Part shown: one piece after another, positions 1-64,000 of the stretch
Layout: every line of letters begins with the position of its first letter
Position numbering within the stretch: position 1 is the stretch's first letter
From: Phycisphaerae bacterium
GTDB taxonomy: Bacteria; Planctomycetota; Phycisphaerae; Sedimentisphaerales; Anaerobacaceae
NCBI GenBank assembly: GCA_028714255.1
Contig: JAQTMR010000002.1
Coordinates: 144,544-208,543 of the forward strand
DNA length: 64,000 nucleotides
Direction: 5' to 3'
Made by a program: the position numbers and the translations under genes
The notes under the pieces: generated by a model
Told to the model about the DNA's origin: nothing
The model's input: only the letters and a program-made list of their open reading frames with translations
Database searches by the model: none

Positions 1-222
1 ATGTATTTTGTTATATTTCAGCCGATTCTTTCGGCGACGGAGAACGTACTTGTCTCTGAGGCGGCGATAGTAGTTGTAGAAGGGGTTTTCATTAAAATGT
101 TAAGCTCGTTCGACACCTTTCGGCTGGAAGATTTCAAGGGATTGAGGTGGCGAACCGCATTTATAGTTGCCGCTATGGGCAATCTGCTTTCGTATTACAG
201 CGGTGATATAATCAGCGGTTAA
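1..222 (+). CDS. C-terminal part of a membrane protein truncated by the window edge
   Basis: Open from base 1; hydrophobic pattern; stop at 222 followed by a strong hairpin. Confidence 0.4.
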   Translation: MYFVIFQPILSATENVLVSEAAIVVVEGVFIKMLSSFDTFRLEDFKGLRWRTAFIVAAMGNLLSYYSGDIISG

Positions 223-242
223 AAGGCTCACCATAAAAAGAG

Positions 243-274
243 ACGGAGCCGTTCCTCCTCCGGAACGACTCCGT
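243..274 (+). terminator. Terminator-like hairpin
   Basis: ACGGAGCCGTTCC / GGAACGACTCCGT, 13-bp stem with one mismatch and 6-nt loop, just after the ORF ending at 222. Confidence 0.5.
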
Positions 275-761
275 TATGTTTAGCAGAATCGGGAAGTCTT
301 TGGTTCGACTTAGCTTCCCATCAACCGAGAAGCCGATTCTGAAGATATTCGAAATCGGGCGGGTCCTTCTTCTCCTCTTCCCTATATCAGGTTTATATTG
401 GTTTATGAAGGCTCGCCCGATATCATTTTCTGATAATCAGGTAAGATTATCTGCAAAGAATATGCCAACGGCGAAAAATAAAAATGAAGAGATAAACGGA
501 ATTGTTTAACGGTTTGCAAGACAAGCAGTTACGTCCGAATATGTGTTCTACATCTTAAAACGAGCCAATGCCGAGGCCGGGCGTGATGTTGTTTTTTTGC
601 AACACCCAGTTTACGTAGTTAATCTATTTTTACATAAATTAAGTTTGTAAGGCCTTTATAGACAGGGGGATTCGGCGGATGTTTACAAAAAACAACATGG
701 TTGGGGGTAAAGTGAGACAATTGATGCTCGAACAGGGAGAAAATTTGTCTTTTAGGCCGAT

Positions 762-2774
762 TCAGGGGCGATGTTTAACGGAGGCAACACGATTGTTCCA
801 TCGGCAGAGCCATGAGCCGAAAAGGGTTTTTTTGCCGGCGTGCTTCTGGTTTAGCGGGAAGATGGTATCCTGCCTCCAGGCGGTAATCTCTTCGGTGATT
901 TCGGTGCATTGCTGCTCGGAGAGTTCTATGGGTGACAGTTCGAGGGGGTCGTCGCTTAAATCATAGACGGAGACCATATTTTTGTCCTCGGCGGCGGCAA
1001 GTTTTCCGGCTGGGTAATAGATGAATTTTCGATTTGCTTTTACGAAGCCTGACGGGCTTTGGCTGAGCCAGCCTGAGAAATAAACTTTGCGGTCGTCGGG
1101 TATTTGTCCGAGAGCATCGATGCCATCGAAGTCTGCGGCCTGTGTATCGAAACCTAACAGGGTCAGCAGTGTCGGGGCCAGGTCGATGGAGCTGACGGGT
1201 TGCGTTACGATGGTTTTCGGCTGAATCAGGGACGTTGCCCGCAGACAAAATGGTATTCGCAGGCTCTCATCGAATGGGATTCTCTCGTGGCCGAGGAGGC
1301 CATGCTCGCCGAAGGCTTCGCCGTGGTCCGAGATGACGCAGAGAATGGTTTTGTCGGTGAGGTTGAGTTTTGCAAGCTCGGCGTCGAGTTCGGAGAGGAA
1401 TTTGTCCGTGTAGGAAATAGTCTGCAGGTATTTGTCGAGCGGCTCTTTTGCGGGGGCGTCGAACCATTGCGAGACCTCGTAAGGGTCGTGGGTAACCGAG
1501 AGCATAAGCGTGAGGAAAAAAGGTTTGTCGTCTGATTTTATCCATTCGACTATTGGGTTCAGCATAACGAACTCGTCGCAGGCGAGGTAGCCGAGGAAGG
1601 CATCGGGGTTATTCGAATCGTCTCTTGCCCAGAATTTGTCGAAGCCGAGGTTGTGTACGAGGCCCGGGCGGGATTCGAAGTTTCCCTTTGCGGACTGGAA
1701 GAAAGCGGTTTTGTAATCGGCGTTTTGTTTGAGGATGGTTGCGAGGCTCGCGTAAGGTTTTTCGATGGGGACAGTTTCGGCGATATCCTGCGAGACCGAA
1801 GGCAGCCGGCCGGTAAGGAGGCTAAAGAGAACTTTTGTCGTGTGGGTAAGCGAGGAGCGAGCGTTTGTAAATTCGACGCCCTGCTCCGCGATAGATGCGA
1901 GATAGGGCGTTAGGTTATTTTGTTTATCATAGAGCGAGGTGTATTTGTATTGAACGCCTTCGAGTACGACAAGGACGACGTTGTAGTTTGCCCGGCGATG
2001 TTTGGGCGAGGGCGTAATTTTTAGTTCGTCGAAGGCGGGGATTTTTCGTTTTGCATCGGCGAAATCGGATTTCGTCAGGCGGGCGGAGCCCGGGAAAAGG
2101 ATAGATGTCACGGCCCTTAGCTGGCTGTTGTATCGCATATCTTCGGAGATGATTTGCATGGAGGATGAGCTTCGGCCGGTGAGTGAGGCGGGAGCGAGGG
2201 CTGCGACCAGGACGATGAGAACAGAGACAGTAATTCTGCCTGCAAAGAGTTTTCTGTTGTAATTTGGCAGCAGGGGTTTAGCAAGGACGTAAAAGAAAAA
2301 GGCCAGAGCGACTGCGCTGGGGACGATGAGGATTACAGCGGCGGCAGGTGATTTCGCAAGATTGACGCCGACGATAGATAGTGCGTTGATGGGGTCGCGG
2401 AACAGCGGCAGGAAGACGGTGGGCAGGAGCTGTGTTCCGGTTCTTATCAGCCAGCCTGCGTTCAGGACCGACCAGGTGCATAGGACAGCGGCGAAGATAC
2501 AAGTTGTTCGGATGGCCCATTTGCGGGGCCAGTAAAAACAGAGCAGCGCCAGGATGACTTCGATAATCAGCAGGACGGCGATGTCTGGGAGTATCCAGCC
2601 GAGGTATTCGCTGAGCATTTCGATGCGCAAGGCGTGAAAGAGTTTTACCGCGAGGGTGCAGAACAAGGCTCCGAACATAATAAGGCTGTATTCGCGCGGA
2701 GCCAACCATGCATACAGTCGGCGGACTGGATGCAGCGGTTTTATATTCGCAGCAGTTACTGAAGAGTCAGACAT
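762..2774 (-). CDS. Membrane-anchored sulfatase / LTA synthase-like (alkaline phosphatase superfamily) protein
   Basis: 670 aa; N-terminal TM segments then NVVLVVLEGVQ..., SLLTGRLPS, ISDHGEAFGEHGLLGHE motifs. Confidence 0.85.
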   Translation of the reverse strand: MSDSSVTAANIKPLHPVRRLYAWLAPREYSLIMFGALFCTLAVKLFHALRIEMLSEYLGWILPDIAVLLIIEVILALLCFYWPRKWAIRTTCIFAAVLCTWSVLNAGWLIRTGTQLLPTVFLPLFRDPINALSIVGVNLAKSPAAAVILIVPSAVALAFFFYVLAKPLLPNYNRKLFAGRITVSVLIVLVAALAPASLTGRSSSSMQIISEDMRYNSQLRAVTSILFPGSARLTKSDFADAKRKIPAFDELKITPSPKHRRANYNVVLVVLEGVQYKYTSLYDKQNNLTPYLASIAEQGVEFTNARSSLTHTTKVLFSLLTGRLPSVSQDIAETVPIEKPYASLATILKQNADYKTAFFQSAKGNFESRPGLVHNLGFDKFWARDDSNNPDAFLGYLACDEFVMLNPIVEWIKSDDKPFFLTLMLSVTHDPYEVSQWFDAPAKEPLDKYLQTISYTDKFLSELDAELAKLNLTDKTILCVISDHGEAFGEHGLLGHERIPFDESLRIPFCLRATSLIQPKTIVTQPVSSIDLAPTLLTLLGFDTQAADFDGIDALGQIPDDRKVYFSGWLSQSPSGFVKANRKFIYYPAGKLAAAEDKNMVSVYDLSDDPLELSPIELSEQQCTEITEEITAWRQDTIFPLNQKHAGKKTLFGSWLCRWNNRVASVKHRP

Positions 2775-2849
2775 AGTGCGCCAAAATACTAAAAGCTGGT
2801 GCTAATAGCAAGAGGATAGCACTGCGCCTGGTTCTCGCCATTCCGGGAG

Positions 2850-3674
2850 TTATTTGTTTATCGAGGAGTAAACCTTTAAGAAGGAGTCGGAATAAATTTG
2901 CTTGTTCATCAGCATTTCGGCGGTGGCGAGGATGTTCATAAGCCTTTCGTCGAAGACGTCGGCGATGGCCGAATCCAGGCCGTGAGAGACCGCCATGGCG
3001 AGAAAGGTACTGTTTATCAGGCTCCTTTGGGTTGTCCCCTGCGAAACGTTCGAAAGGCCTATGGTGATATGCGGAGCAGGCTCGGCGAGGATTGTTATCT
3101 GGTCCATAGCGGCGAGGATGTTGGTCGGCTGAATCTGAGCGTTGGGGACTTTGACGGGCAGAATGATTGGGTCGATGAATAATCGCTGGGTATCGAAGCC
3201 AAGCTCGACGGCTTTTGAAATTATTTCGGCGGCTATCGCAACGCGCGTATCGATATCCTGAGGGACACCGTTTTTGTCCATAGTCAGAGCAATAATGGCT
3301 GACTTTGGTCCGGCGTTTTTGGCCAGTTCGATATATTTATCAAGAATTTCCTCGTCGTTTTTTTTGTTCAGGGGGGATGAATTTAGAAGAATGCCTGGTT
3401 CGGTATTTGCGACCTTTAGTCCCGCGGCGATGACGTCTATTTTTTGTGAGTCGAGGCACAGCGGAGTGGAGCAGGTTTCCTGGATAGTTTCAACGAGCCA
3501 TTGCATCGCAGCCTGCTGGTCTGCGGCGGCAGTGCCGACGTTTACGTCGAGGTAAGTTGCGCCGGCGTCGGTTTGCCTTTTGGCGAGGTCCTGAATGACT
3601 TTTTTATTTTTATCTGCGATGGCCTGCTTAACATCGATGAACATTCCATTGATTCGTTCTGCAATGAGCAACAT
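2850..3674 (-). CDS. acsE: Methyltetrahydrofolate:corrinoid/iron-sulfur protein methyltransferase
   Basis: 274 aa pterin-binding fold: AERINGMF, YLDVNVGT, LCLDSQKIDV, GLSNVSQG; located in acs cluster. Confidence 0.9.
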   Translation of the reverse strand: MLLIAERINGMFIDVKQAIADKNKKVIQDLAKRQTDAGATYLDVNVGTAAADQQAAMQWLVETIQETCSTPLCLDSQKIDVIAAGLKVANTEPGILLNSSPLNKKNDEEILDKYIELAKNAGPKSAIIALTMDKNGVPQDIDTRVAIAAEIISKAVELGFDTQRLFIDPIILPVKVPNAQIQPTNILAAMDQITILAEPAPHITIGLSNVSQGTTQRSLINSTFLAMAVSHGLDSAIADVFDERLMNILATAEMLMNKQIYSDSFLKVYSSINK

Positions 3675-3704
3675 AGAAGTCTCCTATCCGGCTACGGCCT
3701 CAGC

Positions 3705-4673
3705 CTACGCCGAGACACGTTTCCAAATCTGGTTGATGAAATTTTTTACGGCGGCGACTGCTCGCGGGTGCCTCATTCGGATTATGTCTGCGCCTGCCTG
3801 GAGCAGACAGATTGCGGTGGCGGCCTCCCACATCGGGCCGCGGTCCTCGACGTTTCCCCAGCCGGGGGCGTCGGCGAGCCTGGCTTCTTTGACGCGCCAG
3901 GCTTCGTAGCCGACATCGCAGATGGCGGGCATCGCCATCATCTTGTCACCTGCGAGTGCGGCGAGGCGCTGGCGTTCCTGAATCGAATATGAATACTCTA
4001 TCCCGTAGCCCAACGCTCCGGTATCCTGAAACGTTACTATTTTTTCGAGCGGGAAACCCATATCCGAGACCAGTATGTTGACTTGTTTTCCGATGTTGAT
4101 GTCCAGAGGCGCTTCGGTAATAAGATTGTGCCCATCGGCGAGAGCGACGGCGGTAATAGATTTGTAGTTGTCTTGTTCGGCGGCGCCGAGGAGGCAGTTC
4201 TGGCCTTTCGCGGCTTCGCTTATTTTGGGTATAATTTGATTATCTTTCTCGTTGTTGCCGCAGCCCCATAGTATAAGAGGGACACCGACGGCTTTAAGGA
4301 CGTCTTCGGTAACTTTGACCGCGGCAGCAGCATCCTTATTTGCTTTGTCAGGGTGGATTCCGTCGAATTTGACGCAGATTAAGTCGGCGCCGAATTCGTT
4401 CACGGCCTTTTTCGCCCAGTCTGCGGGATTTTTAATGACATCTTTGTATGGTTCGATGAGGATATCAGGCCAGTCTTCTGGCGGGACATCCATTATGTCA
4501 ATAGCGATGACGGGTTTTTCGCCGGCGTCTTCGGCAGAGCCGGCATAGACGACATTGCGCGCGCCGCCAACGGTTATTGTCGAGGTTCGGGAGCCGCCGG
4601 TGTCTTTGGTTGAGCCGAGCGTAATCCTGTTTACCGAGCCGGCAAAACTTTCTAAAACTTCAGGGACTGGCAT
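3705..4673 (-). CDS. acsD: CODH/ACS complex delta subunit (corrinoid protein small subunit)
   Basis: 322 aa; ITLGSTKDTGGSRTSTITVGG, VFDIMDVP-like and FGADLICVKFDGIHPD motifs; adjacent to acsE. Confidence 0.92.
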   Translation of the reverse strand: MPVPEVLESFAGSVNRITLGSTKDTGGSRTSTITVGGARNVVYAGSAEDAGEKPVIAIDIMDVPPEDWPDILIEPYKDVIKNPADWAKKAVNEFGADLICVKFDGIHPDKANKDAAAAVKVTEDVLKAVGVPLILWGCGNNEKDNQIIPKISEAAKGQNCLLGAAEQDNYKSITAVALADGHNLITEAPLDINIGKQVNILVSDMGFPLEKIVTFQDTGALGYGIEYSYSIQERQRLAALAGDKMMAMPAICDVGYEAWRVKEARLADAPGWGNVEDRGPMWEAATAICLLQAGADIIRMRHPRAVAAVKNFINQIWKRVSA

Positions 4674-4693
4674 TTATAATTCTCCAAGTTTAG

Positions 4694-4748
4694 TAGTTAG
4701 TAACTGGTAAATTGGTAACTGGTAACTGGTAACTGGTAATTGGTAATT
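4694..4748. repeat. Heptameric tandem repeat (TAACTGG)n
   Basis: TAACTGG TAAATTGG TAACTGG TAACTGG TAACTGG TAATTGG in the acsD-cooC spacer. Confidence 0.9.
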
Positions 4749-4753
4749 ATCAT

Positions 4754-5488
4754 TTATCCTTTATTTAGTTCTTGTTCAAGTATTTTTTTAATTGCCGAGA
4801 ACGCGGGGCCGGCTTCTTCGAGGTCGAATACAGTTTTGCCCTGCATCGAGGCATCGGAAACAGCTTTATCGAAAGGGACACAGCCGATGGTTTCGATGCT
4901 GTCGATGTTTTTCGCGGTTTCGGTTCTGTTCCATATAATACCGATTTTTTTCGCTGAGATAGGCAAATCTTTGACGAGGTCAACGATTCTTTTTGCGGTG
5001 GCGATTCCGAGCGGAGTCGGTTCAGTAATGATGAAGAGGAAATCGACGTTGTTAGTTGTCCGCCGGGATAGGTGCTCCATACCGGCTTCGTTGTCTATGA
5101 CGACGAAGTCATATGAGGAGCTTAACTTGTTGAGGAACTGGCGGAGCAGATTATTCGCGGCGCAGTAGCAGGATGGGCCTTCGGGTCGGCCCATAGTAAG
5201 CAAATCGAAACCTTTAGCTTCGGTGATTGCCTGCTGGATGCCGTATTCGAAGGATTGTACCCTGCTTACGCCGGTGTTGTCGGGCGTTTTTGTGCGTGCC
5301 TGCTCGCGGATTTCGGCAATAGTTCCGTGCGGCGGAGTCCCCATTGTCAGGCCGAGGCAGGAATTCGGGTCGGCATCGACGGCTAAGACGGTCTTGCCGC
5401 GGTGCTGCAATAGAAATCGAATAATCATAGCGGCCAGGGAAGTTTTCCCTGAGCCTCCTTTTCCGCTTACGGCGATGGTTATGGGCAT
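4754..5488 (-). CDS. cooC: CODH/ACS nickel-insertion ATPase CooC/AcsF family
   Basis: 244 aa; deviant Walker A SGKGGSGKTS, AVDADPNSCLG; in acs cluster. Confidence 0.9.
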   Translation of the reverse strand: MPITIAVSGKGGSGKTSLAAMIIRFLLQHRGKTVLAVDADPNSCLGLTMGTPPHGTIAEIREQARTKTPDNTGVSRVQSFEYGIQQAITEAKGFDLLTMGRPEGPSCYCAANNLLRQFLNKLSSSYDFVVIDNEAGMEHLSRRTTNNVDFLFIITEPTPLGIATAKRIVDLVKDLPISAKKIGIIWNRTETAKNIDSIETIGCVPFDKAVSDASMQGKTVFDLEEAGPAFSAIKKILEQELNKG

Positions 5489-5503
5489 ATTTGCTCCTTA
5501 TAT

Positions 5504-7417
5504 TTATAAAGTTTTTGTCGGTGGGTTTTTTACCGACGGGAAAAGAGATAAATCCGTATGGGGCAGGAAACCTGCCTTGATAAATTCATCCATATATCCC
5601 GGATGGCTCATTAAATCGAAATAGGTCATACTTTCGGCGATTTTTTCGGCGGTATCGAGGGCTTTTCGGCTGAGTAAAACCGTCTTTGCGCCCGCGATAG
5701 AGGTATTACCGACAAACTGAATCTTCTCGATGGGTACATCAGGCAGCATTCCGATAGTGACAGCCTGTTTGACATTGAGGAAGTTTCCGAATCCGCCTGC
5801 GAGATAAATCGCGTCGAGGTCTTCCGGTCTGGTTTGGGTCGATTCCATAAGTACCCGGATAGCGGCGAAGACGCCGGCCTTGGAACGGACGAGATTGTTA
5901 ATGTCGGGCTGGGTTATTACGATTTCCTGATGTTCGCTGTCGGAGGGGACCAGTTGAAACTGCTGTCCTTCGTCGCCTTCTGTCAGGCGTTTATCGCCTT
6001 TGGGCTGGAATCGCCCGGTTCGGTCTATGATTCCTGCTGCAAATAATTCTGCGAGGGTATCTAAAAGCCCTGAGCCGCACAAGCCTACGGGATGGGTGTT
6101 TCCGATGGTTTTAAACTCGACGGAGCCGTCGGGGAGGATGCTGAGTTTTTCAATTGCGCCGGCTCCGGCTCTGGTTCCGTGCTTTACTCCGCTTCCTTCG
6201 AAGGCGGGCCCGGCTGAACTCGAGGCACAGACGAGCCAGTCGCTATTGCCGAGGACTATTTCGCCGTTTGTTCCGATATCGACGAGAAGCGAGACGGTTT
6301 TTTTTGTATACATTCTGGTGGCGAGGACTCCGGCGACGATGTCACTGCCGACATAGGCGGCGACGCCCGGCAGGCAATACAGCAAGCCTCGTTTATTTAT
6401 CCGCAGGCCGATTTCGGCGGCCCGGATTGGGGGGACAGAGCCTGCCGAGGCGACGTAAGGTTCTCTGCGTATCCGCGTCGGGTCGAGATTGAGCAGGAAG
6501 TGAATCATCGCGGTGTTTCCGGAACAGACAATCGCGGTTATATCATGCAAATCGATTTTCTGTCTCGAGGCTAAAGTTGCGATGAGATTATTTATATCGC
6601 TGACGGCGCGATTTTGCATCTCGTCGAAGGCGTCGTTTTCCTCGGCGTACATTATTCTGCGGATATAGTCTTCGCCGAAATTTATCTGGCTGTTATATAC
6701 GGCCTCGGTGTCTATTGTTGAGCCGGTGGTCAAATCGAGCAGATGTGCAACGACGGTGGTGGTGCCGAGGTCAACGGCGACGGCGAAATTTGTTTTGCAT
6801 CGGCATCCCTGCTCGACTTCGAGGACTTCGGCAGTTCCGCCCCTTCGGGCGATTGTCGCAGCGACTTTGTAATCGGCTTCGACGAGCAGTGCCGAAAGAG
6901 CCTTTAGGACACGCAGCCCGGTCTGCATTATGGGTGCATCAATCTGCTCTCGTATTGCCGTACACAGTCTTTCATGGTCGGCGGTATGGTCGCTTACCGT
7001 CGGCGGGGACATCTGGAGGCAGATTTTGCGAACCAGCGGGTCAAACTTAAAGACGCCCTCTGTCTTATCGGCAAGTTTACTGCCGGCGTCGGTGTCGGTT
7101 AGTATTTGAGAAGCCTGCAGGGTGTGCGAGGCAGGGACAGTTACGGTCATATCCGAAAGTATTTTTGTCTGGCAGGCGAGAACGACGTTTTTGCTGATTT
7201 CATCGGTGGTAAGCAAAGTGGTCGGTCTGCTTTGAAATTGTCCGCGGTCGATGGTTACTTTACATTTTCCGCAATAGCCGTCTCCACCGCAGATGCTGGT
7301 TAAATAGATACCGGCCTTGCGGGCGGCTTCAAGCAGAGTAGTTTCCTTCGGGACTTCTATTTTCAGTCCGCTCGGCTCGAAATTGACCAGATATTTCTTC
7401 TTTTTGGCCTGCTCCAT
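5504..7417 (-). CDS. acsV: ASKHA-domain ferredoxin, corrinoid activation/regeneration protein
   Basis: 637 aa; N-terminal 2Fe-2S CGGDGYCGKC, AVDLGTTTVVAHLLDL ATPase motif, acs-cluster context. Confidence 0.9.
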   Translation of the reverse strand: MEQAKKKKYLVNFEPSGLKIEVPKETTLLEAARKAGIYLTSICGGDGYCGKCKVTIDRGQFQSRPTTLLTTDEISKNVVLACQTKILSDMTVTVPASHTLQASQILTDTDAGSKLADKTEGVFKFDPLVRKICLQMSPPTVSDHTADHERLCTAIREQIDAPIMQTGLRVLKALSALLVEADYKVAATIARRGGTAEVLEVEQGCRCKTNFAVAVDLGTTTVVAHLLDLTTGSTIDTEAVYNSQINFGEDYIRRIMYAEENDAFDEMQNRAVSDINNLIATLASRQKIDLHDITAIVCSGNTAMIHFLLNLDPTRIRREPYVASAGSVPPIRAAEIGLRINKRGLLYCLPGVAAYVGSDIVAGVLATRMYTKKTVSLLVDIGTNGEIVLGNSDWLVCASSSAGPAFEGSGVKHGTRAGAGAIEKLSILPDGSVEFKTIGNTHPVGLCGSGLLDTLAELFAAGIIDRTGRFQPKGDKRLTEGDEGQQFQLVPSDSEHQEIVITQPDINNLVRSKAGVFAAIRVLMESTQTRPEDLDAIYLAGGFGNFLNVKQAVTIGMLPDVPIEKIQFVGNTSIAGAKTVLLSRKALDTAEKIAESMTYFDLMSHPGYMDEFIKAGFLPHTDLSLFPSVKNPPTKTL

Positions 7418-7426
7418 ATAATTTTT

Positions 7427-7535
7427 TCACCGCTGAGTTCGCAGAGAACGCTGAGTTTTTATTTTTATTAATCCTACATTTGACGAATTTATATTTAGCT
7501 GTTTCTCTGCGGGCTTTGCGTGCTCCGCGGTTAAT
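7427..7535. repeat. Inverted intergenic repeat in acsC-acsV spacer
   Basis: TTCACCGCTGAGTTCGCAGAGAACGCTGAG versus rc of CTCTGCGGGCTTTGCGTGCTCCGCGGTTAAT. Confidence 0.7.
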
Positions 7536-7543
7536 CCTTTATT

Positions 7544-8878
7544 CTATTTCCAGACTTCTTTGAGGTATTTAGGCAGCATCGAACTTTCTCTTGGGCCGAC
7601 CATAACTTCCCAATTAGTTGCTTCTTCGAGTTTACCGCTCATCACCGCAACATAACCTGGGATTATCAATTTACGGTGCTTGACGAGGTCCTGGACGTTG
7701 CATTTGGTCATGGCGTCTGCCACTATCTTTTCGTTCAGCTTGTCGCCGGAGTAAGCGGTCAAAACGGAAGTGCCTTCTGTATCGACGACGAGTATGTAGC
7801 TGGGTACACGACTTGCCTCGACGTCGGACTCGACGGTGTAATAAGTCAGCGAGAAGTTCGTAGTGAACAGCACGGGAGAGTTTTCATCGGGTTCGCCGAC
7901 GGTATAGATTTTCGGCTCGACCTGGACAGGTTTCTGCGGGTCGGTGAATATATTCATTACGGCTGTGGCGATGGGCAGAAAGACATACTGCTCGACGGTA
8001 TCGAGCGCCACGACGCCGGAGTATTTGCAGGCCAGGCCTACAGCGGCGGCGGCCTGTTGGTCGGCGTCGCCGGCGACAAAGGAAATAGTCGGATAGCCTA
8101 ACGGCCTGAATACTTTTTTGAGCGAGAGCACCCGCATCCGCGAGAGATTATATAATTTATCCCGGAGGGTCTCGGTCTGGAGATTGAGGACGATGTCTTC
8201 GATGCCGAGCGATTTGATTTTTTCTGTAAGGCCACAGAGGCTTTCGAGCGAATCGGCCTTTGCGACGATTGGGCATTTGTTTTCTTTGGCGATTTTTGCC
8301 ATTTCCTGTGCGTTATCGTTCGTAGCATTGGCGATAAGCGGGACAAACTTTGCGGTTTTGGCGACCGCGGCGGCCATCGCCTGTGGTGAATCTGAAACAA
8401 GGATTAAGGCAAATGGGCTGGACTGTGCGGCTGTTTCCGCGGCGGCGGCGAAGGCGTCGGCCTGGCCGCTATCGTTAATAACCGCTATGGCGCCGGCTCC
8501 GATTCGAACTCCGACGCGCTCAAACCGCAGTGCGTTTATGGCTTTAATTCGATTTTGCAAATCCGGGCCTGTGAGTTTATCCGAGATTGTCGCAGCAAGG
8601 ACGGTTGGGCTGTAGAATTTTTCTTCGTGCCGGAACATTACGGTTTCCTGACCAATCTGTACCTGATGGTCGCCGCTGCCGAAGACGACTTTTCGCATTG
8701 GAGGAGCCGCTGCGGCGGCGAGAGTATTTTTTGCTTCTTCAGAAACATCCGGGCAACTATCCAGTTTGGCGCGTTTCTGCGCGAGCTGCATGGCAAAGGC
8801 CAGACAAGTGGGCATGCCGCATTTTTTGCAGTTAGTTTTCGGTAAGAGCTTGAAAATTTCCAACCCTGTCAGCGCCAT
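7544..8878 (-). CDS. acsC: CODH/ACS complex gamma subunit (corrinoid protein large subunit)
   Basis: 444 aa; N-terminal 4Fe-4S motif NCKKCGMPTCLAFAMQLA; ILVVDTEGTSVLTAYSGDK C-terminus. Confidence 0.93.
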   Translation of the reverse strand: MALTGLEIFKLLPKTNCKKCGMPTCLAFAMQLAQKRAKLDSCPDVSEEAKNTLAAAAAPPMRKVVFGSGDHQVQIGQETVMFRHEEKFYSPTVLAATISDKLTGPDLQNRIKAINALRFERVGVRIGAGAIAVINDSGQADAFAAAAETAAQSSPFALILVSDSPQAMAAAVAKTAKFVPLIANATNDNAQEMAKIAKENKCPIVAKADSLESLCGLTEKIKSLGIEDIVLNLQTETLRDKLYNLSRMRVLSLKKVFRPLGYPTISFVAGDADQQAAAAVGLACKYSGVVALDTVEQYVFLPIATAVMNIFTDPQKPVQVEPKIYTVGEPDENSPVLFTTNFSLTYYTVESDVEASRVPSYILVVDTEGTSVLTAYSGDKLNEKIVADAMTKCNVQDLVKHRKLIIPGYVAVMSGKLEEATNWEVMVGPRESSMLPKYLKEVWK

Positions 8879-8956
8879 AATGTTTCCCTTACAAAATAAT
8901 AACAGATAAACGACGAATAACTAATCATATATCCATCCATGGGTTTTGACCAGTCT

Positions 8957-11146
8957 TTAGAACATAGGTTCGAGTCCGGTCGCGGGATGGCCGGCCTTGG
9001 TAATAAATTCGAGGACCTGCTCTTCGGTAACGGCGGATGTCTCGTCGGCGATTTTGTCGAGGAAATCTCCTCCGCCAAGTCCGAGCTCGTCGGCCCTTTT
9101 TGCGAAAGCATCCCTGATTTCATTTTTGAGCACAGAAGGCATCCAGACGATTCGTTTGATACCGCCTTCGGCAGCGATAAATTTCCTTGAGCAGATGTAG
9201 TGCTTGGAATGTCCGATGAAGCCGGGCGTCTGGTTTCCGCCGCCGACGGTTCCGGCGAGGGTAGAGAATTTCATTCCGCAGGGAGTCATCTCGGGGAACT
9301 CTCTGTTGACGACCATTATTCCGCCTGTCGAAGGCAGGACGGCGGCGATACATTCGAAGCAGCCGCAGGAAGTCATCGGGTCGATAATCATACTGTACTG
9401 GCTCATTTGTGCGACGTTGCCGCCGCTGGCCTTTAAGACGAAATCGTTAATTTTGTCCCACTGTCCGACGGTCGGCTCGATTGATTTGCCTTTTGGAATG
9501 GGCTGATTTGCGCCGGCGGGGTTGATTTCATAAGCAGCCCGGCAATCGAGCCAGCTGTAAGCTCCGCACAAGCCGGGCCTTTCCGGCGAAATTATACACA
9601 CGTGGTTCGGGGCGAAGCTCTGACAGAGGGTACATGAGTAAAAAGTTTCTATGTCCTCATCGACCATGCCTGCCAGTCGGGCATCACGGTCGGCGTAAAC
9701 TTTGGACGCCTGCTCGCGCAGCTTCACGACGTCGGCTTCATCGCTGTATATTTTGACCTGCACCTTGTCGAGGACGTTCGAATACTGCTCGTGATACATC
9801 GCGTGAAGAAGTTTTCCGATGTGTTCGAGTTTGAAGCCCGCCTTTGCGGCGTTTTTGCTGATTCTGATCCATATAGTATCGCGCTGGCCCATGTGCCACA
9901 GGCCCTGCGCTTCGTTCATAAAGGTATGAACCTGTCTTTCGAGGACAGGCTCGAAGTCGGCCTGCATTTTTCTTCCGGCGACTTCGACGATAATAGCCAG
10001 AGGCAATTTCCCGGCCTCTTCCACCGAATCAACGTCCGGGCCATAGACATCTATTTTTCCGTCTTCGACCTCTGCGACGTCGAGCATTCGAATCCATTCG
10101 AGTGCGGGCGTTCTCTGGCCGCCGAATTCGATTTGCATATCTTCTTTTCTAATACGTTCGCCTTCGAAGGCCGGGCTGTAAGAGACAGGGATGGGTACTT
10201 CGGAGATTTTTATTTTCAGGCCGCGAACTTCGATGGCTTTTTCCACTATTTTGTCGTGAGGGATATTGGAGACGACGTGCTCGTAGGTACATACGCCTGT
10301 GGGCAGAATCTGGGGGATGTCGGAATCTGCGATGACGGGGAAGCCGAAGTTGATTGCGCCTGCGGCGGCGGCGTACCATTCGTCAGTGACTTTGCCAAGC
10401 GCAAGGACGAAGGCGAAGACCCTGTTTTTATTGTATTGAAGATTTCGGGTGAAGTCGCCCGGCTGGACGCCGCCGAAGCTTAAGGCGGCCCTGCTGGCGA
10501 AGCCGAGGGCGTAAGCGGCTGCGGAAATGTCGCGGCCGAAGGGTACAAGACGGGTGTCCCAGCCTAACTCAACGCCGCCTTCGACTAACTGCTCGGCGAA
10601 AGAAGTTCCGTTATCGTTACCTGCCATAAAGACGTACAAGCTTCTTTCCTGGCATTTGCGGGCGATTGTGACGGCGGTTTCCACATCAGGGGCTGCACCG
10701 ACAATGGCGGCAAAACCCGGAGCCGAGCCATCGACGAACTGAATGCCTCGTTCGCGGAGGATTATGTCATCTGCGGCGCCGAGCCAAATGCCATCGACGG
10801 GATTGGGGCCGATTAGATATTTGCAGGCTTCAATAATTTCCGCGGCGAAAAGTGTAGCCATGCCTGCATCGAGTGTCGGGCCGAGGTACGGCAGCCATAA
10901 ATCGTCATCGACCAGCGGAGGCATGAGAGGTTTTATTTCTTCGGCCATTACGGTTTCGAAGTCGGCCAGTGTCTCTACGACCCGGCCGGTCATCGAATAG
11001 ATAATTGGTATGTAATAGCCGGTGTTCGGGAACTCGACCTTGCAGTCTCTGCCTTTTTGCTCGATTGCTTTTACAAGTACATGCTCGGCATGTTTGACAA
11101 TGTTATGAGCGCCGCGTATTGCTGCTGAAGCTATGATTTTCGACAT
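8957..11146 (-). CDS. acsB: CO-methylating acetyl-CoA synthase, bacterial-length beta subunit
   Basis: 729 aa; A-cluster ligand region CTLCQSFAPNHVCIISPERPGLCGAYSWLDC...CGCFECI. Confidence 0.96.
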   Translation of the reverse strand: MSKIIASAAIRGAHNIVKHAEHVLVKAIEQKGRDCKVEFPNTGYYIPIIYSMTGRVVETLADFETVMAEEIKPLMPPLVDDDLWLPYLGPTLDAGMATLFAAEIIEACKYLIGPNPVDGIWLGAADDIILRERGIQFVDGSAPGFAAIVGAAPDVETAVTIARKCQERSLYVFMAGNDNGTSFAEQLVEGGVELGWDTRLVPFGRDISAAAYALGFASRAALSFGGVQPGDFTRNLQYNKNRVFAFVLALGKVTDEWYAAAAGAINFGFPVIADSDIPQILPTGVCTYEHVVSNIPHDKIVEKAIEVRGLKIKISEVPIPVSYSPAFEGERIRKEDMQIEFGGQRTPALEWIRMLDVAEVEDGKIDVYGPDVDSVEEAGKLPLAIIVEVAGRKMQADFEPVLERQVHTFMNEAQGLWHMGQRDTIWIRISKNAAKAGFKLEHIGKLLHAMYHEQYSNVLDKVQVKIYSDEADVVKLREQASKVYADRDARLAGMVDEDIETFYSCTLCQSFAPNHVCIISPERPGLCGAYSWLDCRAAYEINPAGANQPIPKGKSIEPTVGQWDKINDFVLKASGGNVAQMSQYSMIIDPMTSCGCFECIAAVLPSTGGIMVVNREFPEMTPCGMKFSTLAGTVGGGNQTPGFIGHSKHYICSRKFIAAEGGIKRIVWMPSVLKNEIRDAFAKRADELGLGGGDFLDKIADETSAVTEEQVLEFITKAGHPATGLEPMF

Positions 11147-11169
11147 TTACAAAGTCTCCTGTTTTCGAT

Positions 11170-13113
11170 TTATATCGCCAGTGCCCGGCGTTCTTCCATA
11201 TCGTAAAGTTTGCGGTCCTTTTTGGTGTTTATTCCGAGTGCGTCACGTTTCGCCTCAATGTGTTTAATCATTAATCTTGCTGCCTTGACGGGGTCCTTTT
11301 CGAAGGCCCATTTGCCGCCGAGTTCTTTTTCGATTTCGTCAGTTAAGTATTTCGTCAGTTTCTCGGCGCCGAGTACGGGCAGCGGTTCGCCGACAACGGT
11401 AAAGACTCCGGAAGCTACGAAATACATGCCGATTGAAACAGCTTTTTCGGACATCCATTCCGGAGCTGCGCCTGCGACGGGTAAATCGGAGATGTCATCG
11501 CCGAGTCCGCCTTCGGCGACGATGTTTGCGAGGATTGTGAGAATCCTGCTGTTATCTACGCAGGAGCCGACGTGCAGTACGGGCGGGATGCCTAAAGTTT
11601 CGCAAATTTCACGCAGGCCCTGGCCGCAGTATTTTTCGGCGGCTTCGGGCCTCATCAGGCCGGCCTTGCCCGCGGCCATCGCACCGCAGCCGGTGCTGAC
11701 GACTAAGACATCATTTTTGATAAGCTCTTTTATCATTTCAATGTGGCAGTAATCGTGCATCTGCTTCGGATTGTTGCAGCCGACGACGCCTGCTGCGCCT
11801 CGCAGGCGTCCGGAGATGATAGCGTCGTTTAATGGACGGTAGCTCCGGCGGAAGCTGCCGCCGAGGGCGTAGTAAATATTTTCAGTTGTGAAGCCTGCGA
11901 TGCCGCGTTCGGTGATTTTGGGAATCTTGATTTCGCTTTTTCTGTTGGTGAAATTTTCGATAGCGGTTTTGATTATTTGCCGGGCTATCTGAACAGCTTT
12001 ATCTTCACGAAACTCGATGTGTTCGGCGCCGACTATTTTGCATTTCGGCGAGGTCGTGATTAGCTTGGTGTGGAAGCAACTGCACAGAGAGCTTAGGGCA
12101 GGCATAATACACTGCACATCCACGAGCATTACGTCAACTGCTCCGGTCATTATGGCCAGTTCCTGCTGGAGGAAGTTGCCCGCGACGGGGATGCCGTGAC
12201 GCATTAATATTTCGTTTGCGGTGCAGCAGATACCTGCGATGTTGATTCCGTCGGCGCCTTTTTCTTTTGCGAACTTTAGCAGTTCAGATTCCTGTGATAC
12301 TGCAACAACGATATCGGAAAGAGTCGGTTCGTGGCCATGCACGATTATATTGACCTTCTTTTTGTCGAGTACGCCGAGGTTTGCACCGAAGCGAATTGGC
12401 TGGGGACTACCAAATAAAATATCGGAAAGCTCGGTTGCGATAAGTGAGCCGCCCCATCCGTCAGCCAGACTGCATCGCACGCCCTGCTTGATTAGATTTT
12501 TGTAATCCGAGCCGACGCCCATATGTGTCGTGTGCATAATCTCAACGACTTCGCGGTCTATGGAACGAGGTGTTACGCCGAGCTGGTTCCAGAGTTTTTG
12601 TCTTGTCTTCGGTGCGTAAGCGGCGGCGGTGGCTAAAGCGCCATCCTGCCTGCCGAATTCGTTCATTACTACATCGGAGAGGTCTTTGGCGATTTCCTTT
12701 ATAGACCGGCCTTTGGTATTAATGCCGTACCTTGTTGCGACTGCTTTAAGTTTGTTTTCGTCTTTTATCATATAGTCGCAGGATTCGCTTTCGACGACCA
12801 TCTTGAATGTATGTGCGATGTCACGGCCATGGTCGGAATGTGCGGCTGCACCCGCGGCAATCATTCGCAGCATATTTCTGGCGGCAATCGTGTCGGCGTC
12901 TGCGCCGCATATGCCGGTCTGCGGGCCTTCACCGAACGGGTCAACCCTGCATGGTCCCATCGAGCAGTTCCTACAGCAGATACCGAGTTTGCCGAAGCCG
13001 CACTGGGGCTGCTGTTGTTCGAGTCTTTCCCATGCGTTTTCTATGCCTGCGTCGGCCATATGTTTAAGCATTTCCTGAGATGCTTTATCGATGCTGCGTT
13101 CTTTCGGTTCCAT
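11170..13113 (-). CDS. cooS: Anaerobic Ni-Fe-S carbon monoxide dehydrogenase catalytic subunit
   Basis: 647 aa; GICCRNCSMGPCR, GHEP, GICCTANE, GVVGCNN, STGCGAMAAGKAG, HVGSCVDNSR. Confidence 0.96.
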   Translation of the reverse strand: MEPKERSIDKASQEMLKHMADAGIENAWERLEQQQPQCGFGKLGICCRNCSMGPCRVDPFGEGPQTGICGADADTIAARNMLRMIAAGAAAHSDHGRDIAHTFKMVVESESCDYMIKDENKLKAVATRYGINTKGRSIKEIAKDLSDVVMNEFGRQDGALATAAAYAPKTRQKLWNQLGVTPRSIDREVVEIMHTTHMGVGSDYKNLIKQGVRCSLADGWGGSLIATELSDILFGSPQPIRFGANLGVLDKKKVNIIVHGHEPTLSDIVVAVSQESELLKFAKEKGADGINIAGICCTANEILMRHGIPVAGNFLQQELAIMTGAVDVMLVDVQCIMPALSSLCSCFHTKLITTSPKCKIVGAEHIEFREDKAVQIARQIIKTAIENFTNRKSEIKIPKITERGIAGFTTENIYYALGGSFRRSYRPLNDAIISGRLRGAAGVVGCNNPKQMHDYCHIEMIKELIKNDVLVVSTGCGAMAAGKAGLMRPEAAEKYCGQGLREICETLGIPPVLHVGSCVDNSRILTILANIVAEGGLGDDISDLPVAGAAPEWMSEKAVSIGMYFVASGVFTVVGEPLPVLGAEKLTKYLTDEIEKELGGKWAFEKDPVKAARLMIKHIEAKRDALGINTKKDRKLYDMEERRALAI

Positions 13114-13155
13114 ATACTACCTCGCTTTACTAATTACGTTCAGATAAACAATTAC

Positions 13156-13229
13156 TGTCACTCCTGCGCAAGCAGGAGTCCAGAAGCTTCTGATAGAATA
13201 ACTGGATTCCCGCTTTCGCGGGAATGACA
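13156..13229. repeat. REPIN/MITE-like element of two paired hairpins
   Basis: TGTCA-CTCCTGCgcaaGCAGGAG-TCCAG ... CTGGA-TTCCCGCtttcGCGGGAA-TGACA. Confidence 0.9.
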
Positions 13230-13272
13230 TTTTTGTTTATAAAACAATGTTTCATTAAATATCCAAAAGTTA

Positions 13273-14640
13273 CTAATTCATATTTTTTTCTGCCATCGCT
13301 AAAACCTGTTCTGCTCCTGTGGTTTCAACGACGACGGCTGATTTTTGAGCGTGCACTAACGCCTCGGCAAATTTCGCACGGGGCGAATTGAATCTTTGCA
13401 GAAATTCTTTTCTGTCTTCTGATTCTAATACAGCCTTGTATAGCTGCCAGGCGAACTGTGAGCCGTGCTTTTTAGCCACGAGTTGGGCGCCAACAATTTT
13501 ATCATCGGGGTCAGTTAGGATTTTCGCGGCCTCGAACGAATTCGCTGCCGAATTTTTTATAGATGATTTCGGGACGTTTAAATCGTGTATCTTTACTTTC
13601 AAACCAACTTCCTTTGCGGTGGTGGTGCTATGTCCAATACTGAAAATCTGCAAGCCCAGAATATCATCGGCCTGGGCACGCAGGAATCCTTTAGATTGCT
13701 GATTTGCACCGGCTGCGTTTGCGCCGGCGATTTTGCCGGCAAAGGCACCGATGCTTCCTACAGGAGAATAAACAAAACTGCCCGTATCCATATCGGGACT
13801 TTCCGCACAGTCGCCCGCGGCGTATATATCTCTTGCCGAGGTTTCCATACGGCTATCTACTTTGATTGCGCCGGTCGAGCCGAGTTCGATTCCGCATTTT
13901 TCCGCGAGCGCAACATTTGGTTTCATGCCCGTGCCTATTACGACAAGGTCGGCGGCGATTTTGGCGCACTTGTGAACGACATATTCGACTTGGTCGGCTC
14001 CGCCGATTTCAGATATTGTTTCGTCGGGGAGCATTTTTAATCCCTGCTGCTCGAACTTCGCAGTGAGGATGTCTGAAATATCCGGCTCAAGCAGTTTTCT
14101 AAGAATCCTCGAACGGACGTTGAAGTAAACATCGAGGCCTTTGTGCATCAGGGCCTCGGCGATTTCGAGAGCGATAAAGCCTGCGCCAATTACCACGGCT
14201 GATTTTGCGTTCTTCGCGGCCTCTATGATTTCAACGGCGGCTTCGTAAGTGGTAAATGTGCAAACGCCCTTTTTATCAGAGCCTTTGATTTTCGGAATCA
14301 AGGGAGTAGCACCGGCGGCTAAAACTACCACGTCGTAAGGCAGTTTCTCTTCTTTGCCTGCGGATAGAATAGAGATTGTTTTGTTTTTCGGGTCGATGTT
14401 TGTGACTTCAGCGGGGCAAATCATTTTAATATTATGTTTAGCCAGCGTTTCCTGTGAGAAGATTTTCGCCCCGGCGGGTTCTGTTATGAAGCCTGCGATA
14501 AGCGCAGGGATTGCGGGTCTGCGGTAAGGGACGCGGTCGCCCGTTACTGCCGTTACCTCTGCGCCGCCGTCCTGTTTAGCTGCGGAAATCGCGGCCATCA
14601 TCCCTGCGGCACTGGCACCAATTACAACAATCCTTTTCAC
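13273..14640 (-). CDS. FAD-dependent pyridine nucleotide-disulfide oxidoreductase (NADH oxidase / FNOR-like)
   Basis: 455 aa; GASAAGMMAAISA, VVIGAGFIALEIAEAL, IYAAGDCAE; between cooS and a ferredoxin. Confidence 0.88.
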   Translation of the reverse strand: MKRIVVIGASAAGMMAAISAAKQDGGAEVTAVTGDRVPYRRPAIPALIAGFITEPAGAKIFSQETLAKHNIKMICPAEVTNIDPKNKTISILSAGKEEKLPYDVVVLAAGATPLIPKIKGSDKKGVCTFTTYEAAVEIIEAAKNAKSAVVIGAGFIALEIAEALMHKGLDVYFNVRSRILRKLLEPDISDILTAKFEQQGLKMLPDETISEIGGADQVEYVVHKCAKIAADLVVIGTGMKPNVALAEKCGIELGSTGAIKVDSRMETSARDIYAAGDCAESPDMDTGSFVYSPVGSIGAFAGKIAGANAAGANQQSKGFLRAQADDILGLQIFSIGHSTTTAKEVGLKVKIHDLNVPKSSIKNSAANSFEAAKILTDPDDKIVGAQLVAKKHGSQFAWQLYKAVLESEDRKEFLQRFNSPRAKFAEALVHAQKSAVVVETTGAEQVLAMAEKNMN

Positions 14641-14643
14641 CGG

Positions 14644-15192
14644 TTATTTTCCCCCGCGCCCAGCATCCCTTGCGGGGCTTTTCTTTTTGATTTCTTCGGC
14701 AAGCTGTTTTGACGCCGCTGCGCGTTTCGGCTTTGTTAATTCTTTGAATGATACGAGTTTCATTGCTTTTGTAGGGCAGGCCTCGATGCAGGCGGGCTGC
14801 TGTCCGTCTTCCAATCGCTGCCAGCACATATCGCATTTAATAATCGCCCGTCCCTCCGGCCCGATTTGCAAAACGCCGAAAGGGCAGATGAGCATACATA
14901 GCTTGCACCCGATACATAAATCCTGATTAACTGTAACGGGGCTTTGTTCGTTCAGCCTTTGAATCGCTCCGGTGGGACAAATCTCGACGCAGAGCGGAGC
15001 TTCGCAATGCCGGCATTGAATCGGAACGGCAAATTCGTCTGCGCTTTCTACGGTAACCATCCGTAAAGGCTTCGGCGATTCGGCGACAGCTTCTTCGAGC
15101 ACTTTCGATTTCGAATGCGCGACGGCGCATGCCAGCTCACAGCTTTTGCAAGCGAGGCACTTTTCGATATTTACTACAATGGTTTTATCCAC
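14644..15192 (-). CDS. 4Fe-4S polyferredoxin, CooF/HycB-like
   Basis: Cys motifs CLACKSCELAC, CRHCEAPLCVEICP, CIGCKLCMLICP, CDMC; GTG start at 15192 preceded by GGAG; track ORF extends to 15219. Confidence 0.85.
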   Translation of the reverse strand: MDKTIVVNIEKCLACKSCELACAVAHSKSKVLEEAVAESPKPLRMVTVESADEFAVPIQCRHCEAPLCVEICPTGAIQRLNEQSPVTVNQDLCIGCKLCMLICPFGVLQIGPEGRAIIKCDMCWQRLEDGQQPACIEACPTKAMKLVSFKELTKPKRAAASKQLAEEIKKKSPARDAGRGGK

Positions 15193-15360
15193 AGTTTTTC
15201 TCCAATCGGGCTGCGGCAAGGGCTTTGCCCCAGGAACAATTAAACAAAAAACCCACCTCTATCAGGGTGAAAAAAGCGATAATTCCTGATACGCTCCTGC
15301 CAAAATGCCGTCTTGCCTATAAATACGCTTCTTACGGAGAGGAGTTCTTTGTTTCCTGCA

Positions 15361-15395
15361 CCCCACTGCTTCGCTTTGCGAAGCAAAGCGTGGGG
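15361..15395. repeat. Compound palindrome in the cooF/DUF3786 divergent intergenic region
   Basis: CCCCAC-N6-GCTTTGC GAA GCAAAGC-GTGGGG nested stems. Confidence 0.8.
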
Positions 15396-15619
15396 GCGGG
15401 TCTGCCAGTATTTAAGATAAAAGACGAATTATATTCGATATTTCGAGAAGTTGCATAGTATTTTCTGTTTTTGGCTTTTTTGGTCGTAATTTGGCGTAAA
15501 GAGCGCTGTTTAAGGGGCAAAGCCGGAGAGTTGTTGCATAAATAAATCGCTTTCTATATTATGAAATTTTTAGAGATTTAATTGTCAGCAATCACAAATT
15601 TAACAAGGCACGTAAAAAA

Positions 15620-16207
15620 ATGGCAAACGACGGACTTTGGCAGCAGGTTCTAAAGCTCAATGGGCAGGAAACGGCCCAACGGGCGAAGTGCCGGTATTTA
15701 TCCGATTCGCAGAGTTATATCATAACGCTGCTGAACCGCGAATATACGGTTGAACTGTCGGAGAAAAAGATACCGAATGCGGGATTTGCCGAGGAGCTTA
15801 GTATTCTTACTTGCCTGATAAATTCCAAAGATTTGCCGGTCGCTAACAAGTTAAAGACGGCTCATCAGCTTCCGGAAGGGCAATTTTTTTTCAGAGGGCA
15901 TCACAAGTTGGCTACTGAAAAATTAGAAGAGGCCTTCGGGCAATTTCCTGAAAGGCTGTATGATATTATGGATAAATTCGGTGGTATAAGGCGCGAATTC
16001 GGCGACGCCTCTATCGAATTATATGTTCTGCCTCGTGTTCCTCTGACAATAGTAATTTGGCGAGGCGATGAGGAATTCGGCGCGCGGGCGTCAGTTTTGT
16101 TCGACGAGACCGCGGCCGAGCAAATGCCGCTCGATGCGTTATGGGTGTCGGCGAATCTGGCGATTAAGACATTGGCAAAAGAAGTAACCAGTGAAAAACA
16201 CGGTTAG
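15620..16207 (+). CDS. Conserved hypothetical protein, DUF3786-like
   Basis: 195 aa; resembles the DUF3786 family from memory; apparent operon with the second cooC. Confidence 0.6.
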   Translation: MANDGLWQQVLKLNGQETAQRAKCRYLSDSQSYIITLLNREYTVELSEKKIPNAGFAEELSILTCLINSKDLPVANKLKTAHQLPEGQFFFRGHHKLATEKLEEAFGQFPERLYDIMDKFGGIRREFGDASIELYVLPRVPLTIVIWRGDEEFGARASVLFDETAAEQMPLDALWVSANLAIKTLAKEVTSEKHG

Positions 16208-16230
16208 TAATACTGTAAAGGGCGATATCG

Positions 16231-17019
16231 ATGACCGAGACAAAAATTTCCCGTGGGGTTAAGATAGCAATCGGCGGCAAGGGAGGCGTTGGTAAGACAA
16301 CTATCTGTGCCGTTTTGGCGCAATTGTTCGCCGAAGATGGTTTAGACGTTTTGGCGATTGACGCTGACCCGAATACCAATCTTGCTTTGGCTTTCGGGTT
16401 ATCTTCCGGCCGAAGCCCCCTGCCTCTTGTGAAAATGGAGGAGCTGGTCGCCGAGCGCACCGGCAGTAAGGGGCAGGCGGCGGGAGCGTATTTCCGGTTG
16501 AATCCAAAGGTAAGCGACTTGCCTGAGAAATACTGGGTCGAAGCGGGCGGCGTAAAGCTATTGGTTCTCGGCGGGATTACACAAGCCGGGGCCGGCTGTG
16601 CCTGTCCGGAGGGAGCGTTCTTAAAAGCGATGCTCGGTCATACTATATTAGCGAGGCAGGAAGTTGTTCTGGTTGATTTGGCGGCGGGCGTGGAGTTTAT
16701 GGGCAGGGCCAGCATCGAAGGTATCGACGCTCTGCTGATTGTCACCGAGCCGGGCGGAAGGAGTATCGAAACCACGAAAACAATCGCGAGGATGGGAAGT
16801 GAGCTGGGAATAAAACACATCGCGGCGATAGCGAACAAGATTACGAATTCGGCTCAGGTCGAGGCGATAAAATCTCAATTGGATATTGCCGTTCTGGCGG
16901 AGATTAACTATGACCCTGCGGTGCAGGATGCGGATTTGCATAATGAAGCCGTTTTTGGGGCCGGCGACGAGCTTGTAAACCAGCTGCGAAAAGCAAAAGA
17001 CAAATTGACAAGTTGGTGA
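16231..17019 (+). CDS. cooC: Second CooC-type maturation ATPase
   Basis: 262 aa; GGKGGVGKTTICAVLAQLF, AIDADPNTNLALAFG, DLAAGVEF. Confidence 0.88.
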   Translation: MTETKISRGVKIAIGGKGGVGKTTICAVLAQLFAEDGLDVLAIDADPNTNLALAFGLSSGRSPLPLVKMEELVAERTGSKGQAAGAYFRLNPKVSDLPEKYWVEAGGVKLLVLGGITQAGAGCACPEGAFLKAMLGHTILARQEVVLVDLAAGVEFMGRASIEGIDALLIVTEPGGRSIETTKTIARMGSELGIKHIAAIANKITNSAQVEAIKSQLDIAVLAEINYDPAVQDADLHNEAVFGAGDELVNQLRKAKDKLTSW

Positions 17020-17021
17020 TT

Positions 17022-19547
17022 TTACGGGCTGGGGACAACGGTATAGGCCGCTTCGTTGAGTGCGCTCCACTTGGCGCCTGCGGTTTTATAAGTGCGTGCT
17101 TTAAGGACAGCGTTTTGATTGAGCGTGAAGCTGCCGGTATAGTGGATTGCGCCGGGGGAAATTGCTCCCGTAAATTGGTCTCGCGGGTCACTGCCGTCGA
17201 GCGTGTAATAGATAGCGTCCACACTACAGGGGTCAGTGATGGTGAATGTGTCACTCGAGGAGACGTCTCCGCCGAATTTGTAAACGCCGTTTACATAAAA
17301 TACCGGTGCGCTCTGCGCGAGGTTGAATAGGCCCTGTTTTTCAAAGACGGCCAATATGGGGGTTTCGCGGTTTGGTATTAGGTTGTCGGGGATGAACCTG
17401 ACGGGGTAATTTGACGTTTCCGGCAGGACGGGCGATACCTCGCCGAACACTTCCCACCACTTCGCGAGGAGATGATTTTTTGTCAATATGCCGCCGTTGC
17501 GGAAATGTTTATGGATGCGGTCGGCGAAGAGCTGTCTGAAGTAGGAATTGGCCTTTAGTGCGCGATATATCTGCGAGGTGGGGTCCCACGGCAGATGATT
17601 AAGGCCTGTGGGACTTGTCCAGTTGGGGAAATCCTCGAAGGCGTTCATATCCATATGGTTTTCGAGGGTCCAGGTTTCGATGCCCTCGGCGTCCCAGATG
17701 GTGAATCTGAATTTACTGCCGTCCGCTTTTTCGCAATGAGCTGTCCAGTTATTGCCGGGCCAGTCGAAGTTGCCGCTGTATATTTGCAGAACGAGGTAAT
17801 CTACGAACATCGGTATATCAAGCCTGTCGGCAACGTAACTATAATAAGTGGTATTGGACAGGTCGTGGGTGTTGGCGTAATTGATTAAGCTGTAAAAAGC
17901 GGCGCTGTCACCGTCTCTAACGCCAGACTGGGTAATAACGTCGAAGTCGTTGTCGGTGTTGTACCATTCCTGATAAAATTCATCATCGGCCCTGCCCGTG
18001 ACATTATAGTAGGCCTTGAATTGGCCGTTGATGTAGAGATTGGCAAACGTGCCGGTCTCCTGAACGCCTCCCATTTCCTTAAACAGTCTTCTCATCCATT
18101 CGTCTTTGACAAACGGTGTGCAGGCATCGTTGTGACCCGCGCGCAAGACGATACTGCCGAACCGCACAACTTCGGGCGTCCAGGCAAAGAACGGATATTC
18201 GAGCCGATTATTGCTGCCGTAGTCACTTCTAAAATATAGATTAAAGCTGAACTTGTTACTGTTCCAGTTAGGCCACCCGCTCCAGCAGGTGCTCCAGTCG
18301 CTGCCGCGGGTGTAACGGGGCCTTGTATAGTCGCTGCCGTGGACGCGAATGCCGCAATTTATCTGGTAATTTGCGTCGGCTTGCGGGTCGATGATTTCCA
18401 GTGAAACAGGTTTTTCGAGGCCTCGCTGCAGGGGATTGTTATAAGTACCCACGCCGCCGGATTGCCAGACGCCGCCGCTGTAATAACCGCCGACGATTGC
18501 CATAACGCCATCCGGCTCAAAGAACGTCTGCCCGTAATCGCCGACCAGTGAAACAAGTGGCATTGCCCTGACAGTTGCGCTTGCCCCGAAGATGTATGTG
18601 TGTGACATTGATGGCGAGGGTCGCCAGCCAGTCTTGGTTGCTGAGGCGCGGAGGCATTTTGTGGAACTTATGGTCACAGGCGCCGTATAACGGATACTCT
18701 GCGGGGAATTCACTTCACCGCTGACCGGGTTGCTGCCATTGGTGGTGTAGTAGATAGTTGCATTAGGCGTGGTGCAGGACATAGTAACATTAAACGGCGT
18801 GTCATAGAAGCCGCGTATATGACTGAATTCGACTTCGTTGACTTCGCCGGTGTAGCCCGGATTGTTATGCGCGCCGGGGGTAGGAGTGGTTGAGAACTGC
18901 CAGTTGTCCCCAGCATCGGGGTACCGCTCGTAGGAGATATTGGTCGTCTGCGACCCAAATGTTATCGAATCAATTAACGTTTCATTGGCGTCGGACAGCA
19001 ATATATCCTCGCCGTCAGCCGAGAGCTTGACCTCAGCGTGAAGTGGGCCTTGATTTGGTTCCTCGTCTGCCCAGATTACAACAAAGCCGTGAGCCGGTAC
19101 TGTTGTCTGCGATGAGTAACCCGAAGGGAATTGCCATTTGGTTGGATTGTCGGGCTTATCCGACAGGTACATCCCGGCCAAGTCTATCGGCGTATCGCCG
19201 AAGTTGTATATTTCAATCCAGTCGTCGTAATCACCGTAGAGGTCATTAATATCGCTGTCGCTATTGTTGGAGGCCATAAATTCGTTGATTGAAAGGGCAA
19301 TGCCGCGGTCAAACCAGGAATTTGCGAGAATTGAGAAATCGACAAGATTAATGCCGTTTAAGCCGTCAATATCCGCACATACGACATCTTCGCAGTCGCC
19401 ATTATCCAGCCACTGCTCGGAGAGAATCTGAATATCCCACCAATCGACCGTGCAATCGCCGCTAATGTCGCCTTGCGGGCACAGCCCGGCAACGGCAAAA
19501 CCAGCCAAAACCCCAACGATTACCAGCGAAAAAAGCGATATTCTCAT
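17022..19547 (-). CDS. Secreted CotH-like protein with dockerin-like, lamin-tail and chitobiase C-terminal-like domains
   Basis: Signal peptide; GDISGDCTVDWWDIQILSEQWL; LSINEFMASN...DWIEIYN; IYYTTNGSNP/IYYTLDGSDP; RVHGSDYTRP. Confidence 0.85.
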   Translation of the reverse strand: MRISLFSLVIVGVLAGFAVAGLCPQGDISGDCTVDWWDIQILSEQWLDNGDCEDVVCADIDGLNGINLVDFSILANSWFDRGIALSINEFMASNNSDSDINDLYGDYDDWIEIYNFGDTPIDLAGMYLSDKPDNPTKWQFPSGYSSQTTVPAHGFVVIWADEEPNQGPLHAEVKLSADGEDILLSDANETLIDSITFGSQTTNISYERYPDAGDNWQFSTTPTPGAHNNPGYTGEVNEVEFSHIRGFYDTPFNVTMSCTTPNATIYYTTNGSNPVSGEVNSPQSIRYTAPVTISSTKCLRASATKTGWRPSPSMSHTYIFGASATVRAMPLVSLVGDYGQTFFEPDGVMAIVGGYYSGGVWQSGGVGTYNNPLQRGLEKPVSLEIIDPQADANYQINCGIRVHGSDYTRPRYTRGSDWSTCWSGWPNWNSNKFSFNLYFRSDYGSNNRLEYPFFAWTPEVVRFGSIVLRAGHNDACTPFVKDEWMRRLFKEMGGVQETGTFANLYINGQFKAYYNVTGRADDEFYQEWYNTDNDFDVITQSGVRDGDSAAFYSLINYANTHDLSNTTYYSYVADRLDIPMFVDYLVLQIYSGNFDWPGNNWTAHCEKADGSKFRFTIWDAEGIETWTLENHMDMNAFEDFPNWTSPTGLNHLPWDPTSQIYRALKANSYFRQLFADRIHKHFRNGGILTKNHLLAKWWEVFGEVSPVLPETSNYPVRFIPDNLIPNRETPILAVFEKQGLFNLAQSAPVFYVNGVYKFGGDVSSSDTFTITDPCSVDAIYYTLDGSDPRDQFTGAISPGAIHYTGSFTLNQNAVLKARTYKTAGAKWSALNEAAYTVVPSP

Positions 19548-19850
19548 AATTCTTACCTATTTTAACGTATCTGAATAGCGAAGTCAATGACTATTGTGGT
19601 TCTGGGGCGGACGCTGCGTACAAATTTGCGCACCCGAATATGGTAAATCGCTTGGCCGAGTGCGCAGAAAAGGCCGGCCCGTTTAAGGAATCAGTCTTTA
19701 TAAATCCCGGCACTCTCGCCCTAAAGGACTACCATCGGTCGCACGGGAGAACTCAGCTTATCTGCGAAAGAAATAGTGTCAAAAAAATGTGTGCATGAGA
19801 GGCGAATTTTTGCTATTATTTCCGGCGTAAGCCGTCCTGGCGGTTCAAAT

Positions 19851-19922
<72 letters not shown>

Positions 19923-20082
19923 TTCAAAAACGTATTACTTTTTGAGGTTTTTTTTGGGGGGTATTCTGCTTAGTACCGACAATTAAAAACTGGGAAATTT
20001 GTCAAAAAATGGGGTAAATCGGACGTATCAAGTAAAATGGCCTGATGTTTTGAGTGTTTTTTCTGGTATTTACAAAAAAGGT

Positions 20083-20110
20083 TTGTGAAAATAGGTAAGT
20101 TTGGTATAAT
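20083..20110 (+). promoter_or_regulatory. Candidate sigma70-like promoter
   Basis: TTGTGA - 16 bp - TATAAT upstream of the PEP-CTERM gene. Confidence 0.45.
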
Positions 20111-20125
20111 AGGTAAATGTAAGGT

Positions 20126-20151
20126 CAGGCTTCTGATATTAGCCTGTTTTT
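20126..20151 (+). terminator. Terminator-like hairpin in the 5' leader
   Basis: CAGGCT-9nt-AGCCTG followed by TTTTT, between candidate promoter and start codon. Confidence 0.45.
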
Positions 20152-20179
20152 AACGGCGGAAGAAGAAGGAGTGTTAGAG

Positions 20180-20857
20180 ATGAAGAGAGTAATTGCTTTA
20201 GGGGGAGTGTTTTTTTTACTGGTTCTCAGCAGCACAGCCAGCGCAGACCTTATGGCGGTCTGGGATTTTGGTCCGAACTCCACAGACTATACCCTTATCC
20301 CGCAGTATGAGTATGTATCAGGCGTACCCACGTTAGCTGCCGGTAATGCCGACTATGACGACAACGGCGGCGATGGCACTGCTTTCATTGACGCAGCAGG
20401 AAATTCTCATATTGACGGCCAGGGTCTCCATTGGAACGACGTATCGAAAAGCGGCGACAACGATGCTTATATAATTATTACAATCGATACCACCGGATGG
20501 CAGGATATGGCAATCCGCTGGGATTATATGTCGGACAACGGCGGTGACAAGACAGGGCCTGTAAGTTTTGATTTGGATTATCAGATTGGCGATGGCAACT
20601 GGATTAGTATTTTAGACAACTACGCGATTACCAAGGATGACGCATGGCACGAGTTCAGCTATGATTTGTCGTTACTGACCGCTGTAAACAATCTGTCATC
20701 CGTTCAATTTCGCATAGACGACTTCGATGAGGATGATTTAAGCGGCGACTATTGGCAGGACAATATCCAGCTTACAGGTACGCCGATTCCAGAGCCAGTT
20801 TCTGCGGTCCTTTTCGCTCTTGGCGGAATGGCATTGTTAAGAAAACGCCGCAAATAA
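20180..20857 (+). CDS. PEP-CTERM sorting domain protein
   Basis: C-terminal PIPEPVSAVLFALGGMALLRKRRK; signal peptide; GAAGGAG SD favours ATG at 20180 over GTG at 20171. Confidence 0.88.
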   Translation: MKRVIALGGVFFLLVLSSTASADLMAVWDFGPNSTDYTLIPQYEYVSGVPTLAAGNADYDDNGGDGTAFIDAAGNSHIDGQGLHWNDVSKSGDNDAYIIITIDTTGWQDMAIRWDYMSDNGGDKTGPVSFDLDYQIGDGNWISILDNYAITKDDAWHEFSYDLSLLTAVNNLSSVQFRIDDFDEDDLSGDYWQDNIQLTGTPIPEPVSAVLFALGGMALLRKRRK

Positions 20858-20900
20858 GATTAGGGTGCACATTACGTTCGCAGGTTTTGGCCGATAGTTT

Positions 20901-21815
20901 TCAAAAAACTATCGCTGCGTAGCCGACGGCTTCTTCGCTTGGAGTCCCCATTTTCTCAATCATCACTTTGTTGCTATTGGTATGGGCAAGCAGCAGGCCC
21001 TTTGTTTTACCAAGTTTCTTGGCGACGGCGACCGCTGCAGCCGCTGCGCCTGCTCCGCAGGCATTATAGTTTTCGGCGGCACTTATCAGCATTTTCTGCG
21101 GGTTCAACTGCAAAGCGAAATCAATAAATTCTTTATCGTTAACTTCGCTTGCCCATTTCAGGGCCTTGGCCCCTGTCCCCATAGGCGTAAAGCCGTAGCC
21201 GGGGCCGTAATGGGTCAGGTCGGTTGAGCCGAGGCAGATGATTTTTTTCTGCTGACTTTTAATAATATCGCCGACGGCGTCGCCGAGTGAAATTGCCTGC
21301 TCGCTCGGCGGGGTTAGAATCGGCAGGATTTTCGCACTCGCCTCGGCGAAGCAAGGCGAAGCCGGGTCGCCGAATAAATGCTGAATGAACGGGACCTGAA
21401 CCTCGATACTGTTTGGTTCGCTATCGTGTGCGTCAGGGTCAGCAACAGCGGCGCCGGTTTTCAGGACGGCGTCTGCTAATTCCTCATCGACAGCAATTTG
21501 GCCCAAAGGAGTTAGCCAGCTTCCCTGAGCATAAACAGCCGGGGTGTGGCCGTAATAGCAGTGTGCCGCTCCGAAGATGATGAAGGTATCAACTTCGCCG
21601 CAGCATTGTTTTATCGCGGAGAAGACGAGGCCCGCCAAGCCGCCGCTGAATGTCCAGCCTGCGTGCGGGACGATGCCGGCGACTATTGTTTCGGGCAGAT
21701 GGCCGGGGAGTTTTTCTTCCCGGAGGCATTCGCTGATTTCAGCGAGGCAGGAATTATGCCCGGCGGGGTAAAACTGGCCAGCGACAATCGGTTTTCTTGT
21801 TTGCATCTTAAACAC
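20901..21815 (-). CDS. amrB: MEMO1 family / AmmeMemoRadiSam system protein B
   Basis: 304 aa; RKPIVAGQFYP, GIVPHAGWTFSG, SIEVQVPFIQ, GSTDLTHYGP. Confidence 0.9.
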   Translation of the reverse strand: MFKMQTRKPIVAGQFYPAGHNSCLAEISECLREEKLPGHLPETIVAGIVPHAGWTFSGGLAGLVFSAIKQCCGEVDTFIIFGAAHCYYGHTPAVYAQGSWLTPLGQIAVDEELADAVLKTGAAVADPDAHDSEPNSIEVQVPFIQHLFGDPASPCFAEASAKILPILTPPSEQAISLGDAVGDIIKSQQKKIICLGSTDLTHYGPGYGFTPMGTGAKALKWASEVNDKEFIDFALQLNPQKMLISAAENYNACGAGAAAAAVAVAKKLGKTKGLLLAHTNSNKVMIEKMGTPSEEAVGYAAIVF

Positions 21816-21879
21816 TCGGCGGTTATGATTTTTAAGAGAATTTAGGATAATATTGTAACCATAAGTTCGAGGGAAAACA

Positions 21880-22416
21880 ATGGCGTCTGAAAAGAAAAGT
21901 TCCGTTCATGGTGAGCCTGTCGAATCCATCGCGGTAGTGATGGGTTCCGACAGCGATTTGGCGGTGATGCAAAGCTGTGTCGATAGTCTTAAGGAATTCG
22001 GTATTGAGCCGATAGTTCGGGTGATTTCGGCGCATCGGACGCCTGAGATAGCTGCGGAATTCGCGCAAAACGCTGCTAAAAACAGAATAAAGGTTATAAT
22101 TGCTGCTGCGGGCATGGCGGCGCATTTAGCCGGCGCATTGGCGGCGAAGACTACTTTGCCGGTGATAGGCGTGCCGTTGATTTCGAGTTCGGGGTTGGAA
22201 GGGATTGACGCGTTTTTGAGCACGGTGCAGATGCCGCCCGGCGTGCCGGTGGCGACGGTCGCGATTGGAAAAGCGGGCGCGAAAAACGCGGCTATATTGG
22301 CTGTGCAAATTTTAGCTTTGTCTGATAAAGGCCTTGCTGACAAACTCGTCGAGTTCAAGAAGCAGCAGGCGAAGAAGGTAATCGAAAAAGATTCGGAAAT
22401 TAGGAAAAGTAGGTAA
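21880..22416 (+). CDS. purE: 5-(carboxyamino)imidazole ribonucleotide mutase
   Basis: 178 aa; VVMGSDSDLAVM, SAHRTPE, IAAAGMAAHLAG, VIGVPL. Confidence 0.95.
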   Translation: MASEKKSSVHGEPVESIAVVMGSDSDLAVMQSCVDSLKEFGIEPIVRVISAHRTPEIAAEFAQNAAKNRIKVIIAAAGMAAHLAGALAAKTTLPVIGVPLISSSGLEGIDAFLSTVQMPPGVPVATVAIGKAGAKNAAILAVQILALSDKGLADKLVEFKKQQAKKVIEKDSEIRKSR

Positions 22417-22436
22417 TTTAGGCATATTGAATTGGG
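22252..22436. repeat. 185-bp direct repeat, copy A (purE 3' end plus downstream)
   Basis: Aligns without indels to 25139-25323 at constant 2887-bp offset. Confidence 0.93.
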
Positions 22437-22600
22437 TTCGACAGGCTCACCACAGGTTGGCTTTGTTTGGGTTTGTTTTAAGTAGTTCATAGTTCGTTGT
22501 TCATGGTTATTAGTCATTGCAGAATAGGGGGTTAAGTATATTTCTGGCGTTTCTGAAATTGGGTTTGTTTTGCATAATTTAGTTGTTTTGATTGAGTCGT
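22437..22600. repeat. Intergenic QNKPNF-type repeat, copy A
   Basis: 41-nt block GAAATTGGGTTTGTTTTGCATAATTTAGTTGTTTTGATTGA (22555-22595) identical to 25492-25532; second module TTGGCTTTGTTTGGGTT. Confidence 0.85.
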
Positions 22601-22730
22601 ATCGCTGGACAGAATAGCGTAAGTAACAACTATTATGCAAATTAGTTCCAACATAAGAAGGTTTAAAGAATCCTATGAAAGAGTGGAGTCAAAACAATTA
22701 TGGTTTGACTATCCGGAGGAGTAGAAAAAC

Positions 22731-23186
22731 TTAAAATTTAAAAACGACACATTTTTTCTTAAAGTCTATTAAATCCACATACGGCAATATAAAATCTTCA
22801 AGGCCTAATATTACAGGGGGTGGGATGATAATATCCCCCTTTTTCTTGGGAACAGTTACATCAAATTTAATGCCTTCAATATTATGTAATACTTTGTCGT
22901 TAAAATCAGTAATTTTTAAGTCAAAGGTATGCTCATAAACATTTGCCGCGCCAACTATGCCAAATGCATCTTCTTTTTTCTTAACTCCTGTATTTTCATG
23001 ACAGTGATAAACTTCTTTTGCTGCCCAATCTGGAATTGCGCTTCTTACCGCACCAGTATCAATAAGCGCACAAGTGCGGCAATATGTTGTAATACTATCT
23101 AAGGGATTGGATAAATATATCGGAACACAGGGGTGCGGGGGCCATTCATGGCTAATTTGTCTAAATGGAAGCTTAACCAATCTCAT
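22731..23186 (-). CDS. Retropepsin-like (clan AA) aspartic protease family protein
   Basis: 151 aa; CALIDTGAVRSAIP resembles an aspartyl protease D-T-G motif; starts immediately after upstream ORF stop. Confidence 0.65.
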   Translation of the reverse strand: MRLVKLPFRQISHEWPPHPCVPIYLSNPLDSITTYCRTCALIDTGAVRSAIPDWAAKEVYHCHENTGVKKKEDAFGIVGAANVYEHTFDLKITDFNDKVLHNIEGIKFDVTVPKKKGDIIIPPPVILGLEDFILPYVDLIDFKKKCVVFKF

Positions 23187-23396
23187 TTAATACAAACAAA
23201 CAGCACCTTTGGGTGGGATGAAAAGCAAAACAGGAGTATCATATCCTTTATCCACAGCTTGTTGGCGCACAGCAGAAGCTTTTGGTCCGTGCGCTACGAC
23301 ACGTCCACTTTTGAATGAAGGCATAGCTACGAAGCAATTAGAGTATCTGCTATTGCGAACTATTGGTTTTTTTTGGCGCATTGCTCCCATTTCCAA
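23187..23396 (-). CDS. Small DUF5678-like protein
   Basis: 69 aa; GRVVAHGPKASAVRQQAVDKGYDTPVLLFIPP resembles DUF5678; stop TAA abuts ATG of next gene. Confidence 0.55.
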   Translation of the reverse strand: MEMGAMRQKKPIVRNSRYSNCFVAMPSFKSGRVVAHGPKASAVRQQAVDKGYDTPVLLFIPPKGAVCLY

Positions 23397-23631
23397 ATCC
23401 TTACATAGTAAAGTATACGTTTAAATCGGCTATTGTTCAATAAGGAACTCCGCTATTTTTGAAAATTTTACAAAATAAACGCCGTTTTTTTGCTCTACCG
23501 CGAGCTGTGATATTCTGGTTTTTCTTTCATAATCCCTTGTATTGTAATTGGTTAAGGTTGTTTTTGGCATATCACAAAAAACAGACACAGACGGGATAGC
23601 AAACGGTGCATCCCACAGGGCAGGCGTTCCC

Positions 23632-23656
23632 CTTATTAGGGCGGACATGCGCGTTT
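23632..23656. repeat. 25-bp repeat, copy 1
   Basis: CTTATTAGGGCGGACATGCGCGTTT identical at 25647-25671. Confidence 0.9.
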
Positions 23657-23733
23657 GAGTCGAAAAAAATGTGGTTTTGGGGGTCAGGCTTTGGCTAAGT
23701 CGTTGCGAGTAAAGGAATAGAAAAATTCATTTT

Positions 23734-24255
23734 TTACCGCTGGAAGAGATTGGTTATCGCCCAGCCAACAACAGGATTTGTCAGAATGCCCATTAGTACG
23801 CCAATAACTGTTGCCTGATCACGCCGAAGTTTGAAAAACTTTTTTGAAAGGAAGTAGTTATAAAAATAGAGAAGCAATCCAGCGCAAATAAAGAGCGCTA
23901 ACATTCCTAAATCCGGTGGTAAAAGTAAACTGCATATGAATGCCGGAATTAGTGCAATAGCATCGATTACAATTCCGCCGACGAAAACAAGCCCAAAGTA
24001 TGGCAGAAACGCGAGCCGTGTAACAGATCGAATCTCCTTTATGACTAAATATCCTATCAGTAACGAAATGAAATCAGCAATGCAATCAATTGGAATGGCA
24101 TACCACCACGGACTTATGTTAAAGGACCCGCCGAATGAAGGCAATTGAAAGATAAAGACAGGATTTGCGAAGCAAACATTATGTAAACAAAGCACAAAAA
24201 GGCACGCTAAAAACATTAGTTTTGTTTTCACGAGAACCTCGCAGTTAAATGCCAT
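23734..24255 (-). CDS. Hypothetical multi-pass membrane protein
   Basis: 173 aa with signal-like N-terminus and several hydrophobic segments; track start at 24255, internal Met alternatives. Confidence 0.6.
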   Translation of the reverse strand: MAFNCEVLVKTKLMFLACLFVLCLHNVCFANPVFIFQLPSFGGSFNISPWWYAIPIDCIADFISLLIGYLVIKEIRSVTRLAFLPYFGLVFVGGIVIDAIALIPAFICSLLLPPDLGMLALFICAGLLLYFYNYFLSKKFFKLRRDQATVIGVLMGILTNPVVGWAITNLFQR

Positions 24256-24393
24256 ATAACCATAAAAACAGCTAACCTTAGCATGTCAACGAGTTGCCAT
24301 CTTTACTATATCTTTTTTAAATGTATAATACAATAGTTCTTCTTAAGAGGTGGTGCTTCAATAAAAATTGGCATCTAAAAAGAGAGGGAATCT

Positions 24394-25080
24394 ATGGGAC
24401 CGGATATTAATGCCATCGGAATAATTTTTGCCCCCATATTTGCAATAGCCGTAAGTCTAATATGGCGAACAACACCTGACAACGCACGCTTTGTCAGGGC
24501 AATCCTTATCCCGGTTTTGATAATCATTCTGACAGCCATAATCACAAAGTTTCTGCCGGAAGATTGGGGTCTCGTTTCTTCCCTTCAATTGTTTTTGCCA
24601 ATTGTCTGTTTGTTTCCAGTGTTATGGCTTGTCGGAAATAGAACAGTAAAATATGCCGCTGTTTGTGTTTTATTTCTCCTTGCAATAAGTTTGAGTGTAC
24701 AATATGTTCACCTTGCTCGCAGCAGCAGGGTTTCGCTAATACAACCGGAAAGAGGAATTGCAATAGATAACTTTCAACAAATGTCTGTTTGTTTTGCTCT
24801 TTATGCCGTAGCATCCAACGACAGCAATTACTACCCTGAGGGCTGGTTATTAGATTCTCCCGTTATGGCCAAATTGCCTGAAAAGTACCGAAAAGCTATA
24901 GAAGAACATAATAAGTTTGATAATCCTGAAACATATCGGTTGTGGCATACGCCCTTTACTCGCATGTATGGTGTGAAAAAGAAGTATCAAGAATTGTGGT
25001 ACCCTGGGGGCAAACTATCACAGGACACTATCGGAAATATGTCACGCAGGGACAGACCCGGCAAAATGGATAATAAATAA
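24394..25080 (+). CDS. Hypothetical membrane protein
   Basis: 228 aa; four N-terminal TM-like segments and a soluble C-terminus; GAGAGGGA upstream of ATG. Confidence 0.65.
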   Translation: MGPDINAIGIIFAPIFAIAVSLIWRTTPDNARFVRAILIPVLIIILTAIITKFLPEDWGLVSSLQLFLPIVCLFPVLWLVGNRTVKYAAVCVLFLLAISLSVQYVHLARSSRVSLIQPERGIAIDNFQQMSVCFALYAVASNDSNYYPEGWLLDSPVMAKLPEKYRKAIEEHNKFDNPETYRLWHTPFTRMYGVKKKYQELWYPGGKLSQDTIGNMSRRDRPGKMDNK

Positions 25081-25138
25081 AGTAACTCGACAAAGCTTAG
25101 TGCGGGCGGAGGCAGGACTAACCATCGTCGCCGGTACG

Positions 25139-25303
25139 GCGACGGTAGCGATTGGAAAAGCAGGTGCGAAGAACGCGGCTATATTGGCTGTGCAAATTTT
25201 AGCTTTGTCTGATAAAGGCCTTGCTGACAAACTCGTCGAGTTCAAGAAGTCGCAGGCGAAGAAGGTAATCGAAAAAGATTCGGAAATTAGGAAAAGTAGG
25301 TAG
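25139..25303 (+). pseudogene. Truncated duplicate of the purE 3' end
   Basis: Encodes ATVAIGKAGAKNAAILAVQILALSDKGLADKLVEFKKSQAKKVIEKDSEIRKSR, nearly identical to the PurE C-terminus. Confidence 0.93.
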
Positions 25304-25323
25304 TTTAGGTGTATTAAATTGGG
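25139..25323. repeat. 185-bp direct repeat, copy B
   Basis: See copy A. Confidence 0.93.
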
Positions 25324-25540
25324 CCTTGATTGTCCCCGGTTTGAGGATTCCGAGAAGCTCACCCGTAGGGATCTCCGCTTCGCTTCGAGTTTGATTGGCT
25401 TTGTTTGGGTTCGTTTTGACCAAGTGTCCATTGTGCATTTCTTATTGTAATTCATTGTCATACTTGTGGTTGTAAACATTTGACTTTTTTGGAAATTGGG
25501 TTTGTTTTGCATAATTTAGTTGTTTTGATTGATTCATATC
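25324..25540. repeat. Intergenic QNKPNF-type repeat, copy B
   Basis: 41-nt block identical to copy A plus TTGGCTTTGTTTGGGTT module, with a different middle. Confidence 0.85.
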
Positions 25541-25583
25541 TCGTATTGCGTGATGCGTAGGCGAGTTGCGTAAAGTAAGAAAA

Positions 25584-25615
25584 TTAACCACGAATAAACA
25601 CGAATGGACACAGAT
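25584..25615. repeat. Intergenic repeat TTAACCACGAATAAACACGAATGGACACAGATT
   Basis: Matches a dispersed bacterial intergenic repeat type recalled from planctomycete genomes. Confidence 0.6.
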
Positions 25616-25646
25616 TTTTTTCATAATGCTTAGAATACGTCCCTTT

Positions 25647-25671
25647 CTTATTAGGGCGGACATGCGCGTTT
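25647..25671. repeat. 25-bp repeat, copy 2
   Basis: Identical to 23632-23656. Confidence 0.9.
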
Positions 25672-25830
25672 GGTCGAAAATTTTAATCGTCGCTCGTCGC
25701 TAGTCTCTCGTAACTTGATGGGAGAAAAGAGTTAAAAAATTTTGAAATTAGCCGGTTTTGGTGTGTGGGTAGATATAGTTTTGGTTGAAGGATTTGCCTA
25801 TTTTGGTACATTTACACCACTTAACGCCTT

Positions 25831-25870
25831 GTTGGGTAAGGACTTGCAAGATGCCCAACGGGGCATTTTT
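25831..25870 (+). promoter_or_regulatory. Possible attenuator: overlapping anti-terminator and terminator hairpins
   Basis: GTTGGG/CCCAAC stem overlaps ATGCCC-AACG-GGGCAT followed by TTTT, about 150 nt upstream of the next CDS. Confidence 0.4.
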
Positions 25871-26020
25871 ACTTATTACAACACTCCGCCATTCCTTGCC
25901 AATAGGCCGACCAATAAATTTTCAATAAAACCAAAAATCTTATTAGAAATATTGACAAGATGAAAAAGAGGGTGTATATTGTATATAGTGATGGTAGATA
26001 TTTTGTGAAAGGGTTCTAAT

Positions 26021-26836
26021 ATGAATGAGTCGGAACAAACAAAAGTCGAAGGGAAAGGCTCTCGAAGTCCTAACTATCCTGCTGTCAGCTTGAAAAAATC
26101 AGTTGAACAAGTAGGACAATTATATGACATCCACAAAACGCGTATCGTGCCAATTAAGATGGTTCACGAACTTTGGGGTTATAAAGCCCACAGTAGCGTT
26201 GGAGACCAATGTATTGCGGCAGCAAAAGCTTTTGGGTTAATAGAGATTACCGGCAAGGGAAAATTAAGAAAGGTATGTGTTTCTTCCCAAGGCCACCGTA
26301 TTCATATGAAAGCCCCCGATTGCGAAGATTTGTTAAAGAAGGCTGCCTTGTCGCCGGCAATATACTCTGAGATATGGGAACACTATCAAGCTGATTTGCC
26401 TAATGATGAGCTTTTGAAAAATCATTTGGTATGGGAACGCCAACCCCGCTTTAATGAAAAGTATGTTGACCGCTTTATTGCACTATTTAGGGAAAGTATT
26501 TCCTTTGCAAATTTAGCCTCTGGCGATATAATCAAAGAGGATGAGACAAAAAATGATACGCCTGAAGACATAAATATTGATGACAATAAACCCAAAGAAG
26601 GTATTTCTATGCCCCCCAAAACCGGCACTTTTGACTTGCCTATCCCGTTATTAGATGGTCTTTCGGCGTTTTTAAGAATACCAAGGCCGATAAGCGAAGA
26701 AAATTATTTGCATCTTGTTAATTTTCTGAAAGCAATAAAACCAAGTATTGTTTCTAAATCTAAACAAGACGAAACCCAAGAGAAAACAGATGAAACTGGA
26801 GGCGGAGATGACGTGGGTGTAAATGAAGAAAAATAA
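26021..26836 (+). CDS. Hypothetical protein, possible winged-helix N-terminal part
   Basis: 271 aa; SRSPNYPAVSLKKSVEQVGQLYDIHKT N-terminus typical of a small conserved family. Confidence 0.65.
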   Translation: MNESEQTKVEGKGSRSPNYPAVSLKKSVEQVGQLYDIHKTRIVPIKMVHELWGYKAHSSVGDQCIAAAKAFGLIEITGKGKLRKVCVSSQGHRIHMKAPDCEDLLKKAALSPAIYSEIWEHYQADLPNDELLKNHLVWERQPRFNEKYVDRFIALFRESISFANLASGDIIKEDETKNDTPEDINIDDNKPKEGISMPPKTGTFDLPIPLLDGLSAFLRIPRPISEENYLHLVNFLKAIKPSIVSKSKQDETQEKTDETGGGDDVGVNEEK

Positions 26837-26840
26837 AACA

Positions 26841-26870
26841 GGCCACCAGTTGGTAGCTGATGGCCGATTT
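26841..26870 (+). terminator. Intrinsic terminator-like hairpin
   Basis: GGCCACCAG-TTGGTAG-CTGATGGCC (one mismatch) then GATTTT, immediately after the 26836 stop. Confidence 0.5.
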
Positions 26871-26879
26871 TCGTTATCC

Positions 26880-27125
26880 TAACGTTCACGGATGGCAAAC
26901 GTTAGGGTGGGCCGAAGCCCGATATTTTATGCTGACATCATTATCGACACTTCGGCCTATTTGTCAAGAGCCATTTAGAAAGGAGTCGCAGTATGCGCTC
27001 GCAGACCTACAGTAGGCCGGTAAAGCGACACTGGACGTTTATGTCCGTTAGCGGCCCATAAAAGGCTTGAATTGGCCTATGGCGTGCGCCCTGCCGTTGT
27101 GGTGGGGCGCATAGTATTAACAAAA
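26880..27125. ncRNA. Candidate structured RNA / leader region
   Basis: Consecutive stems TAACGTT/AACGTTA, GGCCGAAG/CTTCGGCC enclosing CGATA/TATCG, GGCCG/CGGCC enclosing GGAC/GTCC, TGCGCCC/GGGCGCA. Confidence 0.4.
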
Positions 27126-27152
27126 AAAATTTTATAACAGGAGAAAATAATT

Positions 27153-27287
27153 ATGGCTCGTAATGAAAAAACCTCAGCAAAAATGGGCAGACTTGCATCG
27201 AAAATACTAAGAGGCAACTACTCACAAACTGCCAAAAAATTGGCTGGCAGTGTTTTAACTCAACGGCCTGATAGAAAGAAAAGGTAA
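27153..27287 (+). CDS. Small basic 44-aa protein (below ORF-track cutoff)
   Basis: ATG...TAA encoding MARNEKTSAKMGRLASKILRGNYSQTAKKLAGSVLTQRPDRKKR; CAGGAG SD upstream. Confidence 0.7.
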   Translation: MARNEKTSAKMGRLASKILRGNYSQTAKKLAGSVLTQRPDRKKR

Positions 27288-27332
27288 TTAACGAAGCACC
27301 TTGACTTTCTTAATGCAGCGATTGGGTATTGT

Positions 27333-27395
27333 GATGCGCCCGAGTATTTGGGTTGTGCTTATAGTATGCACAATTGTCTTATATTCGGGCGTATC
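27333..27395. other. Long two-tier hairpin
   Basis: GATGCGCCCGAGTAT pairs with ATATTCGGGCGTATC (15 bp, two G-U if + strand RNA) enclosing TTGTGC/GCACAA. Confidence 0.75.
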
Positions 27396-27458
27396 TTCTA
27401 TCACGAAACCTATTGAAGTGCTAAATATAAAGAGGATTTGGGCAGAATTGATAAAAAG

Positions 27459-27485
27459 TCGCCGGGGCGGCGACGGCTAAACAAA
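27459..27485. repeat. Palindromic repeat GTCGCCGGGGCGGCGACGGCTAAACAA
   Basis: Reverse complement occurs with one substitution at 63508-63533. Confidence 0.85.
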
Positions 27486-27542
27486 AAATTTGATACCGCG
27501 GACTTACGTCCTGCGGCTCTGCGGCAGGGCTAACCGAATAAA

Positions 27543-28718
27543 TCAGGTCAGAAATTCCAGGATGAGATTCTTATAGAATTCAGCGGCTTTTTCCATATCG
27601 GCGATTTCGATGTATTCGTCCGGCTTGTGGGCGAGCGGCGTCCGGCCTGGGCCGAAGATTACAATCGGAGCGCCCAAAGAAACAAAATGCGGGCCATCGG
27701 TGGTGTAGCCAACAGCTTTAGTTTTGTTTATCCCCACGGCAGAGCAGAAATCCCTTACAAAATCGCAACTCGAATCGGTTTCCAACGCACCGACTTCTCG
27801 GACAACGGAGGCCGAGGCGTCGAAGTTGGGATTTTCCTGTTTTAGCTTTGCGAAGATTTTTTCAAAGTCAGAGATTATCTCGCGGGTATTTTGTCCCGGC
27901 CCGCCTTGCCCGACTTGCGCTCGCCTCGCGGCGAAGCCGAGGGTCTGGCGAGTCGAGGCAGGCAGCGTGCGAATATCTATTGCGATAGTGCAGTTGTCGG
28001 GTACGACATTAATTTCTTTTCCTGCCGTGATTGTATTAACGCTCATCGAGCAATCGCCCAATAGTTTGTGCGGCTGAAATTTAATTTTATAGCTTTCCAA
28101 TTCGTTCAAGAAAGCTCTCATCGAAGTAATCGCATTTACGCCAAGCTGCGGCATCGAGCTGTGAGCGGTTCGGCCTTTGGTTTTGACTTCGAGCCATAAT
28201 ATTCCGCGATGTGCGGTGACGATATCGAAATCGGTCGGTTCGGGGACAATCACGCCTGCGACTTTCGGCGGGTTGTTCTTGAGGTCATTGATAAATCTTT
28301 TTGCTCCGCAGCTATCGGTTTCTTCGCCTGCAAGGGCGGCAAATATAATATCGCCTTTTAATTTAGTTCCGGAATCGACAATCTGGCGAACTGCGGCAAC
28401 GGCGGCGGCGGTTCCGCCCTTCATATCCATTGAGCCTCTGCCGAAGACTTTGCCGTCGCATTCTTCGGCGGCGAAAGGCGGATGCGTCCAGCCCCGGCCT
28501 GCGGCGACGACATCGATGTGGCAGAGGAACAAAAGGGCGGGCTTTTGTCCTGTGGAGGTTATTTGTGCGGTAAGATTTGCCCTGTTCGTATCCCAGCGGT
28601 CTATTCGGCAAGTTATTCCTGAGCGGGCAAAGTCGTCTGAAATTACCTCAGCGGCGGCCAATTCGCCCTTTTCGGCGGTGGATTCGGCCTGAACAAGTTT
28701 TTTCAAAAGCTCTTTCAT
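27543..28718 (-). CDS. M20 family metallopeptidase (ArgE/DapE/CPG2-like)
   Basis: LFLCHIDVVAAG, GRGSMDMKGG, AGEETDSCGAK; natural start MKELLKK at 28718 rather than 28847. Confidence 0.9.
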   Translation of the reverse strand: MKELLKKLVQAESTAEKGELAAAEVISDDFARSGITCRIDRWDTNRANLTAQITSTGQKPALLFLCHIDVVAAGRGWTHPPFAAEECDGKVFGRGSMDMKGGTAAAVAAVRQIVDSGTKLKGDIIFAALAGEETDSCGAKRFINDLKNNPPKVAGVIVPEPTDFDIVTAHRGILWLEVKTKGRTAHSSMPQLGVNAITSMRAFLNELESYKIKFQPHKLLGDCSMSVNTITAGKEINVVPDNCTIAIDIRTLPASTRQTLGFAARRAQVGQGGPGQNTREIISDFEKIFAKLKQENPNFDASASVVREVGALETDSSCDFVRDFCSAVGINKTKAVGYTTDGPHFVSLGAPIVIFGPGRTPLAHKPDEYIEIADMEKAAEFYKNLILEFLT

Positions 28719-28938
28719 GGCTCTGATTATACAAACTATTGCGTGAAAGTAAAAAAAGAGGAAAATTTTATTGCGGATTAAAACACAAATGAGCATAATG
28801 CTGGACTTGCCCCCTTTTCTGTCTTCGACAGAAGGCGAAGGGGGCATAGCCGGACACTAATCGCCATCGGGCGGGCAGTGGAGAACATAATGGTTCGACT
28901 TCGCTCACCATCCTGAGCGGCTGAAAGGAGTCGAAGTA

Positions 28939-29673
28939 ATGGGACCTGTATTGAGTGCTCTTATAAAACTTCAAAGCGTTGAAAACCAGCTTCGGGCGGC
29001 AAAAGCAAAACTTGCGAGATGCCGAAGAAACGTAATCATTCAGGAGAACCAGGTCAGGAGCCTGCAAAACGCATACGAAGCCAAAAAAGAAGAGATTCAG
29101 TTAACCAGGGTCCAGTCCGACCGTCTTGAACTGGAACTGAAAACCAGAGACGAAGAGATAGCCAAGTTGCGAGCCCACCTTAACGCGGCGAAAACAAACA
29201 AAGAATACGCCGCGGTTTTGACCCAGCTTAATACAACCAAGGCAGACAATTCCAAATACGAGACGCAAATCCTGGATTTGATGAAGGATGTCGAGGCGGA
29301 CGAAGCAGAATGCGCGAACCTTCAGGGCCAGATAGACGAGAAGAAACAGGCACTCGAACAAATCCGAAAGGAAGCTGAGGTAGCGGCGAGTAAATACGAG
29401 GCCGAGATAGCAGAAATCCAGATTGAATGGGACAAGAAAACACAGGATATACCGGCTGAGCCGTTGCGGGTTTTCAATCGCGTCGCGGAAACTTATGACG
29501 GCGAAGCGCTGGCGGTGATCGAGAAACAGGATGGCAAGGTAGAGGCCTATAGCTGCGGCGGCTGCTTTATGGGCATTACAACGGAGTCCGTCAACCTGCT
29601 GCTGACTAAAGACGACATCATCCGTTGTCCGAGCTGCACGAGGATACTCGTACTTAGCGAATCGAATAGTTAA
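28939..29673 (+). CDS. Coiled-coil C4-type zinc ribbon protein
   Basis: 244 aa; long coiled coil then CGGCFMGI...IIRCPSCTRIL. Confidence 0.85.
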   Translation: MGPVLSALIKLQSVENQLRAAKAKLARCRRNVIIQENQVRSLQNAYEAKKEEIQLTRVQSDRLELELKTRDEEIAKLRAHLNAAKTNKEYAAVLTQLNTTKADNSKYETQILDLMKDVEADEAECANLQGQIDEKKQALEQIRKEAEVAASKYEAEIAEIQIEWDKKTQDIPAEPLRVFNRVAETYDGEALAVIEKQDGKVEAYSCGGCFMGITTESVNLLLTKDDIIRCPSCTRILVLSESNS

Positions 29674-29713
29674 TTGCCGGCTTCCGATTTCCAGCTTTAA
29701 GGAGCTAAACACA

Positions 29714-30784
29714 TTGCCGGAGCAAACAGGGCAAATCATCATCTATGTAGATGGCGGCAGCAGAGGCAACCCCGGCCCGGCTGCTGCGGGCTTTGTATTA
29801 GCCGATGCCGGCGGAAACCAATTACAGGCCAAAGCTTTTTTTCTTAACCACGCCACAAACAACGTGGCCGAATATACCGCGATTATAAAAGCACTCGAAG
29901 CAGCGAAGCAGATTAACGCCGAAAGGCTGACGATTTTCAGTGACAGCGAGTTGCTCGTAAGGCAGATTAACGGCCAATACAAAGTAAAGAGCGAGCAAAT
30001 CAGGCCGCTTTTTCAACGGGCGGTCAATTTAATTAACGACTTTGAAGACTGGAAGCTCAAGCACATTCCCAGAGAGAAAAACAAACGGGCCGATGCTCTC
30101 GTTAACCAGGCGCTGGATATCAAAGGGGACATCGAAGACGAACCGGCCCGGGCATCGCAAAATAAAAAACCAATCCGGCTGGGCGTATTGATTAGCGGCG
30201 GCGGCACGACATTAATGAATATTCTCGAATATATAAACAAGGGCCTGTTGAACGCCAAAATCGCTGTCGTAATAAGCTCGCTATCTAAAGCGGGCGGCGT
30301 CAAAAAAGCAAAAGCCGCCGGTCTGGATGTAAAAATCATCCGCAAGAAAGACTATTCCAGCCTCAAGAAGTTTAGCAATCGCATCGAAGACGAGCTTGCT
30401 GCGGCAAATGTTGACCTGGTCATTCAGGGTGGCTGGCTCTGTCTGTGGGAGATACCGGCCCGATACGAAAACCGCGTGATGAACATACACCCAGCTCTTT
30501 TGCCGAGCTTCGGCGGGGAAGGTATGTGGGGACATAATGTTCACGCGGCGGTTCTCGCGACAGGGTGCAGGGTAAGCGGCTGCAGCGTGCATTTCTGCAC
30601 GAATGAATATGATAAAGGGCCTATAATTATTCAACGGTGCTGCCCGGTTAAAAATGATGATAGTCCGGAGAGCCTTGCTGCGAGAGTTTTTGAGCAGGAA
30701 TGTATCGCATATCCCCAGGCCATAAAGCTGTTCGCAGAGGGTAGATTGCTTGTCCGGGACGGCAGGGTGGAAATAAAATCGTGA
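29714..30784 (+). CDS. Fusion: RNase HI-like domain plus phosphoribosylglycinamide formyltransferase (PurN-like)
   Basis: 356 aa single frame from TTG; YVDGGSRGNPGPA, NVAEYTAI, FSDSELLVRQI, RADALVN; then LGVLISGGGTTLMNIL, NIHPALLPSFGGEGMWG, YDKGPIIIQ. Confidence 0.88.
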   Translation: MPEQTGQIIIYVDGGSRGNPGPAAAGFVLADAGGNQLQAKAFFLNHATNNVAEYTAIIKALEAAKQINAERLTIFSDSELLVRQINGQYKVKSEQIRPLFQRAVNLINDFEDWKLKHIPREKNKRADALVNQALDIKGDIEDEPARASQNKKPIRLGVLISGGGTTLMNILEYINKGLLNAKIAVVISSLSKAGGVKKAKAAGLDVKIIRKKDYSSLKKFSNRIEDELAAANVDLVIQGGWLCLWEIPARYENRVMNIHPALLPSFGGEGMWGHNVHAAVLATGCRVSGCSVHFCTNEYDKGPIIIQRCCPVKNDDSPESLAARVFEQECIAYPQAIKLFAEGRLLVRDGRVEIKS

Positions 30785-30845
30785 AGCGTTAATCACCGGT
30801 CGAGTTTCAGCCGAGATGTGAGATACAAACAAAGAGATAACCGAT

Positions 30846-31346
30846 ATGAACAAACGACAAAAAGCCATATTAAGAGATACTGCAACTGTAATAGCTATTA
30901 CAGCTATTGCGGTTGTCGCGATGATTGCCCTGAGGAACTGGATTAATCGTTCGGAAGCAATGCGGGCAATGGAGCATCTCGGACGAGTGGTCGTACAGTA
31001 TCGACAAAGCCATGGTTCTGTTCCCTCAGAATCCTACATCAATAGAACAAGAGAAGAATTAGAAGGGCGTGTTCGGCTCGGCGATGTGACATACAGGGCC
31101 CAGTGGATTAATTTCGAATCGTCTCCCGATGAAATTCTGGCTTATACTGAAAAACCTCACGGTTCATGGCTGTTCGGTAAGAGATATATTGTTCTTCGTC
31201 TTGACGGCCGGATAGAATGGATGGGCAAACAAAAACTCGATATGCTTTTGGCCCAACAGCGGAGCTTCCAGGAGCTCGAATCGTTGCGGGAGAAATCGAA
31301 GCAAATTTTGCATCCCCCATCTTTCGACCCCACCTTCAGCCCGTAG
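30846..31346 (+). CDS. Hypothetical membrane-anchored protein
   Basis: 166 aa; single N-terminal TM segment. Confidence 0.65.
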   Translation: MNKRQKAILRDTATVIAITAIAVVAMIALRNWINRSEAMRAMEHLGRVVVQYRQSHGSVPSESYINRTREELEGRVRLGDVTYRAQWINFESSPDEILAYTEKPHGSWLFGKRYIVLRLDGRIEWMGKQKLDMLLAQQRSFQELESLREKSKQILHPPSFDPTFSP

Positions 31347-31394
31347 ATGTCTTTTTAGCCGGGAAGCCCGGCTTGAAAAGCTGTGCCCTTGTGG

Positions 31395-33887
31395 CTATGT
31401 GACCGGCTGCTTGCTTTGTGAGGGTTCTTCCACCTTGAAGCCTTCGAATTTTAGATGCTCTTCGTCCTGAACGTCAATCTTTATCAGATTTTCGCCCTTG
31501 AATTCTCCTCGCAGCAAACCTTCCGAGAGCGGGTCCTCTATGTAGTGCTCAATTGCCCTTCGCAGGGGCCTTGCTCCAAATTCCGGGTTGTAACCTTTGT
31601 CGATGAGAAATTCCTTTCCCCGTTCGCTAAGCTCCAGTTTCAGGCCGTGCTCAATCAGCCGCTTGAACACCTTTACAAGCTCGTATTCAACAACAATCTG
31701 CAGGTTCTCTCTTGTCAGCGGCTTTAGCACTATTACGTCGTCGAGCCGATTCAGAAACTCCGGTCTGAAATGCCGCTCAACTTCTTTGTGCAGCATTTCC
31801 TTCATTTTCTCGTAGTTGGCCTCGGCTGTTTTCTTTCCGAATCCGAACCCGGAGTTGTTTTTAATGAGGTCTGCGCCGATGTTGCTTGTCATAATCAGCA
31901 CGACGTTCTTAAAGTCAATATGCCGTCCGAAGCTGTCGGTCAACCTTCCCTCATCCATAACCTGCAGGAGCATATTATAGACGTCGGAATGTGCTTTTTC
32001 GATTTCATCCAGCAGCAGTACGGCGTAAGGCCTGCGTCTGATTCTTTCGGTCAATTGCCCGCCCTCTTCGTAGCCGACATATCCCGGAGGAGCGCCAACG
32101 AGTCTGCTGACGTTATGCTTTTCCATAAATTCGGACATATCGATTTGGATAAGGGCATTTTCGTCGCCGAACATAAACTCTGCGAGCGATTTTGCCAGGA
32201 GTGTTTTTCCGACACCGCTGGGCCCGAGGAAAATAAAACTTCCCATCGGCCGGTTCGGGTCTTTTATTCCGCTTCTGGCGCGTCTTACGGCTTTGGCGAC
32301 GGCGTTAATGGCTTCATCCTGCGAAACGACCTTCTTATGCAGTTCGGCCTCTAACTCCAAAAGCCTTTGGGTTTCTTTCTTTTCCAGCCTGGTCAGCGGA
32401 ACCCCTGTCATCTTACTGACAACCTCAGCGATAATTTCGGTATCCACTACGCCGGTGGTTTCTTTATTTTCTTCATACCATTTTTTATGCACCTCTGTCT
32501 TCTCGGTCACAAGCTGCTGAGCCTCATCCCTTAATGCAGCGGCCCGTTCATAGTCGGCGCTTTTAACCGCTTCATCTTTTTCGCGCTGCAGCTTCTCAAT
32601 CTTTTCTTCTATGGCAGTCAAATCCGGCGGCGGCGTCATATTTTTCAGTCGCACCCGTGCACCGGATTCATCGACGACATCTATGGCCTTATCCGGAAGA
32701 CACCTTCCGCTTATGTATCTGCACGACAGCTCTACCGCCTGATACAGGGCCTCATCGGTGAAGCGAACTCTATGATGCGCCTCGTATCTGTCCTGCAGGC
32801 CTCGCAGTATCGCGAGCGTCTCATCTTTTGACGGCGGCTCAACGATTATCGTTTGGAAGCGTCTCTCGAGTGCTCCATCTTTTTCGATATGCTTTCGGAA
32901 CTCATCTAATGTAGTAGCTCCTATACATTGCACTTCGCCGCGAGCCAGGGCGGGCTTTAGGACGTTAGAGGCGTCGATAGCTCCTTCTGCGCCGCCTGCA
33001 CCAACGAGAGTGTGCAGCTCGTCGATGAACAGGATTACGTTCTTGGCCCTTGTAACCTCGTTAATAACGGCCTTTATGCGTTCCTCGAATTGACCACGAT
33101 ATTTTGTTCCCGCAACCATCATTGCCAAGTCGAGGACGACAATGCGTTTGTCTTTTAGTAATTCGGGTACATGTTTATTAATAATTTGCTGACTGAGCCC
33201 TTCTACGATGGCGGTTTTGCCGACGCCTGCTTCTCCGAGCAGGACGGGATTGTTCTTGGTTCTTCTGCAGAGGATTTGTATAAGCCTTTCGATTTCATTT
33301 TTTCTGCCGATAACCGGGTCAAGCTCATCATTGGCGGCCAGCTCAGTCAGGTCTCTGCCGAAGCTATCGAGCGCCGGTGTTTTGCTTTTGGTTTTACGAG
33401 CAATGGCGGGCCCTGTTTTCATATCGAGCGCAGGCTGTCCGCCGTCCACGCCTGCTCCGAGTAAATTCAAAATCTCCTGACGCACATCTTCGAGTTTCAA
33501 GCCCAGCCCGAGAAGTACCTGTGCGGCGATACCTTCGGTTTCCCGCAGCAGTCCCAACAGGATGTGTTCGGTGCCGACGTAATTATGGTTGAGCGCTCTT
33601 GCCTCTTCGATGGCGTACTCGACCACTTTTTTCGCTCGCGGACTCTGTGGAAGTTTTCCCATCGTGACCATATCCGGCCCGCTTTTGACGTGCTTTTCAA
33701 CCTCGAGCCGCAGCTTCTTGATGTCCACATCGAAATTCTTAAGGACGGTAGCGCCAACTCCGCTTCCCTCTTTAACCAGTCCGAGCAGTATATGCTCGGT
33801 ACCTATGACATCGTGGTTAAACCGCTGAGCTTCCTGGTTTGCCAGGGCCATAACTTTCCGTGCGCGATCTGTGAAACGCTCAAACAT
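31395..33887 (-). CDS. clpC: ATP-dependent Clp protease ATP-binding subunit ClpC
   Basis: 830 aa; Clp N repeats, [17 protein letters not shown]-like middle, [16 protein letters not shown]. Confidence 0.96.
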
Positions 33888-34280
33888 CTTTTTACCTCAA
33901 AAACATCTGCCTGGATTAATTCCTGCCATCTCTCAAGAAACAGCAGATTATATTACACTTTGGCCGGCCTGTCAAACTATCGGTTAGTTCGAGAGAGGCC
34001 ATCCTTGTTTTTATATGCCTCAAACCAAATCAATGTTCGATTACCGGACCATTGTTTTTCTCGACACCAGTTTTATCGACAAAAACGGCTGCTAACTTTC
34101 CTTTTGCCTGGTTAAAAAGCCCGTTTATCGAAGACGAAAAGACAGTTTTAATCCACAAAACGGTTCTTTGGTAAAAAAATTGATTCGCCGGCGGATTTAT
34201 TAATCAAAATCCTCCAGCAAGAGGTTTGTATGTTCGACGCCTTGAGTGGCTACGGCAGGGCCTTTAGCCTGGCGAGTCGA

Positions 34281-34547
34281 TTACTGCTTCGGCCCCTGTT
34301 CATCCTGCCCGCCGAGTATTTTCCTCAGATACTCGTTTTCCCGGCGTGTGGCTTCGAGGTCGAAAAGCTGATACTTAATGCATATCCGCAGATAGTCCAG
34401 CGATTCCTGCAGTTCACTAATGCTTTTTTCGAGCTTCTTCTGGTTTTTGTTGTCCTTGGTTAGCGAGCTTACATATTGTGCTTCAGTCGCTCCGCCGAAC
34501 TCCTTGACCAGCTCTTTGAGTTTGTCCTGGAATTGTGCCTCGTCCAT
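34281..34547 (-). CDS. Small coiled-coil hypothetical protein
   Basis: MDEAQFQDKLKELVKEFGG...; internal Met at 34547 more plausible than 34565. Confidence 0.5.
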   Translation of the reverse strand: MDEAQFQDKLKELVKEFGGATEAQYVSSLTKDNKNQKKLEKSISELQESLDYLRICIKYQLFDLEATRRENEYLRKILGGQDEQGPKQ

Positions 34548-35048
34548 ATGTTGTTTCCCACACAAAAAAGTTTTTTCTTCCTATTTTTCCCGCAAGCGTT
34601 GTTAATTCTTGTCCATAAATAGTAGTGCAAAATTCATACCAGTATGTATCCAAATGAGCCTGCCGTAAAATTCCATCGCTCGAACCTGTAAAGTCCGCCT
34701 AAAATCAAAATCAACGCGAGTCCAGACGCCGGCTTTAAGCATTATCCCGAAGTATTGGGACGCAACTGTTGTGCGGATTAGGACTTTGCGTAGCGAAAAA
34801 TCAACATCACGACTTTGCCTGCGGCAGCTTATCCGTCGTAATGGTTTTGCCAAAGGGCAGTTACGTCAGTGTTTATTGTTGTGAACATCACCGGCCTATT
34901 TTGGTCAGTTTTGGTCGAGGGCTTGTTGCCGAGAAGCAAACTTTTTTAGTTGTGAATTCCCTGTCAAAACAACTATAATATATTCAGGCTCGGCCGAGGC
35001 GCAGCCCCCGGCTTGGCAGCATAAATCCTTTTTGAGAAGGACTGGTTT

Positions 35049-36044
35049 ATGGGCCTGAGAAAAGATAGACCTTCACGGCAGCTTAAATCGCAGTTGATAA
35101 TCATCAGTGTTGTGCTGATAGTGTTGGCCGTAATTACAGTTCTGGCCGTTATGTTCCTGGTTCCCGGTCAGTTGGGCAGCATGCTGCTGCTTATTATATG
35201 GCTGTTTGCCGCGTTTCTGCTTTTGACTGCGGTTATATTAATCCTCTTGAAAATTTTTAGTATCCTTCGTTTGCTTGCGGAAAACAGCGCAAAACTTGAA
35301 AAGATAACCGAGACCCTCGAAAAAGACCGCGATGTTTTGATGCAAATCAATCAAAACACCCGCATCAGCGAGACTGTAAAAGCTGTTGCCTTCCGCGATG
35401 CGAACATACAATCTTTACGAGAGGCCGTTTTTGATAAGCTCCAGCAGCAGGATTACGATGCTACGTATGAAATAATCGATGAAATCGCCCTGCGTGCGGA
35501 ATATAAGGGTTTGGCTGAGTACTTACGAAACCAGGCAAACAACTACCGTGATTCGACCGACACCGAAAGGGTAAATCAGGTCATAGCGCATATCGAAAAG
35601 CTCTTCGATATCTCGCAGTGGGCCAAAGCAAGCGCACAGATTGAAAGGTTAATCTGGGACTTTCCCAAATCCGAAAAAGCCAAAGCGATGCGGCAGAAGC
35701 TGCTCGATAAAAAAGAGGAGCGGAAAAAGATACTGCTCAACGCCTGGGATGACGCCGTGAAGCGACAGGCCACCGACCGAAGCCTGGAGATTCTAAGGGA
35801 GCTTGACCTGTACCTGACTCCAAACGAAGGATTGGCCCTGCAGGAAGCTGCGAAGGACGTTTTCAGAAATAAGCTGCACAACCTCGGCGTCCAGTTCTCT
35901 CTGGCGGTATCGGGAAAACAATGGGAAAGAGCGATTGAGACCGGCGGGCAGATTATCCGCGACTTCCCGAACAGCAAAATGGCTGAAGAAATTCACGAAA
36001 AGTGGGATATTCTGAAGCAGAAAGCTGCACAGCAAAAGGCGTAG
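35049..36044 (+). CDS. Membrane protein with two TM helices and TPR-like helical C-terminus
   Basis: 331 aa; hydrophobic N-terminus, repeated AxxxxxxLIxDFPxSxxA elements. Confidence 0.7.
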   Translation: MGLRKDRPSRQLKSQLIIISVVLIVLAVITVLAVMFLVPGQLGSMLLLIIWLFAAFLLLTAVILILLKIFSILRLLAENSAKLEKITETLEKDRDVLMQINQNTRISETVKAVAFRDANIQSLREAVFDKLQQQDYDATYEIIDEIALRAEYKGLAEYLRNQANNYRDSTDTERVNQVIAHIEKLFDISQWAKASAQIERLIWDFPKSEKAKAMRQKLLDKKEERKKILLNAWDDAVKRQATDRSLEILRELDLYLTPNEGLALQEAAKDVFRNKLHNLGVQFSLAVSGKQWERAIETGGQIIRDFPNSKMAEEIHEKWDILKQKAAQQKA

Positions 36045-36233
36045 GCGTACCCCCTTTCCTGTGGAAGCCAATTTCAAACAGCAGCGGCTGGGTAAGCGTG
36101 GGATGAAAATAATTTCCAATTCCAGTGATATTTTTTGTTGACACAAAGAATCTCCAGGTTTATTTTTATCGGTGACAGTCTTCACAAAAGTGGGGAAAAT
36201 AATGGGGCAAATGAGTTTTAAGGGGGTAATATT

Positions 36234-39200
36234 ATGCCTGCGGGGAAAGATTGGGTTCTGATTGTTGGTGTCCTGTCAATATTTACTACATCCGTTTTTG
36301 CGGGGTCGAGTTGGCAGCCTGATTTGAATGGGGACGAATTCGTGGATTTCGATGATTTTGCGATGCTGTCGGCGAACTGGCAGAAGTCGGGGGCCGGCCT
36401 TGACGGGGACCTCGATAACAATGGGATTGTCAATACAGAAGACCTGATGCGATTTGTTCACTATTGGCTAACGGAAATTGATTGTGAAAGGGCGGATTTA
36501 AATTACGATGGAATAGCGGATTTTTATGATTTTGCGATATTCGCTGACGCGTGGCTGAGCGGCATCGGCGATGAAAACTGGAGGCTGGACTGTGATTTTA
36601 ATTATGATGACTGGATATATGTTGGCGACTTAGAAAGTTTTACAAGGCACTGGCTGCAAGAGTATCCGGTGGATGTTATTTATGTAGATGCCGATGCTTC
36701 GCCGGGCGGGGACGGCAGTTCGTGGGAAAACGCATTTATCTATCTTCAGGATGCTCTGGACGCGGCAGATGAAGGTTTTCAGATTTGGGTCGCAGAAGGC
36801 GTTTATAAGCCTGACGCAAACAGCAGTGTTCCGAGTGGTACGCATCTTCGAACATCAACATTTCAACTTCCCGAAGGGGTGGCTGTTTATGGCGGATTCC
36901 CGGCGGGCGGATGCTGGGAGTATCGTCAGCCGGGGATTTATGAAACAATTCTCAGCGGAGATATTGGCGTTGCTGGCGCAGTAAGCGATAATTGCTATAA
37001 CGTCGTTGTCGGAGCCAATGATGTGACAATCGATGGTTTTGTAATCTCCGATGGTTATGCGGATGGCACTGGTGACGGGGCGAGGGGCGGGGGAATTCAC
37101 AATGAAGGCGCTAATAATATAAAAATCGTCAATTGTACATTCAGGGACAATTACGCTCGATATGACGGCGGAGGACTATATAATTATGAAAGTCTGGTTT
37201 TTGTGACCAAGTGTGTTTTCAGGAATAACACGGCTGACGATGACGGAGGCGGATTCTACAATAGTAATACGGACGGGAATTTAACAGGTTGTGTGTTCTC
37301 CGACAATCAGGCGGCTAATCGAGGCGGCGGGATGTATAATTATCGAAGTGGATTCGAGGTAATCAATAGTCTATTCAGCGGCAATCACGCGGATGTCAAT
37401 GGCGGAGCTGTTTATAACAGCTACAAGGCGGTGAAGCTTGTTAACTGCACAATCGCGGGTAACTCGGCGGCGATTTTTGCCGGCGGCGTATATAATACCT
37501 ATTCATCGTCCACATTGAGCAACTGTATCGTGTGGGACAATGGAGAAGCGATTTATAACCACAGTTGCAATCCGCATATTTACTATTGCGACGTCGAGGG
37601 CAGCGGCGGCAGCGGCGCGGGCTGGAATGTTAACTTCGGCGCCGACGAAGGCGGCAATATCGATGTCGTACCAGATTTAGATGGCATCCTCGCTTTGCAA
37701 ACGGGTAGTCCCTGTATCGATATGGGAAATAATTTTGCTGTTCCGCGGAATATTACAATGGATATCAAAGGCAACGCGAGATTCAACGGCCCGGTCGATA
37801 TTGGCGCTTATGAATTCGGGCAGCTTGATATGTGGCAAGACTTAGACAGCGATGGTATGCCAGACTGGTTCGAGTATAGATACGAACTTGACCCGAATGA
37901 TACTAACGACGCCCAGGGGGACATCGACAATGATGGATTGAGCAACCTCGGCGAATATGAAAATAACTGCGACGCGATTTACTTCGATACGGACGGGGAT
38001 TTATTAGCTGATGGGTGGGAGGTGCTGTACGGCCTTAATCCGTTAAATTCTGATGTGGTTGAAGTTGTTGACGGCAATAATGTTTACGCGGATGCGGACA
38101 TGGACGGCTTAGATACGTTAAAAGAAGTAATATATGGAGCAAACCCAACCAAGTCGGATACCGACGGCGACGGCACAAACGATGGGGCCGAGGTTGCACA
38201 GGGTAGTTTTCCGGCAAACGCATCCGATGGCGGTGCGGCTCCATCGGCGGATGAGGTTTGTGAGTTGCGATTGACCGTCGGCGACTGGAGCGACAGCAGG
38301 TCTGAACGATACGACCTTGTGGTCGGACCGATTACTCATCAGGCTCCGCAGTTCGGCGTGGTGACATCGGACAATTACAATCAGTTTCGGCCTGGGGAGC
38401 GTTATGAGGTTCGGATTATTCATCGCGGGACGAGTCCGGACAGGTCGTGGTATCCGAACGCCGATTACGATTATGTAGCGGAAATTGAGCAGGTTAGTTT
38501 GCCTGCGGGTGTTGTTATGCAGATAGACGACCCGGACGGGATTTTAGGCACGCATGGCGAGCCGAACACGCCTACGGAATTCTTCGACGCAGCAGGCAAA
38601 ACCGCGTATGTGAATTTGATTAAAGTTGAGATTGTTTCTGTTGATGCGAGTGACCCATTTAATACTAAGGTTAATTATCGCGTGCTTCCTCAAGGTACAG
38701 TTATCTCATCCGCAACCTTCATCGCACCAGGTAAAACTGAAACAAAATATAACCTTTCAGGCGAATTTTACTTTACATATAATCAAAACGACGCAGGATG
38801 GGGCTTGAACACAATTCGTCTGGAGTATGGTGATTCCGGGATTGTAGATTGCGATGTAACCAAAACTTCGAGGATGCCGTCCGATGCGATGGAAGTACTC
38901 GGGGCATACTTTATGGTGGAAGGTGTAGGGCAACGGGTTTATAATCACTCGTTACGCGAGACATACAACTCGTATACTTATTCCACTACTTACTCCGGGA
39001 AAACAATAAATACAGAACACTCAACGGCATTGATAGATTTCGGACAGGACTATGATTCGATTACGGAGTGGACGGAGAGGCATAAATACTCGTGGAGTGG
39101 CGGTGAGAGCGACTGGGTTGAAATGACCGTAGCGGAAGGTTTATTCCCTCCTAATACTGCCGGAAGGGAGTGTTCTACTGCTATGTGGTGTATTCCGGTT

Positions 39201-39308
39201 GATTTGGGTGGAATCGCAGAATGTATCGGGTTGTTGTTGGATTATGGAGGCGGTACAACTCCTGGTATTATAACTAACGCTGAAGTTGATCGGAGTATGC
39301 CCGAATAA
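36234..39308 (+). CDS. Secreted protein: dockerin-like motifs, parallel beta-helix, Ca-binding TSP3-like repeats, unknown C-terminus
   Basis: PDLNGDEFVDFDDFAMLSANW; VNCTFRDNYARYDGGGLYN; SPCIDMGN...DIGAYEFG; DLDSDGMPDWFEY, DTDGDGTNDGAE. Confidence 0.85.
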   Translation: MPAGKDWVLIVGVLSIFTTSVFAGSSWQPDLNGDEFVDFDDFAMLSANWQKSGAGLDGDLDNNGIVNTEDLMRFVHYWLTEIDCERADLNYDGIADFYDFAIFADAWLSGIGDENWRLDCDFNYDDWIYVGDLESFTRHWLQEYPVDVIYVDADASPGGDGSSWENAFIYLQDALDAADEGFQIWVAEGVYKPDANSSVPSGTHLRTSTFQLPEGVAVYGGFPAGGCWEYRQPGIYETILSGDIGVAGAVSDNCYNVVVGANDVTIDGFVISDGYADGTGDGARGGGIHNEGANNIKIVNCTFRDNYARYDGGGLYNYESLVFVTKCVFRNNTADDDGGGFYNSNTDGNLTGCVFSDNQAANRGGGMYNYRSGFEVINSLFSGNHADVNGGAVYNSYKAVKLVNCTIAGNSAAIFAGGVYNTYSSSTLSNCIVWDNGEAIYNHSCNPHIYYCDVEGSGGSGAGWNVNFGADEGGNIDVVPDLDGILALQTGSPCIDMGNNFAVPRNITMDIKGNARFNGPVDIGAYEFGQLDMWQDLDSDGMPDWFEYRYELDPNDTNDAQGDIDNDGLSNLGEYENNCDAIYFDTDGDLLADGWEVLYGLNPLNSDVVEVVDGNNVYADADMDGLDTLKEVIYGANPTKSDTDGDGTNDGAEVAQGSFPANASDGGAAPSADEVCELRLTVGDWSDSRSERYDLVVGPITHQAPQFGVVTSDNYNQFRPGERYEVRIIHRGTSPDRSWYPNADYDYVAEIEQVSLPAGVVMQIDDPDGILGTHGEPNTPTEFFDAAGKTAYVNLIKVEIVSVDASDPFNTKVNYRVLPQGTVISSATFIAPGKTETKYNLSGEFYFTYNQNDAGWGLNTIRLEYGDSGIVDCDVTKTSRMPSDAMEVLGAYFMVEGVGQRVYNHSLRETYNSYTYSTTYSGKTINTEHSTALIDFGQDYDSITEWTERHKYSWSGGESDWVEMTVAEGLFPPNTAGRECSTAMWCIPVDLGGIAECIGLLLDYGGGTTPGIITNAEVDRSMPE

Positions 39309-39367
39309 AGATGACATTAACACACTTTTATGAATATCTTAACCATCTTATGGGAAGGAGTATAAAT

Positions 39368-40219
39368 ATGTTTTTACGCGACGAAAATTTAACATACCTA
39401 TTACTTGTTTTACTATATGTAGTCGGGACACCATCATTACACGCAGAAATAGAGGATTCTAATAGTGTTGTGGTTTCCGTAAATGATGTAAACATACTCT
39501 ATAAGGATATAAAGGTAGATCTGAAAGAGGTGCAAATGTTGCATCCCGAATATAGCAAGTTGCAAATAGAGAATGAGGTGCAGAAGCAAGAAACGAGAAG
39601 GCTCATCGGGAAAATCCGTGAGGTGATTTTTAAGCAGAAAATAACCGAGTTTGGACTTACTGTAAGTGAACAGGAAGTGGATGCTCGGGTGGAGGAAATC
39701 TTTAAAAAAACAGGAATGACTAGTGAGAAAGCAAAAGCAATTTGTGAAAGCGGCAAAGCTGTTTATGAAGCATTAGTGGCATGGCAAATGAACCCGTCTG
39801 ATGGAAATGCTATCTATGACGAGAAGTTATCTGATACTCTTATAAGCAAAGAACAGTGGAAGCTATGGCAGAGATGTTGTGACACACCAGAAAAGTTAAA
39901 GGATTTGGTTGTGCCGAAAAATATAGAAGATATGAAAAAAAACAGCCGTGAATCAAGCAGAAGGGATGTATTGTACCAAAAACTGGAGGAGGTTATCACT
40001 AAAGATATTTCTGTAAGCAAGAAAGAGATAGAAGAAGAATATAGAAAGAAACATGGTGCCGAAGAAATAGAACAAATGGGGTTGATAGAAAAAGAGTTAC
40101 TAACTCGTAAAAAGGATATGGCTATAAGAACTTGGTGGCAAGAACAATACAATAAAAGCAATATCGTGATATTAGATAAACGTTTTGATGAAGCATTAGA
40201 ACTTTTGAATAATAGATAA
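39368..40219 (+). CDS. Secreted SurA N-terminal/peptidyl-prolyl isomerase-like protein
   Basis: VVVSVNDVNILYKDIKVDL...LTVSEQEVDARVEEI; strong GGAAGGAG SD favours start at 39368 over 39311. Confidence 0.6.
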   Translation: MFLRDENLTYLLLVLLYVVGTPSLHAEIEDSNSVVVSVNDVNILYKDIKVDLKEVQMLHPEYSKLQIENEVQKQETRRLIGKIREVIFKQKITEFGLTVSEQEVDARVEEIFKKTGMTSEKAKAICESGKAVYEALVAWQMNPSDGNAIYDEKLSDTLISKEQWKLWQRCCDTPEKLKDLVVPKNIEDMKKNSRESSRRDVLYQKLEEVITKDISVSKKEIEEEYRKKHGAEEIEQMGLIEKELLTRKKDMAIRTWWQEQYNKSNIVILDKRFDEALELLNNR

Positions 40220-40501
40220 GAAAATAAATTATAAAGCAACGCAGCAAGATATAATTGATGCTGTTTGCCGAGATTTGCTGTTGCCCGCAGGGTAAACTTC
40301 CGTAAGTCGACCGCCAAAGGCGGCGAAAATAGAAAATCGAGAATCGAAAGTAGAAAAAACCTTTGCTGTTGTTTCCGGAAACCGGAATGAGGATCCTGTG
40401 TATTACGCAGCCCTGTACCACGTAGGGTGCAGGGCGAAGTAATATAGGAACAACGGCCGAACTGGAGGACACAACAGCAAATCGGTACCGACAAAGCCAG
40501 A

Positions 40502-40539
40502 GGCGTGGTGACATCGGACAATTACAATCAATTTCGGCC
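40502..40539. repeat. 38-bp duplicate of an internal piece of the 36234-39308 CDS
   Basis: GGCGTGGTGACATCGGACAATTACAATCAATTTCGGCC versus 38355-38392, one mismatch. Confidence 0.9.
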
Positions 40540-40557
40540 GGTCAGGCAGGTCAAAGA

Positions 40558-41160
40558 TTACTGAAAGTCAAACAGAGACTGCGTCTTAATCATCGTTACC
40601 TGGTCGGGATAAGCCGCGAAAGTATGTATGTGCAGTTCGGTCTGTCTGGCCTCGAAGTCAATATAGCAGAACGGCTGAAGGCCTCCGATTTCCAGTTCCG
40701 GGAATTTAACAAACACGCCGCGGTTACGAGCAAACTTTTCGAGGTCGGTGTGACTCTGCCGATACAAATTGGGGCTCATCTTTTCGACCTGAAAATCGGT
40801 CATATAGCTGACGCCTCGGCTCAAGGTGCATTTGTGAGAGCGCGGGCCGTGGAATTGAAAACGTTCAATCAAGCCTCGACGGGGAAGCATCTGTCCCGGT
40901 GCGCTTATAACTTCGCTCAGGCAGACATCGCCTGCAAATACGCTGACAACATGCGTGCAGCCTGTTACCCAGATATCGGCTTCGTACTTGCCGGTTCTAA
41001 GCTGTCGTTTGGCGTAAATCTGAAAAAGCTCCGGGTGCAGCGGGCGCTGAAAAAGATTAAACGTCAGTTCTTCGATTGTAATATTGGTCTGCGGCAATTC
41101 CATAGTGTAAAGGTTCCCATCACTTAAATGCACTCTGCTAACTTCAGTGTTATTATACAA
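40558..41160 (-). CDS. Conserved hypothetical protein (DUF2617-like)
   Basis: 200 aa; DIWVTGCTHVVSVFAGDVCLSEV. Confidence 0.55.
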   Translation of the reverse strand: MYNNTEVSRVHLSDGNLYTMELPQTNITIEELTFNLFQRPLHPELFQIYAKRQLRTGKYEADIWVTGCTHVVSVFAGDVCLSEVISAPGQMLPRRGLIERFQFHGPRSHKCTLSRGVSYMTDFQVEKMSPNLYRQSHTDLEKFARNRGVFVKFPELEIGGLQPFCYIDFEARQTELHIHTFAAYPDQVTMIKTQSLFDFQ

Positions 41161-41315
41161 AAAACGCCCCCCTTATTCAAGCTTAATATCAGTATTGATA
41201 AGGCCTGTTTAGCCGTTTATAGGACGATGATTTTGCAAGTTCAGCAATCTACTGGAGTAACGGCAGCGGGTTTTTCGAAAAAAATTAAGCAGCAGTAAAC
41301 AAGGCGTTGTTTTTT

Positions 41316-42095
41316 TTAGGGCTGGGGGAAAAAGGCGTTCATAAAGATTGCAATAATATCGTAATATGCGTGAGCGCCGGCGGTGATTCCGAAGCCTCGA
41401 ATTGCGAAAAGAATAGCGAAGTAAATACCTGCAATTGTCCTGAAACTGAACTCAGGCCAGTTAAACGGACTGCTTTGTACGAATCGGCCTCCCATATATA
41501 TTATATGATGATATGCGCCGAATAGCGCCGACGAGATGCAAACCGCAAGTATAATTGAGATGCCGTGGCCCAGCCGAAAGACGTGCTGAAACACCGTCAT
41601 TAAGACAATAATCAGAATCAGCCGAAAGACGAGTTCTTCATAAATTCCCGCCCCTATGCCGGTAACGACATTAGCTAAAAGCTCCTGCCACCTGCCGTCT
41701 TCTTCTACAATCTCAGGCGAATCTTCGCTATTGTCTTCGACGGAGTAGGCGGGGACAACTGAAGAACATTCCAAAACCGCACCGGTTTGTATAGATGTTG
41801 AGTTGTCAGCGTATCGGTCGCTGTCTTCATGTTGAGGCGGTGCGGAACTGCTCAAAAGCATACTCAAAACAATCAGCGGCATGGCGAGCAGGATGCACTC
41901 GATTGTCATTGGGATTATGTCCCCGAGCCAGAATCGCCAGCTCTTGCGGGATGTTATCTGCAGGGCGAGCAGAATTATCACTACCGTCAAAGGCGTTGCT
42001 ACCCAGCCGAACTTGCTGCCGAAACCCATATACATAAGGCAGTTTTGCAGCCACGAAAACGCTACGACCCTGCCCTGCCAGTAGCGTCCGAGCAA
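41316..42095 (-). CDS. CPBP family intramembrane metalloprotease
   Basis: EELVFRLILI, SSALFGAYHHIIY; multi-TM. Confidence 0.8.
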   Translation of the reverse strand: MLGRYWQGRVVAFSWLQNCLMYMGFGSKFGWVATPLTVVIILLALQITSRKSWRFWLGDIIPMTIECILLAMPLIVLSMLLSSSAPPQHEDSDRYADNSTSIQTGAVLECSSVVPAYSVEDNSEDSPEIVEEDGRWQELLANVVTGIGAGIYEELVFRLILIIVLMTVFQHVFRLGHGISIILAVCISSALFGAYHHIIYMGGRFVQSSPFNWPEFSFRTIAGIYFAILFAIRGFGITAGAHAYYDIIAIFMNAFFPQP

Positions 42096-42399
42096 CTCGG
42101 TACTGATGAAGACTGTGCCAACCTCATAAAAAATGATAAACGGCAGCAGGAAAAGGATGGCGTAAATCGGCCTGCTTGTCCGCTCGAAATAGGAGTCCTG
42201 CGTGAAGTTGAGCAGTTGGCTTGCGCTGCTTTTGTATTTACCTTCCGTTCTGTTGGCCGCAATTGTATTTCGTAGTCTGGTTATTTTTCACCGCCTGATA
42301 TCAAAAAATAGTTGACCGCAGGGCTTAAATTTCGCAGAGTTTAATTTAAATAAAAGGAAATTACAATAGCCGATACTTTTATTCGGGAAAACCGTTACG

Positions 42400-43062
42400 A
42401 TGCTAAGCGAACAGCTTACTGAAATTTATCAACTGTTATTCGACCGCTTCGGCCCCCAGGACTGGTGGCCGGGCGAGACCCAATTCGAGATAATCACAGG
42501 GGCCATACTGACGCAGAACACAAATTGGGGCAATGTCGAAAAAGCGATAGCGAACCTCAAAAATGCAGACCTGTTAACGCCCGAAAAGCTCTATCATCTC
42601 GACGCCCCGAAACTCGCCGAGCTTATCCGCCCGGCGGGCTATTACAATATAAAAACCAAAAGGCTCAAGAGCTTCCTCGATTGGCTCTTTAACAATTACG
42701 AGGGGCAACTGGAAAATCTCGAAGCCCTTGACACCGGCCGTTTAAGAGAAGAGCTTTTAGCGGTAAAAGGCATCGGCCCGGAAACCGCCGATTCAATTTT
42801 GCTTTACGCCTTCGACAGGCCCATCTTCGTTGTTGATGCCTACACCGCGAGGGTAGCTGTCCGCCACGGATTAATCGAGCCTGACTTTGGCTATGAACAA
42901 TTACGGGACTTGTTTCAGTCGAACCTTGCAGAAGACGTTCAGCTTTTCAATGAGTATCACGCCCTGCTTGTTCGGCTGGGCAAAGAATTTTGCAGACCCA
43001 ACGCCAAATGCCCCAACTGCCCGCTCGAAAAACTCCCGCACAATCTTGTTTTCAAACAGTAA
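42400..43062 (+). CDS. Endonuclease III-like HhH-GPD DNA glycosylase
   Basis: GAILTQNTNWGNVEKAI, LLAVKGIGPETADSILLYAF...FVVDAYTARV. Confidence 0.88.
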   Translation: MLSEQLTEIYQLLFDRFGPQDWWPGETQFEIITGAILTQNTNWGNVEKAIANLKNADLLTPEKLYHLDAPKLAELIRPAGYYNIKTKRLKSFLDWLFNNYEGQLENLEALDTGRLREELLAVKGIGPETADSILLYAFDRPIFVVDAYTARVAVRHGLIEPDFGYEQLRDLFQSNLAEDVQLFNEYHALLVRLGKEFCRPNAKCPNCPLEKLPHNLVFKQ

Positions 43063-43093
43063 ATCAAGGCCAATATGCTATTAGAGGAGAAAT

Positions 43094-43516
43094 ATGGAAA
43101 AGCCGTGTTTGAATGACAAAAACGAATTCCCGGATGATGAAGTTTTAAGTCGCTATCTTGGAAAAGCGAAAAAGGCGTGGGATTCATTTATCGCTTTCTT
43201 AAATGAGAACCATCCTTCGTTTTCCGGAGAGTGGCGATATTACAATGACGGAAAGAGTTGGCTTTACAAAATAACTAAAAAGAAGAAAACTATATGCTGG
43301 GTCTCAGTTTATCTCAATATGTTCAAAACCAGCTTTTATTTTTCTGATAAGGCAGAAGATTTAATAAAGGCAAGTAAGCTAAAAAAAGAATATATTGATA
43401 AGTTCATTCACGGGAAAAGATACGGAAAAATAAGAGGAATAACTGTAGAAGTTAAAAAGTTGGCAGATTTGAATGCAGCGAAAATACTGATAGAAATTAA
43501 AGAACAGCTAAAATAG
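43094..43516 (+). CDS. DUF3788-like protein
   Basis: 140 aa; WRYYNDGKSWLYKITKKKKTICWVSVY. Confidence 0.7.
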   Translation: MEKPCLNDKNEFPDDEVLSRYLGKAKKAWDSFIAFLNENHPSFSGEWRYYNDGKSWLYKITKKKKTICWVSVYLNMFKTSFYFSDKAEDLIKASKLKKEYIDKFIHGKRYGKIRGITVEVKKLADLNAAKILIEIKEQLK

Positions 43517-43607
43517 TTATGTTTTGACGAAGGGACTCTTGCTATACTGCACAGTTAGAGTTTAGAATGACGTTTAATAAACGATATTTTGATTGAAAGG
43601 AGGAAAT

Positions 43608-43889
43608 ATGCTTTCTTGTGTTGGGGCTCAATCTGGTTCGGATATAGCGCCGGTGGTTGCAATCTTTTTTGTCTTTCTTGCGGCACTTTTCATTCTGGTC
43701 ATTATTGCGATAAAACTGATGATTTTCTGCAAGATTTTTTCCAAGGCCGGTTATAGTTGGGCGCTTGGTTTGTTAATGCTTGTGCCGATAGCGAATATAA
43801 TTATGGCCTTTTACCTCGCTTTTGCCGATTGGCCTGTTAACAAAGAACTGCGAGAGTTGAAACAAAAGCAGGATAATACCGCCGGCTGA
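43608..43889 (+). CDS. Small membrane protein
   Basis: TM segments; GGAGG SD upstream of ATG at 43608. Confidence 0.6.
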   Translation: MLSCVGAQSGSDIAPVVAIFFVFLAALFILVIIAIKLMIFCKIFSKAGYSWALGLLMLVPIANIIMAFYLAFADWPVNKELRELKQKQDNTAG

Positions 43890-43924
43890 AAAAACCATCG
43901 GCCTGTTTATTTTGGAGGTAAGAT

Positions 43925-44863
43925 ATGTCGCCGGAACCGCCAAACAGTATAAGCGTAATTGACCCCATTGGCCCTGCCATCGAGAGAGCAAAGGTGATGC
44001 TCTTTAGGCCTTTCGATTTAGGGAAATGGTTCACAATCGGTTTCTGCGCATGGCTGGCGTATCTGACCGGCGGCGGCGGCGGCGGTGGTTTCCAATGGCA
44101 CGAACCCTACAAATCATCCGGGCGGGACGCAAAAGTAACAGAGGCGATTGGCTCGGCGAAAGCATATCTGTTGGGCAATCTTGGCTGGATTATACCCGTA
44201 GCGGCGGTCATAATATTACTGCTAATAGCAATTGGCCTGGTTATACTCTGGCTGAACAGCAGGGGCAAATTTATGTTTCTGCACTGTGTCGCGGGGAATA
44301 AATCGGAAGTTAGTGTCCCCTGGCATAAATTCAGAAAGCACGGCAACAGTCTGTTTCTGTTTCGAATCGTACTAAGCATAATCGGTCTTGCCGTGACGGC
44401 TGTTCCCATCGTTGGCATTGTCTTTTTTGCTATTATGATGGCAAGCAAAGCTGTTACGTATATAGCGGCCATTCCGGGGATTATACTCTGCGGGCTGATT
44501 GTGTTTGTCATTGCGGTAGCGTTAGCTCTGGTGAGGAAATTTACATTCGATTTTGTCGTGCCGATTATGTTCCTGCGGACGGAAAGCTGTATGGCAGGCT
44601 GGCGGGAATTTAGGACGATTCTTTCGGCTAACAAGGCCAGGCTGGCATTGTATATTCTATTTCAAATCGTCATAGCGATGGCGATAGGGACGATAGTTTT
44701 CCTCGGCATTTGCATAGGATGCTGCTTCTGCTGTGTGAGCGCATTGCTTTTCGTACCATACGTTGGCACCGTCATATTGCTGCCGATATTTGTCTTTAGA
44801 CAATCTTATACTATTTATTACCTGCGGCAATTCGGCCCCCGATTCGATGTGTTCGGCTCATAA
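43925..44863 (+). CDS. Hypothetical multi-pass membrane protein
   Basis: 312 aa, about six TM segments; GGAGG SD. Confidence 0.7.
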   Translation: MSPEPPNSISVIDPIGPAIERAKVMLFRPFDLGKWFTIGFCAWLAYLTGGGGGGGFQWHEPYKSSGRDAKVTEAIGSAKAYLLGNLGWIIPVAAVIILLLIAIGLVILWLNSRGKFMFLHCVAGNKSEVSVPWHKFRKHGNSLFLFRIVLSIIGLAVTAVPIVGIVFFAIMMASKAVTYIAAIPGIILCGLIVFVIAVALALVRKFTFDFVVPIMFLRTESCMAGWREFRTILSANKARLALYILFQIVIAMAIGTIVFLGICIGCCFCCVSALLFVPYVGTVILLPIFVFRQSYTIYYLRQFGPRFDVFGS

Positions 44864-45003
44864 AACAACGGCTTTGGTATGGCCGTATAGTGTTTAGTTC
44901 GCGGCACATCAAAGCTTTCTTGACAAAGAGCTTTTTTTGTACACAATTAGGTTTCTTTGTTTTTTGACTCGTCACAAGCGGGTAAAGTTGAGAGAGCCTA
45001 AAA

Positions 45004-45891
45004 GTGCCGCATAAAATAGTTTCAAAAACCCGGATTAGCGAAGATGTCTTTACGGCTGACGTCGAAACGCCTCTTATTGCCCGCGCTGCCAGGCCGGGCC
45101 AGTTCGTCATTATCGCTATAAACACCGAATACAGCGAACGCATCCCGCTGACAATCGCCGGTGCTGATGCTGAAAAAGGTACTATCCGTTTGATTTGGCA
45201 GCGCGTCGGCAAAACCACTTCTGAATTATCGGATATGAAAACAGGCGACTGTATATCCAACATCGCCGGCCCGCTTGGCAAGCCTACGCATATTCAAAAC
45301 TTCGGTACGGTTGTCTGCGTCGGCGGCGGAATCGGCAACGCGCCGCTGCTGCCAATCGCAAAGGCATTGAAAGAAGCAGGCAGTAAAATCATCAGCATTC
45401 TCGGCGCAAGAACAAAGCCGCTGCTGATTCTCGAAAATGAGTTTGCTGAAATAAGCGACGAGCTGATAATCACGACCGACGACGGCTCATACGGCCGAAA
45501 GGCTTTGGTGACCGAACCATTGAAAGAGATTTGCCGGCGTCAGCCTAAGCCGAACCAGGTCTTTGTCATCGGCCCGGCGATTATGATGAAGTTCTGCTGC
45601 GACGTTACTAAACAATTCGACGTCCCCACGCAGGTTTCGCTCAATACCATTATGGTTGACGGAACGGGTATGTGCGGCGGGTGCAGAATCGAATTCGACG
45701 GCAAACCCAAATTCGTATGCGTTGACGGCCCGGAGTTCGACGGCCATAAGGTCAATTTCGACCTGATGATGAAAAGACTGGGAGCCTATAAAGAAGCTGA
45801 GCAAAAAGCCCACGAGATGTACAAAGAACATCAATGCAAAATTGGCCTCGACAAAACGATGGATGATGGACGAGGGACGAAAGACGAATAA
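45004..45891 (+). CDS. Sulfide/dihydroorotate dehydrogenase-like FAD/NAD-binding subunit (NfnA/SudB-like)
   Basis: 295 aa; RPGQFVII, RIPLTIA, VGGGIGNAPLLPI, DGTGMCGGCRI. Confidence 0.88.
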   Translation: MPHKIVSKTRISEDVFTADVETPLIARAARPGQFVIIAINTEYSERIPLTIAGADAEKGTIRLIWQRVGKTTSELSDMKTGDCISNIAGPLGKPTHIQNFGTVVCVGGGIGNAPLLPIAKALKEAGSKIISILGARTKPLLILENEFAEISDELIITTDDGSYGRKALVTEPLKEICRRQPKPNQVFVIGPAIMMKFCCDVTKQFDVPTQVSLNTIMVDGTGMCGGCRIEFDGKPKFVCVDGPEFDGHKVNFDLMMKRLGAYKEAEQKAHEMYKEHQCKIGLDKTMDDGRGTKDE

Positions 45892-45893
45892 AG

Positions 45894-47387
45894 ATGACCG
45901 AAAAGCAGAGACAAGAACTTCTTGAGCAGCTATTGGAAAAGCAAAAAACCGGCAAGCTCACACCTGCCGACAGATACGCAATACCTCCGCAGGAAATGCC
46001 CAATCAGGATTCTGTCGAAAGAAGAAGCAATGTTCACGAAGTAGCGACCGGCTATACGGAAACACAGGCCAGGCTCGAAGCGATGCGATGTCTCCAGTGC
46101 AAAAACGCGCCCTGCATCAAGGGTTGTCCCGTCCGCATAAGGATAAGAGATTTTATAGCCGCGATTGCCGAGGGTGATTTCAAAAAATCCCTTTCCATTA
46201 TCAAAGAGAATTCTCTTTTGCCCGCTGTCTGCGGCAGAGTATGCCCGCAGGAGGTGCAGTGCCAGCAGACCTGTACCGTCGGCTTGAAATTCAAAGACAC
46301 GGACAAAGCAGTTTCAATCGGCAGGCTGGAAAGATTCGTCGCCGACCTCGACAAAAATCAGGATGCTGTCCCCGCTGTTGCCGCTGATACCGGAATGAAA
46401 GTTGCCATAATCGGGTCGGGCCCCGGCGGTATCGTCGCCGCTGCAGATACGAGAAAGGCAGGCCATGATGTCACCGTCTTTGAGGCGTTTCATAAGCCCG
46501 GCGGCGTTATGGTATATGGAATCCCGGAATTCAGGCTGCCCAAGGCAATCGTTCAGAATGAAATCGACGTCCTTACCAAGATGGGCGTCAAAATCGTCTG
46601 CAACTTCATCGTCGGCAGAACAAGGACTATCGAACAGCTTATTAAAGAAGACGGTTTCGATGCGGTTTATATCGGCGTCGGGGCGGGCCTGCCCAGGTTT
46701 ATGGGTATCGATGGCGAGTCCCTTATCGGCGTATATAGCGCAAACGAATATCTCACACGCGCCAATCTTATGAAGGCTTACAAGTTCGGCAAAGGTGCCG
46801 ATACGCCGATAGCGATGGCAAAGAAAGTTGCGGTCGTTGGCGGCGGCAACGTCGCTATGGATTCTGCACGAACAGCAGTTCGGCTCGGCGCGGAAAAGGT
46901 TTATCTTATTTATCGAAGAAGCGAAAATGAAATGCCCGCGAGGATGGAGGAAGTTCATCACGCAAGGCAGGAGGGAATCGAGTTTCACTTATTGCAGAGT
47001 CCCAAACGGATAATCGCCGATAAGGACAGCCGAGTGATTGCTGTCGAATGTCTGAAATACGAGCTTGGTGAGCCGGATTCATCCGGCAGACGAAGACCTG
47101 TCCCTATAGAAGGCTCGGAATTTCAAATCGAGGTCGATACTGTAATAATCGCTATCGGCAACATCGCCAATCCCCTGATTCGCCAGACGACTCCGGGCCT
47201 TGAGTTCAACAAATGGGGCAATATCATTGTTGACGAGAATTGTAAAACTTCGCTCGAAGGCGTTTACGCCGGAGGGGACATTGTCCTCGGCGCAGCGACG
47301 GTTATCCTCGCAATGGGCCAGGGCCGAATCGCAGCCGCGGCTATGAATAAGTACCTCGCGGAAAAGAAGACGAAAGCCCAAAGCTGA
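45894..47387 (+). CDS. NADPH-dependent glutamate synthase small-subunit-like (NfnB/SudA-like)
   Basis: 497 aa; CLQCKNAPCIKGCPV, CGRVCPQEVQCQQTC, IIGSGPGGIVAAADTRKAGHDVTVFE, VVGGGNVAMDSAR. Confidence 0.92.
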   Translation: MTEKQRQELLEQLLEKQKTGKLTPADRYAIPPQEMPNQDSVERRSNVHEVATGYTETQARLEAMRCLQCKNAPCIKGCPVRIRIRDFIAAIAEGDFKKSLSIIKENSLLPAVCGRVCPQEVQCQQTCTVGLKFKDTDKAVSIGRLERFVADLDKNQDAVPAVAADTGMKVAIIGSGPGGIVAAADTRKAGHDVTVFEAFHKPGGVMVYGIPEFRLPKAIVQNEIDVLTKMGVKIVCNFIVGRTRTIEQLIKEDGFDAVYIGVGAGLPRFMGIDGESLIGVYSANEYLTRANLMKAYKFGKGADTPIAMAKKVAVVGGGNVAMDSARTAVRLGAEKVYLIYRRSENEMPARMEEVHHARQEGIEFHLLQSPKRIIADKDSRVIAVECLKYELGEPDSSGRRRPVPIEGSEFQIEVDTVIIAIGNIANPLIRQTTPGLEFNKWGNIIVDENCKTSLEGVYAGGDIVLGAATVILAMGQGRIAAAAMNKYLAEKKTKAQS

Positions 47388-47569
47388 ATTTCAGCGATGT
47401 TTTCGCCAAACATACCTGATTTTTTGTTCTATTTTTCGAAATTTTGTCATATTTGACAAGCTGGCTTGGCTTTGGTAACATTGCCGCTTCGCAGTTTTCG
47501 GCAAAATTAAGTAAATTCAGAACTTAGAGCTACTAATCGAAATGTAAGGGTGTGATGAAGGGTGCAGTG

Positions 47570-48889
47570 ATGGAAGTTAAACCTTTCAAGGCAGTTAGGT
47601 TCAATGCAGAGGCGGTTGGCGACCCTGCCAACTGCATATCTCCTCCCTATGACGTTATAAGCCCTTCTCAGCAGCAGGAGCTCTACGAAAAAAGCGAATA
47701 TAATATCGTGCGCATAATCAAGGGGCAAATCCGCCCTTCTGATAGCGCCGAGGACAATCAATACACCAGAGCCGCCGGCTATCTTAATTCCTGGATAGAA
47801 AAAGGCATCCTGAAACAGGACCCGATTGAGACTATCTACGCTTACGTTCAGGACTTCCAGATTGCCGGCGACGACTTCCAGCGGTGCAGCTTTATTGCTT
47901 TGGCCAGGCTGGTGGAGTTAGGCTCCAAATGCGGCGTTCTGCCTCACGAGCAGACCCTCAAGGCCCCCAGAGAAGACAGGCTCAATCTCAAAAGAGCAAC
48001 AGCGGCAGATTTCGGCCTGCCCTTTATGCTGTATGAAGATAAGCAAAAAATCGCAGATAAAATCATTGAAAAAGCAGCAGGCGGAGAGCCTTTGATAGAT
48101 TTTTCTGACGAGCAGGACGTCCGGCACCGTTTGTTCGCGATAACCAACGAAAAAGATATTGACGTAATAGCCGGGATGATGTCGAAAAAAAGCTGCATTA
48201 TAGCTGACGGCCATCATCGTTACGAAACGGCCCTGGCTTACTCCAAAGAGTCAACCAACCCGGCGGCTGGTTACCGGATGATGGCGTTTGCCAATACCCG
48301 CAGCGAGGGACTGGTAATTTTGGCTACCCATCGCCTTGTTGGAAATATCGAGGCTTTCGATTCGGCAGAACTAATCGCCAGGCTCAAAGAAGACTTTGAA
48401 ATTACTGAATATAAATTTGGTTGCCAGGGTGATGATAAAGCAAATGCAAAGCAAAAGATGCTTGCGCAGATGAGAACCGAATACGGCAGGGATGAAATCG
48501 CGTTCGGAATTTACAACGGCGGCAACGCTTTTTACACAGCCGTCCTGAAGAACAAACAGGCGATGGAATCAGTTTCGCCGAATATGAGCGTTTACTGGAG
48601 GTCGCTCGATGTCTCTGTATTGCACAAACTGATTCTCGAAAAACTATTGGGCATCGACGAGAAACAACTGGCAGCGGGCAGCCGATTGGAGTATATAAAG
48701 GATAATGACAACGCGATTGACGAATCAATCGCCAAAGTTGATTCGGGGCAGAAGCAGGCGGCGTTTTTTACCAACACGGTAAAAATGCAGCAGATAGAGA
48801 AGGTTGTCGCCGCCGGCGAAAAAATGCCCCAAAAATCGACCTATTTTTATCCAAAAGTTTATACAGGTTTGACTATTAACAAATTATAA
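47570..48889 (+). CDS. DUF1015 family protein
   Basis: KPFKAVRFN, CISPPYDVIS, IADGHHRYETAL. Confidence 0.9.
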   Translation: MEVKPFKAVRFNAEAVGDPANCISPPYDVISPSQQQELYEKSEYNIVRIIKGQIRPSDSAEDNQYTRAAGYLNSWIEKGILKQDPIETIYAYVQDFQIAGDDFQRCSFIALARLVELGSKCGVLPHEQTLKAPREDRLNLKRATAADFGLPFMLYEDKQKIADKIIEKAAGGEPLIDFSDEQDVRHRLFAITNEKDIDVIAGMMSKKSCIIADGHHRYETALAYSKESTNPAAGYRMMAFANTRSEGLVILATHRLVGNIEAFDSAELIARLKEDFEITEYKFGCQGDDKANAKQKMLAQMRTEYGRDEIAFGIYNGGNAFYTAVLKNKQAMESVSPNMSVYWRSLDVSVLHKLILEKLLGIDEKQLAAGSRLEYIKDNDNAIDESIAKVDSGQKQAAFFTNTVKMQQIEKVVAAGEKMPQKSTYFYPKVYTGLTINKL

Positions 48890-48915
48890 CCTTTTATCTT
48901 AATAGGAGCAGATAT

Positions 48916-50004
48916 ATGGTAGATTGGAAAAACCCGCCAAGATTGTTTATTCCAGGCCCCGTAAAGGTCAATGACGATGTTTTGCAGCAGCTCGCACGTC
49001 CGACACTGGGACATCGCGGCAAAGAATATGCACAACTGCACTCCAGCACGGTCGAGATGCTCAAAAAAATCCTCTTTACCAGCCAGAATATTTTCCTGTC
49101 AACGTCATCTGCTTCCGGGATTTGGGAGGCGGCTATCCGCAACTGCGTGGATTTTAACGAGACAGTTCTGTGCACCTGCTGCGGCGCGTTTAGTGATAAA
49201 TGGGCTGACGTGGCCAAAAGCTGCGGCAGAAACGTGGATACGATAAAAGTCGAATGGGGTAAAGCCGTCCTGCCGGAAATGATTGATGAAAAACTATCGA
49301 CCGGAAAATACGCCGCTATTACGCTTGTTTATAATGAGACGAGCACGGGCCTGATGAATCCGCTCTACGAAGTAAGCGAAATGATGAAGAAGAAATATCC
49401 GGATGTCCTCGTCTTTGTAGATGCCGTCAGCGCGATGGTCGGTCTGCCTTTGCATTTCGATGACCTTGGCTGGGACGTTGCCTTGGCTTCGGTGCAGAAG
49501 GCTTTTGCCATTCCGCCGGGGCTTGCGGTAGCTGCGGTTAGTAAAAGGGCGCTCGAGAAAAGCAAGAAAGTCCCCCAGCGAGGCTATTACTTCGACTTCC
49601 AGTCCTTTGCCAAATCGGCTGAGAAAAATCAGACGCCCACCACTCCGAATATTCCTCATATTATGGCTCTGAACTATCAGTGCGAAAAGCTGGTTGCAGA
49701 GGGTATGGAAAACGTATGGAAGAGACACAAAAAAATGGGTGATTTCGTCAGAAGCTGGGCGAAGGAGAAATTCGGTCTTTTCTGCGAGGAAAAATACGCA
49801 TCCGATACCCTGACAACGGTCAAAAATACGCGGGGCATTGTCGTGGCCGATGTAATTAACGCTGTCCAGAAAAAGCACAATACCGTTTTCGGAAACGGCT
49901 ACGGCGACCTGAAGGAAAAGACGTTCCGCATAGCCCATATGGGTGATATTACCCTTGGCGACATACAAGAGCTGCTCGGCTGGATTGACGAGGAAATCGG
50001 GTAA
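48916..50004 (+). CDS. Class V aminotransferase (alanine-glyoxylate / serine aminotransferase family)
   Basis: FIPGPVKVNDDVLQ, GHRGKEYAQL, ASVQKAFAIPPGLA. Confidence 0.88.
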   Translation: MVDWKNPPRLFIPGPVKVNDDVLQQLARPTLGHRGKEYAQLHSSTVEMLKKILFTSQNIFLSTSSASGIWEAAIRNCVDFNETVLCTCCGAFSDKWADVAKSCGRNVDTIKVEWGKAVLPEMIDEKLSTGKYAAITLVYNETSTGLMNPLYEVSEMMKKKYPDVLVFVDAVSAMVGLPLHFDDLGWDVALASVQKAFAIPPGLAVAAVSKRALEKSKKVPQRGYYFDFQSFAKSAEKNQTPTTPNIPHIMALNYQCEKLVAEGMENVWKRHKKMGDFVRSWAKEKFGLFCEEKYASDTLTTVKNTRGIVVADVINAVQKKHNTVFGNGYGDLKEKTFRIAHMGDITLGDIQELLGWIDEEIG

Positions 50005-50169
50005 TATCCTAACTGGAGTAATCAGCGGCACTTAAGAACAAAGAAGGTCTGCGCGAACTTCTTTGGCTATCAAATCGTATATGTAGAATACGTTTTTAAA
50101 ATGCTATCTATTTCGTATGGTAATATTATGTGCAAAATATACTTTAACCCAAAGAACCGGGAGGCCCAA

Positions 50170-51636
50170 ATGCAGACTGTCAATCTTAGGCAAAGCAAAA
50201 CCTTATCTCGCTATTACTTAACTTCAGTTTCTTTGATACTTTTATTTTTAATTATTCCAATCTCAGCCTCAGCGCAGGACGCAAACAGTATAGATATTCT
50301 TCGCCAGACGGGTAAGACCTTTGCCAAAATTGCCGGCAAGGCCTCGCCCGCGGTAGTGGGAATCAAAGCCAGCCAGACAGTTACCCAGGAAGTATCCGAC
50401 AATCCCTTTGGCAGTCCTTTTGATGATGAAATCCTCGAACGTTTCTTTGGCCGGCGTTTTCCCCGCCAGCGTTCTCCCCAGCCGCGGCAATATCAGCGCT
50501 CCGCACAAGGCTCCGGGTTTATTGTTTCTTCTGACGGGTACATCCTGACAAACAATCACCTTGTTGGTGAAGCCAACGATGTTGAAGTCAAGCTTGCGGA
50601 CGGCCGGGAGCTTAAAGCAAAGGTCATCGGTTCAGACCCTGATTCCGAGGTTGCGGTCATAAAAATCGATGCAAATGATCTGCCGACCCTTGCGCTGGCC
50701 GACTCCGACAAAATAGAAGTCGGTGAATGGGTACTTGCTATAGGAAATCCTTTCGGATTAAGTCATACCGTTACCGCCGGTATCGTTAGCGCGAAAGGCC
50801 GAAGCGGCTTGAGTCTCGCTGAGTACGAAAACTTTATCCAGACCGATGCCGCCATAAATCCTGGAAATTCCGGCGGACCCTTAATTAATCTCGATGGCGA
50901 GGTTGTTGGTATTAATACCGCCATCCTCGGAGCAAGCGGAAACATCGGTATTGGATTTGCCGTCCCTATCAATATGGCTAAATATATCTATGACCAGTTC
51001 CTCGAAGGAGGAAAAGTCACATACGGCGCCTTAGGTATTATTATCCGCGACCTCGACCCTGACCTGGCAGAATCGTTGGGCATCAAGGACGTCAAGGGTA
51101 TTGTTATCTCCGAGGTCATCAAGGACTCCGCAGCCGAAAAAGCCGGTTTGAAGCGATACGATGTTGTTGTCGAATTTAACGGCGAAAAAGTCGAGGAGGT
51201 CGGCGCCTTCCGCAACCGCGTCGCGATGTTGAAACCCGGGACCAGGGTAGAAATAGTCGTTATCCGCGACGGCAGCAGGGAGAGCCTCGAGGCCGAACTT
51301 GGCGAAAGCTCCGAACAGCTTAAAGGCACCAAAGCTCCTGAAAAGATGATGAAGCAATTAGGCATCGCCGTCCAGAACCTCACCGGCGATTTGGCCCAGC
51401 GCTACGGTTACGAAGACCAGTCGGGCGTAATAATTGCCTCGGTCGAGCCGGACTCCGAGGCCGCTCAAAAAGGTGTTAAGACCGGAATGCTAATTATGGA
51501 AGTTAACCGGGAGACCGTCAAAAATACGAAAGATTTTGATTCGGCTTTAGAGAAGGCCTCCGAAGCGGGAAAAGTCCTGCTGTTAATCAACGATGGACGT
51601 TATCGCACCCTCGTTGTGCTGAAGCTGTCTAAATAG
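50170..51636 (+). CDS. Do/HtrA family periplasmic serine endopeptidase with two PDZ domains
   Basis: ILTNNHLV, DSEVAVIKID, NPGNSGGPLINLDGEVVGINTA; GGGAGG SD favours 50170 over 50101. Confidence 0.92.
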   Translation: MQTVNLRQSKTLSRYYLTSVSLILLFLIIPISASAQDANSIDILRQTGKTFAKIAGKASPAVVGIKASQTVTQEVSDNPFGSPFDDEILERFFGRRFPRQRSPQPRQYQRSAQGSGFIVSSDGYILTNNHLVGEANDVEVKLADGRELKAKVIGSDPDSEVAVIKIDANDLPTLALADSDKIEVGEWVLAIGNPFGLSHTVTAGIVSAKGRSGLSLAEYENFIQTDAAINPGNSGGPLINLDGEVVGINTAILGASGNIGIGFAVPINMAKYIYDQFLEGGKVTYGALGIIIRDLDPDLAESLGIKDVKGIVISEVIKDSAAEKAGLKRYDVVVEFNGEKVEEVGAFRNRVAMLKPGTRVEIVVIRDGSRESLEAELGESSEQLKGTKAPEKMMKQLGIAVQNLTGDLAQRYGYEDQSGVIIASVEPDSEAAQKGVKTGMLIMEVNRETVKNTKDFDSALEKASEAGKVLLLINDGRYRTLVVLKLSK

Positions 51637-51670
51637 TAAAATTGTACCTATAATTTTCTTCATGTGTCTC

Positions 51671-51702
51671 GGCCCCGTTTAGAAAGGCGGGGCCTTTGTT
51701 TT
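51671..51702 (+). terminator. Rho-independent terminator
   Basis: GGCCCCG-10nt-CGGGGCC then TTTGTTTT. Confidence 0.85.
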
Positions 51703-51775
51703 AACCGTAAAGAAGTCACCTCGCAGGAATAAAATATATTGTCACATTCGCAGCTCAACATTAGACTTATAGATT

Positions 51776-52723
51776 ATGTTTTCGAAGATATTGTCTTTTT
51801 ACACAAAGTATTTTGCCGTTTGGGTTGTTTTGTTTGGAGTGGCGGCATATTTCTTTCCCGAGCCTTTCGTTGCTTTAAAAGGCTATAACAAACACTTCTT
51901 TGCCCTGACAATGTTCGGAATCGGGGCGGTACTTCAGCTTGAGGATTTTAAACGAATCGCTCGAAGACCGATTATCGTTCTCATCGGCACCTGCGCACAG
52001 TTTACTATTATGCCCCTTGGAGCTTTTGTCATCGCCAAAGTTTTTGACTTTCCGCCCGAAATCGCAGCCGGCTTAATACTGACCGGCTCGGCGCCCGGTG
52101 CGATGTCGAGTAACGTTATGAGCTATATTGCCAAAGCTGATGTCGCTTATTCGGTTTCGCTGACAACTGTATCTACACTGCTCTGTCCCTTATTGACTCC
52201 GGGGATTACCTTTCTGCTGGCGCGTTCAGAACTGCCTGTTCCTTTTTTGGCTATGTTTCTCGACGTGATTTATATGGTTATTGTCCCCTTGTTTGTCGGC
52301 TTTGGCGTCAGACATCTTTTCAAGGAAAAATTAAACAAGCTCCTGCCGGTGTTCCCTGCCATATCGGTAACTTTTATCATATTTATCTGCTCGCTGGTCA
52401 TAGCCCTCAATAGGGATTACCTGCCGAAGGTGACGGGCTTGATTCTCGCTGCGGCGGTGATACTAAATATTTATGGAATGCTCGCAGGTTTCGGTGTAGG
52501 TGTTATCTTTGATATGAACAAGAGAAGAAAACGGACGCTGACCATCGAAATTGGTATGCAAAACGCCGGCCTGGGTTCGGCCCTGGCGCTCGAGCATTTA
52601 GGCGAAAGAGCCGCGATGCCAGCCGCCGTTTTTGTTTTTGTCTGCATTATTACCGCATCCGTATTGGCCGCAATCTGGCAGAAAACAGACGCCGAACCGG
52701 CCTTGAATAAGCCGAGCGAATGA
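51776..52723 (+). CDS. Bile acid:sodium symporter family transporter
   Basis: 315 aa; GIGAVLQLEDFKRIARRP, GSAPGAMSSNVMSYIAKAD, IEIGMQNAGLGSALA. Confidence 0.88.
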   Translation: MFSKILSFYTKYFAVWVVLFGVAAYFFPEPFVALKGYNKHFFALTMFGIGAVLQLEDFKRIARRPIIVLIGTCAQFTIMPLGAFVIAKVFDFPPEIAAGLILTGSAPGAMSSNVMSYIAKADVAYSVSLTTVSTLLCPLLTPGITFLLARSELPVPFLAMFLDVIYMVIVPLFVGFGVRHLFKEKLNKLLPVFPAISVTFIIFICSLVIALNRDYLPKVTGLILAAAVILNIYGMLAGFGVGVIFDMNKRRKRTLTIEIGMQNAGLGSALALEHLGERAAMPAAVFVFVCIITASVLAAIWQKTDAEPALNKPSE

Positions 52724-52813
52724 CATATATTAGCTTTCTAACCCGTTGCTTTTTAGAGGCGGAAGTAGTATAATACTGTGTTGTTTGTAAATTATTTATT
52801 TTAGAATTTTAAC

Positions 52814-52838
52814 GGGCAGTCCTTCATTTTGACTGCCC
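52814..52838 (+). terminator. Hairpin, probable terminator
   Basis: GGGCAGTC-CTTCATTTT-GACTGCCC then CTTATTTAT. Confidence 0.55.
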
Positions 52839-52900
52839 CTTATTTATAGTGAGCTTGTCGAACCTATTATGCGTGCTGAATACTTGTAGGAGTCAAAAAT

Positions 52901-53902
52901 ATGGGTTGTAACGTGGCAATTGCGGGAGTAACCGGAGCGGTCGGGCAGGAATTCCTAAAAATCCTCGAACAGCGGCATTTCCCTTTTAGTTCTCTAAAAG
53001 TCCTTGCGAGCAGCCGTTCTGCCGGCAAGAAAATCGAATTCAAAGGCAAAGAATATATCGTCGAGGAACTGACCAAAAACAGTTTTGACCGTATCGATAT
53101 CGCTCTGTTCAGCGCCGGCGGAGACAGAAGCAAGGAATTTGCTCCCATAGCAGCCAAGGCAGGCACAGTCGTGGTCGATAACTCTTCTGCTTTTAGAATG
53201 GATACGAGCGTCCCGCTTGTTGTCCCCGAAATCAATCCGGAGAAAATCGCCGAGCATAAGGGCATCATCGCCAATCCGAACTGTTCGACTATCATCGGCA
53301 TTGTCCCGGTCTGGCCTCTGCACAAGGCAAACCCCGTCAAAAGAATGGTCGTTAGTACCTATCAGGCCGCCAGCGGAGCAGGGACGTCGGCTATGCTCGA
53401 ATTGGAAAATCAGAGTCGTGAAATTCTCGCTGGCAAAGCCCCGACCATAAACGCTTTTCCCTATCAGATAGCGTTTAACTGCTTCAGCCATAATTCCGCT
53501 CTCGGTGCAAATGGGTACAATCAGGAAGAAATGAAAATGGTCAATGAGACCAGGAAGATTTTCGACTGCCCGGATATCGCGATTACCTGCACCTGCGTTC
53601 GAATACCGGTAATGCGGGCACATTGCGAGAGCATCAATCTTGAGTTTAAGGACCCTATCACTGCCGAGCAGGTCAGGGACCTCCTTAGCACTGCGCCGGG
53701 CGTTTCGGTACTGGACGACCGCAAGAATAACCGCTTCCCGATGCCAATTGACGCCACCGACAAGGACAATATTTTGGTCGGTCGAATTCGTCAGGATGAA
53801 TCCATTCCTGAAAACCGCGGCATCAATCTCTGGGTCGCAGGCGACCAGTTGCGAAAAGGTGCAGCTCTGAACGCTGTCCAAATCGCCGAAAAGCTGATAT
53901 AA
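52901..53902 (+). CDS. asd: Aspartate-semialdehyde dehydrogenase
   Basis: GATGAVGQEFL-like N-terminus, NPNCSTI, STYQAASGAG. Confidence 0.94.
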   Translation: MGCNVAIAGVTGAVGQEFLKILEQRHFPFSSLKVLASSRSAGKKIEFKGKEYIVEELTKNSFDRIDIALFSAGGDRSKEFAPIAAKAGTVVVDNSSAFRMDTSVPLVVPEINPEKIAEHKGIIANPNCSTIIGIVPVWPLHKANPVKRMVVSTYQAASGAGTSAMLELENQSREILAGKAPTINAFPYQIAFNCFSHNSALGANGYNQEEMKMVNETRKIFDCPDIAITCTCVRIPVMRAHCESINLEFKDPITAEQVRDLLSTAPGVSVLDDRKNNRFPMPIDATDKDNILVGRIRQDESIPENRGINLWVAGDQLRKGAALNAVQIAEKLI

Positions 53903-53911
53903 TCGCCCGCA

Positions 53912-54652
53912 ATGGCGATGCGTAACATAAAATTAACAATCAGCTACGACGGCCTCAATTACAGCGGCTGGCAGAATCAGCCTGGGAAAAATACAATCCA
54001 GGGCATGCTTCAGCAGGCTCTCGGTGAGTTGACCGGGACATTCATCAAGATAAACGGCGCCAGCCGAACCGACGCAGGCGTCAGCGCACTCGGACAAGTC
54101 GCAAATTTCCTCATTAATTCGCCGATACCGGCTAAAAATTTCGTCAAGGCCCTTAATGACCGCCTGCCGAGGGACATTGTTGTCACCGGGTCAGTCGAAG
54201 TAGATAAGGATTTCGAGGCGTCCAGCTCGGCTAAGTGCAAGCTGTACCGGTACACGATTTTCACCGGCAAAAACCCAAATGTGCTGAAGACCAGAAATTG
54301 CTGGCATTGGCCCGGCTCACTCGATATTGCCGCGATGGAAACAGCCGCGAAGATGCTGCTCGGCAAAAAAGATTTCAAATCATTTGCTGCCGCTGCCGAC
54401 AAACGCGAAAGTTCGGTTCGTACGATGATGCGATGCGATGTTATTCAGGAAGATAAATGGGTCTATATAGATACCGAAGCCGACAGGTTTTTGTATAATA
54501 TGGTCAGAAATATTGTCGGCACTCTCGTTGAGGTCGGCAGGGGCAAATGGAAACCTGAAAAGATGAACGAAATTCTCGAAGCAAAGGACCGCACCGCCGC
54601 CGGCCCAATCGCCCCCGCTGCGGGGCTTTGCCTGATGTGGATAAAGTATTGA
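53912..54652 (+). CDS. truA: tRNA pseudouridine synthase A
   Basis: ISYDGLNYSGWQNQPG, GASRTDAGVSALGQVANF, FLYNMVRNIVGTL. Confidence 0.94.
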   Translation: MAMRNIKLTISYDGLNYSGWQNQPGKNTIQGMLQQALGELTGTFIKINGASRTDAGVSALGQVANFLINSPIPAKNFVKALNDRLPRDIVVTGSVEVDKDFEASSSAKCKLYRYTIFTGKNPNVLKTRNCWHWPGSLDIAAMETAAKMLLGKKDFKSFAAAADKRESSVRTMMRCDVIQEDKWVYIDTEADRFLYNMVRNIVGTLVEVGRGKWKPEKMNEILEAKDRTAAGPIAPAAGLCLMWIKY

Positions 54653-55836
54653 AGATTGTGCATATTATAACTCGACTTATTCTCGGCGGCGCGCAGGAGA
54701 ATACGTTAATCACCTGCAAGCTGCTGGCTGAACGCGGCCATGATGTCACACTCATCACAGGTCCTGCTTTAGGCCCGGAAGGGGAATTATTTCAGCAAAC
54801 CAGAAACCAAAAATACAAAACAATCGTGATAGACTCCCTGCGCCGACAAATCAACCCTGTCCACGACATACCGGCTTACCGAGCGATAAAAAAACTTCTA
54901 AAAGAAATCCAGCCGGATATTGTCCACACCCATTCCGCAAAGGCAGGAATCCTCGGTCGTTTCGCCGCACATAAACTTAAAACTCAAAACTTAAAACTCA
55001 AAACTCCATTTATTGTTCACTCAATCCACGGCCTGGCGTTTCATCCTTATCAGAACGAGCTGATAAATAGATTTTATATTGCCGTCGAAAAATCCGCCGC
55101 GAAAAGAACGGACTTTTTTATCAGCGTCGCCGATGCAATGACCAATCAGGCACTCGCTGCCGGCATAGGCAGCCCGGAAAAATTTGTTACCGCATATTCG
55201 GCCATCGAAGAGGACGATTTCCTCAAACCAATATCTGAAAATCTCAAAAGAACTATCCGCCTGAAATACGGAATCGCTGAAGATGCCGTCGTGCTTGTTA
55301 CCATCGCAAGGCTATTTATGCTCAAAGGCCACGACTATATTATCGAATCAGCTAAACAGCTCTCGAAACGATGCAAAAACGCCATTTGGCTTTTCATCGG
55401 TGACGGCAACCTCTCCGAATATTACAAAAATCAGGTTCACAGTCTGGGTTTGGCCGACAGAATCAAATTCACCGGCCTTTTGCCGCCGCACCAGATACCG
55501 GTTATGATTGCCTCTTCGGATATACTTGTTCACTGTTCATTGCGGGAAGGCCTTGCCCGCACACTGCCGCAGGCGCTTGCTTCCAGCAAGCCAGCCGTAT
55601 CTTTCGATGTCGATGGCGCACGCGAAGTCGTAAACGAAAACACGGGCAGATTAATTGAGCCGAAAAACGTAGAGCAGTTGATAAAGGCCTGCGCAGAATT
55701 GATTGAAAACGCCGAGCTTAGAAACAAACTCGGCAAAACAGGCCGGGAATCCGTAAAAGAAAAATTCGCGCCGAATACAATGGTCGATACCATCGAAGCG
55801 GTCTATCGAAGACTGCTGGAGGGAAAGATATTATGA
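54628..55836 (+). CDS. Glycosyltransferase family 4
   Basis: [65 protein letters not shown] at 54649 is an alternative start. Confidence 0.9.
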
Positions 55837-56249
55837 AAAGCTACAGAAAAGAGCTTTGGTTTAATACGCAGGCAAGACGCGAACTTGTAAATATCACGCC
55901 GCAGGTCGAAGAGTGTTTGTGTGAGAGTGGTATTAAAGAGGGCTTATGTCTCGTCAACGCCATGCATATCACAGCGGGGGTTTTTGTTAATGACGATGAA
56001 TCAGGCCTGCATCACGACTTCGAGGTTTGGCTGGAAAAACTCGCCCCCGAAAAACCATATTCGCAATATCAGCATAACGGTGCCGAAGATAACGCCGATG
56101 CGCACCTGAAGCGCACGATAATGGGTAGAGAGGTAGTCGCCGCTGTCACTAACGGCAAATTGGATTTCGGCCCCTGGGAGCAAATCTTCTACGGCGAGTT
56201 CGATGGAAAGAGAAGAAAACGAGTCCTCGTAAAAATCATCGGAGAATAG
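55833..56249 (+). CDS. YjbQ-type secondary thiamine-phosphate synthase family protein
   Basis: 138 aa; [34 protein letters not shown]...[11 protein letters not shown]. Confidence 0.9.
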
Positions 56250-56254
56250 ACAAT

Positions 56255-57577
56255 CTAATCAATCTTTTCGTCGGCGATGATTTGCTTTAAGCTGTACTGA
56301 TTCAGAACATCCCGCTGCTCTCGAGTTATCTGTTTGAGATTATCCGATGGGCCTATTGCCGACTGTGCGAAACTTATTTTGGCGATGGCTTCGGCAATAT
56401 CCGACAAACTTGTTTTTGCCGGGTCCCTCGCAGGGACAAAACCAGCCTTCGGCTCGGCGGTCTTTATCATAATCCCGCTATTGACAAGATGGTTCAGAAT
56501 CTTCTCGGCAAGCTCGGCGGGAATATTCAATTTGCTGCTGATAACCTCAGATGAAACCGGCGCGTTGTTTTTTTCAAACGCAGCGGCGACCTCTCTTGCT
56601 ATGTTCATAGCGGTGAGGTCGTTGGCTATAAAATAGTCCTCTGTTCTCTTGGCGGCCGCAATCTCGGCGGCATCAAGACTGTTTAAGTGCTGCATCGTAA
56701 ATGTCAATTGCAGTCCGAACAGCACAATAAGCCACGTAATAAAAATCCAGAAAATTCCTAACGGTATAAGCCCCAAAACGCCGTAAACCTGGCTGTAAGG
56801 AATAAGTTTTATAACATACAGACCGAATCCCCACTTCGCAAGACTCCACGCTAAAGCTGCTACCATCGCCCCGAAAATTGCCGCCTTTGCCCGTACCTTT
56901 GTATTCGGCAGAACAAAATAGAGCAGGAAGAATGCGACCACCGCCACCACATAAGACAAAACCGCAGGAGCAATATTTGACAAAATGGTTTTTTCTATCT
57001 GCCCGATGAATGTGTATCGGGTTGTTACATAGATGCCCGCCCCGAGAAGCAGCGGACCAAGAGTCAGAATCGCCCAGTAATTAATTATTCGATGCAGAAA
57101 ATCTCTGCCTTTACCCACGTGCCAGATATTATTAAACGCCTTTTCTATGGTCGATAGTAATGCCAATGCCGCCCAGATAATAAGCACTGTGCTCACCAGT
57201 GCAATCGTCCCTTCGTTCAGCCCGTCAAAGACCCGACCGATTATTCTGTCGAGGTGCTCGGTTAGCTGTACCTTCGCTTCGGGATTCGCAGGGTCGGGAT
57301 ACTCGATGGTCGAAAGATGAAGTTGTTTATAGACGACGCCTTTTACCTTGTCTCCCACTCCCGTATATGCCGGAATAGACTGAAATATCAACAATGTCAC
57401 TACCGCAAGAGGAACAAGGCCGAATATGGTGTGATATGAAAGCGCAGCCGCCTGCTGACCTGCCCTGTTCTTTGTCAAAAGTTTCGCACAGTGCCACCAT
57501 AGTTTAACCTGAAAAACCAGAAATCGGCTCGCCCTGCCAAACTGTTCCGTCGGCACAGTTAAAATTTTTTCCAACAT
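56255..57577 (-). CDS. YihY/virulence factor BrkB family membrane protein
   Basis: 440 aa; AAALSYHTIFGLVPLAVV, LIPLGIFWIFITWLIVLFGLQLTF. Confidence 0.9.
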   Translation of the reverse strand: MLEKILTVPTEQFGRASRFLVFQVKLWWHCAKLLTKNRAGQQAAALSYHTIFGLVPLAVVTLLIFQSIPAYTGVGDKVKGVVYKQLHLSTIEYPDPANPEAKVQLTEHLDRIIGRVFDGLNEGTIALVSTVLIIWAALALLSTIEKAFNNIWHVGKGRDFLHRIINYWAILTLGPLLLGAGIYVTTRYTFIGQIEKTILSNIAPAVLSYVVAVVAFFLLYFVLPNTKVRAKAAIFGAMVAALAWSLAKWGFGLYVIKLIPYSQVYGVLGLIPLGIFWIFITWLIVLFGLQLTFTMQHLNSLDAAEIAAAKRTEDYFIANDLTAMNIAREVAAAFEKNNAPVSSEVISSKLNIPAELAEKILNHLVNSGIMIKTAEPKAGFVPARDPAKTSLSDIAEAIAKISFAQSAIGPSDNLKQITREQRDVLNQYSLKQIIADEKID

Positions 57578-57610
57578 TGCGGTCTCCTCTTTTAACTCTA
57601 ACCAGACCTT

Positions 57611-60058
57611 TTATTTCGATAACACCTTTTCGAGCTCCTTCATTAGCTGCTGTTTCAATTGGTCTTGGAGTAATCGGCCTAAATCAAGTTTCGGCTTATC
57701 AACAGTTCCTCTAAGAGGCAGCGCTATCCTTGCACCTTCGACCTCTTTGCCGATTCTCGCCGTTCTGCCTGCCGTAGTATAAGGCAGAGTAACAGTCATA
57801 TTCAAACTTTTATCCAGGCCTATAACGCCGGCGAAATTAACAGGGTTATCGCCGACGTCCATTTGCATATCGTCATATTTCAGGTAACCATTCTGCAAAA
57901 TAAACTTTGTCGGATGAATGGTTATATCCACGCCGCGTTCACTCGCGCCGCCCACCGAAAGAATCTGCCCGAGCAAATCGCCCGCTTCCATGCGAAGCTG
58001 TGTTATCGAAACTGTGCCGATAACTTCGATGTCATTTTTAGCATTTTCCGCCAGCGGTATTGTGAGCCTCTCACATTCGAAATTCGCTGTTCCGCTTACC
58101 CTGACGGCATTGGCGAATATAGGATTCAAATATACCAGGAGTCTTCTGGTTACTTCCTCATTTATTTGAACGTCCTTTACGATCTGAATTGGCCCCGGCG
58201 TTTTCAATAACGTCGGCTTCCGCGTCAAATCCGCCTCGCCGGCGAAATTGAGCCTGCCGTTGTTTACAACCGACGAAAACGGAGCGATTTTCAACAAACC
58301 GTTCTCGATTTGAATATCCACATCGGTTGGCCCGAAATAAAAACCGAAATAATTTGTACTTGCCAGACTCACTTTTGCTTTAACGTCGAAGTCCTTAACT
58401 CCGGGAGCGCTCCAGCCTTGTCCTGTTGCTGCGGAAAAAATCATATCAACCGTCGGCGCAAAAATGCTCACTCCCTCTGCTGAGCGTAATCGAAGATTCC
58501 TGACCGCCGCCGAACCTGCCGTTGTAAATTTATCCCTTGAAATTGACGCTTTGCCCTGACTGGTAAACTCACCGGCTATTCCGTATCCTTTTGTGTCCAC
58601 GAACTGCCCCAGCTCTGTCTGAAACTTCGCTAGATTTACATCGCCGTGGTAATCGAGCTGCTCATCCGTCCCGCTGCATTTTATTACAGCAAACCCGGAG
58701 GACAAATCCAGTTTGTTTAACTTTGTTCCGCTTTTATCTGAGGTGATTTCCACTTCCGCAAGCACCGGCGCTGACAAAGCTGCCATTCTTCCGCCGACCG
58801 TACCTTCCAGCCGTTCGAGAGTTGTCTGCCCCTTTATTTTCCTTGCCCCAGCTTCCATCATGGACTCGACGTTTCCTTTCAGAGTTCCCGAAGTTACCCT
58901 TGTTCCTGCTTTAAGACCCAAAACCCCGGGCATTTGGCCGGCAAGTTGTGCCGCATCGAGTTGGAAACTTCCGCTTAAACTCGAATCCGTCCTCAAAAAA
59001 TCATCCAGCGAACCGAACGTCGCGGGGATAGTGCCTTGCCCGTCAGCCTTGAACCAGTCAGACTCGATATCGAAACTTTCTATATTTATCATCTGCTTGG
59101 CACGGGCCAGTTTTACATTAACGCCCAGTCGGCTTGTCTTAAATCGCCCGCCCGTTAATTTAACGGTGTCCACATTTAAATTGCTGCCATCGACCTTTGC
59201 CGTCAGATTTTCAAGCTGACCATTACTGATTTCGCCTTTTATATTGCCCGAAAGTTTCCCACTGGCCCCGACCTCAATCCCGCCAAGCGCAAAAATCGGC
59301 GCCAGCGATTCGAGTTCTAAATCGTTTACCTCAACAGTTACTTCTCCGCTGGTCCCTTTCCATCGCCAGCCCCGCCCCGGGACTACCCGCCCGTTTGCGC
59401 TAATCTTCGATTCCCTGCCGCCGTCAACTACCGCCAAAGCTATATCGAAATTCGTTCGCTCTCCCGCAGGCCGTAAATCTAAACGCGAGTTTATCCGCGA
59501 TAGCTCGATTGTCCCCGCTTTTGCGTCCGTAACCTTCAAATTACCATCCTTGATGGTCAGGTCAAGTTTTTTAACAGGCAGGGCAATCGGCCGCGATTTT
59601 TTAACGGCAGTTTTCTTGCCTGAACTTGCAGCTTGTTGCCTCGGCTGCACCGGCGAAGGAACAAGATTTATCTCTGCTCTCGGTTCTAAAATCTCCGTTT
59701 GGCCCAATGATAAACTTCCCGTTAAAATAGAAAGGTAACGAGGCTTCGTGGTGATTTGTTTGACCCGAACGGAAGTTTGCCCTGCGTTATCATCGAAACT
59801 GATGTTTATAACCTTAATGCCTTTTAGCCACCCCATTGTAAGACTGGCAAAATCTACTTTTCCGTCTATCGAGCCGTTGATTTTGGACAATATCATCTCT
59901 CGTCCGCCCCTGGAGGACACATACCATGGCACCGCGAGAACCGCCAGCATAATCAAGGCGATTGCCAGCGCCGCCGTCCACTTGAGTATCTTTGTCTTTG
60001 TTTTCTTCTTCGGTTTGGATTTTGTAGTTTCTTCCGTACTCATTTGCTTGTTCCCCAA
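57611..60058 (-). CDS. Large AsmA-like membrane-anchored protein
   Basis: 815 aa; N-terminal TM, AsmA-type beta-rich repeats, C-terminal LPLRGTVDKPKLDL. Confidence 0.75.
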   Translation of the reverse strand: MGNKQMSTEETTKSKPKKKTKTKILKWTAALAIALIMLAVLAVPWYVSSRGGREMILSKINGSIDGKVDFASLTMGWLKGIKVINISFDDNAGQTSVRVKQITTKPRYLSILTGSLSLGQTEILEPRAEINLVPSPVQPRQQAASSGKKTAVKKSRPIALPVKKLDLTIKDGNLKVTDAKAGTIELSRINSRLDLRPAGERTNFDIALAVVDGGRESKISANGRVVPGRGWRWKGTSGEVTVEVNDLELESLAPIFALGGIEVGASGKLSGNIKGEISNGQLENLTAKVDGSNLNVDTVKLTGGRFKTSRLGVNVKLARAKQMINIESFDIESDWFKADGQGTIPATFGSLDDFLRTDSSLSGSFQLDAAQLAGQMPGVLGLKAGTRVTSGTLKGNVESMMEAGARKIKGQTTLERLEGTVGGRMAALSAPVLAEVEITSDKSGTKLNKLDLSSGFAVIKCSGTDEQLDYHGDVNLAKFQTELGQFVDTKGYGIAGEFTSQGKASISRDKFTTAGSAAVRNLRLRSAEGVSIFAPTVDMIFSAATGQGWSAPGVKDFDVKAKVSLASTNYFGFYFGPTDVDIQIENGLLKIAPFSSVVNNGRLNFAGEADLTRKPTLLKTPGPIQIVKDVQINEEVTRRLLVYLNPIFANAVRVSGTANFECERLTIPLAENAKNDIEVIGTVSITQLRMEAGDLLGQILSVGGASERGVDITIHPTKFILQNGYLKYDDMQMDVGDNPVNFAGVIGLDKSLNMTVTLPYTTAGRTARIGKEVEGARIALPLRGTVDKPKLDLGRLLQDQLKQQLMKELEKVLSK

Positions 60059-60144
60059 AATTACCAGGATGGTCGGCCTCTACATAAAAACACAGGAGCG
60101 TGAAGATGCAGAGTGCCGTCGGCTGATGCGATTATAACTTATAA

Positions 60145-60705
60145 TCAATCGAGCAATATTTCGTTCGATTTATGTTTGACGACCTCATCGACCTTGTCGC
60201 TGAACTCCTTGGTGAGGTCGTCCATTTGTTTCTTGCCGTTCTTCAGGTCGTCTTCGGTGATAAGTTTGTCTTTTTCCTGCTTTTCAAGGTGTTTAATCGC
60301 ATCTCTTCTTACGTTGCGAATGCCGATTTTTGTCTGCTCACTCATCTGTTTGACCTGGGTGACAAGGTTGCTTCTTCTTTCTTCGTTAAGCGGCGGAATG
60401 GTCAATCTTATCATGCCTCTGTCAACAATAGGCGTTATGCTCAGGTCACTGTTCTTGATTGCCTTTTCTATCTCCCTGGCTGAACCCGGGTCGAATGGCC
60501 TAATCAAAATCATATCATGCTGGGGGACCGACACCGCTGCTATAGCTTTAATCGGACTCTGTGTCCCGTAACACTCGACTCTTATATTATCAACCAGCCC
60601 CGCGGACGCTCTTCCGCTGCGAACGCCTTTTAATTCATCCTGCAGCACTTCTACTGCTTTGTTCATCTTCGATTTGTTTTCCAGGATAATTTCTTTAGTA
60701 GGCAT
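60145..60705 (-). CDS. frr: Ribosome recycling factor
   Basis: 186 aa; GRASAGLVDNIRVECYGTQSPI, RPFDPGSAREIEKAI, NVRRDA. Confidence 0.97.
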   Translation of the reverse strand: MPTKEIILENKSKMNKAVEVLQDELKGVRSGRASAGLVDNIRVECYGTQSPIKAIAAVSVPQHDMILIRPFDPGSAREIEKAIKNSDLSITPIVDRGMIRLTIPPLNEERRSNLVTQVKQMSEQTKIGIRNVRRDAIKHLEKQEKDKLITEDDLKNGKKQMDDLTKEFSDKVDEVVKHKSNEILLD

Positions 60706-60745
60706 CTTCCACCTCGCATCTTATATTGATTTGTCACAGGCCGAG

Positions 60746-61465
60746 CTATTCGCCGATATAAGTACCGACCTGCTCGCCGCGAATCGCTCTGCTTATATTG
60801 CCTTCCTTGAAAATATTCAAAACGATAATTGCGATACCGTTGTCCCTGCAAAGGGCTATTGCCGAGTGGTCCATCACGCGCAGATTGTTCTTTAACACAT
60901 CCCCATAAGAGATTTTCTCGAACAGCTTCGCCTTCGGATTTTTCCTCGGGTCGTCGCTGTAAACCCCGTCCACATTCGTTGCCTTTATGACCACCTCTGC
61001 CTCGAGCTCTGTTGCCCGTAGCGCAGCACAGGTATCGGTTGTAAAAAACGGATTCCCTGTTCCGCCGGCTAATATCGCTACTCTTCCCCGCTCGAGATGA
61101 TGGAAAGCGCGCCTCCGTATAAACGGCTCGCACATCGCAGCGACATCAATCGCGCTTAAGACCCTCGTCGGCTGTCCGAGCTTTTCGAGGACCTCCTGCA
61201 GCGCACAGGCGTTTATAATCGTGGCCAGCATTCCCATATAATCAGCCGTGTTTCTCGGTATGCCGCTGACCTCTGAGAACTTCGCTCCACGCAAAAAATT
61301 TCCCGCCCCGACTACCACTGCCACCTGCGGACCGAGTTTGCATATCTCCGTTATTCTTTTGGCAATTGAATTGAGCGAGTCCCCGTCAATCCCGAATCCC
61401 CCTGCTTTGCAAAAACTTTCCCCAGACAGCTTCAGTAACACTCGCTTATATTTGCTTTTCGCCAT
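60746..61465 (-). CDS. pyrH: UMP kinase
   Basis: 239 aa; YKRVLLKLSGESF, VGAGNFLRG, GTGNPFFTTDTCAALRA. Confidence 0.97.
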   Translation of the reverse strand: MAKSKYKRVLLKLSGESFCKAGGFGIDGDSLNSIAKRITEICKLGPQVAVVVGAGNFLRGAKFSEVSGIPRNTADYMGMLATIINACALQEVLEKLGQPTRVLSAIDVAAMCEPFIRRRAFHHLERGRVAILAGGTGNPFFTTDTCAALRATELEAEVVIKATNVDGVYSDDPRKNPKAKLFEKISYGDVLKNNLRVMDHSAIALCRDNGIAIIVLNIFKEGNISRAIRGEQVGTYIGE

Positions 61466-61505
61466 TCTTTTAAACGCTATACGTTATCTGTCTGCGGCCG
61501 AACTG

Positions 61506-62372
61506 CTACCCGACTTCGAACCGCACGAATCTTTTTATCTTCGCTGTACCGCCCGATTGTTTGGCCGCCTCATCTAAAACCTGTGTAACGGTTTTGCTGT
61601 CGTCTTTGACAAACTGCTGGTCAACAAGGCAGTTCTCCGCGAAGAACTTTTTCAACTTACCTTCGACAATTTTATCAATGATGTTTGCAGGTTTATTTTT
61701 AATCTGTTCCGCGAAAATGGCTTTTTCTCTTTCGATTACTTCCGGGCTGATGCCGTTCTTGTCCAAAGCCTGCGGTTTGGTTGCGGTAATGTGCATCGCT
61801 ATATCGACCGCTATTTGTTTCAGTGCGTCCCCAGCTGCTGTTTTGTCATCGCCGGTTTCTATCTGCACCATTGTGCCGACCTTGCCGTTAAAGTGAATAT
61901 ATGTGCTGATAAGCCCCGGCAAATCGAGCGTGTATTTCGCAAAATCGCCAACGGCAATCTTCTCGCCCGTTTTGCTGACTAACTCGGTAACTATATCGCG
62001 GCACTTTTTGCCGCCGACGGATGTCTCTAAAATATTCTCTACGCCCGTATCCGCCGAGCATGCCAGTGCAAAATCACCGAGCGATTTCGCCGCCGCGGCA
62101 AAATCATCGCTCTTGGTTACGAAATCCGTCTCGCAGCAAAGCGTCGCCATCGCCGCAACTTTGCCGTCACCGCCGGCCTTGCCGACAACCAGTCCTTCTG
62201 ATGTCTCGCGCTCGGCTCGTTTCGCCAGAGTCGCAAGACCTTTTTTCCTCAACAGGTCTATTGCCTTCTCAACGTCACCGCCGGTTTCTTCGAGCGCCTT
62301 CTTGCAGTCCATCATCCCCTGCCCGCTCATCTGCCGAAGTTTCATTACCGTCGCAGCTGAAATTTCCGCCAT
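61506..62372 (-). CDS. tsf: Elongation factor Ts
   Basis: AATVMKLRQMSGQGMMDCKKALEE; start at 62372 preferred over 62387. Confidence 0.96.
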   Translation of the reverse strand: MAEISAATVMKLRQMSGQGMMDCKKALEETGGDVEKAIDLLRKKGLATLAKRAERETSEGLVVGKAGGDGKVAAMATLCCETDFVTKSDDFAAAAKSLGDFALACSADTGVENILETSVGGKKCRDIVTELVSKTGEKIAVGDFAKYTLDLPGLISTYIHFNGKVGTMVQIETGDDKTAAGDALKQIAVDIAMHITATKPQALDKNGISPEVIEREKAIFAEQIKNKPANIIDKIVEGKLKKFFAENCLVDQQFVKDDSKTVTQVLDEAAKQSGGTAKIKRFVRFEVG

Positions 62373-62466
62373 TTTCAAGAACTCCAATTTACAATTAGAT
62401 AGTGCATAAACAAATGGCTATAACTTTGCCATAGACGCCGCACAAAGGCGTTTCCGATTTGCGTTT

Positions 62467-63309
62467 TTATTCCGATTGTTCCGGCTCGGCTTGTCCCGTA
62501 GAAGGTTGCTCAGCGGCGCTGTCCTGCCGGCCTTCCTGCCCTGCCCCGGTCGCATCCGCACGGGCCATAGCAGGCCTTCTCGAACGAGTTCGCTTCGGAC
62601 GTGGTCCCGGCTCGGGCCGAGTTGTAACCATCGTCTTGCCGATTGCTACTGCCTCTGCCAGCTCGTTGAGTATCAAATCAATCGCCCTTATCGAATCGTC
62701 GTTTGCCGGAATCGCTATATCAACTGTGTCCGGGTCCGAATCCGTATCAATGATTCCTATCGTTGAAATACCCAGCTTCTTGGCTTCACGCAGGGCAAGA
62801 TATTCCTTGCTGACATCAACAACCACCATTGCGCCCGGCAGACGCGTCATCTCGCGAATGCCTTCGAGGTTGCCTTTTATCTTCCGCATCTCACGTTTCA
62901 GACGTGACGCCTGCTTCTTGCTTTCCTTCTCGAGCGTCCCCGCTTCCTGCATCGCTTCCAACTGCTCCAGCCTCTGTAGCCGGGACCGAATCGTCCTGAA
63001 GTTCGTAAGCGTTCCGCCGAGCCATCGCCCGGATACATAATGCATCTCGCACTTGGCCGCGACGGCCTCAACCGCCTTTTGAGCCTGACGCTTTGTCCCT
63101 ATAAAGACAACGTCTTTGCCGGAAGCAACCACATCGGCGAGCAGCTTCTTCGCCACCAATACCCCGCCCAATGTCTTTCTAACATCAATAATATGGATAT
63201 TGCCGCGCTTGGCAAAAATAAACGGGGCCATCCTGGGATTCCATCTGCTCACACCATGCCCAAAATGCACCCCTGCGTTAATTAGTTCACGAGCCAGCTC
63301 TTTTGCCAC
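62467..63309 (-). CDS. rpsB: 30S ribosomal protein S2 with extended low-complexity C-terminus
   Basis: LINAGVHFGHGVSRWNPRMAPFIF, GRWLGGTLTNF; operon rpsB-tsf-pyrH-frr. Confidence 0.97.
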   Translation of the reverse strand: MAKELARELINAGVHFGHGVSRWNPRMAPFIFAKRGNIHIIDVRKTLGGVLVAKKLLADVVASGKDVVFIGTKRQAQKAVEAVAAKCEMHYVSGRWLGGTLTNFRTIRSRLQRLEQLEAMQEAGTLEKESKKQASRLKREMRKIKGNLEGIREMTRLPGAMVVVDVSKEYLALREAKKLGISTIGIIDTDSDPDTVDIAIPANDDSIRAIDLILNELAEAVAIGKTMVTTRPEPGPRPKRTRSRRPAMARADATGAGQEGRQDSAAEQPSTGQAEPEQSE

Positions 63310-63507
63310 AAAAAACCTCCAAATTTCTTTCTTATTTCGTCCGCCTTTCGCCAGCAGACAGACTCGGCAAGTTAACGTAAATTCAACAATATGTCAAGAT
63401 TTTTTGCCAAATATGGCAATTTTTAGCTCCCGCACCCAAAACCACCGCCAAATCCCCCCAAACCCCGCCTGTGCCCACAAACCCTTTTAGGGCGGGTTTT
63501 GTTAGAT

Positions 63508-63533
63508 TGTTTAGCCGTCGCCGTCCCGGCGAC
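63508..63533. repeat. Palindromic repeat overlapping the 3' end of the RF-like CDS
   Basis: TTGTTTAGCCGTCGCCGTCCCGGCGAC, reverse complement of the 27459-27485 element with one substitution. Confidence 0.85.
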
Positions 63534-63867
63534 GACGCCGTTTGCGTCTCTGCTTCTGTTTGCGTATCTTCTCTGCTTTTAGCCCCGCGGGGCTTTTAGA
63601 GCCGAATTTCGCATCTTCTAACATCTCGCAGAGTCTTTTTCGTGCGTAATACCGGTTCAGACCCTGCGTTCTTCCCCGCTGCATCTTTACTTCCAGCCCG
63701 CTTTTGACGTGTTTCAGATAAACACAGCTTGCCGTCTTATTCACCTTTTGCCCGCCCGGCCCGGCCGAGCGAACATACTTTTCCTCGATATCCGCCTCGC
63801 GCAACCCCAGCCCAACCATCCTCGCCTCCAACTCCTCCTGCTTCTTATCAGTTACTCCAAAATTCAT
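63511..63867 (-). CDS. Release-factor-like GGQ protein (RF-1 domain, ArfB/C12orf65-like)
   Basis: 118 aa; VRSAGPGGQKVNKTASCVYLKH and basic C-terminal tail. Confidence 0.88.
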   Translation of the reverse strand: MNFGVTDKKQEELEARMVGLGLREADIEEKYVRSAGPGGQKVNKTASCVYLKHVKSGLEVKMQRGRTQGLNRYYARKRLCEMLEDAKFGSKSPAGLKAEKIRKQKQRRKRRRRRDGDG

Positions 63868-64000
63868 AACAAATTCTCTATCCGAAAGCCCTCAACTTTA
63901 TGTTGGGGGTTACTTGATTGTTTAGCCCCCCGGTTCTTTTATGCTTATATAAGGCTTTCATCTTAACCCAAAACAACGTCTTTCAGTGATTTAACCGGAG

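Follow-up and report, generated by a model that had tools for sequence, protein, structure and literature searches.

Five gut acetogens without a formate dehydrogenase (FDH) have been described (PMC10103890). Blautia luti makes its formate with pyruvate formate-lyase (PFL), and Clostridium bovifaecis, which has PFOR only, needs an external supply of formate (PMC12773636). Like these two organisms (PMC10103890, PMC12773636), the genome studied here has Wood-Ljungdahl genes without an FDH; unlike them, it comes from a planctomycete and not from the gut Bacillota. C. bovifaecis is the closer parallel, as the PFL that supplies B. luti with formate was not detected. Among classical carbon monoxide dehydrogenase/acetyl-CoA synthase (CODH/ACS) systems, those of Moorella, Carboxydothermus and C. 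autoethanogenum have a homologous AcsB with the A-cluster residues; they are distant in sequence from the locus described here, where genes for a CooF-like ferredoxin, an FAD/NAD(P) oxidoreductase (FNOR) and a DUF3786 protein are attached to the cluster. The acetyl-CoA pathway of anammox bacteria (Brocadiales) is nearer, with a related AcsB (~64% identical) in a neighboring clade of Planctomycetota, but DUF3786 was not found in those loci, and an autotrophic lifestyle is not indicated for our genome.

The closest systems belong to metagenome-assembled genomes (MAGs) of Sedimentisphaerales and Phycisphaerae, and a 2026 paper reported Wood-Ljungdahl genes in Sedimentisphaerales MAGs (PMC13335318). 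Their clusters (for example those in G063, G122, G058, JAOUFU010000012 and CP070728) share the genes of ours and most of its gene order, with AcsB 75-83% identical. The present locus differs in that DUF3786 and cooC2 are divergent instead of leading the operon, in that fhs does not adjoin acsE, and in that no FDH was found in the genome. We consider it probable that the locus encodes a complete, vertically inherited CODH/ACS of Sedimentisphaerales, within an acetogen-like gene set that lacks the step from CO2 to formate and that would draw its methyl groups from external formate or from serine-derived methylene-THF.

We analyzed a stretch of 64,000 nucleotides (hereafter the window) at the right end of contig 2 (positions 144544-208543) of a 2.41 Mb genome in 39 contigs, estimated to be 98.9% complete. 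All eleven genes of the locus lie where a sequence-only reading of this DNA had placed them, and their identities were upheld by family scores far above chance from NCBIfam and Pfam profiles. Nine of them form a minus-strand run (window 2850-15219). For four of them, at least one function-specific model scores above its curated cut-off: acsB, acetyl-CoA synthase (8957-11146; NF040764, 1060 bits, cut-off 800); cooS, nickel CO dehydrogenase (11170-13113; TIGR01702, 698 bits, cut-off 478); acsC, the large corrinoid iron-sulfur subunit (7544-8878; NF003195, 552 bits, cut-off 306); and acsD, the small subunit (3705-4673; NF003376, 384 bits, cut-off 280). The methyl-THF:corrinoid methyltransferase gene acsE (2850-3674) matches PRK07535 (1.9e-74) at 250 bits, 9 bits under the cut-off of 259, and Pterin_bind (6e-19). 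The reductive activator of the corrinoid protein (RACo), acsV (5504-7417), scores 596 bits against NF040756, below that model's 'exception' cut-off of 800, but Pfam recovers every RACo domain in it (Fer2 plus the linker, middle and C-terminal domains). The maturation ATPase gene cooC1 (4754-5488) encodes a MinD/ParA-type protein with the P-loop GKGGSGKT and a CxC motif at 107. Upstream of cooS are the FNOR gene (13273-14640; Pyr_redox_2, 1.5e-59), which adjoins cooS in G063 and G122 too, and the gene for the CooF-like polyferredoxin (14644-15219; Fer4_11, 7.5e-21), found in the same place in some members of the order. Diverging from this run on the plus strand (15620-17019) are the gene for DUF3786, a candidate CODH/ACS accessory protein (15620-16207; PF12654, 9.6e-40, 136 bits, cut-off 27), and a second maturation ATPase gene, cooC2 (16231-17019; CbiA/ParA ATPase, P-loop GKGGVGKT, CxC at 123).

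The metal ligands that the sequence-only reading had picked out in AcsB, CooS and AcsC were all present when checked by position, and none of the checked cysteines whose loss would have spoken against function is missing from these proteins or from the two CooC proteins, both of which have CxC and P-loop motifs. AcsB has Cys505, 508, 517 and 527 and Cys594-Gly595-Cys596, which we take from solved enzymes to be the A-cluster; an alignment of 14 sequences from the order showed these cysteines to be invariant. In CooS, Cys38, 46, 47, 50, 55 and 69 presumably bind the D and B clusters, and His261, Cys296 or 297, 335, 446, 476 and 518 presumably the C-cluster, again judging from solved enzymes. AcsC has Cys17, 20, 25 and 42. 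The solved chains closest to AcsB are acetyl-CoA synthases, and one CODH chain from C. autoethanogenum ranks among the solved structures closest to CooS.

The AcsB phylogeny that the sequence-only reading had proposed agrees with its planctomycete host. In a tree built with a quick method, with SH-aLRT as the only support value, the window sequence fell inside a Planctomycetota/Sedimentisphaerales clade (support 100 for the 38-row clade and 99 for a 27-row clade), its nearest relatives being Phycisphaerae/Sedimentisphaerales MAGs. Moving outward from this group are other Planctomycetota including Brocadia, then Actinomycetota, Bacillota and Desulfobacterota. The sole non-planctomycete among the named rows of the 38-row clade is a Desulfocapsa MAG (JAOZTO010000014), which carries a planctomycete-type acs cluster with DUF3786 and may reflect transfer or misbinning. 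The AcsB proteins of two members of the order, G155 and G130, are divergent and sit on a long branch near Actinomycetota.

The same reading had suggested, as an inference, that the cluster is unusual for its lineage, and this is not supported. A search of 162 Sedimentisphaerales genomes detected CdhC in 50, the AcsB relatives are planctomycetal, the gene order is shared, and Wood-Ljungdahl genes have been reported from the order in the paper cited above; the acetyl-CoA pathway is thus widespread in Sedimentisphaerales. The order DUF3786-cooC2-(cooF-FNOR)-cooS-acsB-acsC-acsV-cooC1-acsD-acsE-fhs recurs, whole or in part, across genera, and G063 and G122 have the identical gene set plus fhs, all on one strand. 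The pathway is probably ancestral in the order and was repeatedly lost. At the cooS position in this gene order, members of the order fall into two groups that share ~76-82% and 53-58% identity, respectively, with the window cooS, although the adjoining AcsB are 72-83% identical; on these identities, the pattern looks like gene replacement of cooS.

Within the genus, CdhC was not found in the congeners G009 (98% complete) and G010. G009 has a sulfatase gene 77% identical to the one that flanks acsE in the window (762-2774, minus strand), beside the same tRNA-Thr (19851-19922, plus strand, here the right flank), but no acs block; the closest neighbors in common on either side are separated by 2.8 kb in G009 and by 18.1 kb here. 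Because the arrangement acsB-acsE-sulfatase-thiE seen here is retained in G029, which belongs to another genus, loss of the block in G009 is the simpler account, and horizontal gain of the cluster beside the tRNA-Thr is less likely. The sporadic presence of CdhC within the genus would also be expected if the contig were a binning error and the cluster came from another organism. However, the flanks have close counterparts in G009 (75-77%), fhs, which lies on another contig, shares 87% identity with its G009 counterpart, and AcsB is planctomycetal, so we regard such an error as extremely improbable.

The methyl-branch genes lie outside the window, as had been noted from the sequence; a search of the rest of the genome, which the same reading had suggested, recovered fhs, fchA, folD and metF but no FDH. 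The metF gene is ~3 kb left of the window start (G000:C2:140593-141447). Directly after it is a gene for a distant AcsE-like pterin-binding methyltransferase (G000:C2, L002:15039-16007), with relatives of 45-50% identity in G005 and G031 and no corrinoid protein seen beside it. On contig 1, fhs, fchA and folD sit together with a gene for an OMPdecase/HUMPS-RraA fusion (C1:5540-10937). Of what a CO2-reducing Wood-Ljungdahl pathway calls for, the genome thus has fhs, fchA/folD and metF and lacks a detectable FDH/CO2 reductase: no protein anywhere in the 98.9% complete, 39-contig draft matched the molybdopterin oxidoreductase family PF00384, and hence no FDH was detected. This and every other absence reported here is bounded by MAG completeness, and our searches covered named families and selected stretches.

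PF00384 was not found in G009 or G010 either, whereas the majority of relatives that carry CdhC do have it; their PF00384 protein often measures ~900 residues, and several of them encode it on the acs contig. A few other CdhC-bearing genomes are without it, such as G041 (94% complete). Because the family is absent from all three members of the genus and present in most CdhC-bearing relatives, the apparent loss of FDH most likely occurred at the level of the genus. Two alternative sources of one-carbon units were considered. PFL was not found in the genome, which speaks against it as a source of formate, and the P protein of glycine decarboxylase (GDC-P/GcvP) was not found, which speaks against glycine cleavage as a source of methyl groups. 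A glyA gene is present (by sequence reading). With no detected step from CO2 to formate, the methyl carbon must enter as formate or as methylene-THF, most likely as formate taken up from other microbes and activated by Fhs, or else as methylene-THF derived from serine; CO2 would supply the carbonyl carbon only. The genome is thus a candidate for an FDH-less Wood-Ljungdahl pathway outside the gut and outside the Bacillota. If this is true, such bacteria would depend on formate from their neighbors or on serine.

The fusion gene on contig 1 (L161:7486-8820, G000:C1) joins an OMPdecase/HUMPS (hexulose-phosphate synthase-like, HPS) domain to an RraA domain. An enzyme of this kind could free formaldehyde from hexulose-6-phosphate, which would condense with THF, feed the methyl branch and bypass FDH. 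The contig 1 order fhs, HPS/RraA-like gene, fchA, folD fits this route and is found in G063 also. G063 has PF00384 proteins, though, none of the remaining relatives that we inspected showed the fusion next to fhs, and matches to OMPdecase/HUMPS and RraA do not prove HPS activity; we therefore think the formaldehyde route very unlikely.

In the reading that we prefer, with formate or serine as the methyl source, CooS would interconvert CO2 and CO, with the CooF-like ferredoxin and FNOR connecting it to NAD(P)H. AcsE would pass the methyl group of methyl-THF to AcsCD, AcsV would re-reduce the corrinoid, and AcsB would join methyl, CO and CoA. Maturation of the metal sites would fall to both CooC proteins, probably with DUF3786. 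Of the Rnf or Ech complex and bifurcating-type hydrogenase looked for in acetogens, the genome has Rnf and HydABC. HydA, HydB and HydC were confirmed by Pfam, and they are adjoined by HydE-, HydF- and HydG-like maturases (read from sequence) and by Rex (sequence reading and matching domains). RnfD was identified by profile and the remaining subunits of the Rnf operon by sequence reading. A likely electron partner, the NADH-dependent ferredoxin:NADP oxidoreductase, is encoded in the window by nfnA-nfnB (45004-47387, plus strand; NF004862 and TIGR01316 over cut-off, both halves of PRK12778).

The genes of the cluster do not give a direction, and on this the sequence-only reading, which had left acetogenesis and oxidation undecided, still holds. 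Run in reverse, the pathway would split acetyl-CoA, oxidize the methyl group to formate by way of MetF, FolD/FchA and Fhs, gaining ATP, and oxidize CO to CO2; formate and H2 would pass to partners and FDH would be unnecessary. Fhs, FolD, MetF, CODH/ACS, HydABC, Rnf and Nfn are all in place for this, and FDH was not found. No gene evidence favors oxidation, however, and most CdhC-bearing relatives have an FDH-family protein, which leaves reversal rather improbable in our view. Somewhat easier to entertain, though still unlikely, is a cluster that serves only anabolism, supplying acetyl-CoA or methyl-THF in a small-genome fermenter, as a remnant heading for loss as in G009 and G010. The small genome, the two congeners without CdhC, the clean loss of the block in G009 and the FDH already missing from the genus all fit such a remnant. 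On the other hand, reading frames and ligands are intact, and HydABC, which was not found in either congener, joins Rnf and Nfn in a set that conserves energy.

A search for DUF3786 (PF12654) detected it in 48 of the 162 genomes of the order, where it follows CdhC closely: 46 genomes have both, 4 have CdhC only, 2 have DUF3786 only and 110 have neither (Fisher p 4e-33, ignoring relatedness). In genera g1, g2, g5, g6 and g17 the two change together between presence and absence, and in G005 they co-occur with their genes more than 1.9 Mb apart. In one of the DUF3786-only genomes, G066, cooS and cooC2 adjoin the DUF3786 gene, and acsB is probably missing through incompleteness. A cooC gene lies within 400 bases in 26 of 32 DUF3786 loci (several loci being the same genome twice), and in loci labeled Deltaproteobacteria, Bacillota and Dehalococcoidia the DUF3786 gene is likewise a neighbor of acs genes. 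Because DUF3786 was not found in two control archaea with CdhC or within Brocadia loci, not every CODH/ACS requires it.

The predicted fold of DUF3786 (mean pLDDT 93.6) had no match in a fold search of the PDB (best E 0.18, TM at most about 0.2), a sequence-profile search of the PDB also gave no match, and a literature search returned nothing related. An alignment of 17 sequences contains no Cys or His that is conserved throughout, and this speaks against direct binding of a metal. Since DUF3786 tracks CdhC even when unlinked, adjoins cooC in several phyla and has a fold without a solved match, we put at about even the chance that it acts with CooC as a maturation factor dedicated to CODH/ACS, one that as yet has no name. 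This is a side result that gives DUF3786 a testable role, and it may matter more than the cluster itself.

Scans of the acs cluster for promoters and terminators gave counts similar to those of shuffled sequence and nothing usable. Two inverted repeats, each with a single occurrence within the window, lie in intergenic gaps: one between cooS and the FNOR gene (13206-13225) and one where DUF3786-cooC2 diverge (15364-15395), which may mark a rearrangement of these two genes. Elsewhere in the window, 17022-19547 and 36234-39308 encode large proteins that, as judged from reading the sequence, are of secreted type and have dockerin-like repeats close to the N-terminus, as would be expected of a polysaccharide-degrading planctomycete.
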